Source of the DNA: Caldisericota bacterium
GTDB taxonomy: Bacteria > Caldisericota > JANLFM01
Assembly (NCBI GenBank): GCA_024655865.1
Contig: JANLFM010000011.1
Coordinates: 16,548 to 62,320, forward strand
DNA: 45,773 nt
Reading direction: 5' to 3'
In this document: positions 1 through 45,773 of the stretch, in pieces
How the letters are laid out: the number at the start of each line of letters is the position of its first letter
Position numbering within the stretch: the first letter of the stretch is position 1
Made by a program: the position numbers and the translations under genes
The notes under the pieces: generated by a model
The model's database searches: none
Seen by the model: only the letters and a program-made list of their open reading frames with translations
Told to the model about the DNA's origin: nothing

Positions 1-87
1 ATTTCGGCAGATTCCCTCCTCATTTCCTGGAGGGTTTGAGGTATCGATGCGAATCAGATCCTTCAGGATTGCGAGAGTCCGTTCCAT
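1..87 (-). CDS. M20-family peptidase/deacylase, N-terminal 29 residues (cut by window edge)
   Basis: An open frame starts with ATG at 87 on the minus strand and runs off the left edge. The 29 residues read MERTLAILKDLIRIDTS then NPPGNEEGI. This is the typical opening of M20 metallopeptidases (ArgE/DapE/CPG2 type), where a helix is followed by a conserved TSNPPGNE motif before the first metal ligand. The ATG lies two bases after the stop of the upstream C_GCAxxG_C_C gene, so the two are almost certainly co-transcribed and translationally coupled. The metal ligands and dimerisation domain lie outside the window, so the substrate (N-acyl amino acid, peptide or succinyl-diaminopimelate) cannot be assigned. 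Confidence 0.72.
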   Translation of the reverse strand, partial: MERTLAILKDLIRIDTSNPPGNEEGICRN

Positions 88-89
88 AC

Positions 90-524
90 TCATTCTGGCC
101 TCATGGAGAGAACTCTTTCCACTGCGAAGCGCACGAGCTTAACGCAGCATTCGTTGTGCACCTTTTCCTTATAAAGGCGAGCGCCTTCCGGGGTATTAAA
201 GTCTATCCCGCTGAGCTCGAAGCAGTTAAGGGAACCAAAAGTTTCCAAAAAGGAGGTTATGAATTCCTGGGTCTTCCCATAGCAGGTCTCCTTGCGCTCC
301 TGGGCTTGATTTCTGCCAAAAAGCAATCCCAGACTCATAATCGCACCGGTCACTGCGCCACAGACGCTTTTTGTGCGAGAGAAACCCCCTCCAAAACCGG
401 TGGCAATTTTGGGGATAAGGTCGCTCTCCACACCAAGAAATTTAGATAGAGAGGCAATTGTGGACTCGGCACAGTTCAAGCCTCCGTCAAAAAGAGATTG
501 AGCGTAATCCTGAATCTCGGACAT
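90..524 (-). CDS. C_GCAxxG_C_C family protein (cysteine-rich, putative redox/metal protein)
   Basis: A 144-residue protein with the family's spaced cysteines: C18 in GGLNCAES, C55 in the signature CGAVTG, C81 and C101, plus a late CC pair at 126-127. A glycine-rich stretch (GFGGGF, about 43-48) precedes the signature. The family is widespread in anaerobes and its cysteines are thought to bind a metal or act in redox chemistry; no reaction is established. The start at 524 is supported by GGGAGGA just upstream (complement of 530-537). The stop is two bases from the start of an M20 peptidase, indicating one operon. Cytoplasmic, with no signal peptide. Confidence 0.85.
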   Translation of the reverse strand: MSEIQDYAQSLFDGGLNCAESTIASLSKFLGVESDLIPKIATGFGGGFSRTKSVCGAVTGAIMSLGLLFGRNQAQERKETCYGKTQEFITSFLETFGSLNCFELSGIDFNTPEGARLYKEKVHNECCVKLVRFAVERVLSMRPE

Positions 525-629
525 AGCAATTCCTCCCTTTTGCTTTTAAAACTAAGATATTTTAGCGAAATTTGAGGGCTTTTTTCAGAATCGGTCTGGA
601 ATTTATTTCTATTTATTTTCGGAAAATAC

Positions 630-659
630 TTGACAAACATCAGTTCGATTTTCTAAAAT
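630..659 (+). promoter_or_regulatory. sigma70-like promoter for the DNA ligase operon
   Basis: TTGACA at 630-635 and TAAAAT at 654-659 are separated by 18 bases. This predicts a transcript starting near 666, about 105 bases before the ligase start codon. Assignment is by consensus match only. Confidence 0.6.
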
Positions 660-673
660 GCAATTGTAGTTGC

Positions 674-745
674 ACCGAAGTAATGGGCCTCTCCCGCCTG
701 CTTCGGTCTACCGCACGAGAGCCAGGAGACCGCTCTTGGCTCTCG
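674..745 (+). other. two tandem stem-loops in the ligase mRNA leader
   Basis: First hairpin: ACCGAAG (674-680) pairs with CTTCGGT (701-707). Second hairpin: CGAGAGCCA (716-724) pairs with TGGCTCTCG (737-745), and the helix continues inward through 725-728 with 733-736 (one G-U pair), giving 13 pairs closed by the loop ACCG. No U tract follows (ACTTATTTAC), so it is not a standard intrinsic terminator. It lies between the predicted promoter and a start codon that has no Shine-Dalgarno sequence, so it could be a cis-regulatory leader or a small RNA. It matches no riboswitch class I recognise. Confidence 0.55.
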
Positions 746-770
746 ACTTATTTACAAATAAAATTGCCTC

Positions 771-2393
771 ATGAAGGAATGGGCAAGGACCCTGGAAAGC
801 CTAGAGAAAACGAAGAGCACCTCTTCCAAGGTGGAACTGGTGGCTTCTTACCTTAAATCAGGAGATCCAGAGGAGCTTGACCTGAAAGCCCGGTTTCTCT
901 CCGGTCAGGCTTTACCCCTGGGAAGCCCTGATCCCTTAAACGTCGGCTGGAGCCTAATCCTGGAAGCCCTTTCCGAAATTCAGGCCCTGGAACCCGGATG
1001 GGAGAGCGTATACCGAGAATATGGTGACCTTGGAGAAGCCGTTTTTCGTGTTCTCGGGGAAAAGGGCTGGAAGGAGAGCGGTCCCCCGGTTAGTTTAAGG
1101 GAGCTTGGCGCCACCTTTGAGCAGGTTGCAACCATTAAGGGTAAAAGTTCCCGCCAGAGAAAGAAGCTCGCCCTCTTGAACCTTTTACCCAGGCTTTCCC
1201 CGGTTGAGGTCAAGTTTTTCCTCCGCTTAATTTTCGGGGATTTAAGGGTTGGGCTGAAGGAGAACCTGGTGGAGGTGGCAATATCCAGGGCATTCTCCGT
1301 GAGCCTCCCTGCAATCCGGAAAGCCAACCTGCTTTTAAGCGACATCGGTCAGGTCGCTTGCATGGCAAAGAAGAAAACGGTAGAACAGGCGGCTCTCATT
1401 CCGGGAAGGCCTTTCAAGTTCATGTTGGCGGAAACCGTTCTTTCGAGCGGAGAACTATTCCTCAAGGATTACAGAGAATACCTGGCTGAGGACAAGTATG
1501 ACGGGATTCGGGCTCAACTTCACTTCAGTTCAGGCGTGGTGCGGCTCTTTTCTCGGAACCTGGAGGAAATCAGCAGGCACTTCCCGGAGATAGCGCAGAG
1601 CATGACCGGTTTTCCGCATGAGGTTATTCTGGATGGGGAAATTGTAGCCTTCAAGGATCTTGTCCTCCCCTTTGCGATGCTCCAGAAAAGGCTGCACAGG
1701 GTTAAACCAGAAAAGGTACAGGAAGAGATACCGGTTTCCTATTTCGTGTTTGACCTCCTTTACCTGGATGGAAGGTCACTTCTTTATCAACCCCTGAGCG
1801 AGAGGCGGAGGCTCCTCTCTAGCTTATCCCTTCCCAAACCTATCAGGATTGCCCATCAGGTAAAAGTAAGGAATGCCGAGGAGATGGAGGAAGCCTTCAG
1901 GAAATCCCGGACTAGGGGAAACGAGGGGCTGGTTTTAAAGGACCCGAAATCGCCCTACAGCCCTGGAAAAAGGGGAAGGCAATGGCTCAAGTACAAAAAG
2001 GAGCTCTCTACCCTGGACTGCGTCGTGGTCAAGGTGGAGTGGGGGCACGGGAAGAGGGCAGGCTTGCTCTCAGATTTCACCTTTGCCGTGCGGGACAGGC
2101 ATGGGGCACTCTTAACCATCGGCAAGGCCTTCTCCGGACTGACTGATTCCGAAATTGAGCATCTTACATCCTGGTTCAGGGAGCATGCCCTCAAGGATGG
2201 AGGGTGGGGTTTGCTCGTGGAGCCAAAAATTATCGTGGAAGTGGCCTTTAACGGCATACAGAGAAGCTCTCGTCATAAAAGTGGCTTTGCCCTGCGATTC
2301 CCCAGGATCAAAAGGATCAGAGAAGACAAGACGGTCGAGGAAATAAGCACGCTGGAGGATGCAGAAAGGATTTTTATGGAAGGAGGAAGATGA
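771..2393 (+). CDS. ATP-dependent DNA ligase, full-length (LigI-like domain order)
   Basis: A 540-residue ligase that seals nicks through an AMP-lysine intermediate. Residues about 1-200 form the DNA-binding N-terminal domain (KGKSSRQRKK, FGDLRVGLKE). The adenylation motif EDKYDGIR gives the nucleophile K242. Further nucleotidyltransferase motifs follow: LDGEIVAF, FDLLYLDG, EGLVLKD and WLKYKKE. A C-terminal OB domain ends near residue 535 (VEVAFNGIQ, GFALRFPRI). Length and order match archaeal and some bacterial ATP-dependent ligases; the essential bacterial NAD+ ligase would be elsewhere. No ku or primase-polymerase gene lies nearby, so a role in end joining is not supported. The ATG at 771 aligns with the family N terminus but lacks a clear ribosome-binding site. 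The stop overlaps the next start (ATGA). Confidence 0.93.
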   Translation: MKEWARTLESLEKTKSTSSKVELVASYLKSGDPEELDLKARFLSGQALPLGSPDPLNVGWSLILEALSEIQALEPGWESVYREYGDLGEAVFRVLGEKGWKESGPPVSLRELGATFEQVATIKGKSSRQRKKLALLNLLPRLSPVEVKFFLRLIFGDLRVGLKENLVEVAISRAFSVSLPAIRKANLLLSDIGQVACMAKKKTVEQAALIPGRPFKFMLAETVLSSGELFLKDYREYLAEDKYDGIRAQLHFSSGVVRLFSRNLEEISRHFPEIAQSMTGFPHEVILDGEIVAFKDLVLPFAMLQKRLHRVKPEKVQEEIPVSYFVFDLLYLDGRSLLYQPLSERRRLLSSLSLPKPIRIAHQVKVRNAEEMEEAFRKSRTRGNEGLVLKDPKSPYSPGKRGRQWLKYKKELSTLDCVVVKVEWGHGKRAGLLSDFTFAVRDRHGALLTIGKAFSGLTDSEIEHLTSWFREHALKDGGWGLLVEPKIIVEVAFNGIQRSSRHKSGFALRFPRIKRIREDKTVEEISTLEDAERIFMEGGR

Positions 2394-2743
2394 TGGAGTT
2401 AAAGGAGTTCAAGAATTTCAGGGAAAGGATGAACGAAAAAATCTTGAGCAATGGTACCCTGGAGGTGAAACGCTTCTTTCATCTGGATTCCGAAGTTTAC
2501 AAGGATGGGGCCCTCCCGGCAAGGGTGAAAGAGCTTCTGGGTTTGGTTGCTTCATTAGTTTTGCGTTGCAATGACTGCGTGCTTTACCACTTGATTCAAT
2601 GTCACAAGGCCGGAATTACGGATGAGGAAATCTGGGAGGCCTGGAGCGTGGCTCTGATCGTGGGAGGCTCTATTGTCATCCCCCATCTCAGGGTGGCGGT
2701 GGATATGTGGCAGAAGATCAAGGAGGAAGCCAGGCTTACTTAA
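2390..2743 (+). CDS. carboxymuconolactone decarboxylase-like / AhpD-like protein
   Basis: A 117-residue alpha-helical protein of the CMD/AhpD superfamily. The redox motif CNDC gives C60 and C63, followed by H67 and a second cysteine near 71, matching the CxxC-xxx-H proton-relay site of AhpD-type alkylhydroperoxidases. It probably acts as a small thiol reductase or peroxidase in the cytoplasm; the substrate is unknown. The start codon overlaps the ligase stop by four bases (ATGA), so translation is coupled to the ligase, which suggests a link to oxidative damage repair (inference). Its 3' end overlaps the convergent molybdopterin gene by 8 bases. Confidence 0.82.
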   Translation: MMELKEFKNFRERMNEKILSNGTLEVKRFFHLDSEVYKDGALPARVKELLGLVASLVLRCNDCVLYHLIQCHKAGITDEEIWEAWSVALIVGGSIVIPHLRVAVDMWQKIKEEARLT

Positions 2744-5045
2744 TTTCGCTGGCCCTCCTTCCCTTCTTTTCTCTCAAAGAACGACCCAGGAGCACTCTTT
2801 CTGGAGTCAAAGGAAGTTCCCGGATCCTGCGCCCACAAGCCTGGAAAATGGCGTTGGCGATGGCCGCAGCGAGAAGCTCGTTCGTAGGCTCTCCCAGGCT
2901 TTTTGCCCCGTAGGGCCCGTAGGGATCGGGATTTTCCACAATTATGGGGGTCACTTGAGGAACATCGCAGGAAGTAGGAACCAGGTAGGTATCGAAATTT
3001 AAGGTTCTGGTGTAGCCCTCCTGAATTTCCACTTCTTCGAGAAGGCCGTACCCCAGTCCCATGGCCACTCCTCCATAAATTTGCCCCTCTGCTGTTTTGA
3101 GGTTAATCGCTTTTCCCAGGTCGTGGGCGGCAGCCACCCTGAGCACTCTGACCTTTCCAGTTTCTAAATCCACCTCCACCTCGGCGGCCTGGCAACCATA
3201 AACGTACGTGAAGTAAGCGTTCCCCTGCCCTAATTCTTCATCCCAGGTAACCTGAGGAGCAACGTAGGTCCCATAAGCTAAAGGAGCGATCCCCATTCTC
3301 AGGGCTTCCTCTACCACTTTGGAAAAACTCAGGGAAAGATCGGGATTTTTTATGTGAAAAAACTTGCCCTCCCCCACCCCAATCTCCTCATGGGGAACAC
3401 CCCAGAGGGAAGCCATAGCTTCCACTAACTTTTCCCTCAAAGAGATAGCGGCATTCCTCGTGGCGTTTCCCCCCATGATCGTGGAGCGGGAGGCTACGGC
3501 TGGGCCACCATCAGGAACAAACGCCGTATCCACTACATTCACAGTAATATCAGAAATGGGAACTCCCAGCTCCTCTGCTACAATCTGGCTTAAGACGGTC
3601 TTCAATCCCCCACCGTTATCAGAGACCCCGGTCGAGATGTAAATGCTGCCATCTGCTTGAGCGGAAATTAAAGCGTTGGCGTAGTCCAATCCCTCCGCTC
3701 CCAGACTGCATCCTCTAAAGGAAATTGCGAAACCAACACCTCTTTTTATAGGGCCCTCGCTTTTTTGCCCAATTTTCTCCCGATAATTGATCGCGGACAG
3801 GGCCTTATCCATCACCTCTTCCAGGGACACCACATGATCGTCCAGTTTTTGACCGGTAGCGGTGATAGAGCCCTGGCGGAAGATGTTGATACGCCTAAGC
3901 TCCACAGGGTCCATGTTCAATTCATGAGCGAGCTCGTCCATCAAGGACTCCACAGCAAAGATCACCTGCGGTGAGCCAAAACCTCTCATCGCTCCGGTGT
4001 AAGTGTTATTGGTATAAACGGCCAGAACATCGGTTTTCACGTGAGGTATCTCATAAGGACCGGTAGCCTGAACCGTGGACCTCCAGGTGACAAATGGGCT
4101 CTGGGAAGCGTAGGCCCCGGCATCCGCTACAATATAGATCTCCATCGCCTGGAGCTTCCCATCCCTGGTAGCCCCGACTTTGTAGTGCATGTAATAGGGA
4201 TGTCTTTTGTAGCTTTCAATGAAGGATTCCTCCCTGGTATTCACCATCTTAACCGGTTTTCCTGTCTTTAAAGCGAGCATGGCGGCTCTGGCTGCCATGA
4301 TGTACATCACCTCGTCCTTTCCCCCAAAGGAACCACCCAGAGTTGTCTGGGTGATCTGCACTCGATTCAACTCCAAATTTAGGGCGCGGGCTACCATCTT
4401 TCTTGTGGAGAAGGGGTTCTGTATAGAACCCAGAACCTGAACCCCCTTTAAATCTGGGGCGGGGATGGCAATACAGGCTTCTGGCTCGATATAGGAATGC
4501 TCCACGAACTGAGTGCGATACTCCCGCTCAAGAACGATCTCGGATCGGGCAAATCCCTCCTTGACATCCCCTTTTCTTACTCGGTGATGGTTTACGATGT
4601 TATCCCCTTTCTCCGGATGAAGTAAAGGGGCACCGGGTTTTAATGCCTCCAGGGGGTCGAAGACTCCGGGCAAGGGCTCGTATTCCACCTTGATTAACTC
4701 CAGGGCACGCTCAGCTATTTCCATGCTCTCAGCCGCTACCAGAGCGACCCCATCACCTAAAAAACGAACCTTTTCCCCGGAAAGCACATCCTGGTCCTCG
4801 ATAACGGCTCCAATTTTTTTGCTTCCGGGGATATCTTGAGCAATGAGCACGGCGTGAACTCCTTTTAACTTTAAGGCTTCCTGAACATCAACTTTGGAAA
4901 TTAAGGCGTGGGGAAATTTTGCCCGCAGCACTTTTCCGCAGAGCATTCCGGGGAAGGAGTAGTCAGCGGCGTATTTCTCCTGCCCCGTGACTTTTGCCAG
5001 GGAATCCACCCTTATCTGGGGAGTATTTACGACCTTGTAGGCCAT
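2736..5045 (-). CDS. xanthine dehydrogenase-family molybdopterin-binding subunit (second of tandem pair)
   Basis: A 769-residue large subunit of the molybdenum hydroxylase family (xanthine dehydrogenase, aldehyde oxidase, hydroxybenzoyl-CoA reductase). The N-terminal domain begins RVDSLAKVTGQEKYAADYSFPG. The cofactor domains carry QNPFSTR, GGSFGGKDE, AMRGFGSPQ and, near the C terminus, GAKSLGEP, which holds the catalytic glutamate. The CO-dehydrogenase active-site loops AYxCSFR and AYRGAGR are absent, so this is not CoxL. The substrate cannot be read from sequence. It starts two bases after the stop of a paralogous subunit, so both are co-translated. Neither the FAD nor the [2Fe-2S] subunit gene lies next to it, which is unusual. 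Cytoplasmic, no signal peptide. Confidence 0.9.
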   Translation of the reverse strand: MAYKVVNTPQIRVDSLAKVTGQEKYAADYSFPGMLCGKVLRAKFPHALISKVDVQEALKLKGVHAVLIAQDIPGSKKIGAVIEDQDVLSGEKVRFLGDGVALVAAESMEIAERALELIKVEYEPLPGVFDPLEALKPGAPLLHPEKGDNIVNHHRVRKGDVKEGFARSEIVLEREYRTQFVEHSYIEPEACIAIPAPDLKGVQVLGSIQNPFSTRKMVARALNLELNRVQITQTTLGGSFGGKDEVMYIMAARAAMLALKTGKPVKMVNTREESFIESYKRHPYYMHYKVGATRDGKLQAMEIYIVADAGAYASQSPFVTWRSTVQATGPYEIPHVKTDVLAVYTNNTYTGAMRGFGSPQVIFAVESLMDELAHELNMDPVELRRINIFRQGSITATGQKLDDHVVSLEEVMDKALSAINYREKIGQKSEGPIKRGVGFAISFRGCSLGAEGLDYANALISAQADGSIYISTGVSDNGGGLKTVLSQIVAEELGVPISDITVNVVDTAFVPDGGPAVASRSTIMGGNATRNAAISLREKLVEAMASLWGVPHEEIGVGEGKFFHIKNPDLSLSFSKVVEEALRMGIAPLAYGTYVAPQVTWDEELGQGNAYFTYVYGCQAAEVEVDLETGKVRVLRVAAAHDLGKAINLKTAEGQIYGGVAMGLGYGLLEEVEIQEGYTRTLNFDTYLVPTSCDVPQVTPIIVENPDPYGPYGAKSLGEPTNELLAAAIANAIFQACGRRIRELPLTPERVLLGRSLREKKGRRASEIK

Positions 5046-5047
5046 GT

Positions 5048-7240
5048 TCAGGGATCCCTTAAAGCCTTTTTGATGGTCTCCGGAAGGACGGGGATTCTGG
5101 TGAACCTTACCCCTGTGGCGTCCCTCAAAGCATTGAGGATAGCGGGAGCCACGCCGATCATGGTCATCTCCCCCACCCCCTTGGCCCCAAAGGGACCTGC
5201 GGGATCAGGCACTTCCACGATGATCGGCTTCACCTCACCGGGAGTGTCTTTGGCAGTGGGAATAATGTAAGTGCTGAAGTTGGGGGTTTTGATCCTTCCT
5301 TGCTCCAGCACGAATTCCTCCATTAAGGCGTAGCTAATTCCCATTAAGACCCCTCCCCCGATCTGACCCTCAACAATATCAGGGTTTATCGCCTTACCCA
5401 AATCCGTGGCCCCGATCACGCTCTTTACCTCAACTGTCCCCAGGTCCGGGTCTACTTCTAATTCCACGATATTTGTGGTGTAGCCGTAGCTCTGATGGGG
5501 GATGCATTTCCCGTCAGGGCCAAAGGGAGTGGTAGGTCTCACGGTCTGGGTGCGGTAAAGGAATTCCCCTCGGATAAGGCCCCTTTTACCCTCAGCAATT
5601 TGCCTTTTCAATTCCTGGGCCGCTTCCAAAATTGCTCTCCCCGTCACGAACACCGAGCGAGAGGCGGAGTTGGAGCCTCCACTTTTCACCAAGGAGGTAT
5701 CCGGTTGTACAAAGGAAATGGCCTCAAAAGGTACCCCTGTAGCTTCAGCCGCTATCTGACAGAGCGCTGTTCTGATCCCCTGTCCGGAATCGGTAGAACC
5801 CACTTTGACTTTCAATTCCCCAATTTTCCCAGATGCGGAAACTTGAGCTTCCAGGATCACATGGGCGTGGTCATCGAAGCCAAAGCTATATCCCACGTTT
5901 TTATACACGCAGGCTACCCCTCTCCCCCAGAGCCTCCCCTTCTCGGCTTCCTTTCTGGGGGGAGCAATCCAGCGGCCATCCTCGTACTTCCATCCTGCCT
6001 CCAGCGCTGCGCGCCGCAGGGTCTCTTTGATTCCCACCCCTGGCGTGACAGGGTAACCCGTGGGCAAAATGGAGCCTTCATCAAGGAGGTTTTTCAACCT
6101 GAACTCCACAGGATCCATTTTCAAAGCGCGGCAGGCTTCATCAATTAAGCCCTCATAAATCATGGGAACCTGGGCGGAGCCAAAACCCCTCATAGCCATG
6201 GTCATTATATTGTTGGTGTAAACAGTGCGCCCCCGGACGCGCACGTTGGGAACATCGTAGGGGCCATTGGCGTAGGAAACGGCATTTGCCAGAACTACGA
6301 TGGAGGTGGAGGCGTAGGCTCCGGCATCGGAGGTCAGGTCAATATCCATAGCGATTACCCTTCCCTCCTTAGTGACCCCAATTTTCCCCTTCATGTAAAA
6401 GGGGTGTCTCTTCCCATGCCCCCTGATGGATTCCTCTCTGGTATAAACTAACTTCACCGGTTTTCCCGTGCGGTAAGCAGCAAGGGCTGCGAGAATCTGG
6501 AGGGAAATATCCTCCCTTCCGCCAAAGGTACCCCCCGCTTCCATTAATACCTCGCGAACTCGGTCCTCGGGGAGAGCGAGGGCATGGGCAATTTGGCGAA
6601 TGTCGTCGTGGATCCACTGGGAGGCCACATAGACAGTGACCCTTCCCTCCTCATCGATTAAACCCACTGCCGCTTCCGGCTGGAGGTAGGCGTGCTCATT
6701 GAATGGAGTGGAAAGGTTAAGTTCCAAAACCACATCAGCCGAGCGCAAGGCTTGATCTACATCGCCGTGATTTAAAAAGTATTCCTTGAGCAAATTGGTC
6801 CCTTGCTCCTCGTGAACCAGCGGGGCGCTGGGCTTCAAAGCCTCGATGGGGTCAAAAACTCCGGGCAAGGGCTCATATTCTACCTCAATTAGATCTCGAG
6901 CTTCCTCTGCGGCATCAGGGTTTTCTGCAATTACCAGAGCCACAGGATCCCCCACCGAGCGCACCTTCTTTCCGGCGAGAACGGCCTGGTCGTAAATGTA
7001 AATCCCGTATTCGTTCACAGGAACGTCCCTGTAGGTCAGAACTCGAACTACGCCGGGAACGTGCTCCGCCTTGGAGGTATCGATCCTCTTAATCAGAGCA
7101 TGGGGCTCAGAGGAAAAGAGAACCTTGGCATGAAGCATACCTGGAAAGTTCAAGTCGCCCGGGAAAAGCGCCCTTCCAGTAACCTTGGCCAAAGCGTCCA
7201 ATCGCGAAAGAGGCTGGCCTACATATTTAAAATCGGTCAT
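5048..7240 (-). CDS. xanthine dehydrogenase-family molybdopterin-binding subunit (first of tandem pair)
   Basis: A 730-residue molybdenum hydroxylase large subunit. The frame is open upstream to 7381, but the start chosen is ATG 7240 because GGAGG sits just before it and the protein then begins MTDFKYVGQPLSRLDALAK like its neighbour. It has the motifs QWIHDD, GGTFGGREDI, AMRGFGSAQ and GAKGVGEM (catalytic glutamate). It is clearly paralogous to the gene that follows two bases downstream, though too divergent to be a recent duplication. Such proteins hydroxylate N-heterocycles or aldehydes and pass electrons to iron-sulphur and flavin subunits; none is encoded here, so the partners must be shared or distant. 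The 5' region faces the divergent NlpC/P60-like gene across about 180 bases. Confidence 0.9.
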   Translation of the reverse strand: MTDFKYVGQPLSRLDALAKVTGRALFPGDLNFPGMLHAKVLFSSEPHALIKRIDTSKAEHVPGVVRVLTYRDVPVNEYGIYIYDQAVLAGKKVRSVGDPVALVIAENPDAAEEARDLIEVEYEPLPGVFDPIEALKPSAPLVHEEQGTNLLKEYFLNHGDVDQALRSADVVLELNLSTPFNEHAYLQPEAAVGLIDEEGRVTVYVASQWIHDDIRQIAHALALPEDRVREVLMEAGGTFGGREDISLQILAALAAYRTGKPVKLVYTREESIRGHGKRHPFYMKGKIGVTKEGRVIAMDIDLTSDAGAYASTSIVVLANAVSYANGPYDVPNVRVRGRTVYTNNIMTMAMRGFGSAQVPMIYEGLIDEACRALKMDPVEFRLKNLLDEGSILPTGYPVTPGVGIKETLRRAALEAGWKYEDGRWIAPPRKEAEKGRLWGRGVACVYKNVGYSFGFDDHAHVILEAQVSASGKIGELKVKVGSTDSGQGIRTALCQIAAEATGVPFEAISFVQPDTSLVKSGGSNSASRSVFVTGRAILEAAQELKRQIAEGKRGLIRGEFLYRTQTVRPTTPFGPDGKCIPHQSYGYTTNIVELEVDPDLGTVEVKSVIGATDLGKAINPDIVEGQIGGGVLMGISYALMEEFVLEQGRIKTPNFSTYIIPTAKDTPGEVKPIIVEVPDPAGPFGAKGVGEMTMIGVAPAILNALRDATGVRFTRIPVLPETIKKALRDP

Positions 7241-7385
7241 CCAGTTTTCCTCCCTGGAGGTTTCTCCTTTCGATTTTATAACCCGCTTTTGGCCAGGGCA
7301 ATAGATGTCCAACAAAAAGGAAAGTGAAATTTTTACTTTATTTTTATTCAAAAGGGCTTTAACACTTGAAAAAATTCCCAAAAAT

Positions 7386-7415
7386 TTGACAACCTCCTTT
7401 TCTTTGGTTTATCCT
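7386..7415 (+). promoter_or_regulatory. promoter for the NlpC/P60-like gene, predicted leaderless transcript
   Basis: TTGACA at 7386-7391 is followed after 18 bases by TATCCT at 7410-7415. The expected start point then coincides with the ATG at 7423, and no Shine-Dalgarno precedes that ATG. The -10 match is only four of six. Confidence 0.45.
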
Positions 7416-7422
7416 TGCCACC

Positions 7423-8031
7423 ATGCTGGAAAAACGGATAAATATTGCTACAATACTGGTCTTCTTGCTGCTTATATTGCTGTTTCTAAGCACGAAAACC
7501 TGGGCTGTTCCAGAGATTTACCCTCTCCAAAGCAGGACGGAGGGAAAAGCAGGCATGAGCCTGAATTCTTCCCCCCAGGAAGCCACTGCTTCCCCCTCGC
7601 TTGCCGTTTTCACTACCAGCACCCCAAGTTACGTTCCCCCAAAAGCAAAACTGGAGGAGGTGCTAAAAGAAATTGAAAAGGACCCGTATTTAGATCAGGA
7701 CATTGTTTCCACTTATCATCCTGAGGGGTGTCTGGAGTTCGTGTATGCGGTCTTTAATAAGGCGGGTCTGGAAGTAAGCGAGATGCTTAAGAAGTCGATT
7801 CAGGTTCCCGAGCCTGAAGATGGTGATTTAATAAAGATTACAAGCTCTGTCTTTTATGGTTTGCCCCACTGGGGTATTTACTACAACGGGCTTGTTTACC
7901 ACAACTGGAGCTCATTCCGGGCTGAGCCATATCAGTATTTTAAGGACAGGTACGCCTTACCCTCTTCGCCCATTATCATTTACCACCCCGTGCTCAAAAA
8001 CCCTGGTTCCTTAACCTCTCTCTTTCGCTGA
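7423..8031 (+). CDS. secreted NlpC/P60-like cysteine peptidase/amidase (divergent)
   Basis: A 202-residue protein. Residues 1-28 are a basic start, a strong hydrophobic segment and a likely signal-peptidase site (TWA-VP). A low-complexity linker rich in Ser, Thr and Pro spans about 45-75. The C-terminal domain has the NlpC/P60 layout: cysteine C103 in EGCLEFVYAVF, GD before LIKI, H149 in PHWGIYYNG and H160 in LVYHNW. These match the catalytic Cys, first His and third polar residue of cell-wall peptidoglycan hydrolases or related amidases. The similarity is in motif order rather than close sequence, so the activity is inferred. It is transcribed divergently from the molybdopterin genes, and its 3' end overlaps the convergent cobalamin protein gene by 38 bases. 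Confidence 0.68.
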   Translation: MLEKRINIATILVFLLLILLFLSTKTWAVPEIYPLQSRTEGKAGMSLNSSPQEATASPSLAVFTTSTPSYVPPKAKLEEVLKEIEKDPYLDQDIVSTYHPEGCLEFVYAVFNKAGLEVSEMLKKSIQVPEPEDGDLIKITSSVFYGLPHWGIYYNGLVYHNWSSFRAEPYQYFKDRYALPSSPIIIYHPVLKNPGSLTSLFR

Positions 8032-9616
8032 TCGGCTTTCCTTTTTTCGGGTCATAGGAACGGCAGGAACCATCCTGAGTATAAACGGACACTGTTCCTA
8101 AAGCACAGGGCCTTCCCTTAAGGTGTGGGGCATCGAAAATTCCTTTTTCCACGACCTGGGCCAGGACTTCCACATCAGTAAAGGGATCCTCCGTTTTTCC
8201 CCTCAGAGAGCGGATGGTTTCCAGGAGGAAATGAGCATCCTCCAGGAGTTCCTCCTTTCTTCTTTGAACCCTGGGGTCGAGGGAGAGGGAAGGGGAATCG
8301 TTGAGCAGGTTACGCAGGACACCTCGAGCAATCTTGACGCTCTCTATCAGCTCCTCGGGGGTGACGGCATGATCTCCTTCGCAATATCCCACTATGTGCA
8401 GAATCTGCGGTTTCAGCTCTAAAGAGATCGAGGTGGAGGCGGCGAGTTGCCCTTTTGCGATGTAGGGATCCGGAGAAAAATGCGCTAACCCTGCTCTGAC
8501 CATATGCACAATGCGGAAATTTTGATCTTCCAGAGTACTTATCAACTCCTTCTGGGCAAGCATCTTCCCCAGGTCGTAAACTGCGGTCGTTTCCGGTGGG
8601 GTGTTGAACATGTACTGCTGCACGTAGACCGTTACTCCAGATTTTTTTGCAATGTAGGCTCCGAGGTAGGCGTCGGTGATAGCCACTGCATCGGGAGCAT
8701 AGCGCAGGGACCACTGGTGAGGATCATTGACCTCAAGAGGAATTTTCCTCTCCCCGTACCAGCGCATTACCTCAAGATTTTCCGCAATGGCTTCTCGAAG
8801 GGGCCTTTTGGACCGACCGTCAAGTTCGGAGTACCAGAAAATGGGAACGGCGCCGAAAGCATTGTTTATCAGCCGCACCGTCATCTCAGCCCATTTCAGA
8901 AGATCCCTTGTTCCAGCATAACATCTTAAAAGGGGGTAATTTCCACAGCGCGATTCCTCATAAATCCTGATTAAATCCTCCTCTGAGCGCAGGGGCACTC
9001 CTCCCGCCCCATCTAACCTGTGATCCATTTCCTGAGGACGGAAAAAGCTCTCCTGGGCATTTTGATCAGGCCCTAAGGAGATAATATCCACGATCCCTGC
9101 CTGGGCGATTCTTCTTACGCCCTTGATGGTTTCTTCAAGATCTGGAAGGCCAAAGTGGTGCCTGATCAATGGATAGGGAGATAGGTAATCAATACGCTCT
9201 ACAAGATTCTGGGGGGGGATGGAGGCCCTGCTTAAAAACTCCTCCCCGGCAAGGAAGGACTTTAGCTCCTCAAGAGGCTCGAGGCCGGAAAAGACCCTTT
9301 GGAAAATCCCCGACTTTTTTGCCAGCTCCGCCACCGGGGGTGTTCCTCCAAAAAGGAAGATTTTGTCCTGGAGTCCGTACTTCAAAATGAGTTCTTTCAG
9401 TTGAAGGAACAGGCTCGATGCGCTTTCCGGCGAGAGGCGATAGCTCACGGCCACGGCATCCGCCCTTTCTTTCACGGCTGCTTCGAGGAGCTGAGCTATG
9501 GGGATGGCTACCCCTAAACTTACGGTCCTGTGCCCGGCCTCCTCCGCCAGGCGGAAAAAATTCAAGAGCCCGGCGATATGCACATCGTTACCAATGGCAG
9601 CACCCACGATCTTCAT
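7994..9616 (-). CDS. cobalamin-binding domain fused to a TIM-barrel-like domain (mutase- or methyltransferase-like, unassigned)
   Basis: A 540-residue protein. Residues 1-115 form a base-off/His-on B12-binding Rossmann domain: D11, H13 and G16 give the DxHxxG motif (NDVHIAG), with VSYRLS near 57-62 and the GG pair at 90-91 (FLFGG). The remainder resembles a barrel like those of glutamate mutase epsilon or B12 methyltransferases (LDGAGGVPL, EVNDPHQW, GYCEGDHAVTPEE), but I cannot assign a specific reaction. A one-chain fusion of B12 domain and barrel is shorter than glutamate mutase S plus E. Its ATG overlaps the stop of the octopine-dehydrogenase-family gene (TAATG), so the two probably serve one amino-acid or imino-acid pathway (inference). 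Cytoplasmic. Confidence 0.7.
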   Translation of the reverse strand: MKIVGAAIGNDVHIAGLLNFFRLAEEAGHRTVSLGVAIPIAQLLEAAVKERADAVAVSYRLSPESASSLFLQLKELILKYGLQDKIFLFGGTPPVAELAKKSGIFQRVFSGLEPLEELKSFLAGEEFLSRASIPPQNLVERIDYLSPYPLIRHHFGLPDLEETIKGVRRIAQAGIVDIISLGPDQNAQESFFRPQEMDHRLDGAGGVPLRSEEDLIRIYEESRCGNYPLLRCYAGTRDLLKWAEMTVRLINNAFGAVPIFWYSELDGRSKRPLREAIAENLEVMRWYGERKIPLEVNDPHQWSLRYAPDAVAITDAYLGAYIAKKSGVTVYVQQYMFNTPPETTAVYDLGKMLAQKELISTLEDQNFRIVHMVRAGLAHFSPDPYIAKGQLAASTSISLELKPQILHIVGYCEGDHAVTPEELIESVKIARGVLRNLLNDSPSLSLDPRVQRRKEELLEDAHFLLETIRSLRGKTEDPFTDVEVLAQVVEKGIFDAPHLKGRPCALGTVSVYTQDGSCRSYDPKKGKPISERERLRNQGF

Positions 9617-10710
9617 TACCAGAAGCCTCCGGACTCCACAAGGTCATGGAGTTGATCAGCGGTTAAATCCTGGATTCCCAGCTTTTCCACAGTCCTTCCC
9701 TGAGCCCAGTAATCTGTTTGGTGGAGAACGGAGGCCAGATGAATCAGGGCCTGGATCGTGGGCACCGGAACCCCGAATTTTTCCCCTAAAGAGGCGATGG
9801 GGACAAGGCTCATGGGCACATCCTCACTGAGGTAGCGAGTCTGGAGCGTGGAAGGAGCGTTGATCCCGTAATATCCTTGATTATTCTGCATGGCCTCATA
9901 GAGATTGCTGCCTGTAGCGTCGTAGGCGACTTCCAGCCATTCTACTGCAGAGATCGCCTGAACTTTAAGGGCTTTTGCCACTTCCAGACGCTCGCGATCC
10001 ACCGCCTCCAGGATTCGGGAAGTAGTGGGGGAGTTGCCCTCGATGTAATATTGAAACTCGCCTCGCTCGTTCTCAATCCGTGCGGCATTGAGGATGGTCA
10101 AGGTAGGATGGAAAACGGAACCGATGTTATCCAAGCTGGTTTTCAGGACATTTTCCCCTTTGACGAATTCCGGAAAGGCTTGCCTGATAAGCTGAAGTGC
10201 CTGATTTGTATCGGTGTTTGGCAAAGCGGCCACCGGAATGGAATTCTTAATTCGGTAAATGTGCACCTGGGCTGGGTTTAAAGCCCGAGAGGCATAAATG
10301 AAGGTTTGGGCTTCCGCCACTATCACATCAGCCCTGCAACCCTCCTCTTTAAGGACATTGCGAAACTCAATTGCCCCGCAGGTCCGTCCCGGGTTTAAAA
10401 GGATAATTTGCCCATCCTCTAAATACGGGGCAACTTTTTGAGCGATAAAGGCGTGGCCGTTTGCAGGAACCACAACCATTAGCACATCAACCCCTTTTAT
10501 GGCTTCCTCGGGGTTAGTGGTGACAATGGAAATCGGAGCGAAACCCTGTACCTGTCCCGTTACTTCAATTCCACCTCTGGCGATCACGGGATTTAAACGA
10601 GGCTGGCTGCGATTGTAGAGGTTGACCTCATAGCCTTTCAATACCAAATGGGCAGCCATTGCTAAACCACCATTACCAGCCCCCAGCACGCAAAATTTAG
10701 GCTTCTTCAT
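9616..10710 (-). CDS. NAD(P)-dependent octopine/nopaline dehydrogenase-family protein
   Basis: A 364-residue two-domain dehydrogenase. The Rossmann nucleotide site is CVLGAGNGGLAMA at about 7-19, followed by the ketopantoate-reductase-like segment VDVLMVVVPANGH. The C-terminal helical domain contains GSVFHPTLTILNA and YEAMQNNQGYYGI, typical of the octopine dehydrogenase family (PF02317). Family members reductively join an amino acid to a 2-oxo acid or run the reverse reaction. The conserved histidine in SVFHP fits the substrate-polarising role known in that family. Start ATG 10710 has GGGGGG upstream. It is the first gene of an operon with the B12-binding protein, overlapping by one base. The substrate pair is unknown. 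Confidence 0.85.
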   Translation of the reverse strand: MKKPKFCVLGAGNGGLAMAAHLVLKGYEVNLYNRSQPRLNPVIARGGIEVTGQVQGFAPISIVTTNPEEAIKGVDVLMVVVPANGHAFIAQKVAPYLEDGQIILLNPGRTCGAIEFRNVLKEEGCRADVIVAEAQTFIYASRALNPAQVHIYRIKNSIPVAALPNTDTNQALQLIRQAFPEFVKGENVLKTSLDNIGSVFHPTLTILNAARIENERGEFQYYIEGNSPTTSRILEAVDRERLEVAKALKVQAISAVEWLEVAYDATGSNLYEAMQNNQGYYGINAPSTLQTRYLSEDVPMSLVPIASLGEKFGVPVPTIQALIHLASVLHQTDYWAQGRTVEKLGIQDLTADQLHDLVESGGFW

Positions 10711-10800
10711 AGTTTCCCCCCTTTATAAGAGAATATCTACTCCTTATTTTATAAGACGTATTTAAGGAGCCTGGTAATCAGTCCGGAAAGCCAGAAGGTA

Positions 10801-11034
10801 TTAAAGCTCTACTTTTTTCTCGTCAAGGGCTTCCTTGCCCTTCTGGATGAATTGCTGGGTTTCTTTCTTTATGGCCTCAGGAACCTTCTCAGCTTTCTCC
10901 TTTAGCTCCAGAAATTTATCCTTCAGCATTTCACGGGTTTCCTCGCCAGATTGGGGGGCAAATAATAACCCCAGTCCAGCGCCGATAAGCCCTCCGACGA
11001 TAAAGCCAATCAGAAAATCGACTTTGCTTGACAA
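10801..11034 (-). CDS. YtxH-domain small membrane-anchored protein
   Basis: A 77-residue protein. Residues 6-28 form a glycine-rich transmembrane segment (FIVGGLIGAGLGLLFAP) followed by SGEETRE and a highly charged amphipathic helix rich in Lys and Glu. This is the YtxH/gas-vesicle-protein-like layout common in monoderm bacteria and linked to general stress in Bacillus; its molecular role is unknown. The start is TTG at 11034, with GGGGGTGA at 11042-11049 as ribosome-binding site. A TATAAT lies at 11060-11065 on this strand. It ends 90 bases before the octopine-dehydrogenase-family gene in the same direction. Confidence 0.82.
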   Translation of the reverse strand: MSSKVDFLIGFIVGGLIGAGLGLLFAPQSGEETREMLKDKFLELKEKAEKVPEAIKKETQQFIQKGKEALDEKKVEL

Positions 11035-11067
11035 ATCAAATCACCCCCGTTTCAGGATTATTATATT

Positions 11068-11088
11068 ATCCCCGATTAATCCGGGGAT
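11068..11088. promoter_or_regulatory. stem-loop/operator-like inverted repeat between ytxH-like gene and topB
   Basis: ATCCCCG (11068-11074) and CGGGGAT (11082-11088) form a 7-bp inverted repeat around ATTAATC. It lies just upstream of the ytxH-like gene's TATAAT (11060-11065, minus strand) and about 60 bases before the topoisomerase start, so it may be a shared operator. It is not followed by a U tract on either strand. Confidence 0.4.
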
Positions 11089-11148
11089 GGCAACGAGGCA
11101 TCTTTTAAAAATTTGCCTAATTGTTTAGAATGCCATAGTTGAATCAAT

Positions 11149-13269
11149 ATGAAAAAATTGATTATTACCGAGAAACCGAGTGTTGCTCAGAGTATTGCCA
11201 AAAGCCTTGGCGGCTTTAAGCATAAGGATGATCATCTGGAAAGCAAGGATTTCCTGGTTACCTGGGCTCTTGGGCACCTGGTGACCCTCCAGGAACCGGA
11301 GGATTACGACAAAAAGTACAAATACTGGACCCTGCAACACCTTCCCATTATTCCTGAGACTTTTAAATTGAAGGTGATCAAGGAAACGGCTACACGCTTC
11401 CGCGCTATTTCCAGGCTGCTTAAGAGCAAGGAAGTTGAAGCCGTGATCAACGCCTGCGATGCTGGGAGGGAAGGCGAGCTAATTTTCCGCTACATTTATG
11501 AGAAAACCGGAGCCACCAAGCCGGTCTTTCGTCTCTGGCTTTCCTCAATGACGGAAACCGCCATTAAGGATGGCTTTCAAAAACTGAGGCCCGGTTCTGA
11601 GCTGGAACTTCTGGCTCAGGCCGCAAAATGCCGGGCGGAAAGCGACTGGCTCGTAGGTATAAATGCCACCAGGGCCTTCACGCGCAGGTTTGGTACTCTA
11701 CTCTCTGTGGGCAGGGTTCAAACTCCTACTCTGGCCATTCTCGTGTCCAGGGAAAGGGAAATCCAGGCTTTTGTCCCGGAGAAGTATTATGAGTTAATCG
11801 CAATTTTTATGGCGGAGGAAGGAAATTATCAGGGAAAGTGGTTCTCGGAGGACAAGGATCGATTTCGCTCAATAGAGGAGGGAATGAAAGTCCTTCACCT
11901 GGTTCAAGGGAAAACTGGAAAGATCACCCTTCTCGAAAAAAAGGAGTCCCGACAGATCCCTCCCCTTCTCTTCGATCTCACCGAACTTCAGAGGGAAGCA
12001 AACAGAAAATATGGCTTCACTGCCCGGAGAACGCTCAATGCCGCCCAAAGTCTTTACGAGGAGCACAAGCTGATTACCTATCCACGCACAGACTGCCAGT
12101 ACCTGGGATCGGATATGGTTCCTCAGCTCAAGGAAATTATCTCCTGCCTCAATTTGCCTCCCTGGGAGAGTTTCGCTCAGGCTCTTTTAGGTATGGATCG
12201 GCTTCCCATCACCAAGAGGATCGTGGACGACTCCCGCCTAACTGACCATCACGCCATCATACCCACTCCGGTCAAGCCAGACCTGAAATCCTTAGGGAAC
12301 GACGAAAGCAAAATTTATGACCTCGTGGTGCGCAGGTTCCTGGCAGTCTTCTTCCCACAGGCGGTCTGGGAGGTAACCAGAATTATTACCGAAGTGGAAA
12401 AGGAAAACTTTAAAACGGAGGGGAGAAAGCTCGTGGAACCTGGCTGGCTACAGATTTACGAGCCTCCTAAATCCGATCTTCTCCCGGATCTTAAAGAAGG
12501 GGAGCGTGTACAGGTGGAAAAGGCGGAACTCCTCGAGAAAGAGACCTCCCCTCCGCCGAGGTACTCTGACGCCACTTTGCTCTCAGCAATGGAGGGGGCT
12601 GGAAAATTATTAGAAGATGAAGAATTAAGGCAAGCTATGAAGGACAGGGGGCTGGGAACTCCGGCTACCAGGGCAGCAATCATCGAACGCCTGATCGAGG
12701 TGGGATACTTGGAAAGAGAGGGAAAGGCCCTTGTCCCTACTCCCAAAGGGATAGAGCTTATTAGGGCTATAGAATCCATCCCCATAAACGAGCTTGTCTC
12801 CCCGGAACTCACCGCGGAATGGGAATGGAAGTTGATGCGCATAGAGAAGGGTGAGTTCACCCGGGATCAATTCATGGCGGGAATAATAGACCTTACTAAG
12901 GGAATAGTGGAGAAAGTCAAAGCGATCAGCGGAGAAAAGACGACTCAAATGAGAGCTGCCACTTCCAGGGTAATTGGAAAGTGCCCTGTCTGCGGTGGGG
13001 AAATCAGAGAGAACAAAGCAGCCTACTCCTGCTCTAACTGGAAAACAGGCTGCAAATTTGTGATCTGGAAAAAAATAGCGGGTAAAACAATCACCAGGAA
13101 GCAGGCCCAGGTTCTCCTCGAGAAAGGAAAAACCGGGATCATTTCCGGTTTTAAGTCCAAAAAGGGAAAGGCCTTTCGGGCAATGCTGGAGCTGGAGAAC
13201 AATACCGTGGTGTTGAAATTTCCCGAGAATCATTCCAGGGCTCAGGAAAAGGAGGAAGAGGCCAAATGA
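11149..13269 (+). CDS. topB: DNA topoisomerase III (type IA)
   Basis: A 706-residue type IA topoisomerase. The Toprim domain opens IITEKPSVAQSIAKSLGG and carries the acidic metal site DAGREGEL. The catalytic tyrosine is Y311 in ITYPRTDC, and GRVQTPTLA is also present. The C terminus has one cysteine cluster, CPVCG at 612-616 followed by C-x5-C (SCSNWKTGC), a zinc-ribbon-like DNA-binding element. The enzyme relaxes or decatenates DNA by single-strand passage; length and domain order match TopB rather than TopA. The last codon overlaps the start of uppP (ATGA). An ATG at 11149 with weak ribosome-binding potential is kept because it begins the conserved Toprim strand. Confidence 0.95.
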   Translation: MKKLIITEKPSVAQSIAKSLGGFKHKDDHLESKDFLVTWALGHLVTLQEPEDYDKKYKYWTLQHLPIIPETFKLKVIKETATRFRAISRLLKSKEVEAVINACDAGREGELIFRYIYEKTGATKPVFRLWLSSMTETAIKDGFQKLRPGSELELLAQAAKCRAESDWLVGINATRAFTRRFGTLLSVGRVQTPTLAILVSREREIQAFVPEKYYELIAIFMAEEGNYQGKWFSEDKDRFRSIEEGMKVLHLVQGKTGKITLLEKKESRQIPPLLFDLTELQREANRKYGFTARRTLNAAQSLYEEHKLITYPRTDCQYLGSDMVPQLKEIISCLNLPPWESFAQALLGMDRLPITKRIVDDSRLTDHHAIIPTPVKPDLKSLGNDESKIYDLVVRRFLAVFFPQAVWEVTRIITEVEKENFKTEGRKLVEPGWLQIYEPPKSDLLPDLKEGERVQVEKAELLEKETSPPPRYSDATLLSAMEGAGKLLEDEELRQAMKDRGLGTPATRAAIIERLIEVGYLEREGKALVPTPKGIELIRAIESIPINELVSPELTAEWEWKLMRIEKGEFTRDQFMAGIIDLTKGIVEKVKAISGEKTTQMRAATSRVIGKCPVCGGEIRENKAAYSCSNWKTGCKFVIWKKIAGKTITRKQAQVLLEKGKTGIISGFKSKKGKAFRAMLELENNTVVLKFPENHSRAQEKEEEAK

Positions 13270-14078
13270 CAACCTTTCAGGTAATTTTTTTAGGAATAGT
13301 CCAGGGCCTGACGGAATTCCTGCCTATTTCCTCCTCCGCTCACCTGGTGCTTGTGCCCTACCTTCTAAAGTGGGACTACCCTCCAGTTGCCCTGGATGCC
13401 GCCCTTCATTTTGGCACTTTTCTTTCTCTGCTTGTTTATTTTTTTCCTGAGGTCTTAAAGCTCCTCAGGGGATTCGCCCTGAGTTTCTCTAAGGGAAGAA
13501 GGTCCTCTGCGGAAGAGAAGCTCTATATCAGGCTTTCCTGGCTGATAATAATTGGCACAATCCCTGCGGTGGTCGCCGCTTTGCTCTTTAAAGGTCAGAT
13601 CGAGAGTACGTTTAAAGCCGCTACAGTCCCCAGCGTTTTTCTTCTTCTAACAGGAGTTCTTCTGGCACTGGTTGATACCTTCAGTAACCCTTCTTTAAAC
13701 ATGGCCTCTCTTAATCCTTTCAAGGCGCTGCTGATTGGAGCCTTTCAGGGCCTGGCACTTCTGCCCGGGGTTTCCCGCTCCGGAGCCACCATCTCCGCGG
13801 GGCTAATTGTGGGGTTGAAGCGCGATGAAGCCGCCCGCTTCTCTTTCCTTCTCTCTCTTCCCATAGTTGTGGGGGCCACTATCTTGGAAATCTCTTCCTT
13901 GAGTTTCGAGGGCTTGAGCTGGGGCCAATTTTTAATTGGAGTTGCTGTCTCAGCACTTGTGGGAATCCTGTGCATTCATTATTTCCTGAAGTTCTTAAAA
14001 AGGAGCCGCCTGATCTGGTTTGCTATATACTGCTGGCTTTTCGGGCTTTTCGCCCTTTTGAAAATATTTGTTTTCTAA
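13266..14078 (+). CDS. uppP: undecaprenyl-diphosphatase
   Basis: A 270-residue polytopic membrane protein that dephosphorylates undecaprenyl diphosphate to recycle the lipid carrier for peptidoglycan and other wall polymers; overexpression is known to give bacitracin resistance. The two family signatures are present: GLTEFLPISSSAHL at about 14-27, with the key glutamate, and LPGVSRSGATISAG at about 165-178, with the catalytic arginine. About seven to eight hydrophobic segments can be seen. Its start overlaps the topB stop by four bases, and the M55 peptidase gene follows nine bases later, so all three form one operon. It is direct evidence of a peptidoglycan-type wall. Confidence 0.96.
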   Translation: MTTFQVIFLGIVQGLTEFLPISSSAHLVLVPYLLKWDYPPVALDAALHFGTFLSLLVYFFPEVLKLLRGFALSFSKGRRSSAEEKLYIRLSWLIIIGTIPAVVAALLFKGQIESTFKAATVPSVFLLLTGVLLALVDTFSNPSLNMASLNPFKALLIGAFQGLALLPGVSRSGATISAGLIVGLKRDEAARFSFLLSLPIVVGATILEISSLSFEGLSWGQFLIGVAVSALVGILCIHYFLKFLKRSRLIWFAIYCWLFGLFALLKIFVF

Positions 14079-14087
14079 GGAGGAGCT

Positions 14088-14912
14088 ATGAAGGTCTATA
14101 TCTCTGCGGATCTTGAGGGGATCTCGGGTATGGTCTCCTGGGATCAAATGAAGGAAGACACCCCTGAATATACTAAGGCCGTGGAGCTGATGCTCAAGGA
14201 AGTGAACGCCGCTGTAGAGGGGGCAGTCAAAGGAGGAGCAAGCGAGGTTTTGGTCAACGACTCACACGGCTACATGAGGAACCTGCCCATCGAGGGACTC
14301 CATCCAAAAGCAAATCTGATCTCGGGATTCATAAAGCCCCTATCCATGGTTCAGGGCGCGGAGGGCGCCGACCTGGCTTTTTTCATCGGATACCATGCGG
14401 GAGTGGGAACCAGGGCCAGCATTTGCGACCACTCCTATTCCTCAGGCTCCGTATTCCGGCTTTCAATAAACGGGAAGGACTTCTCAGAGACAGCGATTAA
14501 CGCCGCTGTCTGCGGTCATTTTGGAGTTCCCGTGGGTTTGGTCACCGGCGACCAGGAAACTGTGAACCAGGCAAGGGTAATCCTGCCAGGCGTTCTCACG
14601 GTCGCCACTAAAGTTGGAATTACTCGTTTTGCTGCTTCCTGCAGGCATCCCCTGGAAGTACGCAAGGAAATTGAGGAAAAGGCACAAGCTGCCCTGATCA
14701 AGTTTAAAGAGGAAGGATTCCAGCCTTTCCTGGTGGAGACCCCAGTGACTATGGAGATCACCTTCATGCAAACTGCCAAAGCTGATGTAGCGGAACTTCT
14801 CCCAGGAACTGAACGCCTGGACGGAAGGACTCTTATCTACAGAGGAAAAGATATCCTGGAGGTATACCGCGCTCTTCAGGCCTTGCTCTTTTTAGCCCGA
14901 TCAGTTTCCTGA
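14088..14912 (+). CDS. M55-family D-aminopeptidase (DppA-like)
   Basis: A 274-residue zinc peptidase of the DppA family, which removes N-terminal D-alanine from small D-peptides in the cytoplasm. The N-terminal motif ISADLEGISG supplies the Asp and Glu metal ligands. VNDSHGYMRN and FIGYHAGVG supply the histidines expected around residues 60 and 104. Clear ribosome-binding site AAGGAGG before ATG 14088. As the last gene of topB-uppP-dppA, it fits cell-wall peptide recycling beside UppP, although no dipeptide transporter is adjacent. The 105 bases that follow hold the regulatory region of the heat-shock operon. Confidence 0.92.
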   Translation: MKVYISADLEGISGMVSWDQMKEDTPEYTKAVELMLKEVNAAVEGAVKGGASEVLVNDSHGYMRNLPIEGLHPKANLISGFIKPLSMVQGAEGADLAFFIGYHAGVGTRASICDHSYSSGSVFRLSINGKDFSETAINAAVCGHFGVPVGLVTGDQETVNQARVILPGVLTVATKVGITRFAASCRHPLEVRKEIEEKAQAALIKFKEEGFQPFLVETPVTMEITFMQTAKADVAELLPGTERLDGRTLIYRGKDILEVYRALQALLFLARSVS

Positions 14913-14954
14913 AGGGGTCATCAAGCTCTCTGGCCTTCCCAAAAATTTTTAAAA

Positions 14955-14990
14955 AATTTACGTAAATTGGGAATAAAATTTTACGTAAAA
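14955..14990 (+). promoter_or_regulatory. two TTTACGTAAA-type palindromes, probable HspR operator
   Basis: AATTTACGTAAATT at 14955-14968 is a perfect 14-base palindrome. TTTTACGTAAAA at 14979-14990 is a perfect 12-base palindrome. Their centres are 23 bases apart, about two helical turns, and they sit 28-63 bases before the hspR start, the expected place for autoregulation. The actinobacterial HAIR sequence (CTTGAGT-N7-ACTCAAG) is absent. Function is inferred from position. Confidence 0.65.
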
Positions 14991-15017
14991 ATGTAAATAA
15001 TTTTGGGAGAGGTCAAT

Positions 15018-15320
15018 ATGGCAAGGAGCCAGGAACCAGTATACACAATATCAGTGGCTGCGCGCCTCGTGGGCGTCAGGCCAAGAACGTTACGCCTCTA
15101 TGAGGAAATGGGCTTGATTTGTCCTAAGAGGCGAGCCACTGGGCACCGACTCTATAGCCAGGAGGAGATAGAACGCTTGATTTTCATCAGGCAACTCTAC
15201 GAAATAAAGAGGATCAACCTTGCAGGGATCAAGTTCCTCCTGGAACTGGTGGACAGGCTCCAAATCGAGCTCGACTCTCTCCTTAATTTAGATTTCCAGA
15301 AAAGGAGGGATGAGCGATGA
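15018..15320 (+). CDS. hspR: MerR-family heat-shock repressor, HspR-like
   Basis: A 100-residue MerR-type regulator. The winged helix-turn-helix begins YTISVAARLVGVRPRTLRLYE (about 9-29), followed by GLICPKRR, HRLYSQEEIERL and NLAGIKFLLEL, the pattern of HspR. No cysteine metal site is present, as expected for HspR rather than metal-sensing MerR proteins. ATG 15018 is preferred over the upstream TTG because GGGAGAGG precedes it. It is the first gene of hspR-hsp20-dnaJ-clpB, a known HspR-autoregulated arrangement, and lies directly behind two palindromic operator candidates. Its stop overlaps the hsp20 start (ATGA). In known systems HspR represses with DnaK as co-repressor; dnaK is not in the window. 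Confidence 0.88.
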   Translation: MARSQEPVYTISVAARLVGVRPRTLRLYEEMGLICPKRRATGHRLYSQEEIERLIFIRQLYEIKRINLAGIKFLLELVDRLQIELDSLLNLDFQKRRDER

Positions 15321-15769
15321 CCAGCATTATGAGATGGGATCCATTTGCGGAGCTGGCTTCCTTCCGGGAAGCGATGAACAGGCTCTTTGAGGATGTGTTC
15401 TCTCGTAGGTCCCTGGCCTCGGAATTGACAACCGAGACCGTTTGGGCCCCGGCGATCGACATGTACGAGACCGATGAAGAAGTAGTTGTCAAAGCCATGC
15501 TTCCTGGTTTGAAGAAGGAGGACCTGGAAGTCACCTTCTCCGACGACGTCTTAACCATCAAGGGGGAGACCAAACGGGAGACCGAGACCAAAAAACGCAA
15601 TTACTACCACAAGGAATTGGCCTATGGGCAGTTTGCCAGATCCATAGCTCTTCCTGTGACCGTAAAACCCGAGCAGGCCAAGGCCGAGTTCAAAGACGGG
15701 ATTCTGGAGATACACATCCCCAAGGCCGAGGAAGCCAAACCCAAAGTCCATAAGCTGGAAATCAAGTAA
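15317..15769 (+). CDS. small heat-shock protein, Hsp20/alpha-crystallin family
   Basis: A 150-residue ATP-independent holdase chaperone. The N-terminal arm (MRWDPFAELASFREAMNRLF) is followed by the alpha-crystallin domain at about 45-140 (DMYETDEEVVVKAMLPG, DDVLTIKGE). It ends in a conserved IPKAEEAKPK tail, close to the IxI-type anchor. Length is normal. Four-base overlap with hspR; about 58 bases separate it from dnaJ, and this spacer contains a very strong hairpin. It is expected to bind unfolding proteins under heat and hand them to the DnaJ/ClpB machinery encoded downstream. Confidence 0.95.
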   Translation: MTSIMRWDPFAELASFREAMNRLFEDVFSRRSLASELTTETVWAPAIDMYETDEEVVVKAMLPGLKKEDLEVTFSDDVLTIKGETKRETETKKRNYYHKELAYGQFARSIALPVTVKPEQAKAEFKDGILEIHIPKAEEAKPKVHKLEIK

Positions 15770-15776
15770 CCTTCCC

Positions 15777-15804
15777 TGGGGCTGGGGAGATCTCCCCAGC
15801 CCCA
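15777..15804 (+). other. 28-base perfect inverted repeat between hsp20 and dnaJ
   Basis: Bases 15777-15790 (TGGGGCTGGGGAGA) are the exact reverse complement of 15791-15804. The RNA would form a GC-rich stem of about 12 pairs with a minimal loop. It begins eight bases after the hsp20 stop and is not followed by a U tract. It could stabilise the 3' end of an hsp20 message, cause partial attenuation or guide RNA processing within the operon. Confidence 0.75.
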
Positions 15805-15827
15805 AACTGGCTCAGTAAAAGGAAAAG

Positions 15828-16739
15828 ATGGAATTTAAGGATTATTACAAAATACTGGGCGTTCCTCGGGACGCTGATGAAAATACGATAAAGAGGGCGT
15901 ACCGGGAACTGGCAAAAAAGTACCATCCGGATTTGAATCCCGGAAATAAAGCGTCCGAGGAAAAGTTTCGGGAGATTAACGAAGCCTATGAGGTGCTCTC
16001 AGATCCTGAGAAAAGGGCCAAGTACGACCAACTGGGAGCTAACTGGGAAGAGCTTTCCCAGAGAGTGAAGTACACTGGCCCCGAGGCTCCTTTTGGCTTC
16101 GACTTTGATTTAGGAAATGCCCCATTCTCAGAGTTCTTCCGGGTCTTCTTCGGTAATGGAGGTTTTGATGTTCCGGGATTCACCCAAACTCGGACCAGAA
16201 AAGCGAGAAAGGGAGAAGACATCCATACCAGCGTGGAGATCACACTGGAGGAGGCATTTCGGGGGTCAACCAGAATAATTGAGTATTCCCTTGGAGGGAA
16301 AAGGAAAACTCTGGAGGTGAAAATTCCTCCAGGAATTGAGCCCGGAACCAAAATCAGGTTAAAGGCACAGGGTTACCCCTCTCAATTTGGAGGTCAACCG
16401 GGCGACATGTACCTGGAAGTAAAGGTTGCTCCTCATCCCTACTTCCAGTTAAAAGGGAAGGATATTTACCTGGAGGTACCGGTGACCCTCACAGAAGCTG
16501 TGCTGGGAGCAAAAATCGAGGTTCCCAGCCTCAAAGGGAAGGTGCTCCTGAATATTCCCCCCGAAACCCAGAACGGCACCACCTTCAGGCTTAAGGGTTT
16601 AGGATTACCCCCTACCGGCGACCAGTACGTGAAAGTGAATGTAGTCCTTCCTCAAAATCTTACTCTTGAAGAAAAAAGGTTGTTCGAGGAGCTCAAAAAA
16701 TACGAAAGAACTAACCCCAGAAAACATTTGGGGTTGTAA
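15828..16739 (+). CDS. DnaJ/CbpA-type J-domain co-chaperone without zinc fingers
   Basis: A 303-residue Hsp40. The J domain is at 1-70 ([20 protein letters not shown]) with the HPD motif in [10 protein letters not shown], which stimulates DnaK ATPase. A short glycine/phenylalanine-rich linker (about 75-120) leads into two beta-sandwich substrate-binding domains ([33 protein letters not shown]). The CxxCxGxG zinc repeats of classical DnaJ are absent, so it is a CbpA-like class II protein. GGAAAAG precedes the ATG. clpB follows after 16 bases. It sits in the HspR operon and probably links DnaK with the ClpB disaggregase. Confidence 0.93.
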
Positions 16740-16755
16740 TAAAGGAGTTGAAAAA

Positions 16756-19338
16756 ATGAATCTGGAAAAATTCACGATTAAGGCTCAGGAAGCATTAGAA
16801 GGGGCGCGAGCGGTTGCGGAAAGCAAAAACCATCAAACTCTGGAGCCCGAGCACCTTTTATATAGTTTGCTCAAACAGAAGGACGGCGTAATCCCACCGC
16901 TTCTGGGAAAAATTGGGGTAAACGAGAAAGTGTTTCTTCAAACCCTGGAGAGAGAACTGGATGCCCTGCCTAAAGTTTATGGCTCAGGTCAGATGTACCT
17001 GGGAAACAGGCTGCGGAATGTGCTTCAGAGGGCGGAGTTTGAGGCAGAACAGCTCAAGGACGAGTTCATTTCCACGGAGCACCTCCTTCTGGCGATGTGC
17101 GAGGACCCCAACCTCCTGAAGCTCTTCCAACCCTCAGGGATCACCAGGGAAAGCGTCCTTCGGGCTCTGGCTCAAATCCGAGGAAGCCACCGAGTTACCG
17201 ACCAAACCCCCGAGGAAAAATACCAAGCCCTGGAGAAATACGGCCGGGATCTCACTGAGCTCGCCCGCAAGGGAAAACTTGACCCCGTAATTGGCAGGGA
17301 CGAGGAAATCCGTAGGGTAATCCAGGTCCTCTCCCGGAGGACGAAGAACAACCCGGTACTGATCGGAGAACCGGGAGTGGGAAAGACAGCCATCGTGGAG
17401 GGCCTGGCTCAGAGAATTGCCTCAGGAGATGTCCCTGAGGGCCTGAAGAACAAAAGGGTAATTGCCTTAGATATTGGATCGTTAGTAGCGGGGTCTAAAT
17501 TCCGCGGGGAGTTCGAGGAGCGCATGAAAGCGGTGCTCAAGGAAGTGACCTCGAGCGAGGGAAATATCGTCCTCTTTATCGACGAACTTCACACATTGGT
17601 GGGCGCTGGAGCAGCGGAGGGGGCGGTAGACGCCTCCAACATGCTCAAGCCAGCTTTAGCTCGAGGCGAGCTCAGGGCCATCGGTGCCACAACCCTTGAT
17701 GAGTACCGGAAGCGGATTGAAAAGGATCCAGCTCTGGAGAGAAGATTTCAGCCAGTATACGTGGGGGAACCCTCAGTTGAGGATACCATTGCCATCCTCC
17801 GCGGTCTGAAGGAGCGTTACGAGGTACACCACGGAGTCAAGATTAAAGATTCGGCCCTTGTGGCTGCCGCAGTTCTATCCAACCGCTACATTACTGACCG
17901 CTTCCTTCCGGATAAGGCTATTGACCTTGTGGATGAGGCCGCAGCCAGATTGAGAATGGAAATTGACAGCTTGCCCACGGAATTGGATGAAGTGGAAAGG
18001 AAGCTAAGGCAGTTAGAGATTGAGCGTCAGGCGGTCAAGAAAGAGAAGGATGCTGCTTCCCAGGCTCGGCTTGCGAAAATCGAGGAAGAAATCCAGGAAC
18101 TCAAGGAAAAGGCCATGAGCATGAGAGCTCAATGGCAGAGGGAGAAGGAAATTCTGAATCGGATGCGCGAGCTCAAAGAAAAAATTGAACAGACCCGCAC
18201 CGAAGAACAACAGGCGGAGCTCAGGGGAGATTGGGACAAAGCTGCAGAACTTCGCTTTGGCGTAAGGCTCTCGCTTCAAAAGGAGCTGGACGAACTCAAC
18301 AAGCAATTTTCCGAAATGGAGAAGGACAGGAGGATGCTTAAGGAGGAAGTGGACGAGGAGGACATCGCGGAAATCGTCTCCAAATGGACCGGCATCCCCG
18401 TCACCCGTTTGATGGAAGGAGAAATGCAAAAGTTGATTACTATGGAGGAGAGACTGGGCCAGAGGGTTGTAGGGCAGGATGAGGCCATCGTTGCCGTTTC
18501 CAATGCTGTACGCCGCGCGCGCTCCGGACTGGCCGATCCCAACAGGCCCATCGGCTCCTTCATTTTCATGGGCCCTACCGGAGTGGGAAAAACTGAACTC
18601 GCTCGCGCTTTAGCGGAGTTCCTGTTCGATGACGAAAAAGCCCTGATCCGGCTTGATATGTCCGAGTACATGGAGAAACACACTGTTTCTCGGCTGATCG
18701 GTGCTCCTCCCGGATATGTGGGCTACGAAGAAGGAGGCCAACTAACCGAGGCAATTCGTCGCCGTCCCTACTCGGTAGTGCTCTTCGATGAAATTGAAAA
18801 GGCTCACCCCGACGTGTTTAACGTCCTGCTTCAGATTCTGGATGATGGGAGACTAACGGATGGGCAGGGTCGGACGGTGGATTTCAAAAACACTGTGCTC
18901 ATCATGACTTCCAATATCGGCAGTCAGTACATTCAGGAGCTGAACGATGACCCTCAGGTGATGAGAACCAAAGTCATGGAAGCTCTTCGGGCCCATTTCC
19001 GCCCCGAGTTCCTCAACCGGATAGACGAGATCATCATCTTCAACCGCCTGGGCAAAGAGGAGATCAAGAAGATCGTGGATATCCAGCTGAACAGGGTTAG
19101 GGAGCGCCTGGAAAGCAAAGGGATGAGCCTTGAGGTCACAGACACTGCCAGGGAGCTTCTTGCCGAGTTGGGATTTGACCCCGTATTCGGTGCCAGACCG
19201 CTCAAGCGGACAATTCAGAAGGAAATCCTGGACAAATTGGCGCTGAAAATTTTAGAGGGTGAGTTCCAGGAAGGGGACACGATAGTTGTGGATGCAAGCG
19301 GTGGCGAATTCATATTCGAAAAGAAGGCCCTTTCCTGA
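16756..19338 (+). CDS. clpB: ATP-dependent chaperone ClpB (Hsp100 disaggregase)
   Basis: An 860-residue hexameric AAA+ disaggregase. Order: Clp N domain (1-145); first AAA+ module with Walker [10 protein letters not shown] near 203-211 and Walker [10 protein letters not shown]; long coiled-coil middle domain (about 405-525, rich in Glu, Lys and Arg) that distinguishes ClpB from ClpA/ClpC; second AAA+ module with GPTGVGKTE near 606-614 and [14 protein letters not shown]. The frame is open further upstream, but ATG 16756 is chosen because AAAGGAG precedes it and [14 protein letters not shown] is the family start. Last gene of the heat-shock operon. It ends two bases from the convergent yjbQ-like gene. 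Confidence 0.97.
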
Positions 19339-19340
19339 AT

Positions 19341-19736
19341 TCAGGTGCCAATTACGGTCACGGTAACCTGACGGCGACGGGGCCCGTCCATTTCCAGAAA
19401 GAACACGCTTTGCCAGGTGCCCAAATTAAGGCTCCCTTGAAAAACCGGTAGGGTGCGGGAATTACCGATAATCAGAGACTTCAAATGGGCATGGGCGTTG
19501 ACCCCGTGGCTCCAGCCAGTCCTGGGAACCCAGGAACTCAAAAGCTTCAAGAAGTCCTGAATCAGGCCGGGCTCGTTCTCGTTCACAACGATTCCAGAGG
19601 TGGTGTGCTCGGAATGAACGTGGCAGATCCCGTTCTCTATTTTGCTTGAGCGCACCACCTTTTCCACCTGGTCGGTGACGTCCACAAGCTCCTGGCTTGC
19701 CGAGGTGTTAATAAAGAAAGTTGCCCTGTAAACCAT
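19341..19736 (-). CDS. YjbQ/UPF0047 family protein (secondary thiamine-phosphate synthase fold)
   Basis: A 131-residue protein of the YjbQ family. The conserved features are HVHSEHTTSGIVVNENEPG, NAHAHLKS and LGTWQSVFFLEMDGPRRR, with the histidines clustered at a probable metal or phosphate site. Members show weak thiamine-phosphate-synthase activity, but the physiological role is not settled. A perfect AAAGGAGG lies just before ATG 19736. It follows the GNAT gene by ten bases, in one operon. The stop lies two bases from the clpB stop on the other strand, leaving no room for a terminator. Confidence 0.88.
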   Translation of the reverse strand: MVYRATFFINTSASQELVDVTDQVEKVVRSSKIENGICHVHSEHTTSGIVVNENEPGLIQDFLKLLSSWVPRTGWSHGVNAHAHLKSLIIGNSRTLPVFQGSLNLGTWQSVFFLEMDGPRRRQVTVTVIGT

Positions 19737-19746
19737 GTTTCCTCCT

Positions 19747-20817
19747 TTAAAACATATCGTAATCCCCGGAAGTAATGTACCAGCTTTCCGGTTTAGAAAA
19801 CTCTTCCACCTTGAGGGAGCCGTCCGGGGAAATTGCGATCAGCGGCTGGTGCCTGGAGCGCAACCTGAAACCTAACTTTTTAAAAACCGGGACGAAGGGG
19901 GAATGAGGAAGAATCCAGGAGGCTACAATCGCTGCACCCTGGGATCGTAGATGTTCCAGGACCAGGGTGAGGAAAATTTGTGCGATCTCCGGGTCCCAAT
20001 CCTTTACGAAAAATTCCCCAATGGAACCTAAGGGGTACTGAAGCTTTACTAAGTGCAGAACGGCCACTCCTGCAATTTCCTCATCCCCTTCTCTTTTCAA
20101 AAAGTAGGCCTGGTATTCCCCGGAGGGGTGATCCAGGTACCTCCAGTTCATGTACTGGCTGGTGCGATCCACCATCAAGGGGAAACGGTTCCGAATTGTC
20201 TCCCAGAATTTATCGTAAGAGGTATCAAATCTCTCTACCTGCACCAGAGAAAAATTCTGGCTCCTTCTACCCTTGCCAAAGAAATAAATCTGGACCAAAG
20301 GGTAAGCTATCCACCCTAATAAAGAACAAAGGGCAGGACTTTTTAAACGGGCCCTCAAAGCGGAGGGGAGGTTCAGTACTTTAATGTAGCGGTGTACTCT
20401 GGTTATGTCCACCCAGCCCAACTTCCCTACATAGGCCTGGTAGGAATTGCGATTGGGGAAACCATAAAACAGGGGCGTGCTTCGCCGTTTTCCCTCCTCC
20501 AAAGTGAGCCGGGCTAGACGGCCGAAAATGCCCCTTCCTCGGAATTGAGAGTCGGTCATGGTATCCACGGATTGAGCACCAAGGAAGCGGCGCTCTCCGC
20601 ATTTCATCGGGACATAGAAAAGGGCCTCCTGACCAATTACCTTTCCCTGGTGACGAGCCAGGGCGATTATGGGCGGAGAAAAGGGAGACCACTCGTATTC
20701 CCATTTCCATTCCTCAAGCGTGCGGGGAATTTTAGGAAATACTGCGCGAAAGAGGTCGAGGATCTGTTCTTCCTCCCCGCTTTTGTAAAACCCGAACTCG
20801 ATTTCATTCACGTTCAT
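19747..20817 (-). CDS. GNAT-family N-acetyltransferase, two-domain
   Basis: A 356-residue protein. The N-terminal half is a GNAT domain: ILDLFRAVFPKIPRTLEEWKWEY, then QSVDTMTDSQFRGRGIFGRL, in which the RGRGIFG loop is the acetyl-CoA pyrophosphate-binding motif (Q/RxxGxG/A). The C-terminal half (SLVQVERFDTSYDKFW, VDRTSQYMNWRYLDHP) resembles a second degenerate GNAT fold, as in Eis-like or FemAB-like proteins. Substrate unknown. It is followed ten bases later by the YjbQ-like gene. The ATG at 20817 has only a weak, distant GGAAAGGGG. Divergent from the PHP phosphatase operon. Confidence 0.78.
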   Translation of the reverse strand: MNVNEIEFGFYKSGEEEQILDLFRAVFPKIPRTLEEWKWEYEWSPFSPPIIALARHQGKVIGQEALFYVPMKCGERRFLGAQSVDTMTDSQFRGRGIFGRLARLTLEEGKRRSTPLFYGFPNRNSYQAYVGKLGWVDITRVHRYIKVLNLPSALRARLKSPALCSLLGWIAYPLVQIYFFGKGRRSQNFSLVQVERFDTSYDKFWETIRNRFPLMVDRTSQYMNWRYLDHPSGEYQAYFLKREGDEEIAGVAVLHLVKLQYPLGSIGEFFVKDWDPEIAQIFLTLVLEHLRSQGAAIVASWILPHSPFVPVFKKLGFRLRSRHQPLIAISPDGSLKVEEFSKPESWYITSGDYDMF

Positions 20818-20850
20818 TTTGAATTGAAAACCCCTTTCCTGGACCCTCTT

Positions 20851-20879
20851 TTGGCTTCAAGCTTACATAAGTATAAAAT
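20851..20879 (+). promoter_or_regulatory. predicted promoter of the PHP-HAD operon
   Basis: TTGGCT at 20851-20856 and TAAAAT at 20874-20879 are 17 bases apart, in front of the first gene of a five-gene plus-strand run. No other candidate lies in the 97-base divergent gap. Confidence 0.4.
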
Positions 20880-20914
20880 ATAGAGAAATTCTTAAGAAAA
20901 AGAAAACAGAAAAA

Positions 20915-21802
20915 ATGAGAATTCCAGATTACCACATTCATCCGGATTTTAGCTTTGACGCCCGGGGTACAATCAGAGACTATGCGCAGTTTGCTCAGGA
21001 AAGAGGGCTTGAGGAAATCTGTTTCACCACCCACCTTGACCTGGACCCTGTACGGGCTCCGAAGGAGGGGTGGGTAAGGGTAAACGGGAGCAGAGTACCT
21101 AATAGGGATACTCGCTGGGTGCACAAGTACATTGAAGAAATCGAGGAGACCCGGGAGCTTTTCCCCAATGTAAGGCTCAAAAGGGGGCTGGAAGTAGACT
21201 ATTTTCCGGGTGTAGAAAGTCTGCTTGAACCCTTTCTCCAATTTCCCTGGGATTACCTTTTAGCATCTGTCCACTGCATCCAGCATCTGGCCGTAGCCAA
21301 TGAGAAAGAGGGAGCTCAACTTCTATCCTTAATGGACCCGGAAAGGATTGCTTTGGAGTTTGCTCATCAGGTAAAAAACGCCATCCAATCCGGCATTTTT
21401 AACGGCCTGGCTCACCTGGATTATTTTAAGCGGCAAAGTAATCCCTGGTTCAGGGAAAAATTCCTTTCGGCCTTAGAGCCTCAACTCGAGGAAATACTGA
21501 CCCTCCTGAAGGAAAGGGGAATGGCCTTAGAGATTAACGCCCGGGCCATATTCAGGTACAATTTAAAGGAGCCCTTTCCTGGCCCTGAGATTCTCTCTTT
21601 GGCCTCCTCTCTGGGTCTGGAGATGATCACCTTCGGGTCTGACAGCCATAACCCGTTAGAGCTTGCTTTAAAATTCGACACGTTACTTGCTCTGGCGATG
21701 AAGGCGGGATTCAAGGCGGTGTATACTTTTAAAGGAGGAAAAATTGAGAAAGCAATTCCTTTCTCCCAAATTACACCTCTCCTCCCTCCCTACCCCGCTT
21801 GA
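20915..21802 (+). CDS. PHP-domain phosphoesterase, histidinol-phosphatase-like
   Basis: A 295-residue PHP hydrolase. Metal ligands appear in order: the HIH motif in DYHIHPDFSFDA (H7, H9), TTHLDLDP, GLEVDYFPG, ASVHCI, GLAHLDYF and finally FGSDSHNP. This matches the HisJ-type histidinol-phosphate phosphatase, a trinuclear-metal enzyme. Other his genes are absent nearby, so another phosphomonoester substrate is possible. The gene's last 59 bases overlap the next gene, whose ribosome-binding site AAAGGAGG lies inside this reading frame. Head of the operon running to the HAD hydrolase. Confidence 0.83.
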   Translation: MRIPDYHIHPDFSFDARGTIRDYAQFAQERGLEEICFTTHLDLDPVRAPKEGWVRVNGSRVPNRDTRWVHKYIEEIEETRELFPNVRLKRGLEVDYFPGVESLLEPFLQFPWDYLLASVHCIQHLAVANEKEGAQLLSLMDPERIALEFAHQVKNAIQSGIFNGLAHLDYFKRQSNPWFREKFLSALEPQLEEILTLLKERGMALEINARAIFRYNLKEPFPGPEILSLASSLGLEMITFGSDSHNPLELALKFDTLLALAMKAGFKAVYTFKGGKIEKAIPFSQITPLLPPYPA

Positions 21803-22712
21803 GGCTTTGAAGAATCTTCAAGCAGAGTTGGGCCTGGAGCTATACATCAAAAGGGACGATCTGACAAGCGTTGGAGGAGGCGGGAACAAGGTTAGGAAAT
21901 TAGAGTTCTTGTTGGCTGATGCCCTTGCTTGTGGTGCCAGGACTTTGTTGACCATAGGTGCGCTTCAATCCAACCACTGTCGCCAGACAGCTCTCCTCGG
22001 TGCCAAACTTAACTTAGAGGTACACCTTGTGCTCATGGGAGAGATGCCGGATTCCCGTCAAGGGAACCTTTTTCTCGATCACCTTGCCGGGGCGCACATT
22101 CACTTTACGGGAAAGGAAAGGGGCGAAGGTCAGGCTTATCTGGAAAGGCTTTTTGAGGAATCGAAACAAAAGGGCTTAGAACCTTATGTTATTCCCTACG
22201 GGGGATCAAACGAACTGGGAGTTCAGGGTTACATTGCCGCCTGGTTGGAGCTAGAAGAACAAGCAAAGGAGAAGGGGCTGGAGTTTGACTTTGTGGTGCT
22301 CCCTGCCTCCTCAGGAGGAACGATTGCGGGAATCTTGATAGGCCAGGCATTGACCGGCTCTCACACAACAAGCATCGGGATAAGCGTCGGGCCTTCAAAA
22401 GGTGAGCTTGAGCGGGAAATTATTGAACTTGCTCAAAGGACGATTAAAAAGCTCAATATCCAGGTTCCCATTCCCGACTTTTGGCTCTTAGATGAGTTCA
22501 TCGGCCCGGGTTACGGCATTCTGGATCAGGAGACTCAGGAGGCCATTAAGGTAATGGCCCGAAAGGAAGGGCTCCTCCTTGATCCGGTGTACACCGGGAA
22601 AGCCTTTAAAGGGCTTCTGGCCCTGGCCAGAAGAAAGGAGATCAAGGGCAGAATGCTCTTCTGGCATACAGGAGGAATCCCTGGCCTCTACGCCTATGCC
22701 TCCATTTTCTGA
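21744..22712 (+). CDS. PLP-dependent D-cysteine desulfhydrase / ACC-deaminase family protein
   Basis: A 322-residue fold-type II PLP enzyme. The lysine that binds PLP is expected at K49 in GGGGNKVRKLEF. QSNHCRQTA is the serine-loop region, and the phosphate-binding glycine-rich loop is PASSGGTIAG. The family includes D-cysteine desulfhydrase, which yields pyruvate, sulfide and ammonia, and 1-aminocyclopropane-1-carboxylate deaminase; the sequence does not settle which. The start is TTG 21744, favoured by AAAGGAGG six bases upstream, and it overlaps the PHP gene by 59 bases. The next ATG-type start would cost the conserved N terminus. Confidence 0.84.
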   Translation: MRKQFLSPKLHLSSLPTPLEALKNLQAELGLELYIKRDDLTSVGGGGNKVRKLEFLLADALACGARTLLTIGALQSNHCRQTALLGAKLNLEVHLVLMGEMPDSRQGNLFLDHLAGAHIHFTGKERGEGQAYLERLFEESKQKGLEPYVIPYGGSNELGVQGYIAAWLELEEQAKEKGLEFDFVVLPASSGGTIAGILIGQALTGSHTTSIGISVGPSKGELEREIIELAQRTIKKLNIQVPIPDFWLLDEFIGPGYGILDQETQEAIKVMARKEGLLLDPVYTGKAFKGLLALARRKEIKGRMLFWHTGGIPGLYAYASIF

Positions 22713-22753
22713 AACTGATTCCATTTCTTATATTAAGAAAGAAGGGGTTAAAG

Positions 22754-23737
22754 ATGAGAAAATTGTTTTCTGCAACCCCTGAGGAAATCCTCCGGGGAGA
22801 AACTACTGATATCTACTTCCAACGCACGATGGAAATCCTTAAGGCCAAAGGGATGGAGGAGACCGAGGTTCTGGCGGAAATTTTTCCCACTCAGGATGGT
22901 TTGCTCTGCGGAACTGAGGAAGTGAAACACCTGCTTGAGGGAAGAAAAGTAAAGGTCTGGGCGCAAAGGGAAGGAACGCCTTTTAAGGCCAAAGACACCA
23001 TTGTGCGCATTGAGGGCCCTTATGGCGAATTTGGGATCTTCGAAACGGCAATGCTGGGGATCCTGGCTTCCTCATCTGGTTGGGCCACTGCCGCCAGGGA
23101 ATGCAAAATAGCAGCCGGGAATAAGCTGGTGATTTCTTTTGGGGCGCGGCACGTCCACCCTGCTGTGGCCTCCGTGATGGACAGGGCAGCGGTGATCGGG
23201 GGAGCTGACGGTGCGAGCTCCATCCTTGGTGCCAGGCTCCTTCAAATTAAGCCCTCGGGGACGATGCCCCATGCCTTGATTCTGATCTTCGGGGATACTG
23301 TTCTGGCGGCCGAGGCCTTTGACGAAATCGTGGATCAGGATGTCCCCCGGGTAATTTTGGTTGATACCTTCCATGATGAGGCAGAGGAATCATTGAGAGT
23401 GGCCCAGGCCTTAAAGGAAAGGCTTTATGGAGTGCGCCTGGATACTCCCAGGGAAAGGGGGGGAGTCACTCCCGATCTCGTACGGGAAGTCCGGGCACGC
23501 CTGGATCAGGCGGGCTTTTCCTTCGTGAAGATCTTCGTTTCTGGAGGGTTAAACCCTGAAAGGATCAAGGCTCTTTCTGAAGTGGGAGCGGATGCCTTCG
23601 GGGTCGGCTCTTACATTTCCTCCGCTCGTCCCATAGAGATGACCATGGACCTGAAAGCGGTTAAGGGCATTCCCCTGGCAAAAAGGGGGCGCGTTCCCGG
23701 ACCAATTGAAAATCCTCTCCTGGAGCGTATCCTATGA
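22754..23737 (+). CDS. pncB: nicotinate phosphoribosyltransferase
   Basis: A 327-residue type II phosphoribosyltransferase that makes nicotinate mononucleotide from nicotinate and PRPP in NAD salvage. The N-terminal domain includes TDIYFQRTMEIL and the half-barrel has SFGARHVHPA, SGTMPHALI, VDTFHDE, RLDTPRERGG and FVSGGLNPE, all diagnostic of NAPRTase rather than NadC. The length resembles the short archaeal or thermophile form. ATG 22754 follows AAGGGG. The stop overlaps the start of the membrane protease gene (ATGA). A short AT-rich hairpin (22724-22740) lies in the gap before it. Confidence 0.92.
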   Translation: MRKLFSATPEEILRGETTDIYFQRTMEILKAKGMEETEVLAEIFPTQDGLLCGTEEVKHLLEGRKVKVWAQREGTPFKAKDTIVRIEGPYGEFGIFETAMLGILASSSGWATAARECKIAAGNKLVISFGARHVHPAVASVMDRAAVIGGADGASSILGARLLQIKPSGTMPHALILIFGDTVLAAEAFDEIVDQDVPRVILVDTFHDEAEESLRVAQALKERLYGVRLDTPRERGGVTPDLVREVRARLDQAGFSFVKIFVSGGLNPERIKALSEVGADAFGVGSYISSARPIEMTMDLKAVKGIPLAKRGRVPGPIENPLLERIL

Positions 23738-24594
23738 GTGCCTTCGACTATCTGAGCCTCTTTCTCTGGCTCCTCTTGATCCTCGCCCTTTTTGTGCCGG
23801 TATTCCGCCAGAGAACCTTGCATCTCCAGAGGCTCAAGGTCATCAGGCACCTGGAGCTAAAAAGAAAGTCCCGGGTAATCACCCTGATTCACCGGCAGGA
23901 GGTGCTCTCTTTCCTGGGGGTTCCCTTTTACCGCTATATTGACATTGACGACTCCGAGCAAATATTGAGGGCCATCCGTTTGACTCCTCCAGATATGCCC
24001 ATTGATATCATTGTCCACACTGCTGGCGGTCTGGTTCTGGCCGCAGAACAAATTGCCCATGCTTTGAAAAATCGCAAAAGCAAGGTAACGGTCATGGTCC
24101 CTCATTATGCTATGTCCGGAGGGACGATGATTGCCCTGGCCGCCGATGAGTTAATTATGGACGAAAACGCAGTCCTCGGCCCTATTGACCCACAGTTAGA
24201 AAGGGGATTCGGAAGCCTGATCCCGGCAACCAGCGTGCTCAAAGTTCTTTCTCAGAAAAGCAGGGATCAAGTAGACGATACTACCTTGGTAATGGCGGAT
24301 GTGGCCATGAAAGCAATCTCACAGGTAAAGAACTTCATCAAGTGGCTCCTGGATGAAAAGGTTTCTCCCGAGGAAGCAGAAAGAATCGCCTCTTTCCTGG
24401 CTGAGGGGCAATGGACCCATGATGCTCCCCTCACGGTAGAGGCTCTCCAAGAAATAGGCCTTTCGGTCGAGACAGCGCTCCCGGAAGAAGTATACAAGCT
24501 GATGGAACTTTATCCTCAACCAGCCGGGCGCCGTCCATCAGTTCAATACATCCCCTTTCCTTATGGGGAGAAGGAGCGGAAAGAGGGTAAATAA
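23734..24594 (+). CDS. SDH-family Clp-fold membrane serine protease
   Basis: A 286-residue protein. One N-terminal transmembrane helix (about 5-24, LSLFLWLLLILALFVPVF) is followed by a ClpP/crotonase-fold domain: DIIVHTAGGLVLAAEQIA, then the nucleophile motif AMSGGTMIALAADELIMD, then AVLGPIDPQL. These match the SDH (Ser-Asp-His) serine proteinase family, PF01972, related to SppA and archaeal membrane proteases. It is likely anchored with the domain on the cytoplasmic side or at the membrane face. Overlaps pncB by four bases and the HAD gene by one base (TAATG). Substrates are unknown. Confidence 0.85.
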   Translation: MSAFDYLSLFLWLLLILALFVPVFRQRTLHLQRLKVIRHLELKRKSRVITLIHRQEVLSFLGVPFYRYIDIDDSEQILRAIRLTPPDMPIDIIVHTAGGLVLAAEQIAHALKNRKSKVTVMVPHYAMSGGTMIALAADELIMDENAVLGPIDPQLERGFGSLIPATSVLKVLSQKSRDQVDDTTLVMADVAMKAISQVKNFIKWLLDEKVSPEEAERIASFLAEGQWTHDAPLTVEALQEIGLSVETALPEEVYKLMELYPQPAGRRPSVQYIPFPYGEKERKEGK

Positions 24595-25373
24595 TGTTTG
24601 GATTGATCTCTATCCCCAGGGAAGCCACCTTAAAATCCAGGCTGCCTTTAAAAAATGACAAAATACAGGCCTGCACATTTGACTATTGGGAAACCATCGT
24701 GGAGGAAAAAGAAAAAGGGGCCGCTCGTATAGAAAAGATCAGCAGGGAACTCCTGGGGTTGCCCATCTTTTCAGGGTTGAGCGAGGAAAAACTCCTTAAA
24801 GCGATTGAGGACAGGTGGCTTGCGGTTACGACTCTACTTTCTACCCAGCCATTCGAGGTGCCACTTCAGAAATTTTTAGAGGAACTCTTTCGTGACTTGG
24901 GAAGAGACCCTGATACAGGAGTACTGGAAGAGTTAATTTCCCTTATCTCAGGAAAGGTTCATGAGCAGACGGTTGTCATTGAGGGAGCAGTGGAATTTCT
25001 GAGCTTTTTAAAAGAAAAAGGGATCAAGGTTGGTCTTATTTCTAACACCCAGCTCCCCAGAGCTCTTGTGGAAGAGAGTATGGAAAAGTCGGGACTCCTC
25101 CCCTACTTCGACTCCCTAGTGCTCTCCTCAGAGGTCTCTTGGAGAAAGCCATACCCTGAGATTTTCAAAGAAGGGTTAAAAAGGCTAAAGGTAAGACCGG
25201 AAAACACCTTGCATTTCGGGGATAGCTATTACTACGATGTGGAGGGAGCCAAAAGGACGGGCATCTTCCCCATACAAGTGCTTGCCAGTCGTTTTCATCC
25301 TCCCTTTGAAGGGGAGGTAGCAATTACCGACTGGCAAGCAGCAAAATTGCTATTCCTTCGCCTCTGGGGCTGA
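24594..25373 (+). CDS. HAD-superfamily hydrolase
   Basis: A 259-residue HAD phosphatase-like enzyme. Motif I is CTFDYWETIVE with nucleophile D30; the usual second aspartate (D+2) is replaced by tryptophan, as seen in some HAD proteins with F-D-x-[WY]-x-T. Motif II is GLISNTQ, motif III lies in SWRKPYPEIF, and motif IV is FGDSYYYDVEGAK. A helical cap spans about 45-120. Missing the D+2 general acid may favour slow phosphatase or other chemistry. Last gene of the PHP-to-HAD operon, starting one base inside the protease stop. Ends three bases from the convergent enolase. Confidence 0.85.
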   Translation: MFGLISIPREATLKSRLPLKNDKIQACTFDYWETIVEEKEKGAARIEKISRELLGLPIFSGLSEEKLLKAIEDRWLAVTTLLSTQPFEVPLQKFLEELFRDLGRDPDTGVLEELISLISGKVHEQTVVIEGAVEFLSFLKEKGIKVGLISNTQLPRALVEESMEKSGLLPYFDSLVLSSEVSWRKPYPEIFKEGLKRLKVRPENTLHFGDSYYYDVEGAKRTGIFPIQVLASRFHPPFEGEVAITDWQAAKLLFLRLWG

Positions 25374-25376
25374 ATT

Positions 25377-26687
<1,311 letters not shown>

Positions 26688-26707
26688 TTAAATACAGGGA
26701 AGGCAAT

Positions 26708-27277
26708 TCACAAGGAAGAAGCGTGCTTGTCGCCTTTAAGGAAGAAAGTTGTGCTCAAGGCCCTGGAGAGGGGTTTATAAACTAAAAAGGCAAGAAGCAG
26801 CTTGGCCAGATCAAAAGGAATAAAAGGGAGCACGCCAAGGGCAACGGCCCTTGACCAGGAAATTCCCAGTGCGTATCCCAGCCAGGCGCACCCAAGAAGG
26901 TAGATAAGAGAAAGTCCCACAATGCCGGAAAGTAAACGCAGGTAAATTTTACCGGCTCTTGCCAGAAAGGAAATAACCGGAGCGGCAATAAGAAAACCAA
27001 AAAGATACCCCCCTTTAGGCCCTAATAGCACCGAGGTTGATCCCTCTCCGCCAGCAAAAACAGGAAAACCACAGGCTCCAAGCAGAAGGTAGGCCAAAAC
27101 TAAAAGAAAGCTCTCACCTGGAGGGAAAAGAAGGGAAATTAGAAACAGAAAGAGAACCTGAAAGGTAAAAGGGATACTGGTAAATGGGAGCGGAATGCTG
27201 ATCCAGCTTCCCAGAATTAAAAGAGCGACTCCCAGACCCAAAAGGGCCACTCTTGGTGCCTTACTCTTAAGCTGCAT
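26708..27277 (-). CDS. bioY: biotin transporter S component BioY
   Basis: A 189-residue membrane protein with about six hydrophobic helices, the substrate-binding subunit of an ECF-type biotin transporter. The family features are IPLPFTSIPFTFQVL after the first helix, VLAYLLLGACGFPVFAGG and GPKGGYLFGFL. The frame is open upstream to 27310, but ATG 27277 is used as the first good start; GTG 27250 is an alternative. TATAAT directly precedes this ATG (complement of 27278-27283); if that is the -10 element, the real start is the GTG. No EcfA or EcfT genes are nearby. BioY can act alone or recruit a shared energising module. A biotin synthesis role is not implied. Confidence 0.9.
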   Translation of the reverse strand: MQLKSKAPRVALLGLGVALLILGSWISIPLPFTSIPFTFQVLFLFLISLLFPPGESFLLVLAYLLLGACGFPVFAGGEGSTSVLLGPKGGYLFGFLIAAPVISFLARAGKIYLRLLSGIVGLSLIYLLGCAWLGYALGISWSRAVALGVLPFIPFDLAKLLLAFLVYKPLSRALSTTFFLKGDKHASSL

Positions 27278-27332
27278 ATTATACGGACTACTTGAAATTC
27301 TTAATATCACTCAGTGCAAATTAAGGCCTATT

Positions 27333-28172
27333 TTACTTTAAAAACTCCTCGATGGGAACAAAAGTGAATCCCATTTCCCTGATGCTTTGTATTAACTCAT
27401 CCAGAACAAGATAAGTATAGGGGCTGGCAATATGACAGAGGATTATGGCTCCATCCTCAAGCCGGGAAAGAATTCTTTCCTTGACCCATTGCGGATCATG
27501 CCCTTCCTGCCAGTCCAGGGAGTCGATAGTCCAGTAAATACTCCAGTAGCCCTCCGAAGCAGCGATCTCTAAAACCCTCTCGTCCCGATCACCGTAAGGA
27601 GGACGAAAAAGAGGCCTGGTGCTTCGCCCTGTGAGCTCCACGACTTTCTGTTCCAGGGAGTGGAACTCATTCCTTATTTCCTCGTCGGAAAGCCCGGTTA
27701 GATAGGGGTGAGTTTGGGTGTGATTTCCTATCCGGAAGCCCAATTGCGAGATTCTCTTTACGTCTTCAGGGTTATCCTCGGCCCAAGCGCCGGTGACAAA
27801 AAAGGTAGCGGGAACCTTGTTGCGCACGAGGGTTTCCAGAATTTGGTCAATGTATCCCCGTCCTGCCCCGGCATCAAAGGTCAGGGCAATCCTGTTCTTC
27901 CCCGGAGTTCCCTGGGCGACCTCTTTAGGTTCAAGTTGCGAGGGCAAAGCAGAAGGAGTAGCTGTGCTTCCCTGGTCGCTTGTTTCCAGGGAAGGCTGAG
28001 AGGAGGACTCAAATGCAGGGGGAGGAGTAACAGATGTCGAGGGGCTTACCGGGGAAGTTGAGGAGTTCGGGCTACTCGTAGAAGAAGTGGGGTTCCCGAA
28101 CGGCAACGGTGTCAGGCACCCTACAAGAAGTAAAGAAAGCATAAAGATCAAGATAAATTTAATAACTCTCAC
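27333..28172 (-). CDS. lipoprotein polysaccharide deacetylase (NodB homology domain)
   Basis: A 279-residue lipoprotein. The signal peptide ends with lipobox LLLVGC (C19). A Ser/Thr/Pro-rich linker runs to about residue 85. The NodB domain follows with TFDAGAG (motif 1, second Asp replaced by Ala), NHTQTHPYL (metal-binding His pair), RPPYGDRDE (motif 3) and DSLDWQ. It should remove acetyl groups from cell-wall or capsule polysaccharide outside the membrane. TFDAG variants occur in the family, and the metal-binding aspartate is retained. The start is GTG 28172. A TATAAT on this strand (complement of 28179-28184) lies six bases upstream, so the transcript may be leaderless. Confidence 0.9.
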   Translation of the reverse strand: MRVIKFILIFMLSLLLVGCLTPLPFGNPTSSTSSPNSSTSPVSPSTSVTPPPAFESSSQPSLETSDQGSTATPSALPSQLEPKEVAQGTPGKNRIALTFDAGAGRGYIDQILETLVRNKVPATFFVTGAWAEDNPEDVKRISQLGFRIGNHTQTHPYLTGLSDEEIRNEFHSLEQKVVELTGRSTRPLFRPPYGDRDERVLEIAASEGYWSIYWTIDSLDWQEGHDPQWVKERILSRLEDGAIILCHIASPYTYLVLDELIQSIREMGFTFVPIEEFLK

Positions 28173-28199
28173 GAGGAAATTATATTCCTTTCGCTTGCC

Positions 28200-28237
28200 A
28201 AAGTATTCCCTTTGCCCTTCTCAGCTTATAATATGAA
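28200..28237 (+). promoter_or_regulatory. TATAATATGAA-type promoter, H4MPT cluster
   Basis: TATAAT lies at 28227-28232, preceded by an AAAGT-TTCCC-CCTT block instead of a TTGACA element. The same arrangement recurs before the DegV gene at 34639-34676, with 28 of 38 identical bases in ungapped register. It lies about 85 bases before the DUF447 start. Confidence 0.5.
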
Positions 28238-28317
28238 GATTAAGATGGACCTGAATGTAAAAGCACTTGAGAGCCCTGTCAATTGGTATGGGAAAAGGGC
28301 TTCATCCCGGTGAAGCT

Positions 28318-28872
28318 ATGATTGTGGAAGTGATTCTTTCAACTTTGAGTTCAAATGGAGAGCCAAACTTTGCTCCTATGGGGGTCGTATGGGGGGAAGA
28401 GGAGATTACTGTGCGGCCCTTTAGAAACACCCAGACTTTCCGCAATTTAGTAGCCACAAAGTGCGGTGTAGCCTCTGTGACTGATGATGTGCTCGCCTTC
28501 GCACGCAGTGCCCTGGAGGACGCCTGCCTTCCACACTTTCCTGCGAGGTCCATACCAGGAATCGTTTTTCAGGGTTGTTGTTACTGGCGCGAGCTTGAAG
28601 TGATGGCTATCGAAGAAGGGGAGGAAAGGGCTGAGGTACACTGCCGGGTAGTGGAGAAAGGATGGCAGCGGGATTTTTTGGGCTTTAACAGAGCTCGGAA
28701 TGCGGTGATCGAGGCCGCAATCCTGGCAACTCGAATGAATTTAATCCCTCGGGAAGAGGCTTTAACACTTCTGGAACGATATGCCGAAATTGTGCGAAAG
28801 ACTGGAGATGAACCCGAAGGGGTGGCTTTTGAGCTCGTGCGCCAATACATTATAAAAGGAGGGAAAACATGA
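28318..28872 (+). CDS. DUF447 family protein, H4MPT-cluster associated
   Basis: A protein of 184 residues from ATG 28318 (the frame is open to TTG 28267, and ATG 28288 is an alternative). ATG 28318 is favoured by GGTGAAG and because MIVEVILSTL-NGEPNFAPMGV is the family start. It belongs to the DUF447 family, which has a flavin-reductase-like split-barrel appearance and is found in archaea and in bacteria with H4MPT genes. Its step is not established. The start of the RFAP synthase overlaps its stop (ATGA), a tight link to cofactor biosynthesis. RNAVIEAAILATRM near residue 130 is a conserved helix. It probably acts in pterin or flavin-dependent chemistry (inference). Confidence 0.8.
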   Translation: MIVEVILSTLSSNGEPNFAPMGVVWGEEEITVRPFRNTQTFRNLVATKCGVASVTDDVLAFARSALEDACLPHFPARSIPGIVFQGCCYWRELEVMAIEEGEERAEVHCRVVEKGWQRDFLGFNRARNAVIEAAILATRMNLIPREEALTLLERYAEIVRKTGDEPEGVAFELVRQYIIKGGKT

Positions 28873-29891
28873 CCGTCACGGTTAAGGCACCAGCCCGCCT
28901 CCATTTTGGTTTTCTCGATTTGAACGGCGAGCTGGGCCGGCTATACGGAAGCCTTGGCATGGCAATTGATCGCCCACAGGTCATTTTAAAGGGGGAACTG
29001 ATCGAAAAATCAAGGAGGAGCGAAATCGAGACCCGGTTCAAGGAAGCTCAATCAAGCGCAATAGGCCCCACAGAAGTGATAGTGATAGGAGAAAAAAAGG
29101 CAAGAGTGCTGACCTATGCGCGCAGGTTTCTGGAATGCTTTCCTTTGCCGGGAATCGTGTCTCTAAAGCTTGAGGAAACTATCCCGGCACACGTTGGTCT
29201 GGGTTCAGGAACACAGCTTTCCCTTGCAGTAGGCACGGCGCTAGCCCAATTAGCGGGGATAAAAACAAGTGTACAGGATCTGGCTTTGATTATGGGACGT
29301 GGTGTTCATTCAGGAATCGGTATTGGCACCTTTCAATACGGAGGATTTATCGTAGATGGAGGGCATGCGGTGGTCGAAAGTAACCCCAAAGTCCCCCCAA
29401 TTATATTTCAGCACCCTGTCCCGCGTTCCTGGATCCTCGTTATTGCCATTCCCTCAATAGAGCCCGGGTTCGCGGGCCTACGGGAAAAGCAGGCATTTCA
29501 ATCCTTACCCCCAGCACCTCCGTCCCTTCCTGAAAAAATCTGCCGATTGCTTCTTGTACAAATGTTGCCCGCACTGAAAGAAGAGAATCTCAAAAATTTC
29601 GCCCAGGCGCTCACGGTAATTCAGCAATTAGTGGGGGAATGTTTTGCTCCTGTCCAGGGGGGCCGCTTTGCTAATTCCGTATCCGCCGAGCTCATTGAGT
29701 ACTGGTTGGAGCAAGGAGTCTATGGCGCTGGTCAGAGCTCATGGGGTCCAACCGTGTATGCTCTGGTAGACGAAGAGGAGCAAGCGGCTGCCCTGTTAGA
29801 CTTAAGCAAGAAATGGCTGGCAAAACGTGGAGGTGGCGAGGTGTTCTTAGCCCGGTCAAACAACCAGGGCGCTTCTGTTATTGAAGGTTAA
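28869..29891 (+). CDS. mptG: beta-ribofuranosylaminobenzene 5'-phosphate synthase (beta-RFAP synthase)
   Basis: A 340-residue GHMP-fold enzyme. It joins 4-hydroxybenzoate or 4-aminobenzoate to PRPP with loss of carboxylate, the first committed step to the methanopterin side chain. Evidence: the opening VKAPARLHFGFLDLNG, the glycine-rich HVGLGSGTQLSLAVGTAL (about 113-130, the GHMP phosphate loop), GRGVHSGIGIGTF and GGFIVDGGH, all characteristic of RFAP synthase rather than other GHMP kinases. RFAP synthase is diagnostic for H4MPT-type cofactors; folate synthesis does not use it. It overlaps DUF447 and is followed by a 120-base gap with a consensus promoter for the HPPK-MptA gene. Confidence 0.92.
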   Translation: MTVTVKAPARLHFGFLDLNGELGRLYGSLGMAIDRPQVILKGELIEKSRRSEIETRFKEAQSSAIGPTEVIVIGEKKARVLTYARRFLECFPLPGIVSLKLEETIPAHVGLGSGTQLSLAVGTALAQLAGIKTSVQDLALIMGRGVHSGIGIGTFQYGGFIVDGGHAVVESNPKVPPIIFQHPVPRSWILVIAIPSIEPGFAGLREKQAFQSLPPAPPSLPEKICRLLLVQMLPALKEENLKNFAQALTVIQQLVGECFAPVQGGRFANSVSAELIEYWLEQGVYGAGQSSWGPTVYALVDEEEQAAALLDLSKKWLAKRGGGEVFLARSNNQGASVIEG

Positions 29892-29945
29892 CCTTCAGCT
29901 TCCTGGAGATAGAGGTTTGATCGAAAAATGGATGCCTGGTTAAGT

Positions 29946-29975
29946 TTGACACCCCTACTTTTCAATTTCTATAAT
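29946..29975 (+). promoter_or_regulatory. consensus sigma70 promoter for the HPPK-MptA gene
   Basis: Perfect TTGACA at 29946-29951 and perfect TATAAT at 29970-29975 with an 18-base spacer. The predicted start point near 29982 leaves a 30-base leader with GAGG before ATG 30012. Confidence 0.8.
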
Positions 29976-30011
29976 CGATAAAAAGCTTATTTTAGCGGAT
30001 TGAGGAAAACA

Positions 30012-31472
30012 ATGACCGCATCTCATAAGGTCTATTTGGGCTTGGGTTCAAATCTGGGGGATCGTCAAAATAACATAATTCAGGCTTTACAGCAGTTGAA
30101 GTCCCAGGTATCAGTGGAGAAGGCTTCATCCTTTTACGAAACCGAGCCAGTGGGCTACCTGGACCAGCCACTTTTCATCAATGCCGTCTGCCTTGTCTCC
30201 ACGGATTTGACTCCTCAGGAGCTTTTTTCTTTCGTTAAAAGAATAGAGCGACGCATGGGGCGTCAACAAGCATTTCGGAATGCACCGCGCCCCATTGATA
30301 TCGATATCCTGTTCTATGATGACCTGGTCCTGGAGTCGCCAGAGCTCACAATACCTCACCCCAGCCTGCACCAGCGCGCTTTTGTCCTGGTTCCCTTAGC
30401 CGAAATTGCCCCCACACTCGTGCACCCGGTCCTGAAAAGCACAGTAGCTGAGTTGCTGGAAAAAGTTGACCCCAGAGGAGTGCGAAAGCTTTCTCGCAGT
30501 CTGCAATTATCCCTGGGACGGGATCTCCAGGAAACCGTTCCCTCTGTCCATGTCAGTTTAAGCCGGGTGGGGATCACCAATATGCAGCGCATTATTAGCC
30601 TGGCCAGCGATGGCGGGTGCAATCTTTTCTATACGAACCTGGAACTTTTTGTGGACCTGCCTCCCATGCAAATGGGCGCTCACATGTCGCGTTTCAGTGA
30701 CGCCCTGGAAGAAGTGGTGGATGAGGTAACAGCCCAAAAAGCGGCTAATGTTGAGTCTCTGGCTGAAGCAATTGCCCGGCAGATTGTGGAAAGACAGGGA
30801 GCAGTTCGCTCTGAAGTACGCCTTTACGCCAAATACCCAGTAGAAAAGATCACCCCTGTTTCCGCAAAAAGGACGCAAGAACTCTATTCACTGATCAGCA
30901 TAGCCGTTTACAATGGGAAAACCCTGAAAAGCATAATTGGAGTGGAGGCTGAGGGCATGACTGCATGCCCCTGTGCTCAGGATATGGTCCGGGATTACTC
31001 CAGGGAGCGGCTGCTGGAGGAAGGTTTTTCAGAAGAACAGGCCGAGAAGATCCTGGGGGCTATCCCCATTGCCTCACATAACCAGAGAGGGCGGGGAACC
31101 CTGCTTGTCGGATCGAAAGAACGGATTAGAGCAGAAGAGCTGGTGGAGATCGTGGAATCCTCCATGAGCTCCGAAACCTATAACCTGTTGAAGCGCCAGG
31201 ACGAGCTCTTTGTAGTTAATAAGGCCCATCGTAATCCCATGTTTGTGGAGGACGTGGTCCGCGAGATGCTCTATAACGTGGTAGAAACTTACCCCAATTT
31301 GCCCGATGACGCCTTCGTCTGGGCTAAACAGGTGAATTTTGAGGGGATCCACAAACACGACGTCTTTGCTGAAAGGTTCGGTACCCTGGGAGAAATCCGC
31401 AAGGAAGTCCTGGAGGGGCAGCATATCAGTAAACACACGACCCTGGAAGAATGGCTGAATACCGCAGAATAG
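30012..31472 (+). CDS. fusion: HPPK (FolK) - GTP cyclohydrolase MptA/FolE2-type
   Basis: A 486-residue fusion. Residues 1-165 are 6-hydroxymethyl-7,8-dihydropterin pyrophosphokinase: YLGLGSNLGDR, FYETEPVGYLDQPLFINA, FRNAPRPIDIDIL (metal-binding Asp pair) and IPHPSLHQRAFVLVPL. Residues about 174-486 are a COG1469 GTP cyclohydrolase: PSVHVSLSRVGITNMQ, VDLPPMQMGAHMSR, MTACPCAQDM (CPC at 319-321), SHNQRGRGTLL, VESSMSSETYNLL and KHDVFAERFGTLGE. CPCAQ and HNQRGRG match archaeal MptA rather than bacterial FolE2 (CPCSK, GAHNQRS). MptA makes 7,8-dihydroneopterin 2',3'-cyclic phosphate, so the fused domains act at the start and middle of one pathway. ATG 30012 is chosen over TTG 30000 by GAGG. Both domains look intact. 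Confidence 0.92.
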   Translation: MTASHKVYLGLGSNLGDRQNNIIQALQQLKSQVSVEKASSFYETEPVGYLDQPLFINAVCLVSTDLTPQELFSFVKRIERRMGRQQAFRNAPRPIDIDILFYDDLVLESPELTIPHPSLHQRAFVLVPLAEIAPTLVHPVLKSTVAELLEKVDPRGVRKLSRSLQLSLGRDLQETVPSVHVSLSRVGITNMQRIISLASDGGCNLFYTNLELFVDLPPMQMGAHMSRFSDALEEVVDEVTAQKAANVESLAEAIARQIVERQGAVRSEVRLYAKYPVEKITPVSAKRTQELYSLISIAVYNGKTLKSIIGVEAEGMTACPCAQDMVRDYSRERLLEEGFSEEQAEKILGAIPIASHNQRGRGTLLVGSKERIRAEELVEIVESSMSSETYNLLKRQDELFVVNKAHRNPMFVEDVVREMLYNVVETYPNLPDDAFVWAKQVNFEGIHKHDVFAERFGTLGEIRKEVLEGQHISKHTTLEEWLNTAE

Positions 31473-31574
31473 CCCCTTGGAAGGACGATTCCCAAGAGCT
31501 CTCTTCTTTTGAGCCAATCCCTAAATTAGTGTTCGGGAAAGTTATTAGCTTGATAGCGAGATAGGACTGAGATT

Positions 31575-32096
31575 ATGAAAAAAATTGCCTGGGCGATTAC
31601 GGGAGCGGGCCATTTTCTTCAAGAATGTGCGGAATTGCTCACGAACTTGCCCAATGCAGATGTTTTTCTCTCAAAAGCGGCGGAGGAGGTCCTAAAAATG
31701 TACCGTCTGGAAGAGAAAGTCCTCCAGAGCGCGAGAGCCGTGATCCGGGATAGTATGGCCAGCGCGCCCATCGTGGGCAGGTTCTCCAGGGGAACCTACA
31801 ATGTTTTGGTGGTGGCCCCGGCCACTTCCAACTCCGTAGCTAAATTTGTCTATGGCATTGCAGATTCCCTGGTATCTAACCTGTTTTCCCAGGCGGGGAA
31901 ATCCCGGGTGCCTATCATAGTTCTTCCAACCGATGTAAAAGAAGAGGTGGACTCTCGAGGGCCTAAAGGCGATCTGGTCAAGGTCTATCCTCGGAACATC
32001 GACCTGGAAAATATTGAAAGGCTGAGCAAATTTTCAGGAGTAACGGTTGTGCGCAGCGTAGAGGAGCTGAAGAAATGCTTAAATATTTATTTGTAA
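31575..32096 (+). CDS. flavoprotein, DmrB/AfpA-like (putative dihydromethanopterin reductase)
   Basis: A 173-residue FMN-binding flavoprotein of the PF02441 superfamily. It opens KKIAWAITGAGHFLQECAELL, with SKAAEEVLKMY, then the flavin-binding YNVLVVAPATSNSVAKFVYGIADSL and VPIIVLPTD. Closest in pattern to archaeoflavoprotein AfpA and to DmrB, which reduces dihydromethanopterin to H4MPT using a redox partner. Its place between the MptA fusion and the dihydropteroate-synthase-like gene makes that last step the best guess (inference). Its last 22 bases overlap the next gene. No PPC-decarboxylase catalytic cysteine context is seen, so it is not a CoaC. Confidence 0.82.
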   Translation: MKKIAWAITGAGHFLQECAELLTNLPNADVFLSKAAEEVLKMYRLEEKVLQSARAVIRDSMASAPIVGRFSRGTYNVLVVAPATSNSVAKFVYGIADSLVSNLFSQAGKSRVPIIVLPTDVKEEVDSRGPKGDLVKVYPRNIDLENIERLSKFSGVTVVRSVEELKKCLNIYL

Positions 32097-33418
32097 CCGG
32101 AAAATTAGCCGCTGAAGCGCTTGCGGATACCTTATCAAAAATGGCCCCCGATTTCCAGTATGAGATCTCGGTTCTCCCCATTACCGTCGCTGCCTTGATG
32201 CAGCCTTCCTTCATAGCCAGGCACCTGTCCTCGGGAATCGATTATGACTACATTATGGTTCCAGGATGGGTTCGAGGAGATTTGAGCCTCGTGGAAGACA
32301 AAACAGGGTGCAAAGTTATAATAGGCCCCAAAGATCTCAAGGATATCCCTCTCTTTTTCGGGCGCTCGCGCCCGAGAGAGGGTTATGGAGAACACACCGT
32401 CAAGATATTCGCTGAGATTGTGGACGCTCCTCTCTTGAGCCTGGAAGAGATTCTGACTCGGGCGGAATATTATCGGTCAAGTGGCGCCGACATCATTGAC
32501 CTGGGGTGGCCGGCAGAAGGAAGCTTTGACAACGTAGAGGAGGTAATAACCGCTTTAAAGGAACGCGGTTTCGTAGTAAGCCTGGACACATTTCACAGGG
32601 AAGATATTTTGCGCGCAAATCGAGTGGGCTTTGATTACCTGCTCAGTGTAAATTCCTCCAATTTAGACCTCGTTCGCGAACTCTCCTGCACCGTTGTAGT
32701 TATCCCTGACTTTGGTGGAGGACTGGATTCCCTTGAACGCAACATAGCAAAACTCGAGGAATGGGGGGTACCTTACATCATTGATCCCATCATCAACCCT
32801 ATAAATTTCGGTTTCACCGAGTCCCTCTGTCAATTCCACGAAGTCCGCAGACGACATCCCACCGCTAAAATGCTGATCGGGGTGGGAAACATTACCGAGC
32901 TCGTGGATGCTGATAGCCTGGGCATCAATGTCCTTCTAATGGGAATAGTGAGTGAGTTGAACATCGACTACATTTTGACTACCGAGGTGATCAGCTGGGC
33001 AAAGGGTTCTGTGCGTGAATTAGACATAGCCCGGAAATTAATGCATTATTCCCGTAAGAACCAGATTTTGCCCAAGAACATAGATAATCGCTTGATCGCT
33101 CTTAAAGACATTCCCCACACTCATTTCACTGAGGAAGAACTGCGCCGTATCCAGAAAGAGATTCGGGATAGCAATTTCCGCATCTTCACGGACGAGGAAA
33201 AAATATATGTTTTTAACCGCGACCTTTTTATTACGGGAACGGACCCTGAAGAGATCTTTGTCCAGCTCAATGTTAAGGAAGCTTCCCACGCCTTTTATCT
33301 TGGCCGCGAGCTGGAAAGAGCAGCACTGGCAGTGCGTTTAGGGAAGAAGTATATTCAAGAAGAGCCCTTGCACTGGGGCTATCTGGGGTGGAATAACAAA
33401 ACAGGCAAGGATAGTTAA
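32075..33418 (+). CDS. DUF6513 / dihydropteroate synthase-like protein
   Basis: A 447-residue protein. Residues 1-120 are DUF6513 (YLFVTGKLAAEALADTL, VMVPGWVRGDL-like segment). Residues about 120-380 form a TIM barrel related to dihydropteroate synthase: ILTRAEYYRSSGADIIDLGW, VVSLDTFHREDILRANRVG, YIIDPIINPINFGF, MLIGVGNITELVDAD. This architecture (dihydropteroate-synthase-related, TIGR00284-like) occurs in methanogens and H4MPT bacteria and is thought to couple the dihydropterin diphosphate with the RFAP-derived arene. Conserved DHPS residues are only partly kept, so the reaction remains unproven. It overlaps the flavoprotein gene by 22 bases; the DUF1464 gene follows after 39 bases. Confidence 0.85.
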   Translation: MLKYLFVTGKLAAEALADTLSKMAPDFQYEISVLPITVAALMQPSFIARHLSSGIDYDYIMVPGWVRGDLSLVEDKTGCKVIIGPKDLKDIPLFFGRSRPREGYGEHTVKIFAEIVDAPLLSLEEILTRAEYYRSSGADIIDLGWPAEGSFDNVEEVITALKERGFVVSLDTFHREDILRANRVGFDYLLSVNSSNLDLVRELSCTVVVIPDFGGGLDSLERNIAKLEEWGVPYIIDPIINPINFGFTESLCQFHEVRRRHPTAKMLIGVGNITELVDADSLGINVLLMGIVSELNIDYILTTEVISWAKGSVRELDIARKLMHYSRKNQILPKNIDNRLIALKDIPHTHFTEEELRRIQKEIRDSNFRIFTDEEKIYVFNRDLFITGTDPEEIFVQLNVKEASHAFYLGRELERAALAVRLGKKYIQEEPLHWGYLGWNNKTGKDS

Positions 33419-33457
33419 TTAGCGATCAAGGCAAAATTTAAGGAGGAGGTTGAAAAA

Positions 33458-34555
33458 GTGGAAAGAAAAGTGCGAGTAATCGGGGTTGATCCAGGAACTG
33501 TCAGTTTTGACGTCTGCGGGTTGGAAGACGACCAGGTGTTCTGCGATACTACCTTACCCACGGCCGAGGTAGGCGCTGCACCTCAACTTCTGGTTGAGTT
33601 CCTGAAATCAACCGCCCCTCTGGACTTTATTGTTGCTCCCTCGGGGTATGGCCTCCCGTGGGTAAACATTCAAGATTTTGGCCCTCGGGAACTCTTCCAA
33701 TATGTTCTGGTAGACAGTAAGGAGAGAAAACCGCCTTCCCTTTTAAAGGGGATGACCGAGATGATAAAACTCTTTAAGGAAACCGATCTTCCCGTGTACT
33801 TCATGCCAGGGGTCATCCACCTTCCCACCATCCCGGAGTACCGGAAAGTCAATAAAATCGATATGGGCACTGCGGATAAGCTCTGTTGCGCAGTACTCGG
33901 GGTTTTTGACCAGGCACGCCATTATGACATTCCCTACGAGAAGACTTCCTTTATCATGGTTGAAGTGGGCGGAGCTTACACAGCTGTAATGTGTGTTAGG
34001 GATGGTAAGATAATTGACGGTCTGGGAGGCACCTATACCAGCCTGGGGTATCTCTCCCTTGGGGCTATGGATTCTGAATTAGCCTACCTTTTGGGAAACT
34101 TCGATAAAGACGTCCTCTTTTCAGGAGGAGCGGCTTATGTGGCTGGCCGTCCCGATCTTACACCAGAGGACTTTGCCAGGCTCAGCCAGAGCGACGATCG
34201 GGTACGAATAGCCTGGGAAGCATTAATGGAGGGTGTGGTAAAATGCGTGCTCAAAGAGATGGCTGTCCTGCCAGAGCCCCGGGAAATTTTGCTCTCTGGC
34301 CGCTTATGTCGCACAGAACGGATACTTCAGGAGTTAAGGGAAAGATTGGCACGCTATGCCCCGGTGCGAAGAGTTGAAGGAATTGCGAAAGTTGCTAAGG
34401 AGGCTGCACAGGGAGCTGCCATTATAGCCAATGGCATGGCCGGAGGAAAATTTAAGGAACTGGTCGAGGTAATGGAGCTTAAGGGCGCAAAAGGAACATT
34501 GCTGGATCACCTCTACATAAAAGACACGAATCGTTTGCGAGAAAAGTATTTATAA
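33458..34555 (+). CDS. DUF1464 actin/sugar-kinase-fold protein, H4MPT-cluster associated
   Basis: A 365-residue protein of the acetate/sugar kinase-Hsc70-actin fold. PHOSPHATE-1 motif: VIGVDPGTVSFDVCGL at about 7-22. PHOSPHATE-2 region: MVEVGGAYTAVMCVRDGKI. Adenosine-loop region: ILLSGRLCRTERILQEL. The family (DUF1464) is mostly archaeal and has been called a predicted kinase, without biochemical proof. GTG 33458 follows a strong AGGAGGAGG. It is the last gene of the plus-strand cluster, so a kinase or ATP-dependent ligase-like step on a pterin or side-chain intermediate is possible (inference). Confidence 0.8.
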   Translation: MERKVRVIGVDPGTVSFDVCGLEDDQVFCDTTLPTAEVGAAPQLLVEFLKSTAPLDFIVAPSGYGLPWVNIQDFGPRELFQYVLVDSKERKPPSLLKGMTEMIKLFKETDLPVYFMPGVIHLPTIPEYRKVNKIDMGTADKLCCAVLGVFDQARHYDIPYEKTSFIMVEVGGAYTAVMCVRDGKIIDGLGGTYTSLGYLSLGAMDSELAYLLGNFDKDVLFSGGAAYVAGRPDLTPEDFARLSQSDDRVRIAWEALMEGVVKCVLKEMAVLPEPREILLSGRLCRTERILQELRERLARYAPVRRVEGIAKVAKEAAQGAAIIANGMAGGKFKELVEVMELKGAKGTLLDHLYIKDTNRLREKYL

Positions 34556-34638
34556 ACCCAGGCAGGCATTAAAAGTCAAAGAGAGCGTGAGATTCAAATG
34601 GAGCTTTCAGGCAGAAACTGTATTATTTTTTGCTGCCT

Positions 34639-34676
34639 AAAGTGTTTCCCTTCCCTTTTCGGGCATATAATATGAA
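34639..34676 (+). promoter_or_regulatory. TATAATATGAA-type promoter, DegV gene
   Basis: TATAAT at 34666-34671 with the same upstream AAAGT/TTCCC/CCCTT block as 28200-28237. An inverted pair AGGCAG...CTGCCT (34613-34639 region) overlaps its upstream edge. Predicted start point near 34678, ten bases before the degV-like ATG with AAGAGG between. Confidence 0.5.
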
Positions 34677-34688
34677 AAGAGGTTTGAG

Positions 34689-35528
34689 ATGGAACTGGGC
34701 ATAGTAGTGGACAGCGTGGCCGATCTACCGGATGAGATTATCCAGGAGTACGGGTTTTCTCTGGTACACTTTCCCGTTTATTTCGGGGAAAAGACTTACC
34801 TGGACAAGCTAAACTTGAGTTCTGAGGACTTCTTTCGGCTCTTAAAGGATAAAAGCGACTTTCCCCGAACGGCTGCTCCCTCAGCCGGAGCCTACCTGGA
34901 GGCTTTTCGGCGCCTGATTGAACAGGGTAAATCGGTTCTGGCTTTTACGATTACTTCTAAGCACTCTGCCGCCTATCAATCGGCGTTACTGGCAAAAAAA
35001 ATGCTGGAAGAAGGGAACGTGGATGTGATCGATACCGGGAGCGCCTCCATGGGAATCGGCCTTCTGGCGATTAAAGCCGCAGAGATGATCAGGAGCAAAT
35101 TCAAGAAGGAAGAGATTCTTGCTCGAATCAGGGAACTCGTGCCCCGGGTGCAGGTTCTGGCGATGCTACCGGATATTTCCTATGCAGGCCGAGGGGGCAG
35201 AATCTCTGCACCTGTGGTAAAGCTCGCCACCATTTTGAACATTAAGCCCATAATTCGTATCAGAAGGGGAATAATTGAACTGGTAAGCAGGGTTTCCAAT
35301 TACAGCGCTGCCATTCAGAAGTTCGTTTCTAAAATCAAAAGTGAAATCGGGACAAGGGTCTGTCGGGTTGCGGTAATGCATGCGGGCGTACCTGAAGAAG
35401 CCCTGGAGCTTAAAGTTCAGTTGAAAGAGATTCCCCACGAAGGAGAAATTACCATCGCAGAGATCGGCCCAGCATTGGGAACTCACTCTGGGCCAGGTGC
35501 TCTGGCGGTAGCCTTTTATCCAGAGTAA
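34689..35528 (+). CDS. DegV-family fatty-acid-binding protein
   Basis: A 279-residue DegV protein. These bind a fatty acid between two alpha/beta domains and, in Firmicutes, serve as the carrier subunit FakB of fatty-acid kinase. Features: LGIVVDSVADLPDEI, FPVYFGEKTYLDKL, FPRTAAPSAGAYLEAF (carboxylate-binding Ser/Thr), TITSKHSAAYQSA, VIDTGSASMGIGL and LGTHSGPGALAVAF. Full length. No fakA-like kinase lies next to it. The gene is monocistronic or co-transcribed with the MFS gene 37 bases downstream. Confidence 0.93.
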   Translation: MELGIVVDSVADLPDEIIQEYGFSLVHFPVYFGEKTYLDKLNLSSEDFFRLLKDKSDFPRTAAPSAGAYLEAFRRLIEQGKSVLAFTITSKHSAAYQSALLAKKMLEEGNVDVIDTGSASMGIGLLAIKAAEMIRSKFKKEEILARIRELVPRVQVLAMLPDISYAGRGGRISAPVVKLATILNIKPIIRIRRGIIELVSRVSNYSAAIQKFVSKIKSEIGTRVCRVAVMHAGVPEEALELKVQLKEIPHEGEITIAEIGPALGTHSGPGALAVAFYPE

Positions 35529-35565
35529 GGTTGCTCCAGAAAACAATTAGGAATTAAATATCCTC

Positions 35566-36822
35566 ATGTCTGCCCTTAAGAATGGCGGAATCATCGCAGC
35601 AGAAAACCGTTACTTTCAAAGGGTTCTGTCCTCGCTGAGGAACAGGAATTATCGCATTTACTGGATTGGCCAATCGGTCTCCCTGATCGGCACCTGGATG
35701 CAGTCCACCGCACAGGGTTGGTTGATCTTACAGCTTACCAACTCCTCTTTTTACCTTGGCCTGGTTTCCGCGCTGGGAACGCTTCCCGTGCTTTTCTTCT
35801 CCCTTTTCGGAGGAGCTATTGCAGACCGCGTGCCCAAAAGAAAACTGCTCCTTTTCACCCAAACATCCCTGGCCATTCCAGCGCTCATTTTAGGAGTTTT
35901 GGTTTTAACCAACAGGGTGGAAATCTGGCACGTGATGCTACTGGCGTTCTTTTTGGGTCTTATGAACGCCATTGATGCTCCCACCAGACAGTCATTCATT
36001 ATTGAGCTCGTAGGCAAGGATCTTCTGATGAACGCCATTGGGCTGAATTCCATTTCTTTTAATATTGCCCGCATTTTAGGGCCAGTAGTTGCAGGAATTT
36101 TGATTGCCGTGGTTGGTCTTCCCTACTGTTTCATCATCAATGGGTTGAGCTTTTTCGCCACGATCACAGCTCTTCTTTTGATGCGCATCCCGGATGTGGC
36201 GAGGGCATCCAAGGGAGAGGAAATATGGAAGAGTGTCAAGGACGGCTTACGCTTCGTGCGCACGAGACTGGATATCTTTTCTCTCCTGGCTATCGTGGCC
36301 TCCTCCTCCATTTTTGCTTTCTCCTACACCACCTTGATGCCAATTTTCGCCAGAGACGTCCTGAATTCAGGGGCCACGGGCCTGGGTGGTTTAATGTCAG
36401 CGGTGGGGGTAGGAGCCCTTTTGGGAGCTTTTAATGTGGCCGCATTGAGCACCGGGGGAAGAGGCGCCAGGGTAGCCTTCGTTGCTAATCTGACCCTTTC
36501 TCTTTCGCTCGCGCTTTTCTCCTTCTCCCGCTGGTACTGGCTTTCCACTTTTTTTCTGGCGGGTGTAGGGTTTTCTATGATCACCCAGAATTCCACCGTG
36601 AACAACCTCATCCAGACTAATACTCCTGATCACATGAGGGGAAGGGTAATGGGCCTTTACAACATCACCTTTATGGGACTGGCTCCTTTGGGAAACCTGC
36701 TTGCCGGAACTATCGCCCAATTTTTAGGGGCACCGTTTGCGGTTCTAATCGGAGCCATTCTCAATGCTTTCTTGGTTATATTGCTTTTCCGTCTGCGCCC
36801 GGAGATGAAGAACCTTTCTTAA
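35566..36822 (+). CDS. MFS transporter, enterobactin-exporter-like (EntS/DUF894 type)
   Basis: A 418-residue major facilitator with about 12 hydrophobic helices. It begins with SLRNRNYRIYWIGQSVSLIGTWMQ, the typical start of the EntS-like subgroup, and has the loop motif GGAIADRVPKRKLL between helices 2 and 3 and TPDHMRGRVMGLYN near helix 10. These export siderophores or drugs; the substrate is not predictable. Only a weak ribosome-binding site precedes ATG 35566. The stop overlaps that of the convergent MATE gene through a shared TTAA. Confidence 0.9.
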   Translation: MSALKNGGIIAAENRYFQRVLSSLRNRNYRIYWIGQSVSLIGTWMQSTAQGWLILQLTNSSFYLGLVSALGTLPVLFFSLFGGAIADRVPKRKLLLFTQTSLAIPALILGVLVLTNRVEIWHVMLLAFFLGLMNAIDAPTRQSFIIELVGKDLLMNAIGLNSISFNIARILGPVVAGILIAVVGLPYCFIINGLSFFATITALLLMRIPDVARASKGEEIWKSVKDGLRFVRTRLDIFSLLAIVASSSIFAFSYTTLMPIFARDVLNSGATGLGGLMSAVGVGALLGAFNVAALSTGGRGARVAFVANLTLSLSLALFSFSRWYWLSTFFLAGVGFSMITQNSTVNNLIQTNTPDHMRGRVMGLYNITFMGLAPLGNLLAGTIAQFLGAPFAVLIGAILNAFLVILLFRLRPEMKNLS

Positions 36823-38180
36823 AAGAACTTTCTCCAGGTTCCTTTTTTAAAGAAATAGTAAACGATCGCCGCCCTCAGGGACCAGTCAAAGATGGTTGCC
36901 AGCCACACGCCCGCAAGCCCTAACCCCAGAGGGAAAGCTAGGAGATAAACGAGAAGCAAACGCCCTATGAAAACGCCAAAGAAAGTCGCTATCATAGGGC
37001 TTTTGGTGTCCCCTGCCCCCCTCAGTGCACCGGCAACTATCATGAGGACAGCAAGACCTGGCTGCTCCAGTCCACCCAGACGAATGGCGATTCCTGCTTG
37101 CGCCAGAACCTGGGGGGTTCCACCAAAGAGCAAGGCGATCTTATCACCAAAGGCAAGAAAGACCAAACCAAATGAGGATAAGATGGTCAGGCCAATTTTC
37201 AAGGTGCGCATTACACTGCGCTCCGCAAGTTCTGGCCGCCTGGCCCCCACAAATTGGCCCGCTAAGGTAGTGGAAGCCGCGGCAAAACCCCATCCGGGCA
37301 TATAGGAGAGCGATTCAATGCTTAAGGCCACCTGGTGCGCGGCCAGGGCCACTTCTCCCAGCGCAGAGACGAACCTCATAAAAACCACCTGAGCGCCTCT
37401 GAAAATTAAAGCCTCCCAGAAAGCCGGAGAAGCAAGGCGGGTTAATTCCTTTAAAAGTGGTTTTTCCGGTTTTAACCCCATAAGTTGGAAGTAAAACTCG
37501 CCCTTGCCCAAATACACCAGGAAGATCACGATCAGGCTGCTCAATCCGGTGGCGATGGCTGTAGCCCAAGCAGCTCCTGCAACACCCATTGCAGGAACCA
37601 CTCCCCAACCGTAAATGAGCAGGAAAGCTAAAATAATGTGCAGGATATTAGCGAACCCATTGATGAGCATGGGTGTGCGCGTATCTCCAGAGCCCCTTAA
37701 GGCCCCAAAAAGCGTTTGGGCAGGGAAAGCCAAAAAATTCACGAGGACAATAAGACGAAAATAAAAAACCCCTTTTTCCAGGGCCTCACCCTGTAGGCCC
37801 ATCAGTTTAAGAACGGGAAAACTTAAGAAATACCCACTTACAGCTACAAGAAAGCCAATAGTAAAAGCCAAAAAAAGGGCTTGCCCCAGGTAACTCCGAG
37901 CCCGGGAAAATTCCCCGGCGCCCCAAGACCGCGCTACAAGAGAAGTTCCTGCAACTACCAGGGCCGCGAAAAGTTGAGTCAGGATCAGGTTGAGAAATCC
38001 ACCCATGGCTACTGCCGCTAAAGCCGCGGAACTTCTCAGCCAGCCGACCATAATAGTATCGGTAAAGGAGACCAGGGTCATAAGCAGGTTCTCAACTACC
38101 GCGGGACCGGTCAAAGAGAAAATAACTCTATCTAATTCTTTCCTCGTAGGGTTGGCGGAAAGAGTAAAACTCGTCCTCAA
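36819..38180 (-). CDS. MATE-family efflux transporter
   Basis: A 453-residue protein with two homologous six-helix halves. The first includes SLTGPAVVENLLMTLVSFTDTIMVGWL; the second has SPAFWEALIFRGAQVVFMRFV and GAGDTKSPMIATFFGVFIGR. The repeated GALRGSGDT/GALRGAGDT motif is diagnostic of MATE (NorM/DinF-like) antiporters, which export cationic drugs or metabolites using Na+ or H+. The start is TTG 38180 with AAGGCG about 12 bases upstream; no ATG fits. It lies 18 bases after the GGDEF gene stop, so the two are an operon. Confidence 0.92.
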   Translation of the reverse strand: MRTSFTLSANPTRKELDRVIFSLTGPAVVENLLMTLVSFTDTIMVGWLRSSAALAAVAMGGFLNLILTQLFAALVVAGTSLVARSWGAGEFSRARSYLGQALFLAFTIGFLVAVSGYFLSFPVLKLMGLQGEALEKGVFYFRLIVLVNFLAFPAQTLFGALRGSGDTRTPMLINGFANILHIILAFLLIYGWGVVPAMGVAGAAWATAIATGLSSLIVIFLVYLGKGEFYFQLMGLKPEKPLLKELTRLASPAFWEALIFRGAQVVFMRFVSALGEVALAAHQVALSIESLSYMPGWGFAAASTTLAGQFVGARRPELAERSVMRTLKIGLTILSSFGLVFLAFGDKIALLFGGTPQVLAQAGIAIRLGGLEQPGLAVLMIVAGALRGAGDTKSPMIATFFGVFIGRLLLVYLLAFPLGLGLAGVWLATIFDWSLRAAIVYYFFKKGTWRKFF

Positions 38181-38198
38181 TTTATTATTCGCCTTAAA

Positions 38199-39629
38199 TT
38201 AACTGGCCTGAAAAGCTACGACCTTATTTTTTCCGATCTCCTTTGCCTGGTACATGGCCAGGTCGGCCCTTTTTAAAAGCTCCTCAATAGAAAAGGTCTT
38301 CCCCGCCTCAGAGCCTGCTACTCCTATGGAAATTGTGAAAGGAAGACCACGTTCCACTTTCTCCTTCAAGCGGTTAGCCATAGTCACTGCCCCATAAATG
38401 TTGGTTTCGGGCATTAATATCACGAATTCCTCTCCCCCGAACCGAGCGAGCACATCAATTTCGCGGCAGTTTTGCTTCATTTTGTCCGCAAGATCCTTCA
38501 GGGCCTGATCACCCGCTAAGTGACCAAACCTGTCGTTGTACTTTTTAAAATTGTCAATATCCACCATGGCTAGAGAGACAGGATGACCATATCTTTCTGC
38601 CCTCAAGATCTCCTTCTGGGCGAGCTCCAGGAAGTGCCTGCGGTTGTAAAGGCCGGTGAGGTAATCTGTAATTGCCATTTCCCTGGTTCGTTCATAGAGA
38701 ATTGAGTTATAGAGAGCAAGGGAGATTTGATCGGCAAGACTTATGATTAAGGTCTGTCTTTCCGAATCAAAAAAATCCTTTTGCCTGCTTTCAATATCCA
38801 AAACCCCAATGACCTTGCCTTCTGCTTTAAGAGGGATGGCCATCTCGCAGATGGTCCCTGGTGCTCCTTTTATATAATCAGGATCTTTGCTTACGTCCTC
38901 TACAACCTGAATTTCTCCCGTGGTAGCAGCTCGCCCCGTGATCCCCTTGTTCATGGGAATTAGGATATTAGAGACCTCTCTAAAGTACCCCCTTTGGGCG
39001 CGAATGCGCATCGCTTGCTCCTTCTCATCACTAATCAGGATGGCTGCGGTGTAAACCCCGGCTACGGAAGCCAGGGAGTCGAGGATCATGTCAAGGGTTT
39101 GATCCAGCTCGAGCTGAGAACCAATCACGTTGGCGGCTTTAAGCAACAGGGAAAGGTCTTCTGTCCGCCTGGCCAATTCCTGGCGCAGCAAAAACAGGGC
39201 TAAAAGATAGGAGATGGCCATTACCAGAGGGTTGGCTCTCTCAGGATCTATAGTCACCTCCTTCATGTAAAAAACCAGAAGGTATCCTGGTTGCCAATCC
39301 CTGAGTTTCAAGCTGTAAAGAACTACTGAACCCGGAGCTTCTTTGGAAGCCAGATTTTTCCAGTCTTTACCCTTTATCACCCCGTGCTCTCCGGCCAGCC
39401 TCAGGAGGTCTTCCTCTTTCACCTCCTGAGGCACCAGGGCCGGAGGAAAACCCGGGGAAGCTAAGGGAGCAAGATACTCGCCCTTTCTCAAGAGGAGCAA
39501 AAATTGATCGGAACCAAGTATTGCCTTGGCCTGTGGAGAAATCTCCTCCCAAAGGAAAAAGCGGTCTCCCCACTTTTCCATAAGCTCATAGGGGATCTCT
39601 CCCGGCACCAAATTTTCTCCTCGTTCCAT
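38199..39629 (-). CDS. GAF-GGDEF diguanylate cyclase
   Basis: A 476-residue cytoplasmic signalling protein that makes cyclic di-GMP. Residues 1-145 are an unassigned sensor-like region with a short hydrophobic helix (PLVMAISYLLALFLL, about 134-148). A GAF domain follows at about 155-300 (QTLDMILDSLASVAGVYTAAIL, NKGITGRAATTGE). The GGDEF domain covers about 315-470 with DYLTGLYNRRHF, the active loop GGEEF at 398-402 and the inhibitory I-site RxxD (REID) exactly five residues before it, so product feedback is expected. Co-transcribed with the MATE transporter. ATG 39629. Confidence 0.93.
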   Translation of the reverse strand: MERGENLVPGEIPYELMEKWGDRFFLWEEISPQAKAILGSDQFLLLLRKGEYLAPLASPGFPPALVPQEVKEEDLLRLAGEHGVIKGKDWKNLASKEAPGSVVLYSLKLRDWQPGYLLVFYMKEVTIDPERANPLVMAISYLLALFLLRQELARRTEDLSLLLKAANVIGSQLELDQTLDMILDSLASVAGVYTAAILISDEKEQAMRIRAQRGYFREVSNILIPMNKGITGRAATTGEIQVVEDVSKDPDYIKGAPGTICEMAIPLKAEGKVIGVLDIESRQKDFFDSERQTLIISLADQISLALYNSILYERTREMAITDYLTGLYNRRHFLELAQKEILRAERYGHPVSLAMVDIDNFKKYNDRFGHLAGDQALKDLADKMKQNCREIDVLARFGGEEFVILMPETNIYGAVTMANRLKEKVERGLPFTISIGVAGSEAGKTFSIEELLKRADLAMYQAKEIGKNKVVAFQAS

Positions 39630-39662
39630 TTCTCCCCTCTCGATTCCTCTTCTTAAAAATTC

Positions 39663-41744
39663 TTAAAGCAATATCCTGGCGTCCACCACGATAAGACCCG
39701 ACTCGTAAAGCATTACCGGGTTGGCATCCAGCTCTTTTATCTCGGGGAAGTCCACCACGAGCTGGGATAACCTGGATAAAGACTCAGCCAGAGTATCTAG
39801 ATCCCTGGGTCCTTGCCCCCTTACCCCTTTGAGAATTGATGCTGCCTGAATTTCCAAGGCCATTTTCTTCGCTTCCTCAACGGTTACCGGAGCCACGCGG
39901 AAGGTAACGTCCTTCAGCACCTCAACAAAAATACCGCCCAACCCGAACATCACCACCTGCTGGAACTGCGGATCGCGGATAGCGCCGAAGATCACTTCTG
40001 TGCCCCCAGGAGAGGCCATTTTCTGAACAAGCACGCCCACGATCCGAGCATCAGTTTTATATTTCCTGGCGTTGACTATGATTTCTTCGAAGGCCTTTTT
40101 CACATCCTCAGCATTCTTGAGGTTTATCTTAACTCCCTTCGCTTCGGTCTTGTGGATGATATCCGGAGACGAGATCTTGAGCACCACGGGGTAACCGATT
40201 TCTTCGGCCGCCTTCACCGCCTCTTCAGGGTTTGTGGCCAGGATACTGGGGGCTAAGGGCAACCCGTAGGCTTTGAAAATCTGTCCGGCTTCATATTCCA
40301 TTAAGGCTGTTCGCCCTTCGAACTTTACTTTAGTAAGGATCTCCCTGACTTTTTCCTTGTCCACGGGGTGAGGGTGGAATTGAAGATCTTTTCTCTTCAG
40401 GCACTTTCCGTAGTGACGCAGAGCGCTAAGGGCACTCAGGGCATCATCAGGATCAAAATAGGTGGGGATGCCCTTGCTCTTGAGCCATTCTCCGGCTTTG
40501 ACACAACGCTCGCCCCCGATGAAAGAGACAACTATGGGCTTCACTGCCCCAGCCTGAACGTAGGCTTCATAAAGGCCCTCGGCGATGTTCTGGGGATCAG
40601 TAATCGAGGTCTCACAATAAAGGATGGCGGCGCCATCCGTCCAGGGATGGTTCAGCGCATCCAGGAGGCAACCCTGATACCAGGGGCGGTCAGCCATTCC
40701 AGTCATGTCAACTGGATTGCGGGGGCTACCGAAATCGGGCATCCACTTGCGAAAAAGGTTTTTTAGATCCTCTGGTGGGTCAGTAAGAGGGATTCCGTGC
40801 CTTTCCGCAGCATCGGTAGCCAGAACGCCGGCTCCCCCACCATTGGTGATCACGGCTACGTGATCACCCATTAAGGGTTTCATCATAGAAAGAGCGATTG
40901 ATCGGGTAAAAAGCTCGTCCAGGCTCCTGGCGGGGACTATTCCGTACTGCTCAAAAGCGGCAGTATATACTTTGCTTGATCCCGCAAGAGAACCTGTGTG
41001 GGAGGCCGTAGCAAGTTCCCCTCTCTGGGAAACACCGGCCTTCAGGGCTACGATGGGTTTCCTGCTTTTTCTAGCGGATTCCAGGAACTTCCTCCCATCC
41101 TTTACGCCCTCTATATACAGGCTGATACAGGTAGTGTTTGGATCCTCATTCAGGGCATCGATGAAGTCAGCGAAATCCAAATCAGCCATGTTTCCAATGG
41201 AGATCATGTGGGATATACCAATCTTATTGATCCAGGTCATACCGTCCAGAGCAATGAGCAGCGCACCACTCTGAGAAACCAAGGCTATTGGCCCGGGGTA
41301 TGGAAGGTAGGGCCCAAAAGATGCGTTCGCTTTAGCGGGATTGTTGAGAATACCCACGATATTGGGGCCAACGAGGTACATATTGTACCTGTGAGCAATA
41401 TTCACCAATTCCTCTTCCAGGTCCTTGCGCCCGACCTCTCCAAAGCCGGAGGTAATTACGGCAACTACCTTCACGCCCTTTTTTCCGGCGTCCTCAACGG
41501 CCTGAAGCGCTACAGCAGCAGGAACGGTCAGTACAGCAAGATCCACATCTTCTGGAATTTCTGTGGCAGCTTTATAGCATTTGAGACCAAGGATCTCATC
41601 AGCGTTGGGGTTTACCGGGAAAATCTTGCCTTGGTATTGGGAATCCAGGAGGCCTTTTACAACCATATAGCCAATGGAGCCTTCCTTACGAGATGCACCG
41701 ATAACCGCAATGGAGCGAGGGTTAAAAATTGCTTCTAATTTCAC
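39663..41744 (-). CDS. acetate/acyl-CoA ligase (ADP-forming), fused alpha-beta chain
   Basis: A 693-residue NDP-forming acyl-CoA synthetase. Alpha part (about 1-455): CoA-binding AVIGASRKEGSIGY, VVAVITSGFGEVG, VGPNIVGILN, ALVSQSGALL and the phosphorylated histidine H249 in TASHTGSLAGS. Beta part (about 460-690): ATP-grasp with YEAGQIFKAYGLPLAPS, YPVVLKISSPDIIHKTEAKG and LGGIFVEVLKDV. It converts acetyl- or acyl-CoA, ADP and phosphate to acid and ATP, typical of archaea and some anaerobic bacteria. Start GTG 41744 with GGAGGAAG upstream. It suggests ATP gain from acyl-CoA in a fermentative or acetogenic life style (inference). Confidence 0.93.
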   Translation of the reverse strand: MKLEAIFNPRSIAVIGASRKEGSIGYMVVKGLLDSQYQGKIFPVNPNADEILGLKCYKAATEIPEDVDLAVLTVPAAVALQAVEDAGKKGVKVVAVITSGFGEVGRKDLEEELVNIAHRYNMYLVGPNIVGILNNPAKANASFGPYLPYPGPIALVSQSGALLIALDGMTWINKIGISHMISIGNMADLDFADFIDALNEDPNTTCISLYIEGVKDGRKFLESARKSRKPIVALKAGVSQRGELATASHTGSLAGSSKVYTAAFEQYGIVPARSLDELFTRSIALSMMKPLMGDHVAVITNGGGAGVLATDAAERHGIPLTDPPEDLKNLFRKWMPDFGSPRNPVDMTGMADRPWYQGCLLDALNHPWTDGAAILYCETSITDPQNIAEGLYEAYVQAGAVKPIVVSFIGGERCVKAGEWLKSKGIPTYFDPDDALSALSALRHYGKCLKRKDLQFHPHPVDKEKVREILTKVKFEGRTALMEYEAGQIFKAYGLPLAPSILATNPEEAVKAAEEIGYPVVLKISSPDIIHKTEAKGVKINLKNAEDVKKAFEEIIVNARKYKTDARIVGVLVQKMASPGGTEVIFGAIRDPQFQQVVMFGLGGIFVEVLKDVTFRVAPVTVEEAKKMALEIQAASILKGVRGQGPRDLDTLAESLSRLSQLVVDFPEIKELDANPVMLYESGLIVVDARILL

Positions 41745-41873
41745 GAGCTCTTCCTCCAGTATTTAGGTTTTAATGGTAATCACTGGTATTATAAAACTAA
41801 TTTCTTTTCTGAAAAGCCCTTATCCGGAAAAATCAGAGAACGAAAATCTTTCTCCATAAATCATAATAATCTC

Positions 41874-41931
41874 TTGACAACCATTCCTCTTAGATATAAA
41901 TTGTCACTATGTCAATTTGGTTGAATGACAT
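41874..41931 (+). promoter_or_regulatory. promoter and operator-like repeats of the MocR-like operon
   Basis: TTGACA lies at 41874-41879, with TATAAA at 41895-41900 (15-base spacer) or TAAATT at 41897-41902 (17). The start region carries ATGTCA (41909-41914) and TGACAT (41926-41931) as an inverted repeat, plus another TGTCA at 41902-41906. This overlaps the predicted start codon, as an autoregulatory site could. Confidence 0.5.
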
Positions 41932-43265
41932 TAAAAGCCAAAGTAGGTGTCAATAGGGGAACTGCCCTTTCCGCCTATAGGAAACTGCAAGAAAAAGGGT
42001 TTGTAGAAATGCGCGTAGGACAAGGAACTGTAGTTTCCCTAGTTCCCCCTGTTGAAGAAACCAAATCGGAATCCCCTTCCATTCCCTCTCAGGCCCGTTT
42101 TTATTCAAGAAGGATCCCGCTTCCCGGCTGGTTCCCCCGGGTGGCAGAGATCCCTTTCTCCCTGGCCGTTCCCGAGAGGGGTTTGATCCCTGAAGAGGAA
42201 ATCAGGGAGGTTATGAAAGCCCTTCTCGATCGAGAAGCGATGGAGCTCCTTTCCTATGGCTCAGCCGAAGGGGACAGTGGTTTTAAAGAAGCTTACGCCG
42301 GGTACCTAAAAGGAAAGGGAATACCGGTAGAGGAAAGCTGGGTTCTTCCCACGGGTGGCGCTACTCAGGCCTTCGATCTGGTGGCCAAGATTCTTAACCC
42401 GGGTGATCTCCTCTTCTTTGAAGAGCCCCTCTATGCCGGGACCTTAAGGTCCTTCTCTCTCTGGTCTTTCGAAACTGAGAGCATCCCCCTCGAGGAGGAT
42501 GGAATAAATCTTGAGCATTTGAGAGGGCTCTTGAGCCAGGGAAGACACCCTAGCTTAGTTGTGCTCACACCCGATTTTCAAAATCCCACCGGAGCCACCC
42601 TTTCTCTAAAAAAGAGGGAGGAGATCGCCTGGCTGGCCAGAAGATATGACTTCCTGGTCCTTGAGGATGCCGTTTTCTCGGACCTTTATTACGAGAAATC
42701 CTTACCCTCACTCTTATCCCTGACGCCAGAGAGAGTAATCAGAATCGATAGCTTTTCCAAGACCCTGGCTCCAGGTTTGCGTCTGGGAACGATAGTCGCG
42801 CACCCAAAAATTCTCGAGTTCTTAATTTCCATCAAGCAGGCCACTGATTACCAGACGCCCCTGTTGAGTCAGGCTACCCTGAGAGAACTTATCAATTCTG
42901 GTTTCTGGGTCAGGCATCTGGATCGTATTCGCTCCATTTACCGGACAAAAAGGGACGCCCTTGAGGAATCCCTGAATTCCCTGAGAAGCGGGGTCTTCTC
43001 CTTCAAGACCCCAAGAGGAGGGTTTTTCTTCTGGCTGGAGATCAAATCCGGAATAGACGCTCAGGAGCTTCTTTTAATTTCGTCTTCCCGGGGTGTTTCC
43101 TTCGCTCCAGGATCGCTTTTTTCCTCGAGGCCCGAGCACCGCCGCTTTATGCGCTTGTCCTTCTCGAATATTCCCGTTGAGAAAATCAAAGAAGGAGTCA
43201 ATATTTTAGGAGAGGCATGCGAAGAGCTCTCTTCCCAGTACATCCCATCTGTTCCCCAAATTTGA
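41925..43265 (+). CDS. MocR-like PLP-dependent aminotransferase-fold protein with truncated GntR wing-helix
   Basis: A 446-residue protein. Residues 1-38 hold only the end of a GntR winged helix (KVGVNRGTALSAYRKLQEKG, wing VGQGTVVS): the recognition helix and wing, but not the first helix and its LPPG-type turn. A stop codon (TGA 41922-41924) lies directly upstream in frame, so it cannot be longer. Residues about 65-440 are a fold-type I aminotransferase with GGATQAFDLV, DFQNPTGATLS and PLP lysine K279 in DSFSKTLAPGLRLG. It may be a regulator with altered DNA binding or a working aminotransferase. Operon with ECF-S, flavin-reductase-like and class III aminotransferase genes. Confidence 0.83.
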   Translation: MTLKAKVGVNRGTALSAYRKLQEKGFVEMRVGQGTVVSLVPPVEETKSESPSIPSQARFYSRRIPLPGWFPRVAEIPFSLAVPERGLIPEEEIREVMKALLDREAMELLSYGSAEGDSGFKEAYAGYLKGKGIPVEESWVLPTGGATQAFDLVAKILNPGDLLFFEEPLYAGTLRSFSLWSFETESIPLEEDGINLEHLRGLLSQGRHPSLVVLTPDFQNPTGATLSLKKREEIAWLARRYDFLVLEDAVFSDLYYEKSLPSLLSLTPERVIRIDSFSKTLAPGLRLGTIVAHPKILEFLISIKQATDYQTPLLSQATLRELINSGFWVRHLDRIRSIYRTKRDALEESLNSLRSGVFSFKTPRGGFFFWLEIKSGIDAQELLLISSSRGVSFAPGSLFSSRPEHRRFMRLSFSNIPVEKIKEGVNILGEACEELSSQYIPSVPQI

Positions 43266-43281
43266 AAAGGAGGAAAAAACA

Positions 43282-43782
43282 ATGCAAACCAATGTTAAGA
43301 GATTGGCTTTAATTGCTATGCTGGCCGGTTTCACTTTCCTTGCTACCCTGATACACGTGAACACCGGGCCGAGCACCTACTTTAATTTGAGCGAGGTCAT
43401 CGTATATACCAGCGCTCTCCTTTTCGGCCCTGCAGTAGGCGGCCTATCCGGAGGAGTGGGCGCTGCTCTGGCCGATATCCTCCTAGGCTTCGCCTTGCCG
43501 TGGGCTCCGATCTCCTTTCTCATCAAAGGTATTGAGGGCCTAATTGTGGGGGCAGTTTCCTCCCTTCACTGGAAAAACAGGCTGCTTGGAGATACACTTT
43601 CTATCCTTATAGCGTTTCCTTTCATGATCGCCGGTTACACTGTTTCTGTGGGCTTGCTCTACGGTTGGCCCGCCTCACTTGTGGAATTCTACACTGATAT
43701 AGTCCAGTGCTCCGCAGGTCTGGCCCTCGCCCTTCCCCTTACTTACGCCCTGCGGAAAATCAGGATATCAGAAAGGTGGTAG
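43282..43782 (+). CDS. ECF-transporter S component
   Basis: A 166-residue membrane protein with about six hydrophobic helices, typical of vitamin-binding S components. It opens RLALIAMLAGFTFLATLI, with PSTYFNLSEVIVYTSALLFGP and GGLSGGVGAALADILLGF, as in HMP/thiamine, pantothenate or pyridoxine carriers. Excellent ribosome-binding site AAAAGGAGG. It follows a MocR-like PLP protein by 16 bases, which favours a vitamin B6-type substrate, but this is inference. The energising ATPases and EcfT are not in the window. Confidence 0.86.
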   Translation: MQTNVKRLALIAMLAGFTFLATLIHVNTGPSTYFNLSEVIVYTSALLFGPAVGGLSGGVGAALADILLGFALPWAPISFLIKGIEGLIVGAVSSLHWKNRLLGDTLSILIAFPFMIAGYTVSVGLLYGWPASLVEFYTDIVQCSAGLALALPLTYALRKIRISERW

Positions 43783-43784
43783 TA

Positions 43785-44327
43785 ATGAGTTTTCAAATCA
43801 TCCAGAAAGACTGGCCTTTTTTGATCCATCCAAGTCTGACAGTACTCCTTACGGCATCGTATGAGGATAGGGACACCATTACACCTATTGCCTGGATTAT
43901 GCCCTTAAGCGGGGAGCCACCTCTCGTAGCCACAGCTTTAAAGGAGACACGTTTCGCATACGAGCTGTTGGTGAAATCCGGGGAGTTCGGGGTAAACGTC
44001 CCACCCCTGGACCAGGCAGAAAAAGTTTGGGCCTGCGGTACGACCTCCGGCAGGAATCAGGACAAGTTCGCTCTCACCGGGTTCCAGAGGATGAAGGCAG
44101 AAAGGATAAAGGCTCCTTTAATTCAAGAGTGCATTGCCTATTTAGAGTGCCGGCTTTTTGCTGACGAGTCCTTCGGCGATCATCACCTGATCGTGGGCGA
44201 AGTTCTCCTGGCAAAAGTTAAAGAGGGTCTTTTCGACACGTGCTTTAACGAAAAATTTTCCCCCTGCCTGCATTTGCGCAAGAACCTGTTTTTGAACGCT
44301 GACTGGAAAAGCCTGAGGGCAGTGTGA
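43785..44327 (+). CDS. flavin reductase-like FMN-binding protein
   Basis: A 180-residue split-barrel flavoprotein of the flavin reductase-like family. The frame is open to 43707, inside the ECF gene, but ATG 43785 with AAGGTGG just upstream is the natural start. Features are ITPIAWIMPLSGEPPLVATAL, the FMN-contacting KETRFAYELLVKSGEFGVNV and HHLIVGEVLLAKV. Could reduce flavin for a partner oxygenase or bind FMN for electron transfer. It begins two bases after the ECF-S stop, and its stop overlaps the aminotransferase start (GTGA). Confidence 0.85.
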   Translation: MSFQIIQKDWPFLIHPSLTVLLTASYEDRDTITPIAWIMPLSGEPPLVATALKETRFAYELLVKSGEFGVNVPPLDQAEKVWACGTTSGRNQDKFALTGFQRMKAERIKAPLIQECIAYLECRLFADESFGDHHLIVGEVLLAKVKEGLFDTCFNEKFSPCLHLRKNLFLNADWKSLRAV

Positions 44328-45535
44328 AATCCTTGTTCGCAACCTCGGTCTCCTTTTTGAGGCCCATCTGGTCTCAGGGTCAGGGGTGTTATTTGATCTC
44401 TGAAGAAGGAAAGCGCTACTTCGACCTGGAATCCGGAACCTGGTGCGCAATTTTTGGCCACGGCGATCAAGGCCTTGCCCTGGCCTTAAAGAAACAGGCA
44501 GAAGACCTTGCTCATTGTGGTTCCCTGTATCTTTCACGAACCGCTATTCAGGCAACGGAAACCCTGCTTTCGATTGCGCCCCCTCAATTCTCCTCCGTTG
44601 TCTGGTTAGCCTCTGGATCAGAAGCAATGGACTGGGCAATGCAGGTCGCTCGCCTGGCTACTGGTAAAAGAAAGTTTTTGGTCCTCGATTGCGGCTTCCT
44701 GGGTTCCACGGACCTTCCATTTCGGGGCTCACTTCATAGAAAGGAGGACCCAGAATTCACTTTCCTGGATACCAGCAAGTATCTTTATAACGGCGACCTC
44801 AACCTCGAGATTGACAAGGAAACAAAAAAACATATCAATTCCCAGTTTAAGGAGAATGATTTTGCGGCTTTAGTTATCGAAGCCATCCCGGTCTCAGGAG
44901 GGATTAATATTCTCCCCCGAAGTTTCCTTAAGGCTCTGGAAGAAGCTTGCCGAAAAAACGGTGCTCTCCTAATACTGGATGAGGTTACCTGCGGGATGTG
45001 TCGCACAGGGATGTGGTTTGGATTTCAGTGGTTTGACCTCGAACCAGACATCGCGGTCCTGGGAAAAGCGCTTGGTTCTGGATATCCTGTATCCGCCCTC
45101 CTCATGAAAGAGGAGGTAGCCAGGGAGGTCGAGGGTAGAATTGGCCGAGTGCAGTCCCACCAGAATGACCCCCTGGGAGCTGCGGCAGCTCGCTATGTGA
45201 TCAACCGCTTGAAATCTGAGGGATTTCCGAAAATGGTCCAGGAAAAGGGAGAGTTTCTACTTAAAGGGCTTGAGAACCTTGAAAGTGCCTTCCCCTTCCT
45301 CTCTCACGCGCGAGGTCTGGGCTTGCTGGCCGCTTTACAGGTTTTAGACGACGAAGGAAAGCCCTCAAAGGAACGAACGGAGTATTTCCAGAGCAGGGCC
45401 CTGGAGTTTAGCATCCTTTTGGGAGCAAAGCCCGCTTTAGGGCTCTTAAGATTCCTTCCTCCTTACATCATCAGCTTCGAGGAGATAGAGTGCGCCCTGA
45501 AAGCGCTCAAAGAGATAGCAGAAACAGTTCCCTGA
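44324..45535 (+). CDS. class III aminotransferase
   Basis: A 403-residue PLP enzyme of the class III (ornithine/omega) aminotransferase family. It opens with RPIWSQGQGCYLISEEGKRYFDLESG, has LASGSEAMDWAMQVAR (phosphate-binding SGSEA) and LLILDEVTCGMCRTG (PLP-ring Asp), and the Schiff-base lysine K248 in VLGKALGSGYPVSALL. The substrate could be a gamma- or omega-amino acid. GTG 44324 overlaps the preceding stop. It is the last gene of the MocR-like/ECF/flavin-reductase operon, which together hint at uptake and conversion of an amine or vitamin-like compound. Confidence 0.88.
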   Translation: MKSLFATSVSFLRPIWSQGQGCYLISEEGKRYFDLESGTWCAIFGHGDQGLALALKKQAEDLAHCGSLYLSRTAIQATETLLSIAPPQFSSVVWLASGSEAMDWAMQVARLATGKRKFLVLDCGFLGSTDLPFRGSLHRKEDPEFTFLDTSKYLYNGDLNLEIDKETKKHINSQFKENDFAALVIEAIPVSGGINILPRSFLKALEEACRKNGALLILDEVTCGMCRTGMWFGFQWFDLEPDIAVLGKALGSGYPVSALLMKEEVAREVEGRIGRVQSHQNDPLGAAAARYVINRLKSEGFPKMVQEKGEFLLKGLENLESAFPFLSHARGLGLLAALQVLDDEGKPSKERTEYFQSRALEFSILLGAKPALGLLRFLPPYIISFEEIECALKALKEIAETVP

Positions 45536-45631
45536 GACTAAAAGCGTCAGATCAAGAGTCCTCCTTGACTAAAAAGGGCGAGGAATCCCCTAAAAGTCAT
45601 CTAATTTGCCCACCCTTTTAAGCAAGAGAAA

Positions 45632-45663
45632 GAAAAAACCTGGCAAAAATGTGCCCCGCCAGG
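45632..45663 (-). terminator. intrinsic terminator downstream of tRNA-His
   Basis: On the minus strand CCTGGC (45663-45658) pairs with GCCAGG (45644-45639), followed directly by TTTTTT (45638-45633). The loop is 13 bases. It lies about 90 bases after the tRNA 3' end in the same direction, so it would end that transcript. The bases between (45664-45753) hold no gene I can recognise. Confidence 0.7.
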
Positions 45664-45753
45664 CCTCGATGGTTAAGAAATTACGCAGCCTGTTCCAGGG
45701 GCTTCGAGATTCAAAATAAACAGAGGCGCTAAAGAAAAAAAATCCTTTCCAAA

Positions 45754-45773
45754 TGGGGTGGCTGAGGGGACTT
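45754..45773 (-). tRNA. tRNA-His, 3' part (cut by window edge)
   Basis: Reading the minus strand, the last 20 bases are AAGT (T loop), CCCCT (T stem), CAGCCAC (acceptor strand), C (discriminator) and CCA. A 5' acceptor of GTGGCTG and a C73 discriminator are the bacterial tRNA-His identity elements (G-1:C73), as in the E. coli gene. CCA is encoded. The anticodon lies outside the window. A run of eight Ts (minus strand, 45742-45735) follows. Confidence 0.75.

Follow-up and report, generated by a model that had tools for sequence, protein, structure and literature searches.

A six-gene cluster in the genome of a Caldisericota bacterium probably makes most of a tetrahydromethanopterin (H4MPT)-type cofactor, which would serve a one-carbon (C1) branch encoded on a separate contig (C11), with oxidation as its most likely use. 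The enzymes of this branch most likely convert methylene-H4MPT and CO2 into each other, alongside a separate folate system. In methane-making archaea tetrahydromethanopterin carries one-carbon units; the origin of the bacterial H4MPT genes is disputed, with archaea and a common ancestor as the opposing candidates.

All coordinates refer to the window, the whole 45,773-nt stretch that we analysed of contig JANLFM010000011.1 (assembly GCA_024655865.1). Beyond the window, the genome was covered by searches for individual families and by selected stretches. The cluster spans positions 28267-34555 on the forward strand (Table 1). A preliminary description of this DNA had claimed a contiguous, one-strand set of H4MPT-type genes; all six are present at that place and on that strand, and each assignment is supported by HMM matches. 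Its gene list stands in part: MptA and HPPK are both encoded, but by a single fused ORF of 490 aa. The listed TTG starts of the DUF447 gene and of the fusion probably precede the true ones by a few codons (likelier starts are given in Table 1). The promoter match, which lies just upstream of the fusion gene, is a predicted promoter based on consensus.

Table 1. Features of the cofactor gene cluster, in coordinates of the window.
Feature	Coordinates	Strand	Evidence
DUF447 protein	28267..28872	+	PF04289 and PF20766 above cut-off; start probably about 28288
MptG, beta-ribofuranosylaminobenzene 5'-phosphate (RFAP) synthase	28869..29891	+	TIGR00144, 209 bits (cut-off 113.5)
Sigma70-type promoter match, TTGACA-18-TATAAT	29946..29975	+	12/12 consensus match
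HPPK-MptA fusion	30000..31472	+	PF01288, PF02649, TIGR00294, TIGR01498; start probably 30012
AfpA/DmrB-like flavoprotein, probable dihydromethanopterin reductase	31575..32096	+	TIGR02700 and TIGR02699, both below cut-off
TIGR00284 DHPS-like protein, probable pterin-RFAP condensing enzyme	32075..33418	+	231 bits (cut-off 257)
DUF1464 protein	33458..34555	+	PF07318, 346 bits

The same six genes occur in the same order in a sibling species (NCBI title: Caldisericota bacterium A05DMB09), whose cluster proteins share 57-84% amino acid identity with those described here (pN 0.10-0.29; pS saturated or near-saturated). Because gene order is kept at this degree of divergence, with pN far below pS, the cluster is not a chance arrangement.

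MptG is the first committed enzyme of H4MPT synthesis. Its TIGR00144 score exceeds that of Methylobacterium MptG (159 bits). With the stricter equivalog model NF040726 (cut-off 328) it scores 240 bits, below the cut-off, as do the sibling protein (246) and four other bacterial MptG proteins (174-226). The preliminary description had proposed the residues of this protein as a check on its assignment, and 46 of the 48 positions that are invariant across 14 other bacterial MptG proteins are retained.

The MptA part of the fusion scores 314 bits with TIGR00294 (cut-off 220) and 148 bits with the FolE2 model (cut-off 215), so that by sequence the cyclohydrolase is of the MptA type rather than FolE2; with the GTP cyclohydrolase IV model NF010204 it reaches 142 bits and misses the cut-off of 468. 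The HPPK part is well above its cut-off (TIGR01498, 146 bits versus 54), and the protein carries the motifs LGSNLG, PRPIDIDI, CPCAQD, SHNQR and IHKHD. This is the sole HPPK match in our search of the genome. The fusion of a single HPPK to MptA suggests that the pterin precursor is common to the folate and H4MPT routes. Separate genes for FolD, FolE and FolP are present, and we therefore rejected the idea that H4MPT replaces folate.

The flavoprotein is equally near DmrB-type MJ0208 (TIGR02700, 134 bits) and AfpA (TIGR02699, 132 bits); these are its best models, and both scores fall below the equivalog cut-offs. The DHPS-like protein, slightly below the TIGR00284 cut-off, also matches DUF6513 and PterinBD-DUF4346 and retains the pterin-site motifs SLDT, N and DP. 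Its predicted structure, a model of moderate quality (pLDDT 67), has a DHPS-type fold, with DHPS as the best PDB matches (E 7e-6). The DUF447 protein contains both its N- and C-terminal domains (DUF447_N and DUF447_C), and its gene also adjoins MptG in two Methylomirabilota loci (L013 and L014). In L013 the DUF1464 gene likewise adjoins the DHPS-like gene; the structure model of the DUF1464 protein (pLDDT 46) was too poor for use.

For the individual steps we infer the following chemistry. MptA would open GTP, HPPK would activate the pterin and MptG would form RFAP from PRPP and aminobenzoate; the TIGR00284 protein would then join pterin and RFAP, and the AfpA-like flavoprotein would carry out the final reduction. 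The DUF447 and DUF1464 proteins are putative contributors of further steps in cofactor synthesis.

Candidate users of the cofactor are encoded on contig C11, apart from the cofactor cluster, where an operon led by a DUF2193 gene contains MtdB, FwdD-B-A, Ftr, FwdC, Mch and an MptN-like ligase, with a MobA gene nearby. Absence of all H4MPT-using C1 enzymes, the outcome against which the preliminary description had weighed its proposal of a bacterial H4MPT-type cluster, is thus not what the genome shows, and the mch, fhcABCD-type and mptN searches that it had suggested returned Mch, FwdABCD and the ligase. FwdA (780 bits), FwdB (568), FwdC (272) and Ftr (443 and 454) all score above equivalog or subfamily cut-offs. 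Mch was matched to a PDB sequence at E 5e-100, MtdB was assigned by its Mpt_N domain, and the MptN-like ligase (291 bits) falls below its cut-off of 350. Judged by its motifs, the Fwd complex is an archaeal-type, redox-competent formylmethanofuran dehydrogenase and not the hydrolytic FhcB form of methylotrophs, because FwdB keeps both the [4Fe-4S] cysteines (CPFCGCLC) and the Mo/W-ligand Cys118 (STFCHGP), the latter missing from FhcB, and because a separate FwdD is encoded beside it. The PDB matches of FwdB agree (archaeal FwdB, E 1e-130, versus M. extorquens FhcB, E 1e-18). In small trees built for Mch, Ftr and FwdB together with PDB sequences, where support for branch order is weak for Ftr (66) and in part for FwdB (46), the Caldisericota Mch and FwdB proteins branch outside the methylotroph clade. 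The operon contains no FwdE, FwdF or FwdG. MfnB (PF04476) was not found in this genome or the sibling's, and the furan carrier must therefore be made another way or differ.

Together, MtdB, Mch, Ftr and the Mo/W-type FwdABCD would use the cofactor to interconvert methylene-H4MPT and CO2 by way of methenyl-H4MPT, formyl-H4MPT and a formylated methanofuran-like carrier. The preliminary description had offered an archaeal-style Wood-Ljungdahl or a formaldehyde branch as possible uses, and neither is supported by the assembly (63 contigs, 96% complete, 2.85% estimated contamination). Acetyl-CoA synthase (CdhC/ACS, PF03598) was not found in this genome, the sibling or five relatives, nor was Fae (PF08714) found in this genome, with positive controls in both searches; MTHFR and other methyl-pterin transferases of PF00809 were also not found in the genome. 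We accordingly rejected the Wood-Ljungdahl reading, for want of the ACS domain, and the classic Fae route, for want of PF08714. Because ACS, MTHFR and Fae were not found, and because the surroundings of the window resemble those of an amino-acid user, we infer that flux most likely runs from the methylene units of amino acids (serine/glycine) to CO2, which would yield NAD(P)H and reduced ferredoxin.

The strongest competitor, though an unlikely one, is the reductive run of the same enzymes, in which Fwd would fix CO2 to formyl-MFR and methylene-H4MPT would feed serine/glycine synthesis (an H4MPT reductive glycine route). Fwd is of the archaeal redox type, which is reversible in archaea, and the HypA and HypB genes in the genome suggest a hydrogenase. 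FTHFS is absent from the assembly, so that formate entry via folate may be lacking; however, the sibling does encode FTHFS, together with FolD and a cyclodeaminase-like protein, on a contig of 122 kb whose composition is compatible, and we dropped the idea that the gene was lost in the genus. The failure to find ACS, the carbon-fixing endpoint, and the genomic surroundings, which suggest amino-acid use, also speak against the reductive run.

A methylotroph-like role in oxidising or detoxifying formaldehyde, with methylene-H4MPT formed spontaneously or with the help of DUF2193, is more doubtful still. The MtdB-Mch-Ftr-Fwd/Fhc set is the methylotroph formaldehyde module, and an uncharacterised DUF2193 gene heads the operon. 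That module, however, normally uses Fae, which was not found here, the complex is Fwd and not Fhc, and no methylotrophy gene occurs in the stretches read (the window and chosen flanks). DUF2193 itself is recorded as conserved in methanogens, and no PDB relative was found by sequence. A similarly long shot is that DUF2193 is an H4MPT-linked C1-transfer enzyme (a substitute for Fae or a feeder of methylene-H4MPT) and that, in addition, an early bacterial version of the pathway persists in the genus and disposes of amino-acid C1 units. Such a version would consist of archaeal Fwd and NAD(P)-linked MtdB with no methyl branch.

Since the assembly is a draft in 63 contigs with some estimated contamination, the genes might have come in with DNA of another organism, an archaeon or a methylotroph, but we rejected such a binning artefact as very improbable and largely refuted: both loci recur in the same order and with the same bacterial neighbours in the sibling species, where their contigs measure 436 and 493 kb, GC content (0.50-0.51) and tetranucleotide signal agree with the flanks, and the proteins, at 6-43% difference from their sibling counterparts, do not come from one shared contaminant. 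Least credible of all is that the MptG-like protein makes a C-nucleoside and not RFAP, as its closest solved structures, those of ForT (E 3e-20), might imply, given that its gene adjoins MptA, HPPK, DHPS-like and DmrB/AfpA-like genes, that the genome encodes H4MPT-using enzymes and that its TIGR00144 score is above that of Methylobacterium MptG.

MptG was found in only two of the 54 Caldisericota genomes searched, this one and the sibling. We found no earlier report of such a gene set in Caldisericota in the literature consulted; the novel features are the phylum itself, an HPPK-MptA fusion that supplies the only HPPK found, and DUF2193 at the head of the C1 operon. In bacteria other than methylotrophs and methanogen-like ones, the role of H4MPT/methanofuran genes has been called enigmatic (PMC5020050). 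With this genus a new phylum joins the known owners, its set being minimal and nearly complete (the cofactor genes plus Fwd-Ftr-Mch-MtdB), and as neither ACS nor Fae was found with it, the possible functions are narrowed to methylene-CO2 interconversion.

The Caldisericota genes share MptA, Ftr, Mch and Fwd with a Mo/W site with the archaeal H4MPT methyl branch (identity to archaeal PDB sequences 44-48% for FwdB and 48-51% for Mch), but the operon has an NAD(P)-type MtdB in place of F420-type Mtd, canonical folate genes are also present, and neither ACS nor MfnB was found. Methylotrophic Proteobacteria such as Methylobacterium have homologues of MptG, MtdB, Mch, MptN, CitG and ATP-grasp proteins in one island. 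Their complex is FhcABCD, with no FwdD seen and with an FhcB that lacks the catalytic Cys (26-29% identity to the Caldisericota FwdB), whereas the present genome has the Fwd type and Fae was not found. The Hakuba Actinobacteria, also non-methylotrophic anaerobes, share the order fwdDBA-ftr-fwdC; in them methanopterin biosynthesis genes were not found and a full folate Wood-Ljungdahl pathway is present (PMC7325909), the reverse of the present genome, where methanopterin genes are present and a Wood-Ljungdahl pathway is not encoded. H4MPT genes with fwdD and afp were described in Synergistetes, Firmicutes and NC10, with Afp noted in the first two (Chistoserdova 2016, PMC5020050); these too are non-Proteobacteria with FwdD-bearing complexes, although that list does not include Caldisericota or mention the fusion or DUF2193. 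In Candidatus Methylomirabilota L013 (JACQQF010000074.1), the cofactor and C1 sets lie on one contig stretch rather than two contigs, no HPPK-MptA fusion or AfpA-like gene occurs in the 21 kb examined and the genome has no DUF2193. On the shared side, DHPS-like, DUF1464, DUF447 and MptG genes are adjacent, MtdB-FwdDBA-Ftr-FwdC-Mch-MptN-CitG lies near them, FwdB has Cys118 and the FeS motifs, FwdD is present, and identity to the Caldisericota proteins is 51% for Mch, 62% for Ftr and 53% for FwdB.

The six-gene cluster in the window is real, bacterial and functional-looking, with some unusual parts in an otherwise known type of gene set, and it very probably makes a tetrahydromethanopterin (H4MPT)-type cofactor. 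Adjacent genes overlap in two pairs, and the set includes MptG (RFAP synthase), which catalyzes the committed step of H4MPT synthesis. The preliminary description's proposal of such a cluster in a bacterium was borne out by the presence of all six genes and by H4MPT-using enzymes encoded on a second contig of the same genome (C11). Its MptA and HPPK are both present, but as a single fused protein rather than separate genes. The TIGR00284 protein retains the DHPS-type motifs SLDT, N and DP, and the top PDB matches of its predicted model (pLDDT 67) were dihydropteroate synthases (E 7e-6). Promoter-like sites in the region numbered 11, versus 7.2 ± 2.4 in shuffled sequence, so that only the perfect match preceding the fusion gene is notable. 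The cluster is flanked on the left by polysaccharide deacetylase, BioY and enolase genes, and on the right by DegV and an MFS transporter; all except BioY were also seen around the cluster in a second species of the genus, Caldisericota bacterium A05DMB09 (the sibling).

The C11 operon runs in one direction in the order DUF2193, MtdB, an ATP-grasp protein (a weak MfnD match), FwdD, FwdB, FwdA, Ftr, FwdC, Mch, an MptN-like ligase and a CitG-like protein, an order identical in the sibling. The genome check suggested earlier returned the H4MPT-using C1 enzymes MtdB, FwdABCD, Ftr and Mch, and the MptN-like ligase. FwdB retains both CPFCGCLC and the catalytic-Cys motif STFCHGP and, among solved structures, matches archaeal FwdB at E 1e-130 (M. 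extorquens FhcB, only E 1e-18), features that predict a redox-type formylmethanofuran dehydrogenase. The FhcB proteins of methylotrophs have no catalytic Cys, and their gene neighbourhoods yielded no FwdD. MobA lies 2-3 kb past the operon and HypA/HypB ~12 kb past it. DUF2193 is 94% identical between the two species, above enolase (90%), with a pS (0.58) below every other gene tested. A search of 11 other bacteria with MptG did not find it, whereas Methanosarcina acetivorans gave a match; one paper (PMC9431491) describes the protein as conserved in methanogens and possibly carrying an Fe-S motif.

Locations of genes and sites in the window and in extracted stretches (L-numbers, local coordinates)
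Feature	Location	Strand	Remark
DUF447, MptG, HPPK-MptA fusion, AfpA/DmrB-like flavoprotein, TIGR00284 DHPS-like protein, DUF1464	window 28267-34555	+	profile matches
Sigma70 consensus	window 29946-29975		12/12, directly before HPPK-MptA
HPPK-MptA fusion, compared with same-family HPPK/FolB-like loci	window 30000-31472		
Same-family HPPK/FolB-like loci	L138:9128-10177, L140:8803-9915, L139:1372-2428		
ADP-forming acyl-CoA synthetase-like gene	window 39663-41744	-	alpha and beta domains in single chain
DUF2193	L007:11201-12742 (C11), L009:9218-10759 (sibling)		first in operon, ahead of MtdB
CitG-like gene	L008:3748-4626	+	in C1 operon; conserved beside Mch and MptN in many bacteria that have MptG
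CitG-like gene	L008:7529-8575	-	near C1 operon
FTHFS, cyclodeaminase-like protein, FolD	L144:7666-10875 (sibling contig C43)		consecutive; adjoin apparent molybdopterin-synthesis genes and tungstate-type ABC transporter
FtcD-like formiminotransferase	L125:7044-8138, L126:6791-7771		two same-family genomes, between FtsH and FolE
ATP-dependent DNA ligase	window 771-2393	+	bacterial gene for an enzyme with archaeal/eukaryotic-type N-terminal, middle and C-terminal domains
Two xanthine-dehydrogenase-family Mo-binding large subunits	window 2736-7381	-	back to back; below all equivalog cut-offs
540-aa protein with B12-binding domain, adjoining octopine-dehydrogenase-like protein	window 7994-10710	-	neither matches an NCBIfam model at E 1e-20

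The H4MPT-type product would carry C1 units as methylene (MtdB), methenyl (Mch) and formyl (Ftr) groups, and Fwd would connect formyl-methanofuran with CO2. Acetyl-CoA synthase, Fae, MTHFR and MfnB had no match in this genome (1.82 Mb, 63 contigs, 2.85% contamination) or in the 98%-complete sibling, with positive search controls; at 96% completeness, any single absence from the former carries a small risk of being wrong. PF00809 matched only FolP and the DHPS-like protein here, with no methyltransferase of the MetH or AcsE type among the hits. FTHFS is absent from this assembly and present in the sibling; either the assembly has a gap here or the two species differ. Because no MTHFR-type methyl exit, acetyl-CoA synthase or Fae was found, the remaining net reaction would be methylene-H4MPT to CO2 or the reverse. 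The branch probably ends at methylene, and the chances that it runs oxidatively are about even. We favour oxidation of amino-acid-derived C1 units, given the acyl-CoA synthetase-like gene and, upstream on the same contig, ornithine carbamoyltransferase-like (our reading of the sequence) and arginine deiminase-like (a weak match, 76 bits versus a cut-off of 489) genes; the branch may instead run reductively. For the archaeal-style Wood-Ljungdahl use and the formaldehyde branch raised earlier, acetyl-CoA synthase and Fae, respectively, were not found in either genome.

FolD and FolE-FolP are present, so the organism is predicted to make folate as well. Since the sole HPPK found in either species is the domain fused to MptA, these folate genes suggest a pyrophosphorylated pterin common to folate and H4MPT. 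In H4MPT-less genomes of the family, HPPK lies within a 350-370 aa protein with a FolB-like N-terminal part (G051, G052) or neighbours a separate FolB-like ORF (G053), the FolB-like calls being our reading of sequence. At the FtsH-FolE place in this genome (L120), there is no FtcD-like gene.

Within the phylum, MptG matches over the cut-off were confined to these two species among 54 genomes searched, as was Mch among 41; three same-family genomes have neither. Full-text literature searches, whose coverage excluded most subscription journals, found no earlier report of an H4MPT pathway in Caldisericota. When small trees were built with an outgroup of archaeal PDB sequences, Caldisericota Mch fell outside a Methylomirabilota plus methylotroph group (support 83), and FwdB grouped with Methylomirabilota, near archaeal sequences and far from FhcB (FhcB clade, 100; Methylomirabilota position, 46); branch order for Ftr was not resolved (support only 66). 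Mch identity was 48-51% to archaeal, 51% to Methylomirabilota and 40-45% to methylotroph sequences. These results are consistent with the known picture of a less derived form in non-methylotrophic bacteria, and do not decide the direction of transfer.

H4MPT/methanofuran genes are recorded in Deltaproteobacteria, Firmicutes, Actinomycetes, Synergistetes, Chloroflexi and NC10, with fwdD noted in Synergistetes, Firmicutes and NC10, and their role in non-methanogenic, non-methylotrophic species has been termed enigmatic (Chistoserdova 2016, PMC5020050). Hakuba Actinobacteria carry fwdDBA-ftr-fwdC without methanopterin genes (Merino et al. 2020, PMC7325909), whereas this Caldisericota genome combines FwdDBA-Ftr-FwdC with the cofactor cluster.

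Follow-up and report, generated by a model that had tools for sequence, protein, structure and literature searches.

GTP cyclohydrolase and the pyrophosphokinase HPPK (FolK) both belong to the pterin trunk which is common to folate and H4MPT. HPPK pyrophosphorylates hydroxymethyl-dihydropterin at the expense of ATP. The archaeal cyclohydrolase MptA is a stand-alone protein which depends on Fe2+ and forms dihydroneopterin 2',3'-cyclic phosphate, and MptB is a phosphodiesterase whose HD domain family is too general to be diagnostic. The committed step of H4MPT synthesis is catalysed by RFAP synthase (PMC8305020). The archaeal PTPS-III works in the same synthesis, perhaps on the monophosphate, and PTPS proteins with the CExxHGH motif are PTPS-I/III hybrids that can serve the folate and queuosine pathways (PMC5041015).

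In the Caldisericota DNA analysed here, a stretch of 45,773 nucleotides (the window), FolK and MptA were found in a single uninterrupted ORF at 30012-31472 on the + strand, encoding 486 aa counted from the ATG at 30012. The ATG is preceded by GAGG, the longest alternative start is the TTG at 30000, the stop is at 31472, and no internal stop or frameshift was detected across the ORF. The protein consists of an HPPK domain and an MptA-type GTP cyclohydrolase domain, both intact and joined by a linker. The HPPK domain with its catalytic residues was located at 30033..30413 (PF01288, TIGR01498, Foldseek), the end of the HPPK fold and the linker at 30414..30521, and the cyclohydrolase domain, of the COG1469 superfamily, at 30522..31409 (TIGR00294, FolE2 alignment, Foldseek). 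In Pfam, numbered from the TTG at 30000, HPPK covered residues 12-138 (1.1e-41) and GCHY-1 residues 175-457 (6.7e-67). The scores with the TIGR01498 folK and the TIGR00294 MptA equivalog models were 145.6 bits (cut-off 54.1) and 314 bits (cut-off 220), respectively, in agreement with the original prediction that both enzymes reside in one chain.

The HPPK motifs RPIDID and HPSLHQRAF are kept, and R93, D96, D98 and H116 correspond to R92, D95, D97 and H115 of the E. coli enzyme. A degenerate HPPK in the window protein was rejected due to the conservation of the catalytic motifs in the alignment. The MptA domain carries CPCAQ, an insertion of MptA length, HNQRGRG and FEGIHKH. The FolE2 equivalog model gave 147.5 bits, below its cut-off of 215; FolE2 proteins of the same phylum have CPCS in place of CPCAQ, and compared with FolE2 there are about 20 extra residues between the CPC and HNQRG motifs, an insertion found also in the stand-alone MptA of Halanaerobium. 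A FolE2 identity of the cyclohydrolase half was rejected on these grounds, as had been predicted. Of the two motifs taken initially as archaeal signatures, CPCAQ does mark the MptA side, together with the insertion and the HMM scores, whereas HNQRG occurs in FolE2 relatives too and is not diagnostic on its own. The AlphaFold2 model (mean pLDDT 81, pTM 0.58) contained two folded domains and a weak linker, with the confidence falling to about 55 at residues 161-180 counted from the ATG. At this pTM, the mutual arrangement of the two domains cannot be relied on. In Foldseek, the HPPK domain matched solved HPPKs with a TMt of about 0.9 and the MptA domain matched GCYH-IB with 0.75-0.80. Judged by the conserved residues, the fusion is predicted to have both HPPK and GTP cyclohydrolase activities, although the cyclohydrolase may yield a product other than the cyclic phosphate of MptA.

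The gene is situated in an H4MPT-biosynthesis operon, all on the + strand. It is preceded by genes for a DUF447 protein (28267..28872; PF04289/PF20766) and a beta-RFAP synthase family protein (28869..29891), which scored 209 bits with TIGR00144 (cut-off 113.5) and stayed below the stricter equivalog NF040726 (240 vs 328). It is followed by a flavoprotein like dihydromethanopterin reductase DmrB/AfpA (31575..32096), scoring 134 bits with TIGR02700 and 132 bits with TIGR02699, under the curated cut-offs of both; by a DHPS-like protein with DUF6513 and a pterin-binding domain (32075..33418; PF20123; TIGR00284 231 bits, cut-off 256.7), which is a candidate for the enzyme that couples the pterin with RFA-P; and by a DUF1464 kinase-like protein (33458..34555), linked to H4MPT genes also in genomes G054 and G056. 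The congener G050 has the same operon order and the same outer flanks, with the fusion 84-85% identical. The host genome G000 is a 1.82-Mb draft of 63 contigs and 96% completeness (congener, 98%). Its contig C11 encodes DUF2193, MtdB, an ATP-grasp protein, FwdD, FwdB, FwdA, Ftr, FwdC and Mch, as well as a RimK-like ligase and a CitG-like protein; the H4MPT-using enzymes Mch, Ftr and Fwd are present as a C1 pathway, fwdDBA-ftr-fwdC-mch with mtdB.

Several neighbours of these genes were recorded. The gene after citG on C11 (L120:1723-2748) has relatives in G056 and G054, where they adjoin the genes for the flavoprotein, the DHPS-like protein and DUF447, and is a candidate H4MPT-biosynthesis gene; the linkage of DUF1464 is similar. 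DUF2193 (L119:10201-11742 on C11; also L121, L124, L125, L126) was linked to H4MPT genes in each of the five H4MPT bacteria checked, directly adjoining mtdB in some, and Fae was detected in none of the five; DUF2193 may be a C1-entry enzyme of the pathway. A second Mch paralogue lies near mtdB, on the opposite strand, in G056 (L123, 18595-19536, +), and two Mch matches were obtained in G054 (L125 and a fragment on L252).

The fused HPPK was the only one found in G000, which also encodes FolE and FolP (adjacent on C10) and FolB (C60). A second folK could have been missed, the genome being a draft of the completeness given above; the congener likewise showed only one HPPK. In the genomes of the sister genera (G051, G052, G053), folK comes after folB or forms one gene with it; prmC lies beside them, and so does a glycosyltransferase gene where the stretch extends to it. 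The syntenic site of G000 and G050 still has folB, prmC and this glycosyltransferase gene; folK is gone, and no remnant of it was detectable there by tblastn. The grouping of the fused HPPK with the native FolK of the sister genera was rejected (AU p 0.034), and its nearest neighbours in the tree were other fused HPPKs. As the sole HPPK, with the native folK lost from its syntenic site, the fused domain probably feeds both FolP and the DHPS-like enzyme, serving folate and H4MPT in this genus. Most simply, the native kinase would have become superfluous once the fusion had come in. With FolE present, G000 has another GTP cyclohydrolase besides the MptA half.

The explanation which we hold with good confidence is a bifunctional enzyme of the pterin trunk, shared here by H4MPT and folate, which would have arisen in or near Chloroflexota, been transferred and replaced the native folK. 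The C-terminal MptA domain would open GTP to dihydroneopterin phosphate, a separate enzyme (FolB in this host; for most Chloroflexota, a PTPS with CExxHGH) would cleave the side chain, and the N-terminal HPPK domain would pyrophosphorylate 6-hydroxymethyl-dihydropterin. For H4MPT, the product would be taken up by the DHPS-like protein encoded in the operon; as the search revealed no further HPPK, FolP would draw on it as well to make folate. The architecture, operon, gene inventory and synteny were read from the sequence; from them we infer the activities, the dual use and the direction of transfer. The original prediction of a first step joined to a later one was borne out, these being steps 1 and 3. 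Its folate/methanopterin hybrid is correct in that a folate-type FolK, the only HPPK of the genome, stands in an H4MPT operon, but not as a union of two rival routes, the trunk being one and shared.

A fusion working for H4MPT only, with folate made through another, unrecognised HPPK or taken up from outside, would suit its position in the H4MPT operon, apart from folE-folP. We regard it as improbable: FolE, FolB and FolP are all encoded, the native folK has disappeared from its syntenic place and the sole HPPK is the fused one. Furthermore, folate or another pterin is the only possible use of the fusion in those Chloroflexota that lack Mch.

The distribution bears on the opposite possibility. 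An MptA-type protein was found in 19 of the 400 sampled Chloroflexota genomes, with HPPK in front in 17 of the 19, as open frames of 482-578 aa; the remaining two genes (G271, G223) are broken in frame. The further carriers are two Caldisericota species and one termite-gut bin, the fusion being restricted to one genus of the host phylum (54 genomes). In every fusion genome searched, the fused HPPK was the only full one; G055 has an additional 40-residue HPPK piece at a contig end. The fusion is not a single occurrence (17/400 Chloroflexota besides the other carriers); a description of the FolK-MptA architecture was not found in the open-access literature, consistent with the initial view that it is undescribed.

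In most hosts FolP is present and Mch is absent, and on account of the missing Mch the fusion probably works for folate there. Seven Chloroflexota (G127, G207, G109, G118, G167, G217, G359) combine the fusion with a clear FolP; neither FolE nor Mch was detected in them, the fusion being their sole HPPK and sole detected GTP cyclohydrolase I, and likely their entry to folate. FolE accompanies the fusion in G409 and G175; the FolE match of G323 was weak only. The many hosts with FolP and no Mch would favour a folate enzyme throughout, with the H4MPT-operon location incidental, which we consider even less probable than a purely H4MPT role. The linkage to H4MPT genes is conserved in G000, G050, G054 and G056, four genomes which represent two phyla: G056 carries fwdDBA-ftr-fwdC-mch-rimK-citG-[folK-mptA]-PTPS in a single run, and in G054 the order is mch-rimK-citG-fusion-PTPS. 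Halanaerobium has the operon order of G056 with an unfused mptA at the same position and folP-folB-folK further on, and in G000 folate is already covered by FolE. The Halanaerobium congolense contig NZ_SOEF01000010.1 (L126, L190) holds an H4MPT-type biosynthesis and C1 cluster. Since folP-folB-folK follow mptA and no FolE was detected in Halanaerobium, its MptA probably feeds folate too.

For the middle step, the fusion genomes searched have FolB (G000, G050, G217, G359) or a PTPS. The PTPS motif was CExxHGH, as CERLHGH or CERIHGH, in every case read next to the fusion as well as in the majority of Ktedonobacterales. The PTPS gene lies directly 3' of the fusion in G054, G055, G056, G057 and G062, placing the three-step trunk on two adjacent genes. 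In Chloroflexota, the fusion and the adjacent PTPS might form a channelled unit from GTP to hydroxymethyl-dihydropterin pyrophosphate, with MptA re-tuned to a linear phosphate cleaved directly by PTPS. We put this forward tentatively and find it rather doubtful; if true, one fused protein would stand at the folate/H4MPT branch point and neither a separate phosphodiesterase nor a dihydroneopterin aldolase would be needed.

The termite-gut bin (G057, titled Betaproteobacteria; genome 1.5 Mb) carries the fusion at L247 349-1800 (-), with intact MptA motifs. Its HPPK has NxD in place of DxD and altered basic residues nearby, by which the domain has likely lost its kinase function. A general arrangement in which one half is dead or regulatory and the other works alone would find a precedent there, but is very unlikely: the MptA motifs do not vary among the aligned fusions, and the HPPK motifs are kept in those that are intact, the window protein included.

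Frame breaks were seen in G223 (L194), G271 (L195) and the G054 fusion (L003/L252), the last with an in-frame TAG inside the HPPK part; in these draft assemblies both error and decay are possible. That an assembly or frameshift artefact joined two genes, as the breaks and the 63-contig draft might suggest and as the original prediction had allowed, is hardly credible, since the same fusion occurs in the congener operon and in independent assemblies, Chloroflexota included, across two phyla, and GC3 is even over both halves of the window gene.

The fusion would have arisen in Chloroflexota or close to them, within an H4MPT operon of the order mch-rimK-citG-mptA; horizontal transfer would have brought it to the Caldisericota genus, where it would have replaced the native folK. 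In the MptA tree, built without archaeal MptA sequences, all MptA-type rows were separated from FolE2 (100/100) and the two Caldisericota sequences grouped together; the position of this pair among Chloroflexota was poorly resolved. For the fused HPPK domains taken together, a common origin was neither shown nor rejected (AU p 0.28). The restriction to one genus and the closeness to Chloroflexota sequences suggest a transfer into Caldisericota, which gives its presumed direction.

The archaeal-type MptA is likely a working bacterial enzyme, and in some Chloroflexota (Ktedonobacterales and others) the fusion is apparently the sole route into folate. One kinase is likely the point shared between two C1 cofactors. 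The division of the pterin supply in bacteria making folate and H4MPT, and the actual product of bacterial MptA, are accessible to testing. Caution is advisable in annotation, as such fusion genes may be labelled simply FolK or FolE2.

Compared with the described systems, the fusion shares with the MptA of M. jannaschii (MJ0775) a TIGR00294 score over the cut-off, CPCAQ, the MptA-length insertion and the metal-site motifs; in contrast to the archaeal enzyme, it is bacterial and sits behind an HPPK domain. With FolE2/GCYH-IB (N. gonorrhoeae, 3d2o), the MptA half has the superfamily fold and catalytic motifs in common, but it differs in its score under the FolE2 cut-off, the insertion and CPCAQ instead of CPCS. 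The complete domain, catalytic residues and fold (TMt ~0.9) of FolK/HPPK from E. coli and S. aureus are shared, whereas the partner is a cyclohydrolase and not FolB or FolP, the usual fusion partners of FolK. In FolB-FolK and HPPK-DHPS (FolK-FolP) fusions HPPK is likewise joined to another pathway enzyme; those join neighbouring steps, while here step 2 is left to a separate protein. The methylotroph H4MPT (fhc/mch) clusters have RFAP synthase, DUF447, Ftr, FwdABCD, Mch and MtdB genes in common with this host, in which MptA with fused FolK stands in for a separate cyclohydrolase and no Fae was found. The parts are known; their combination and shared use appear to be new.
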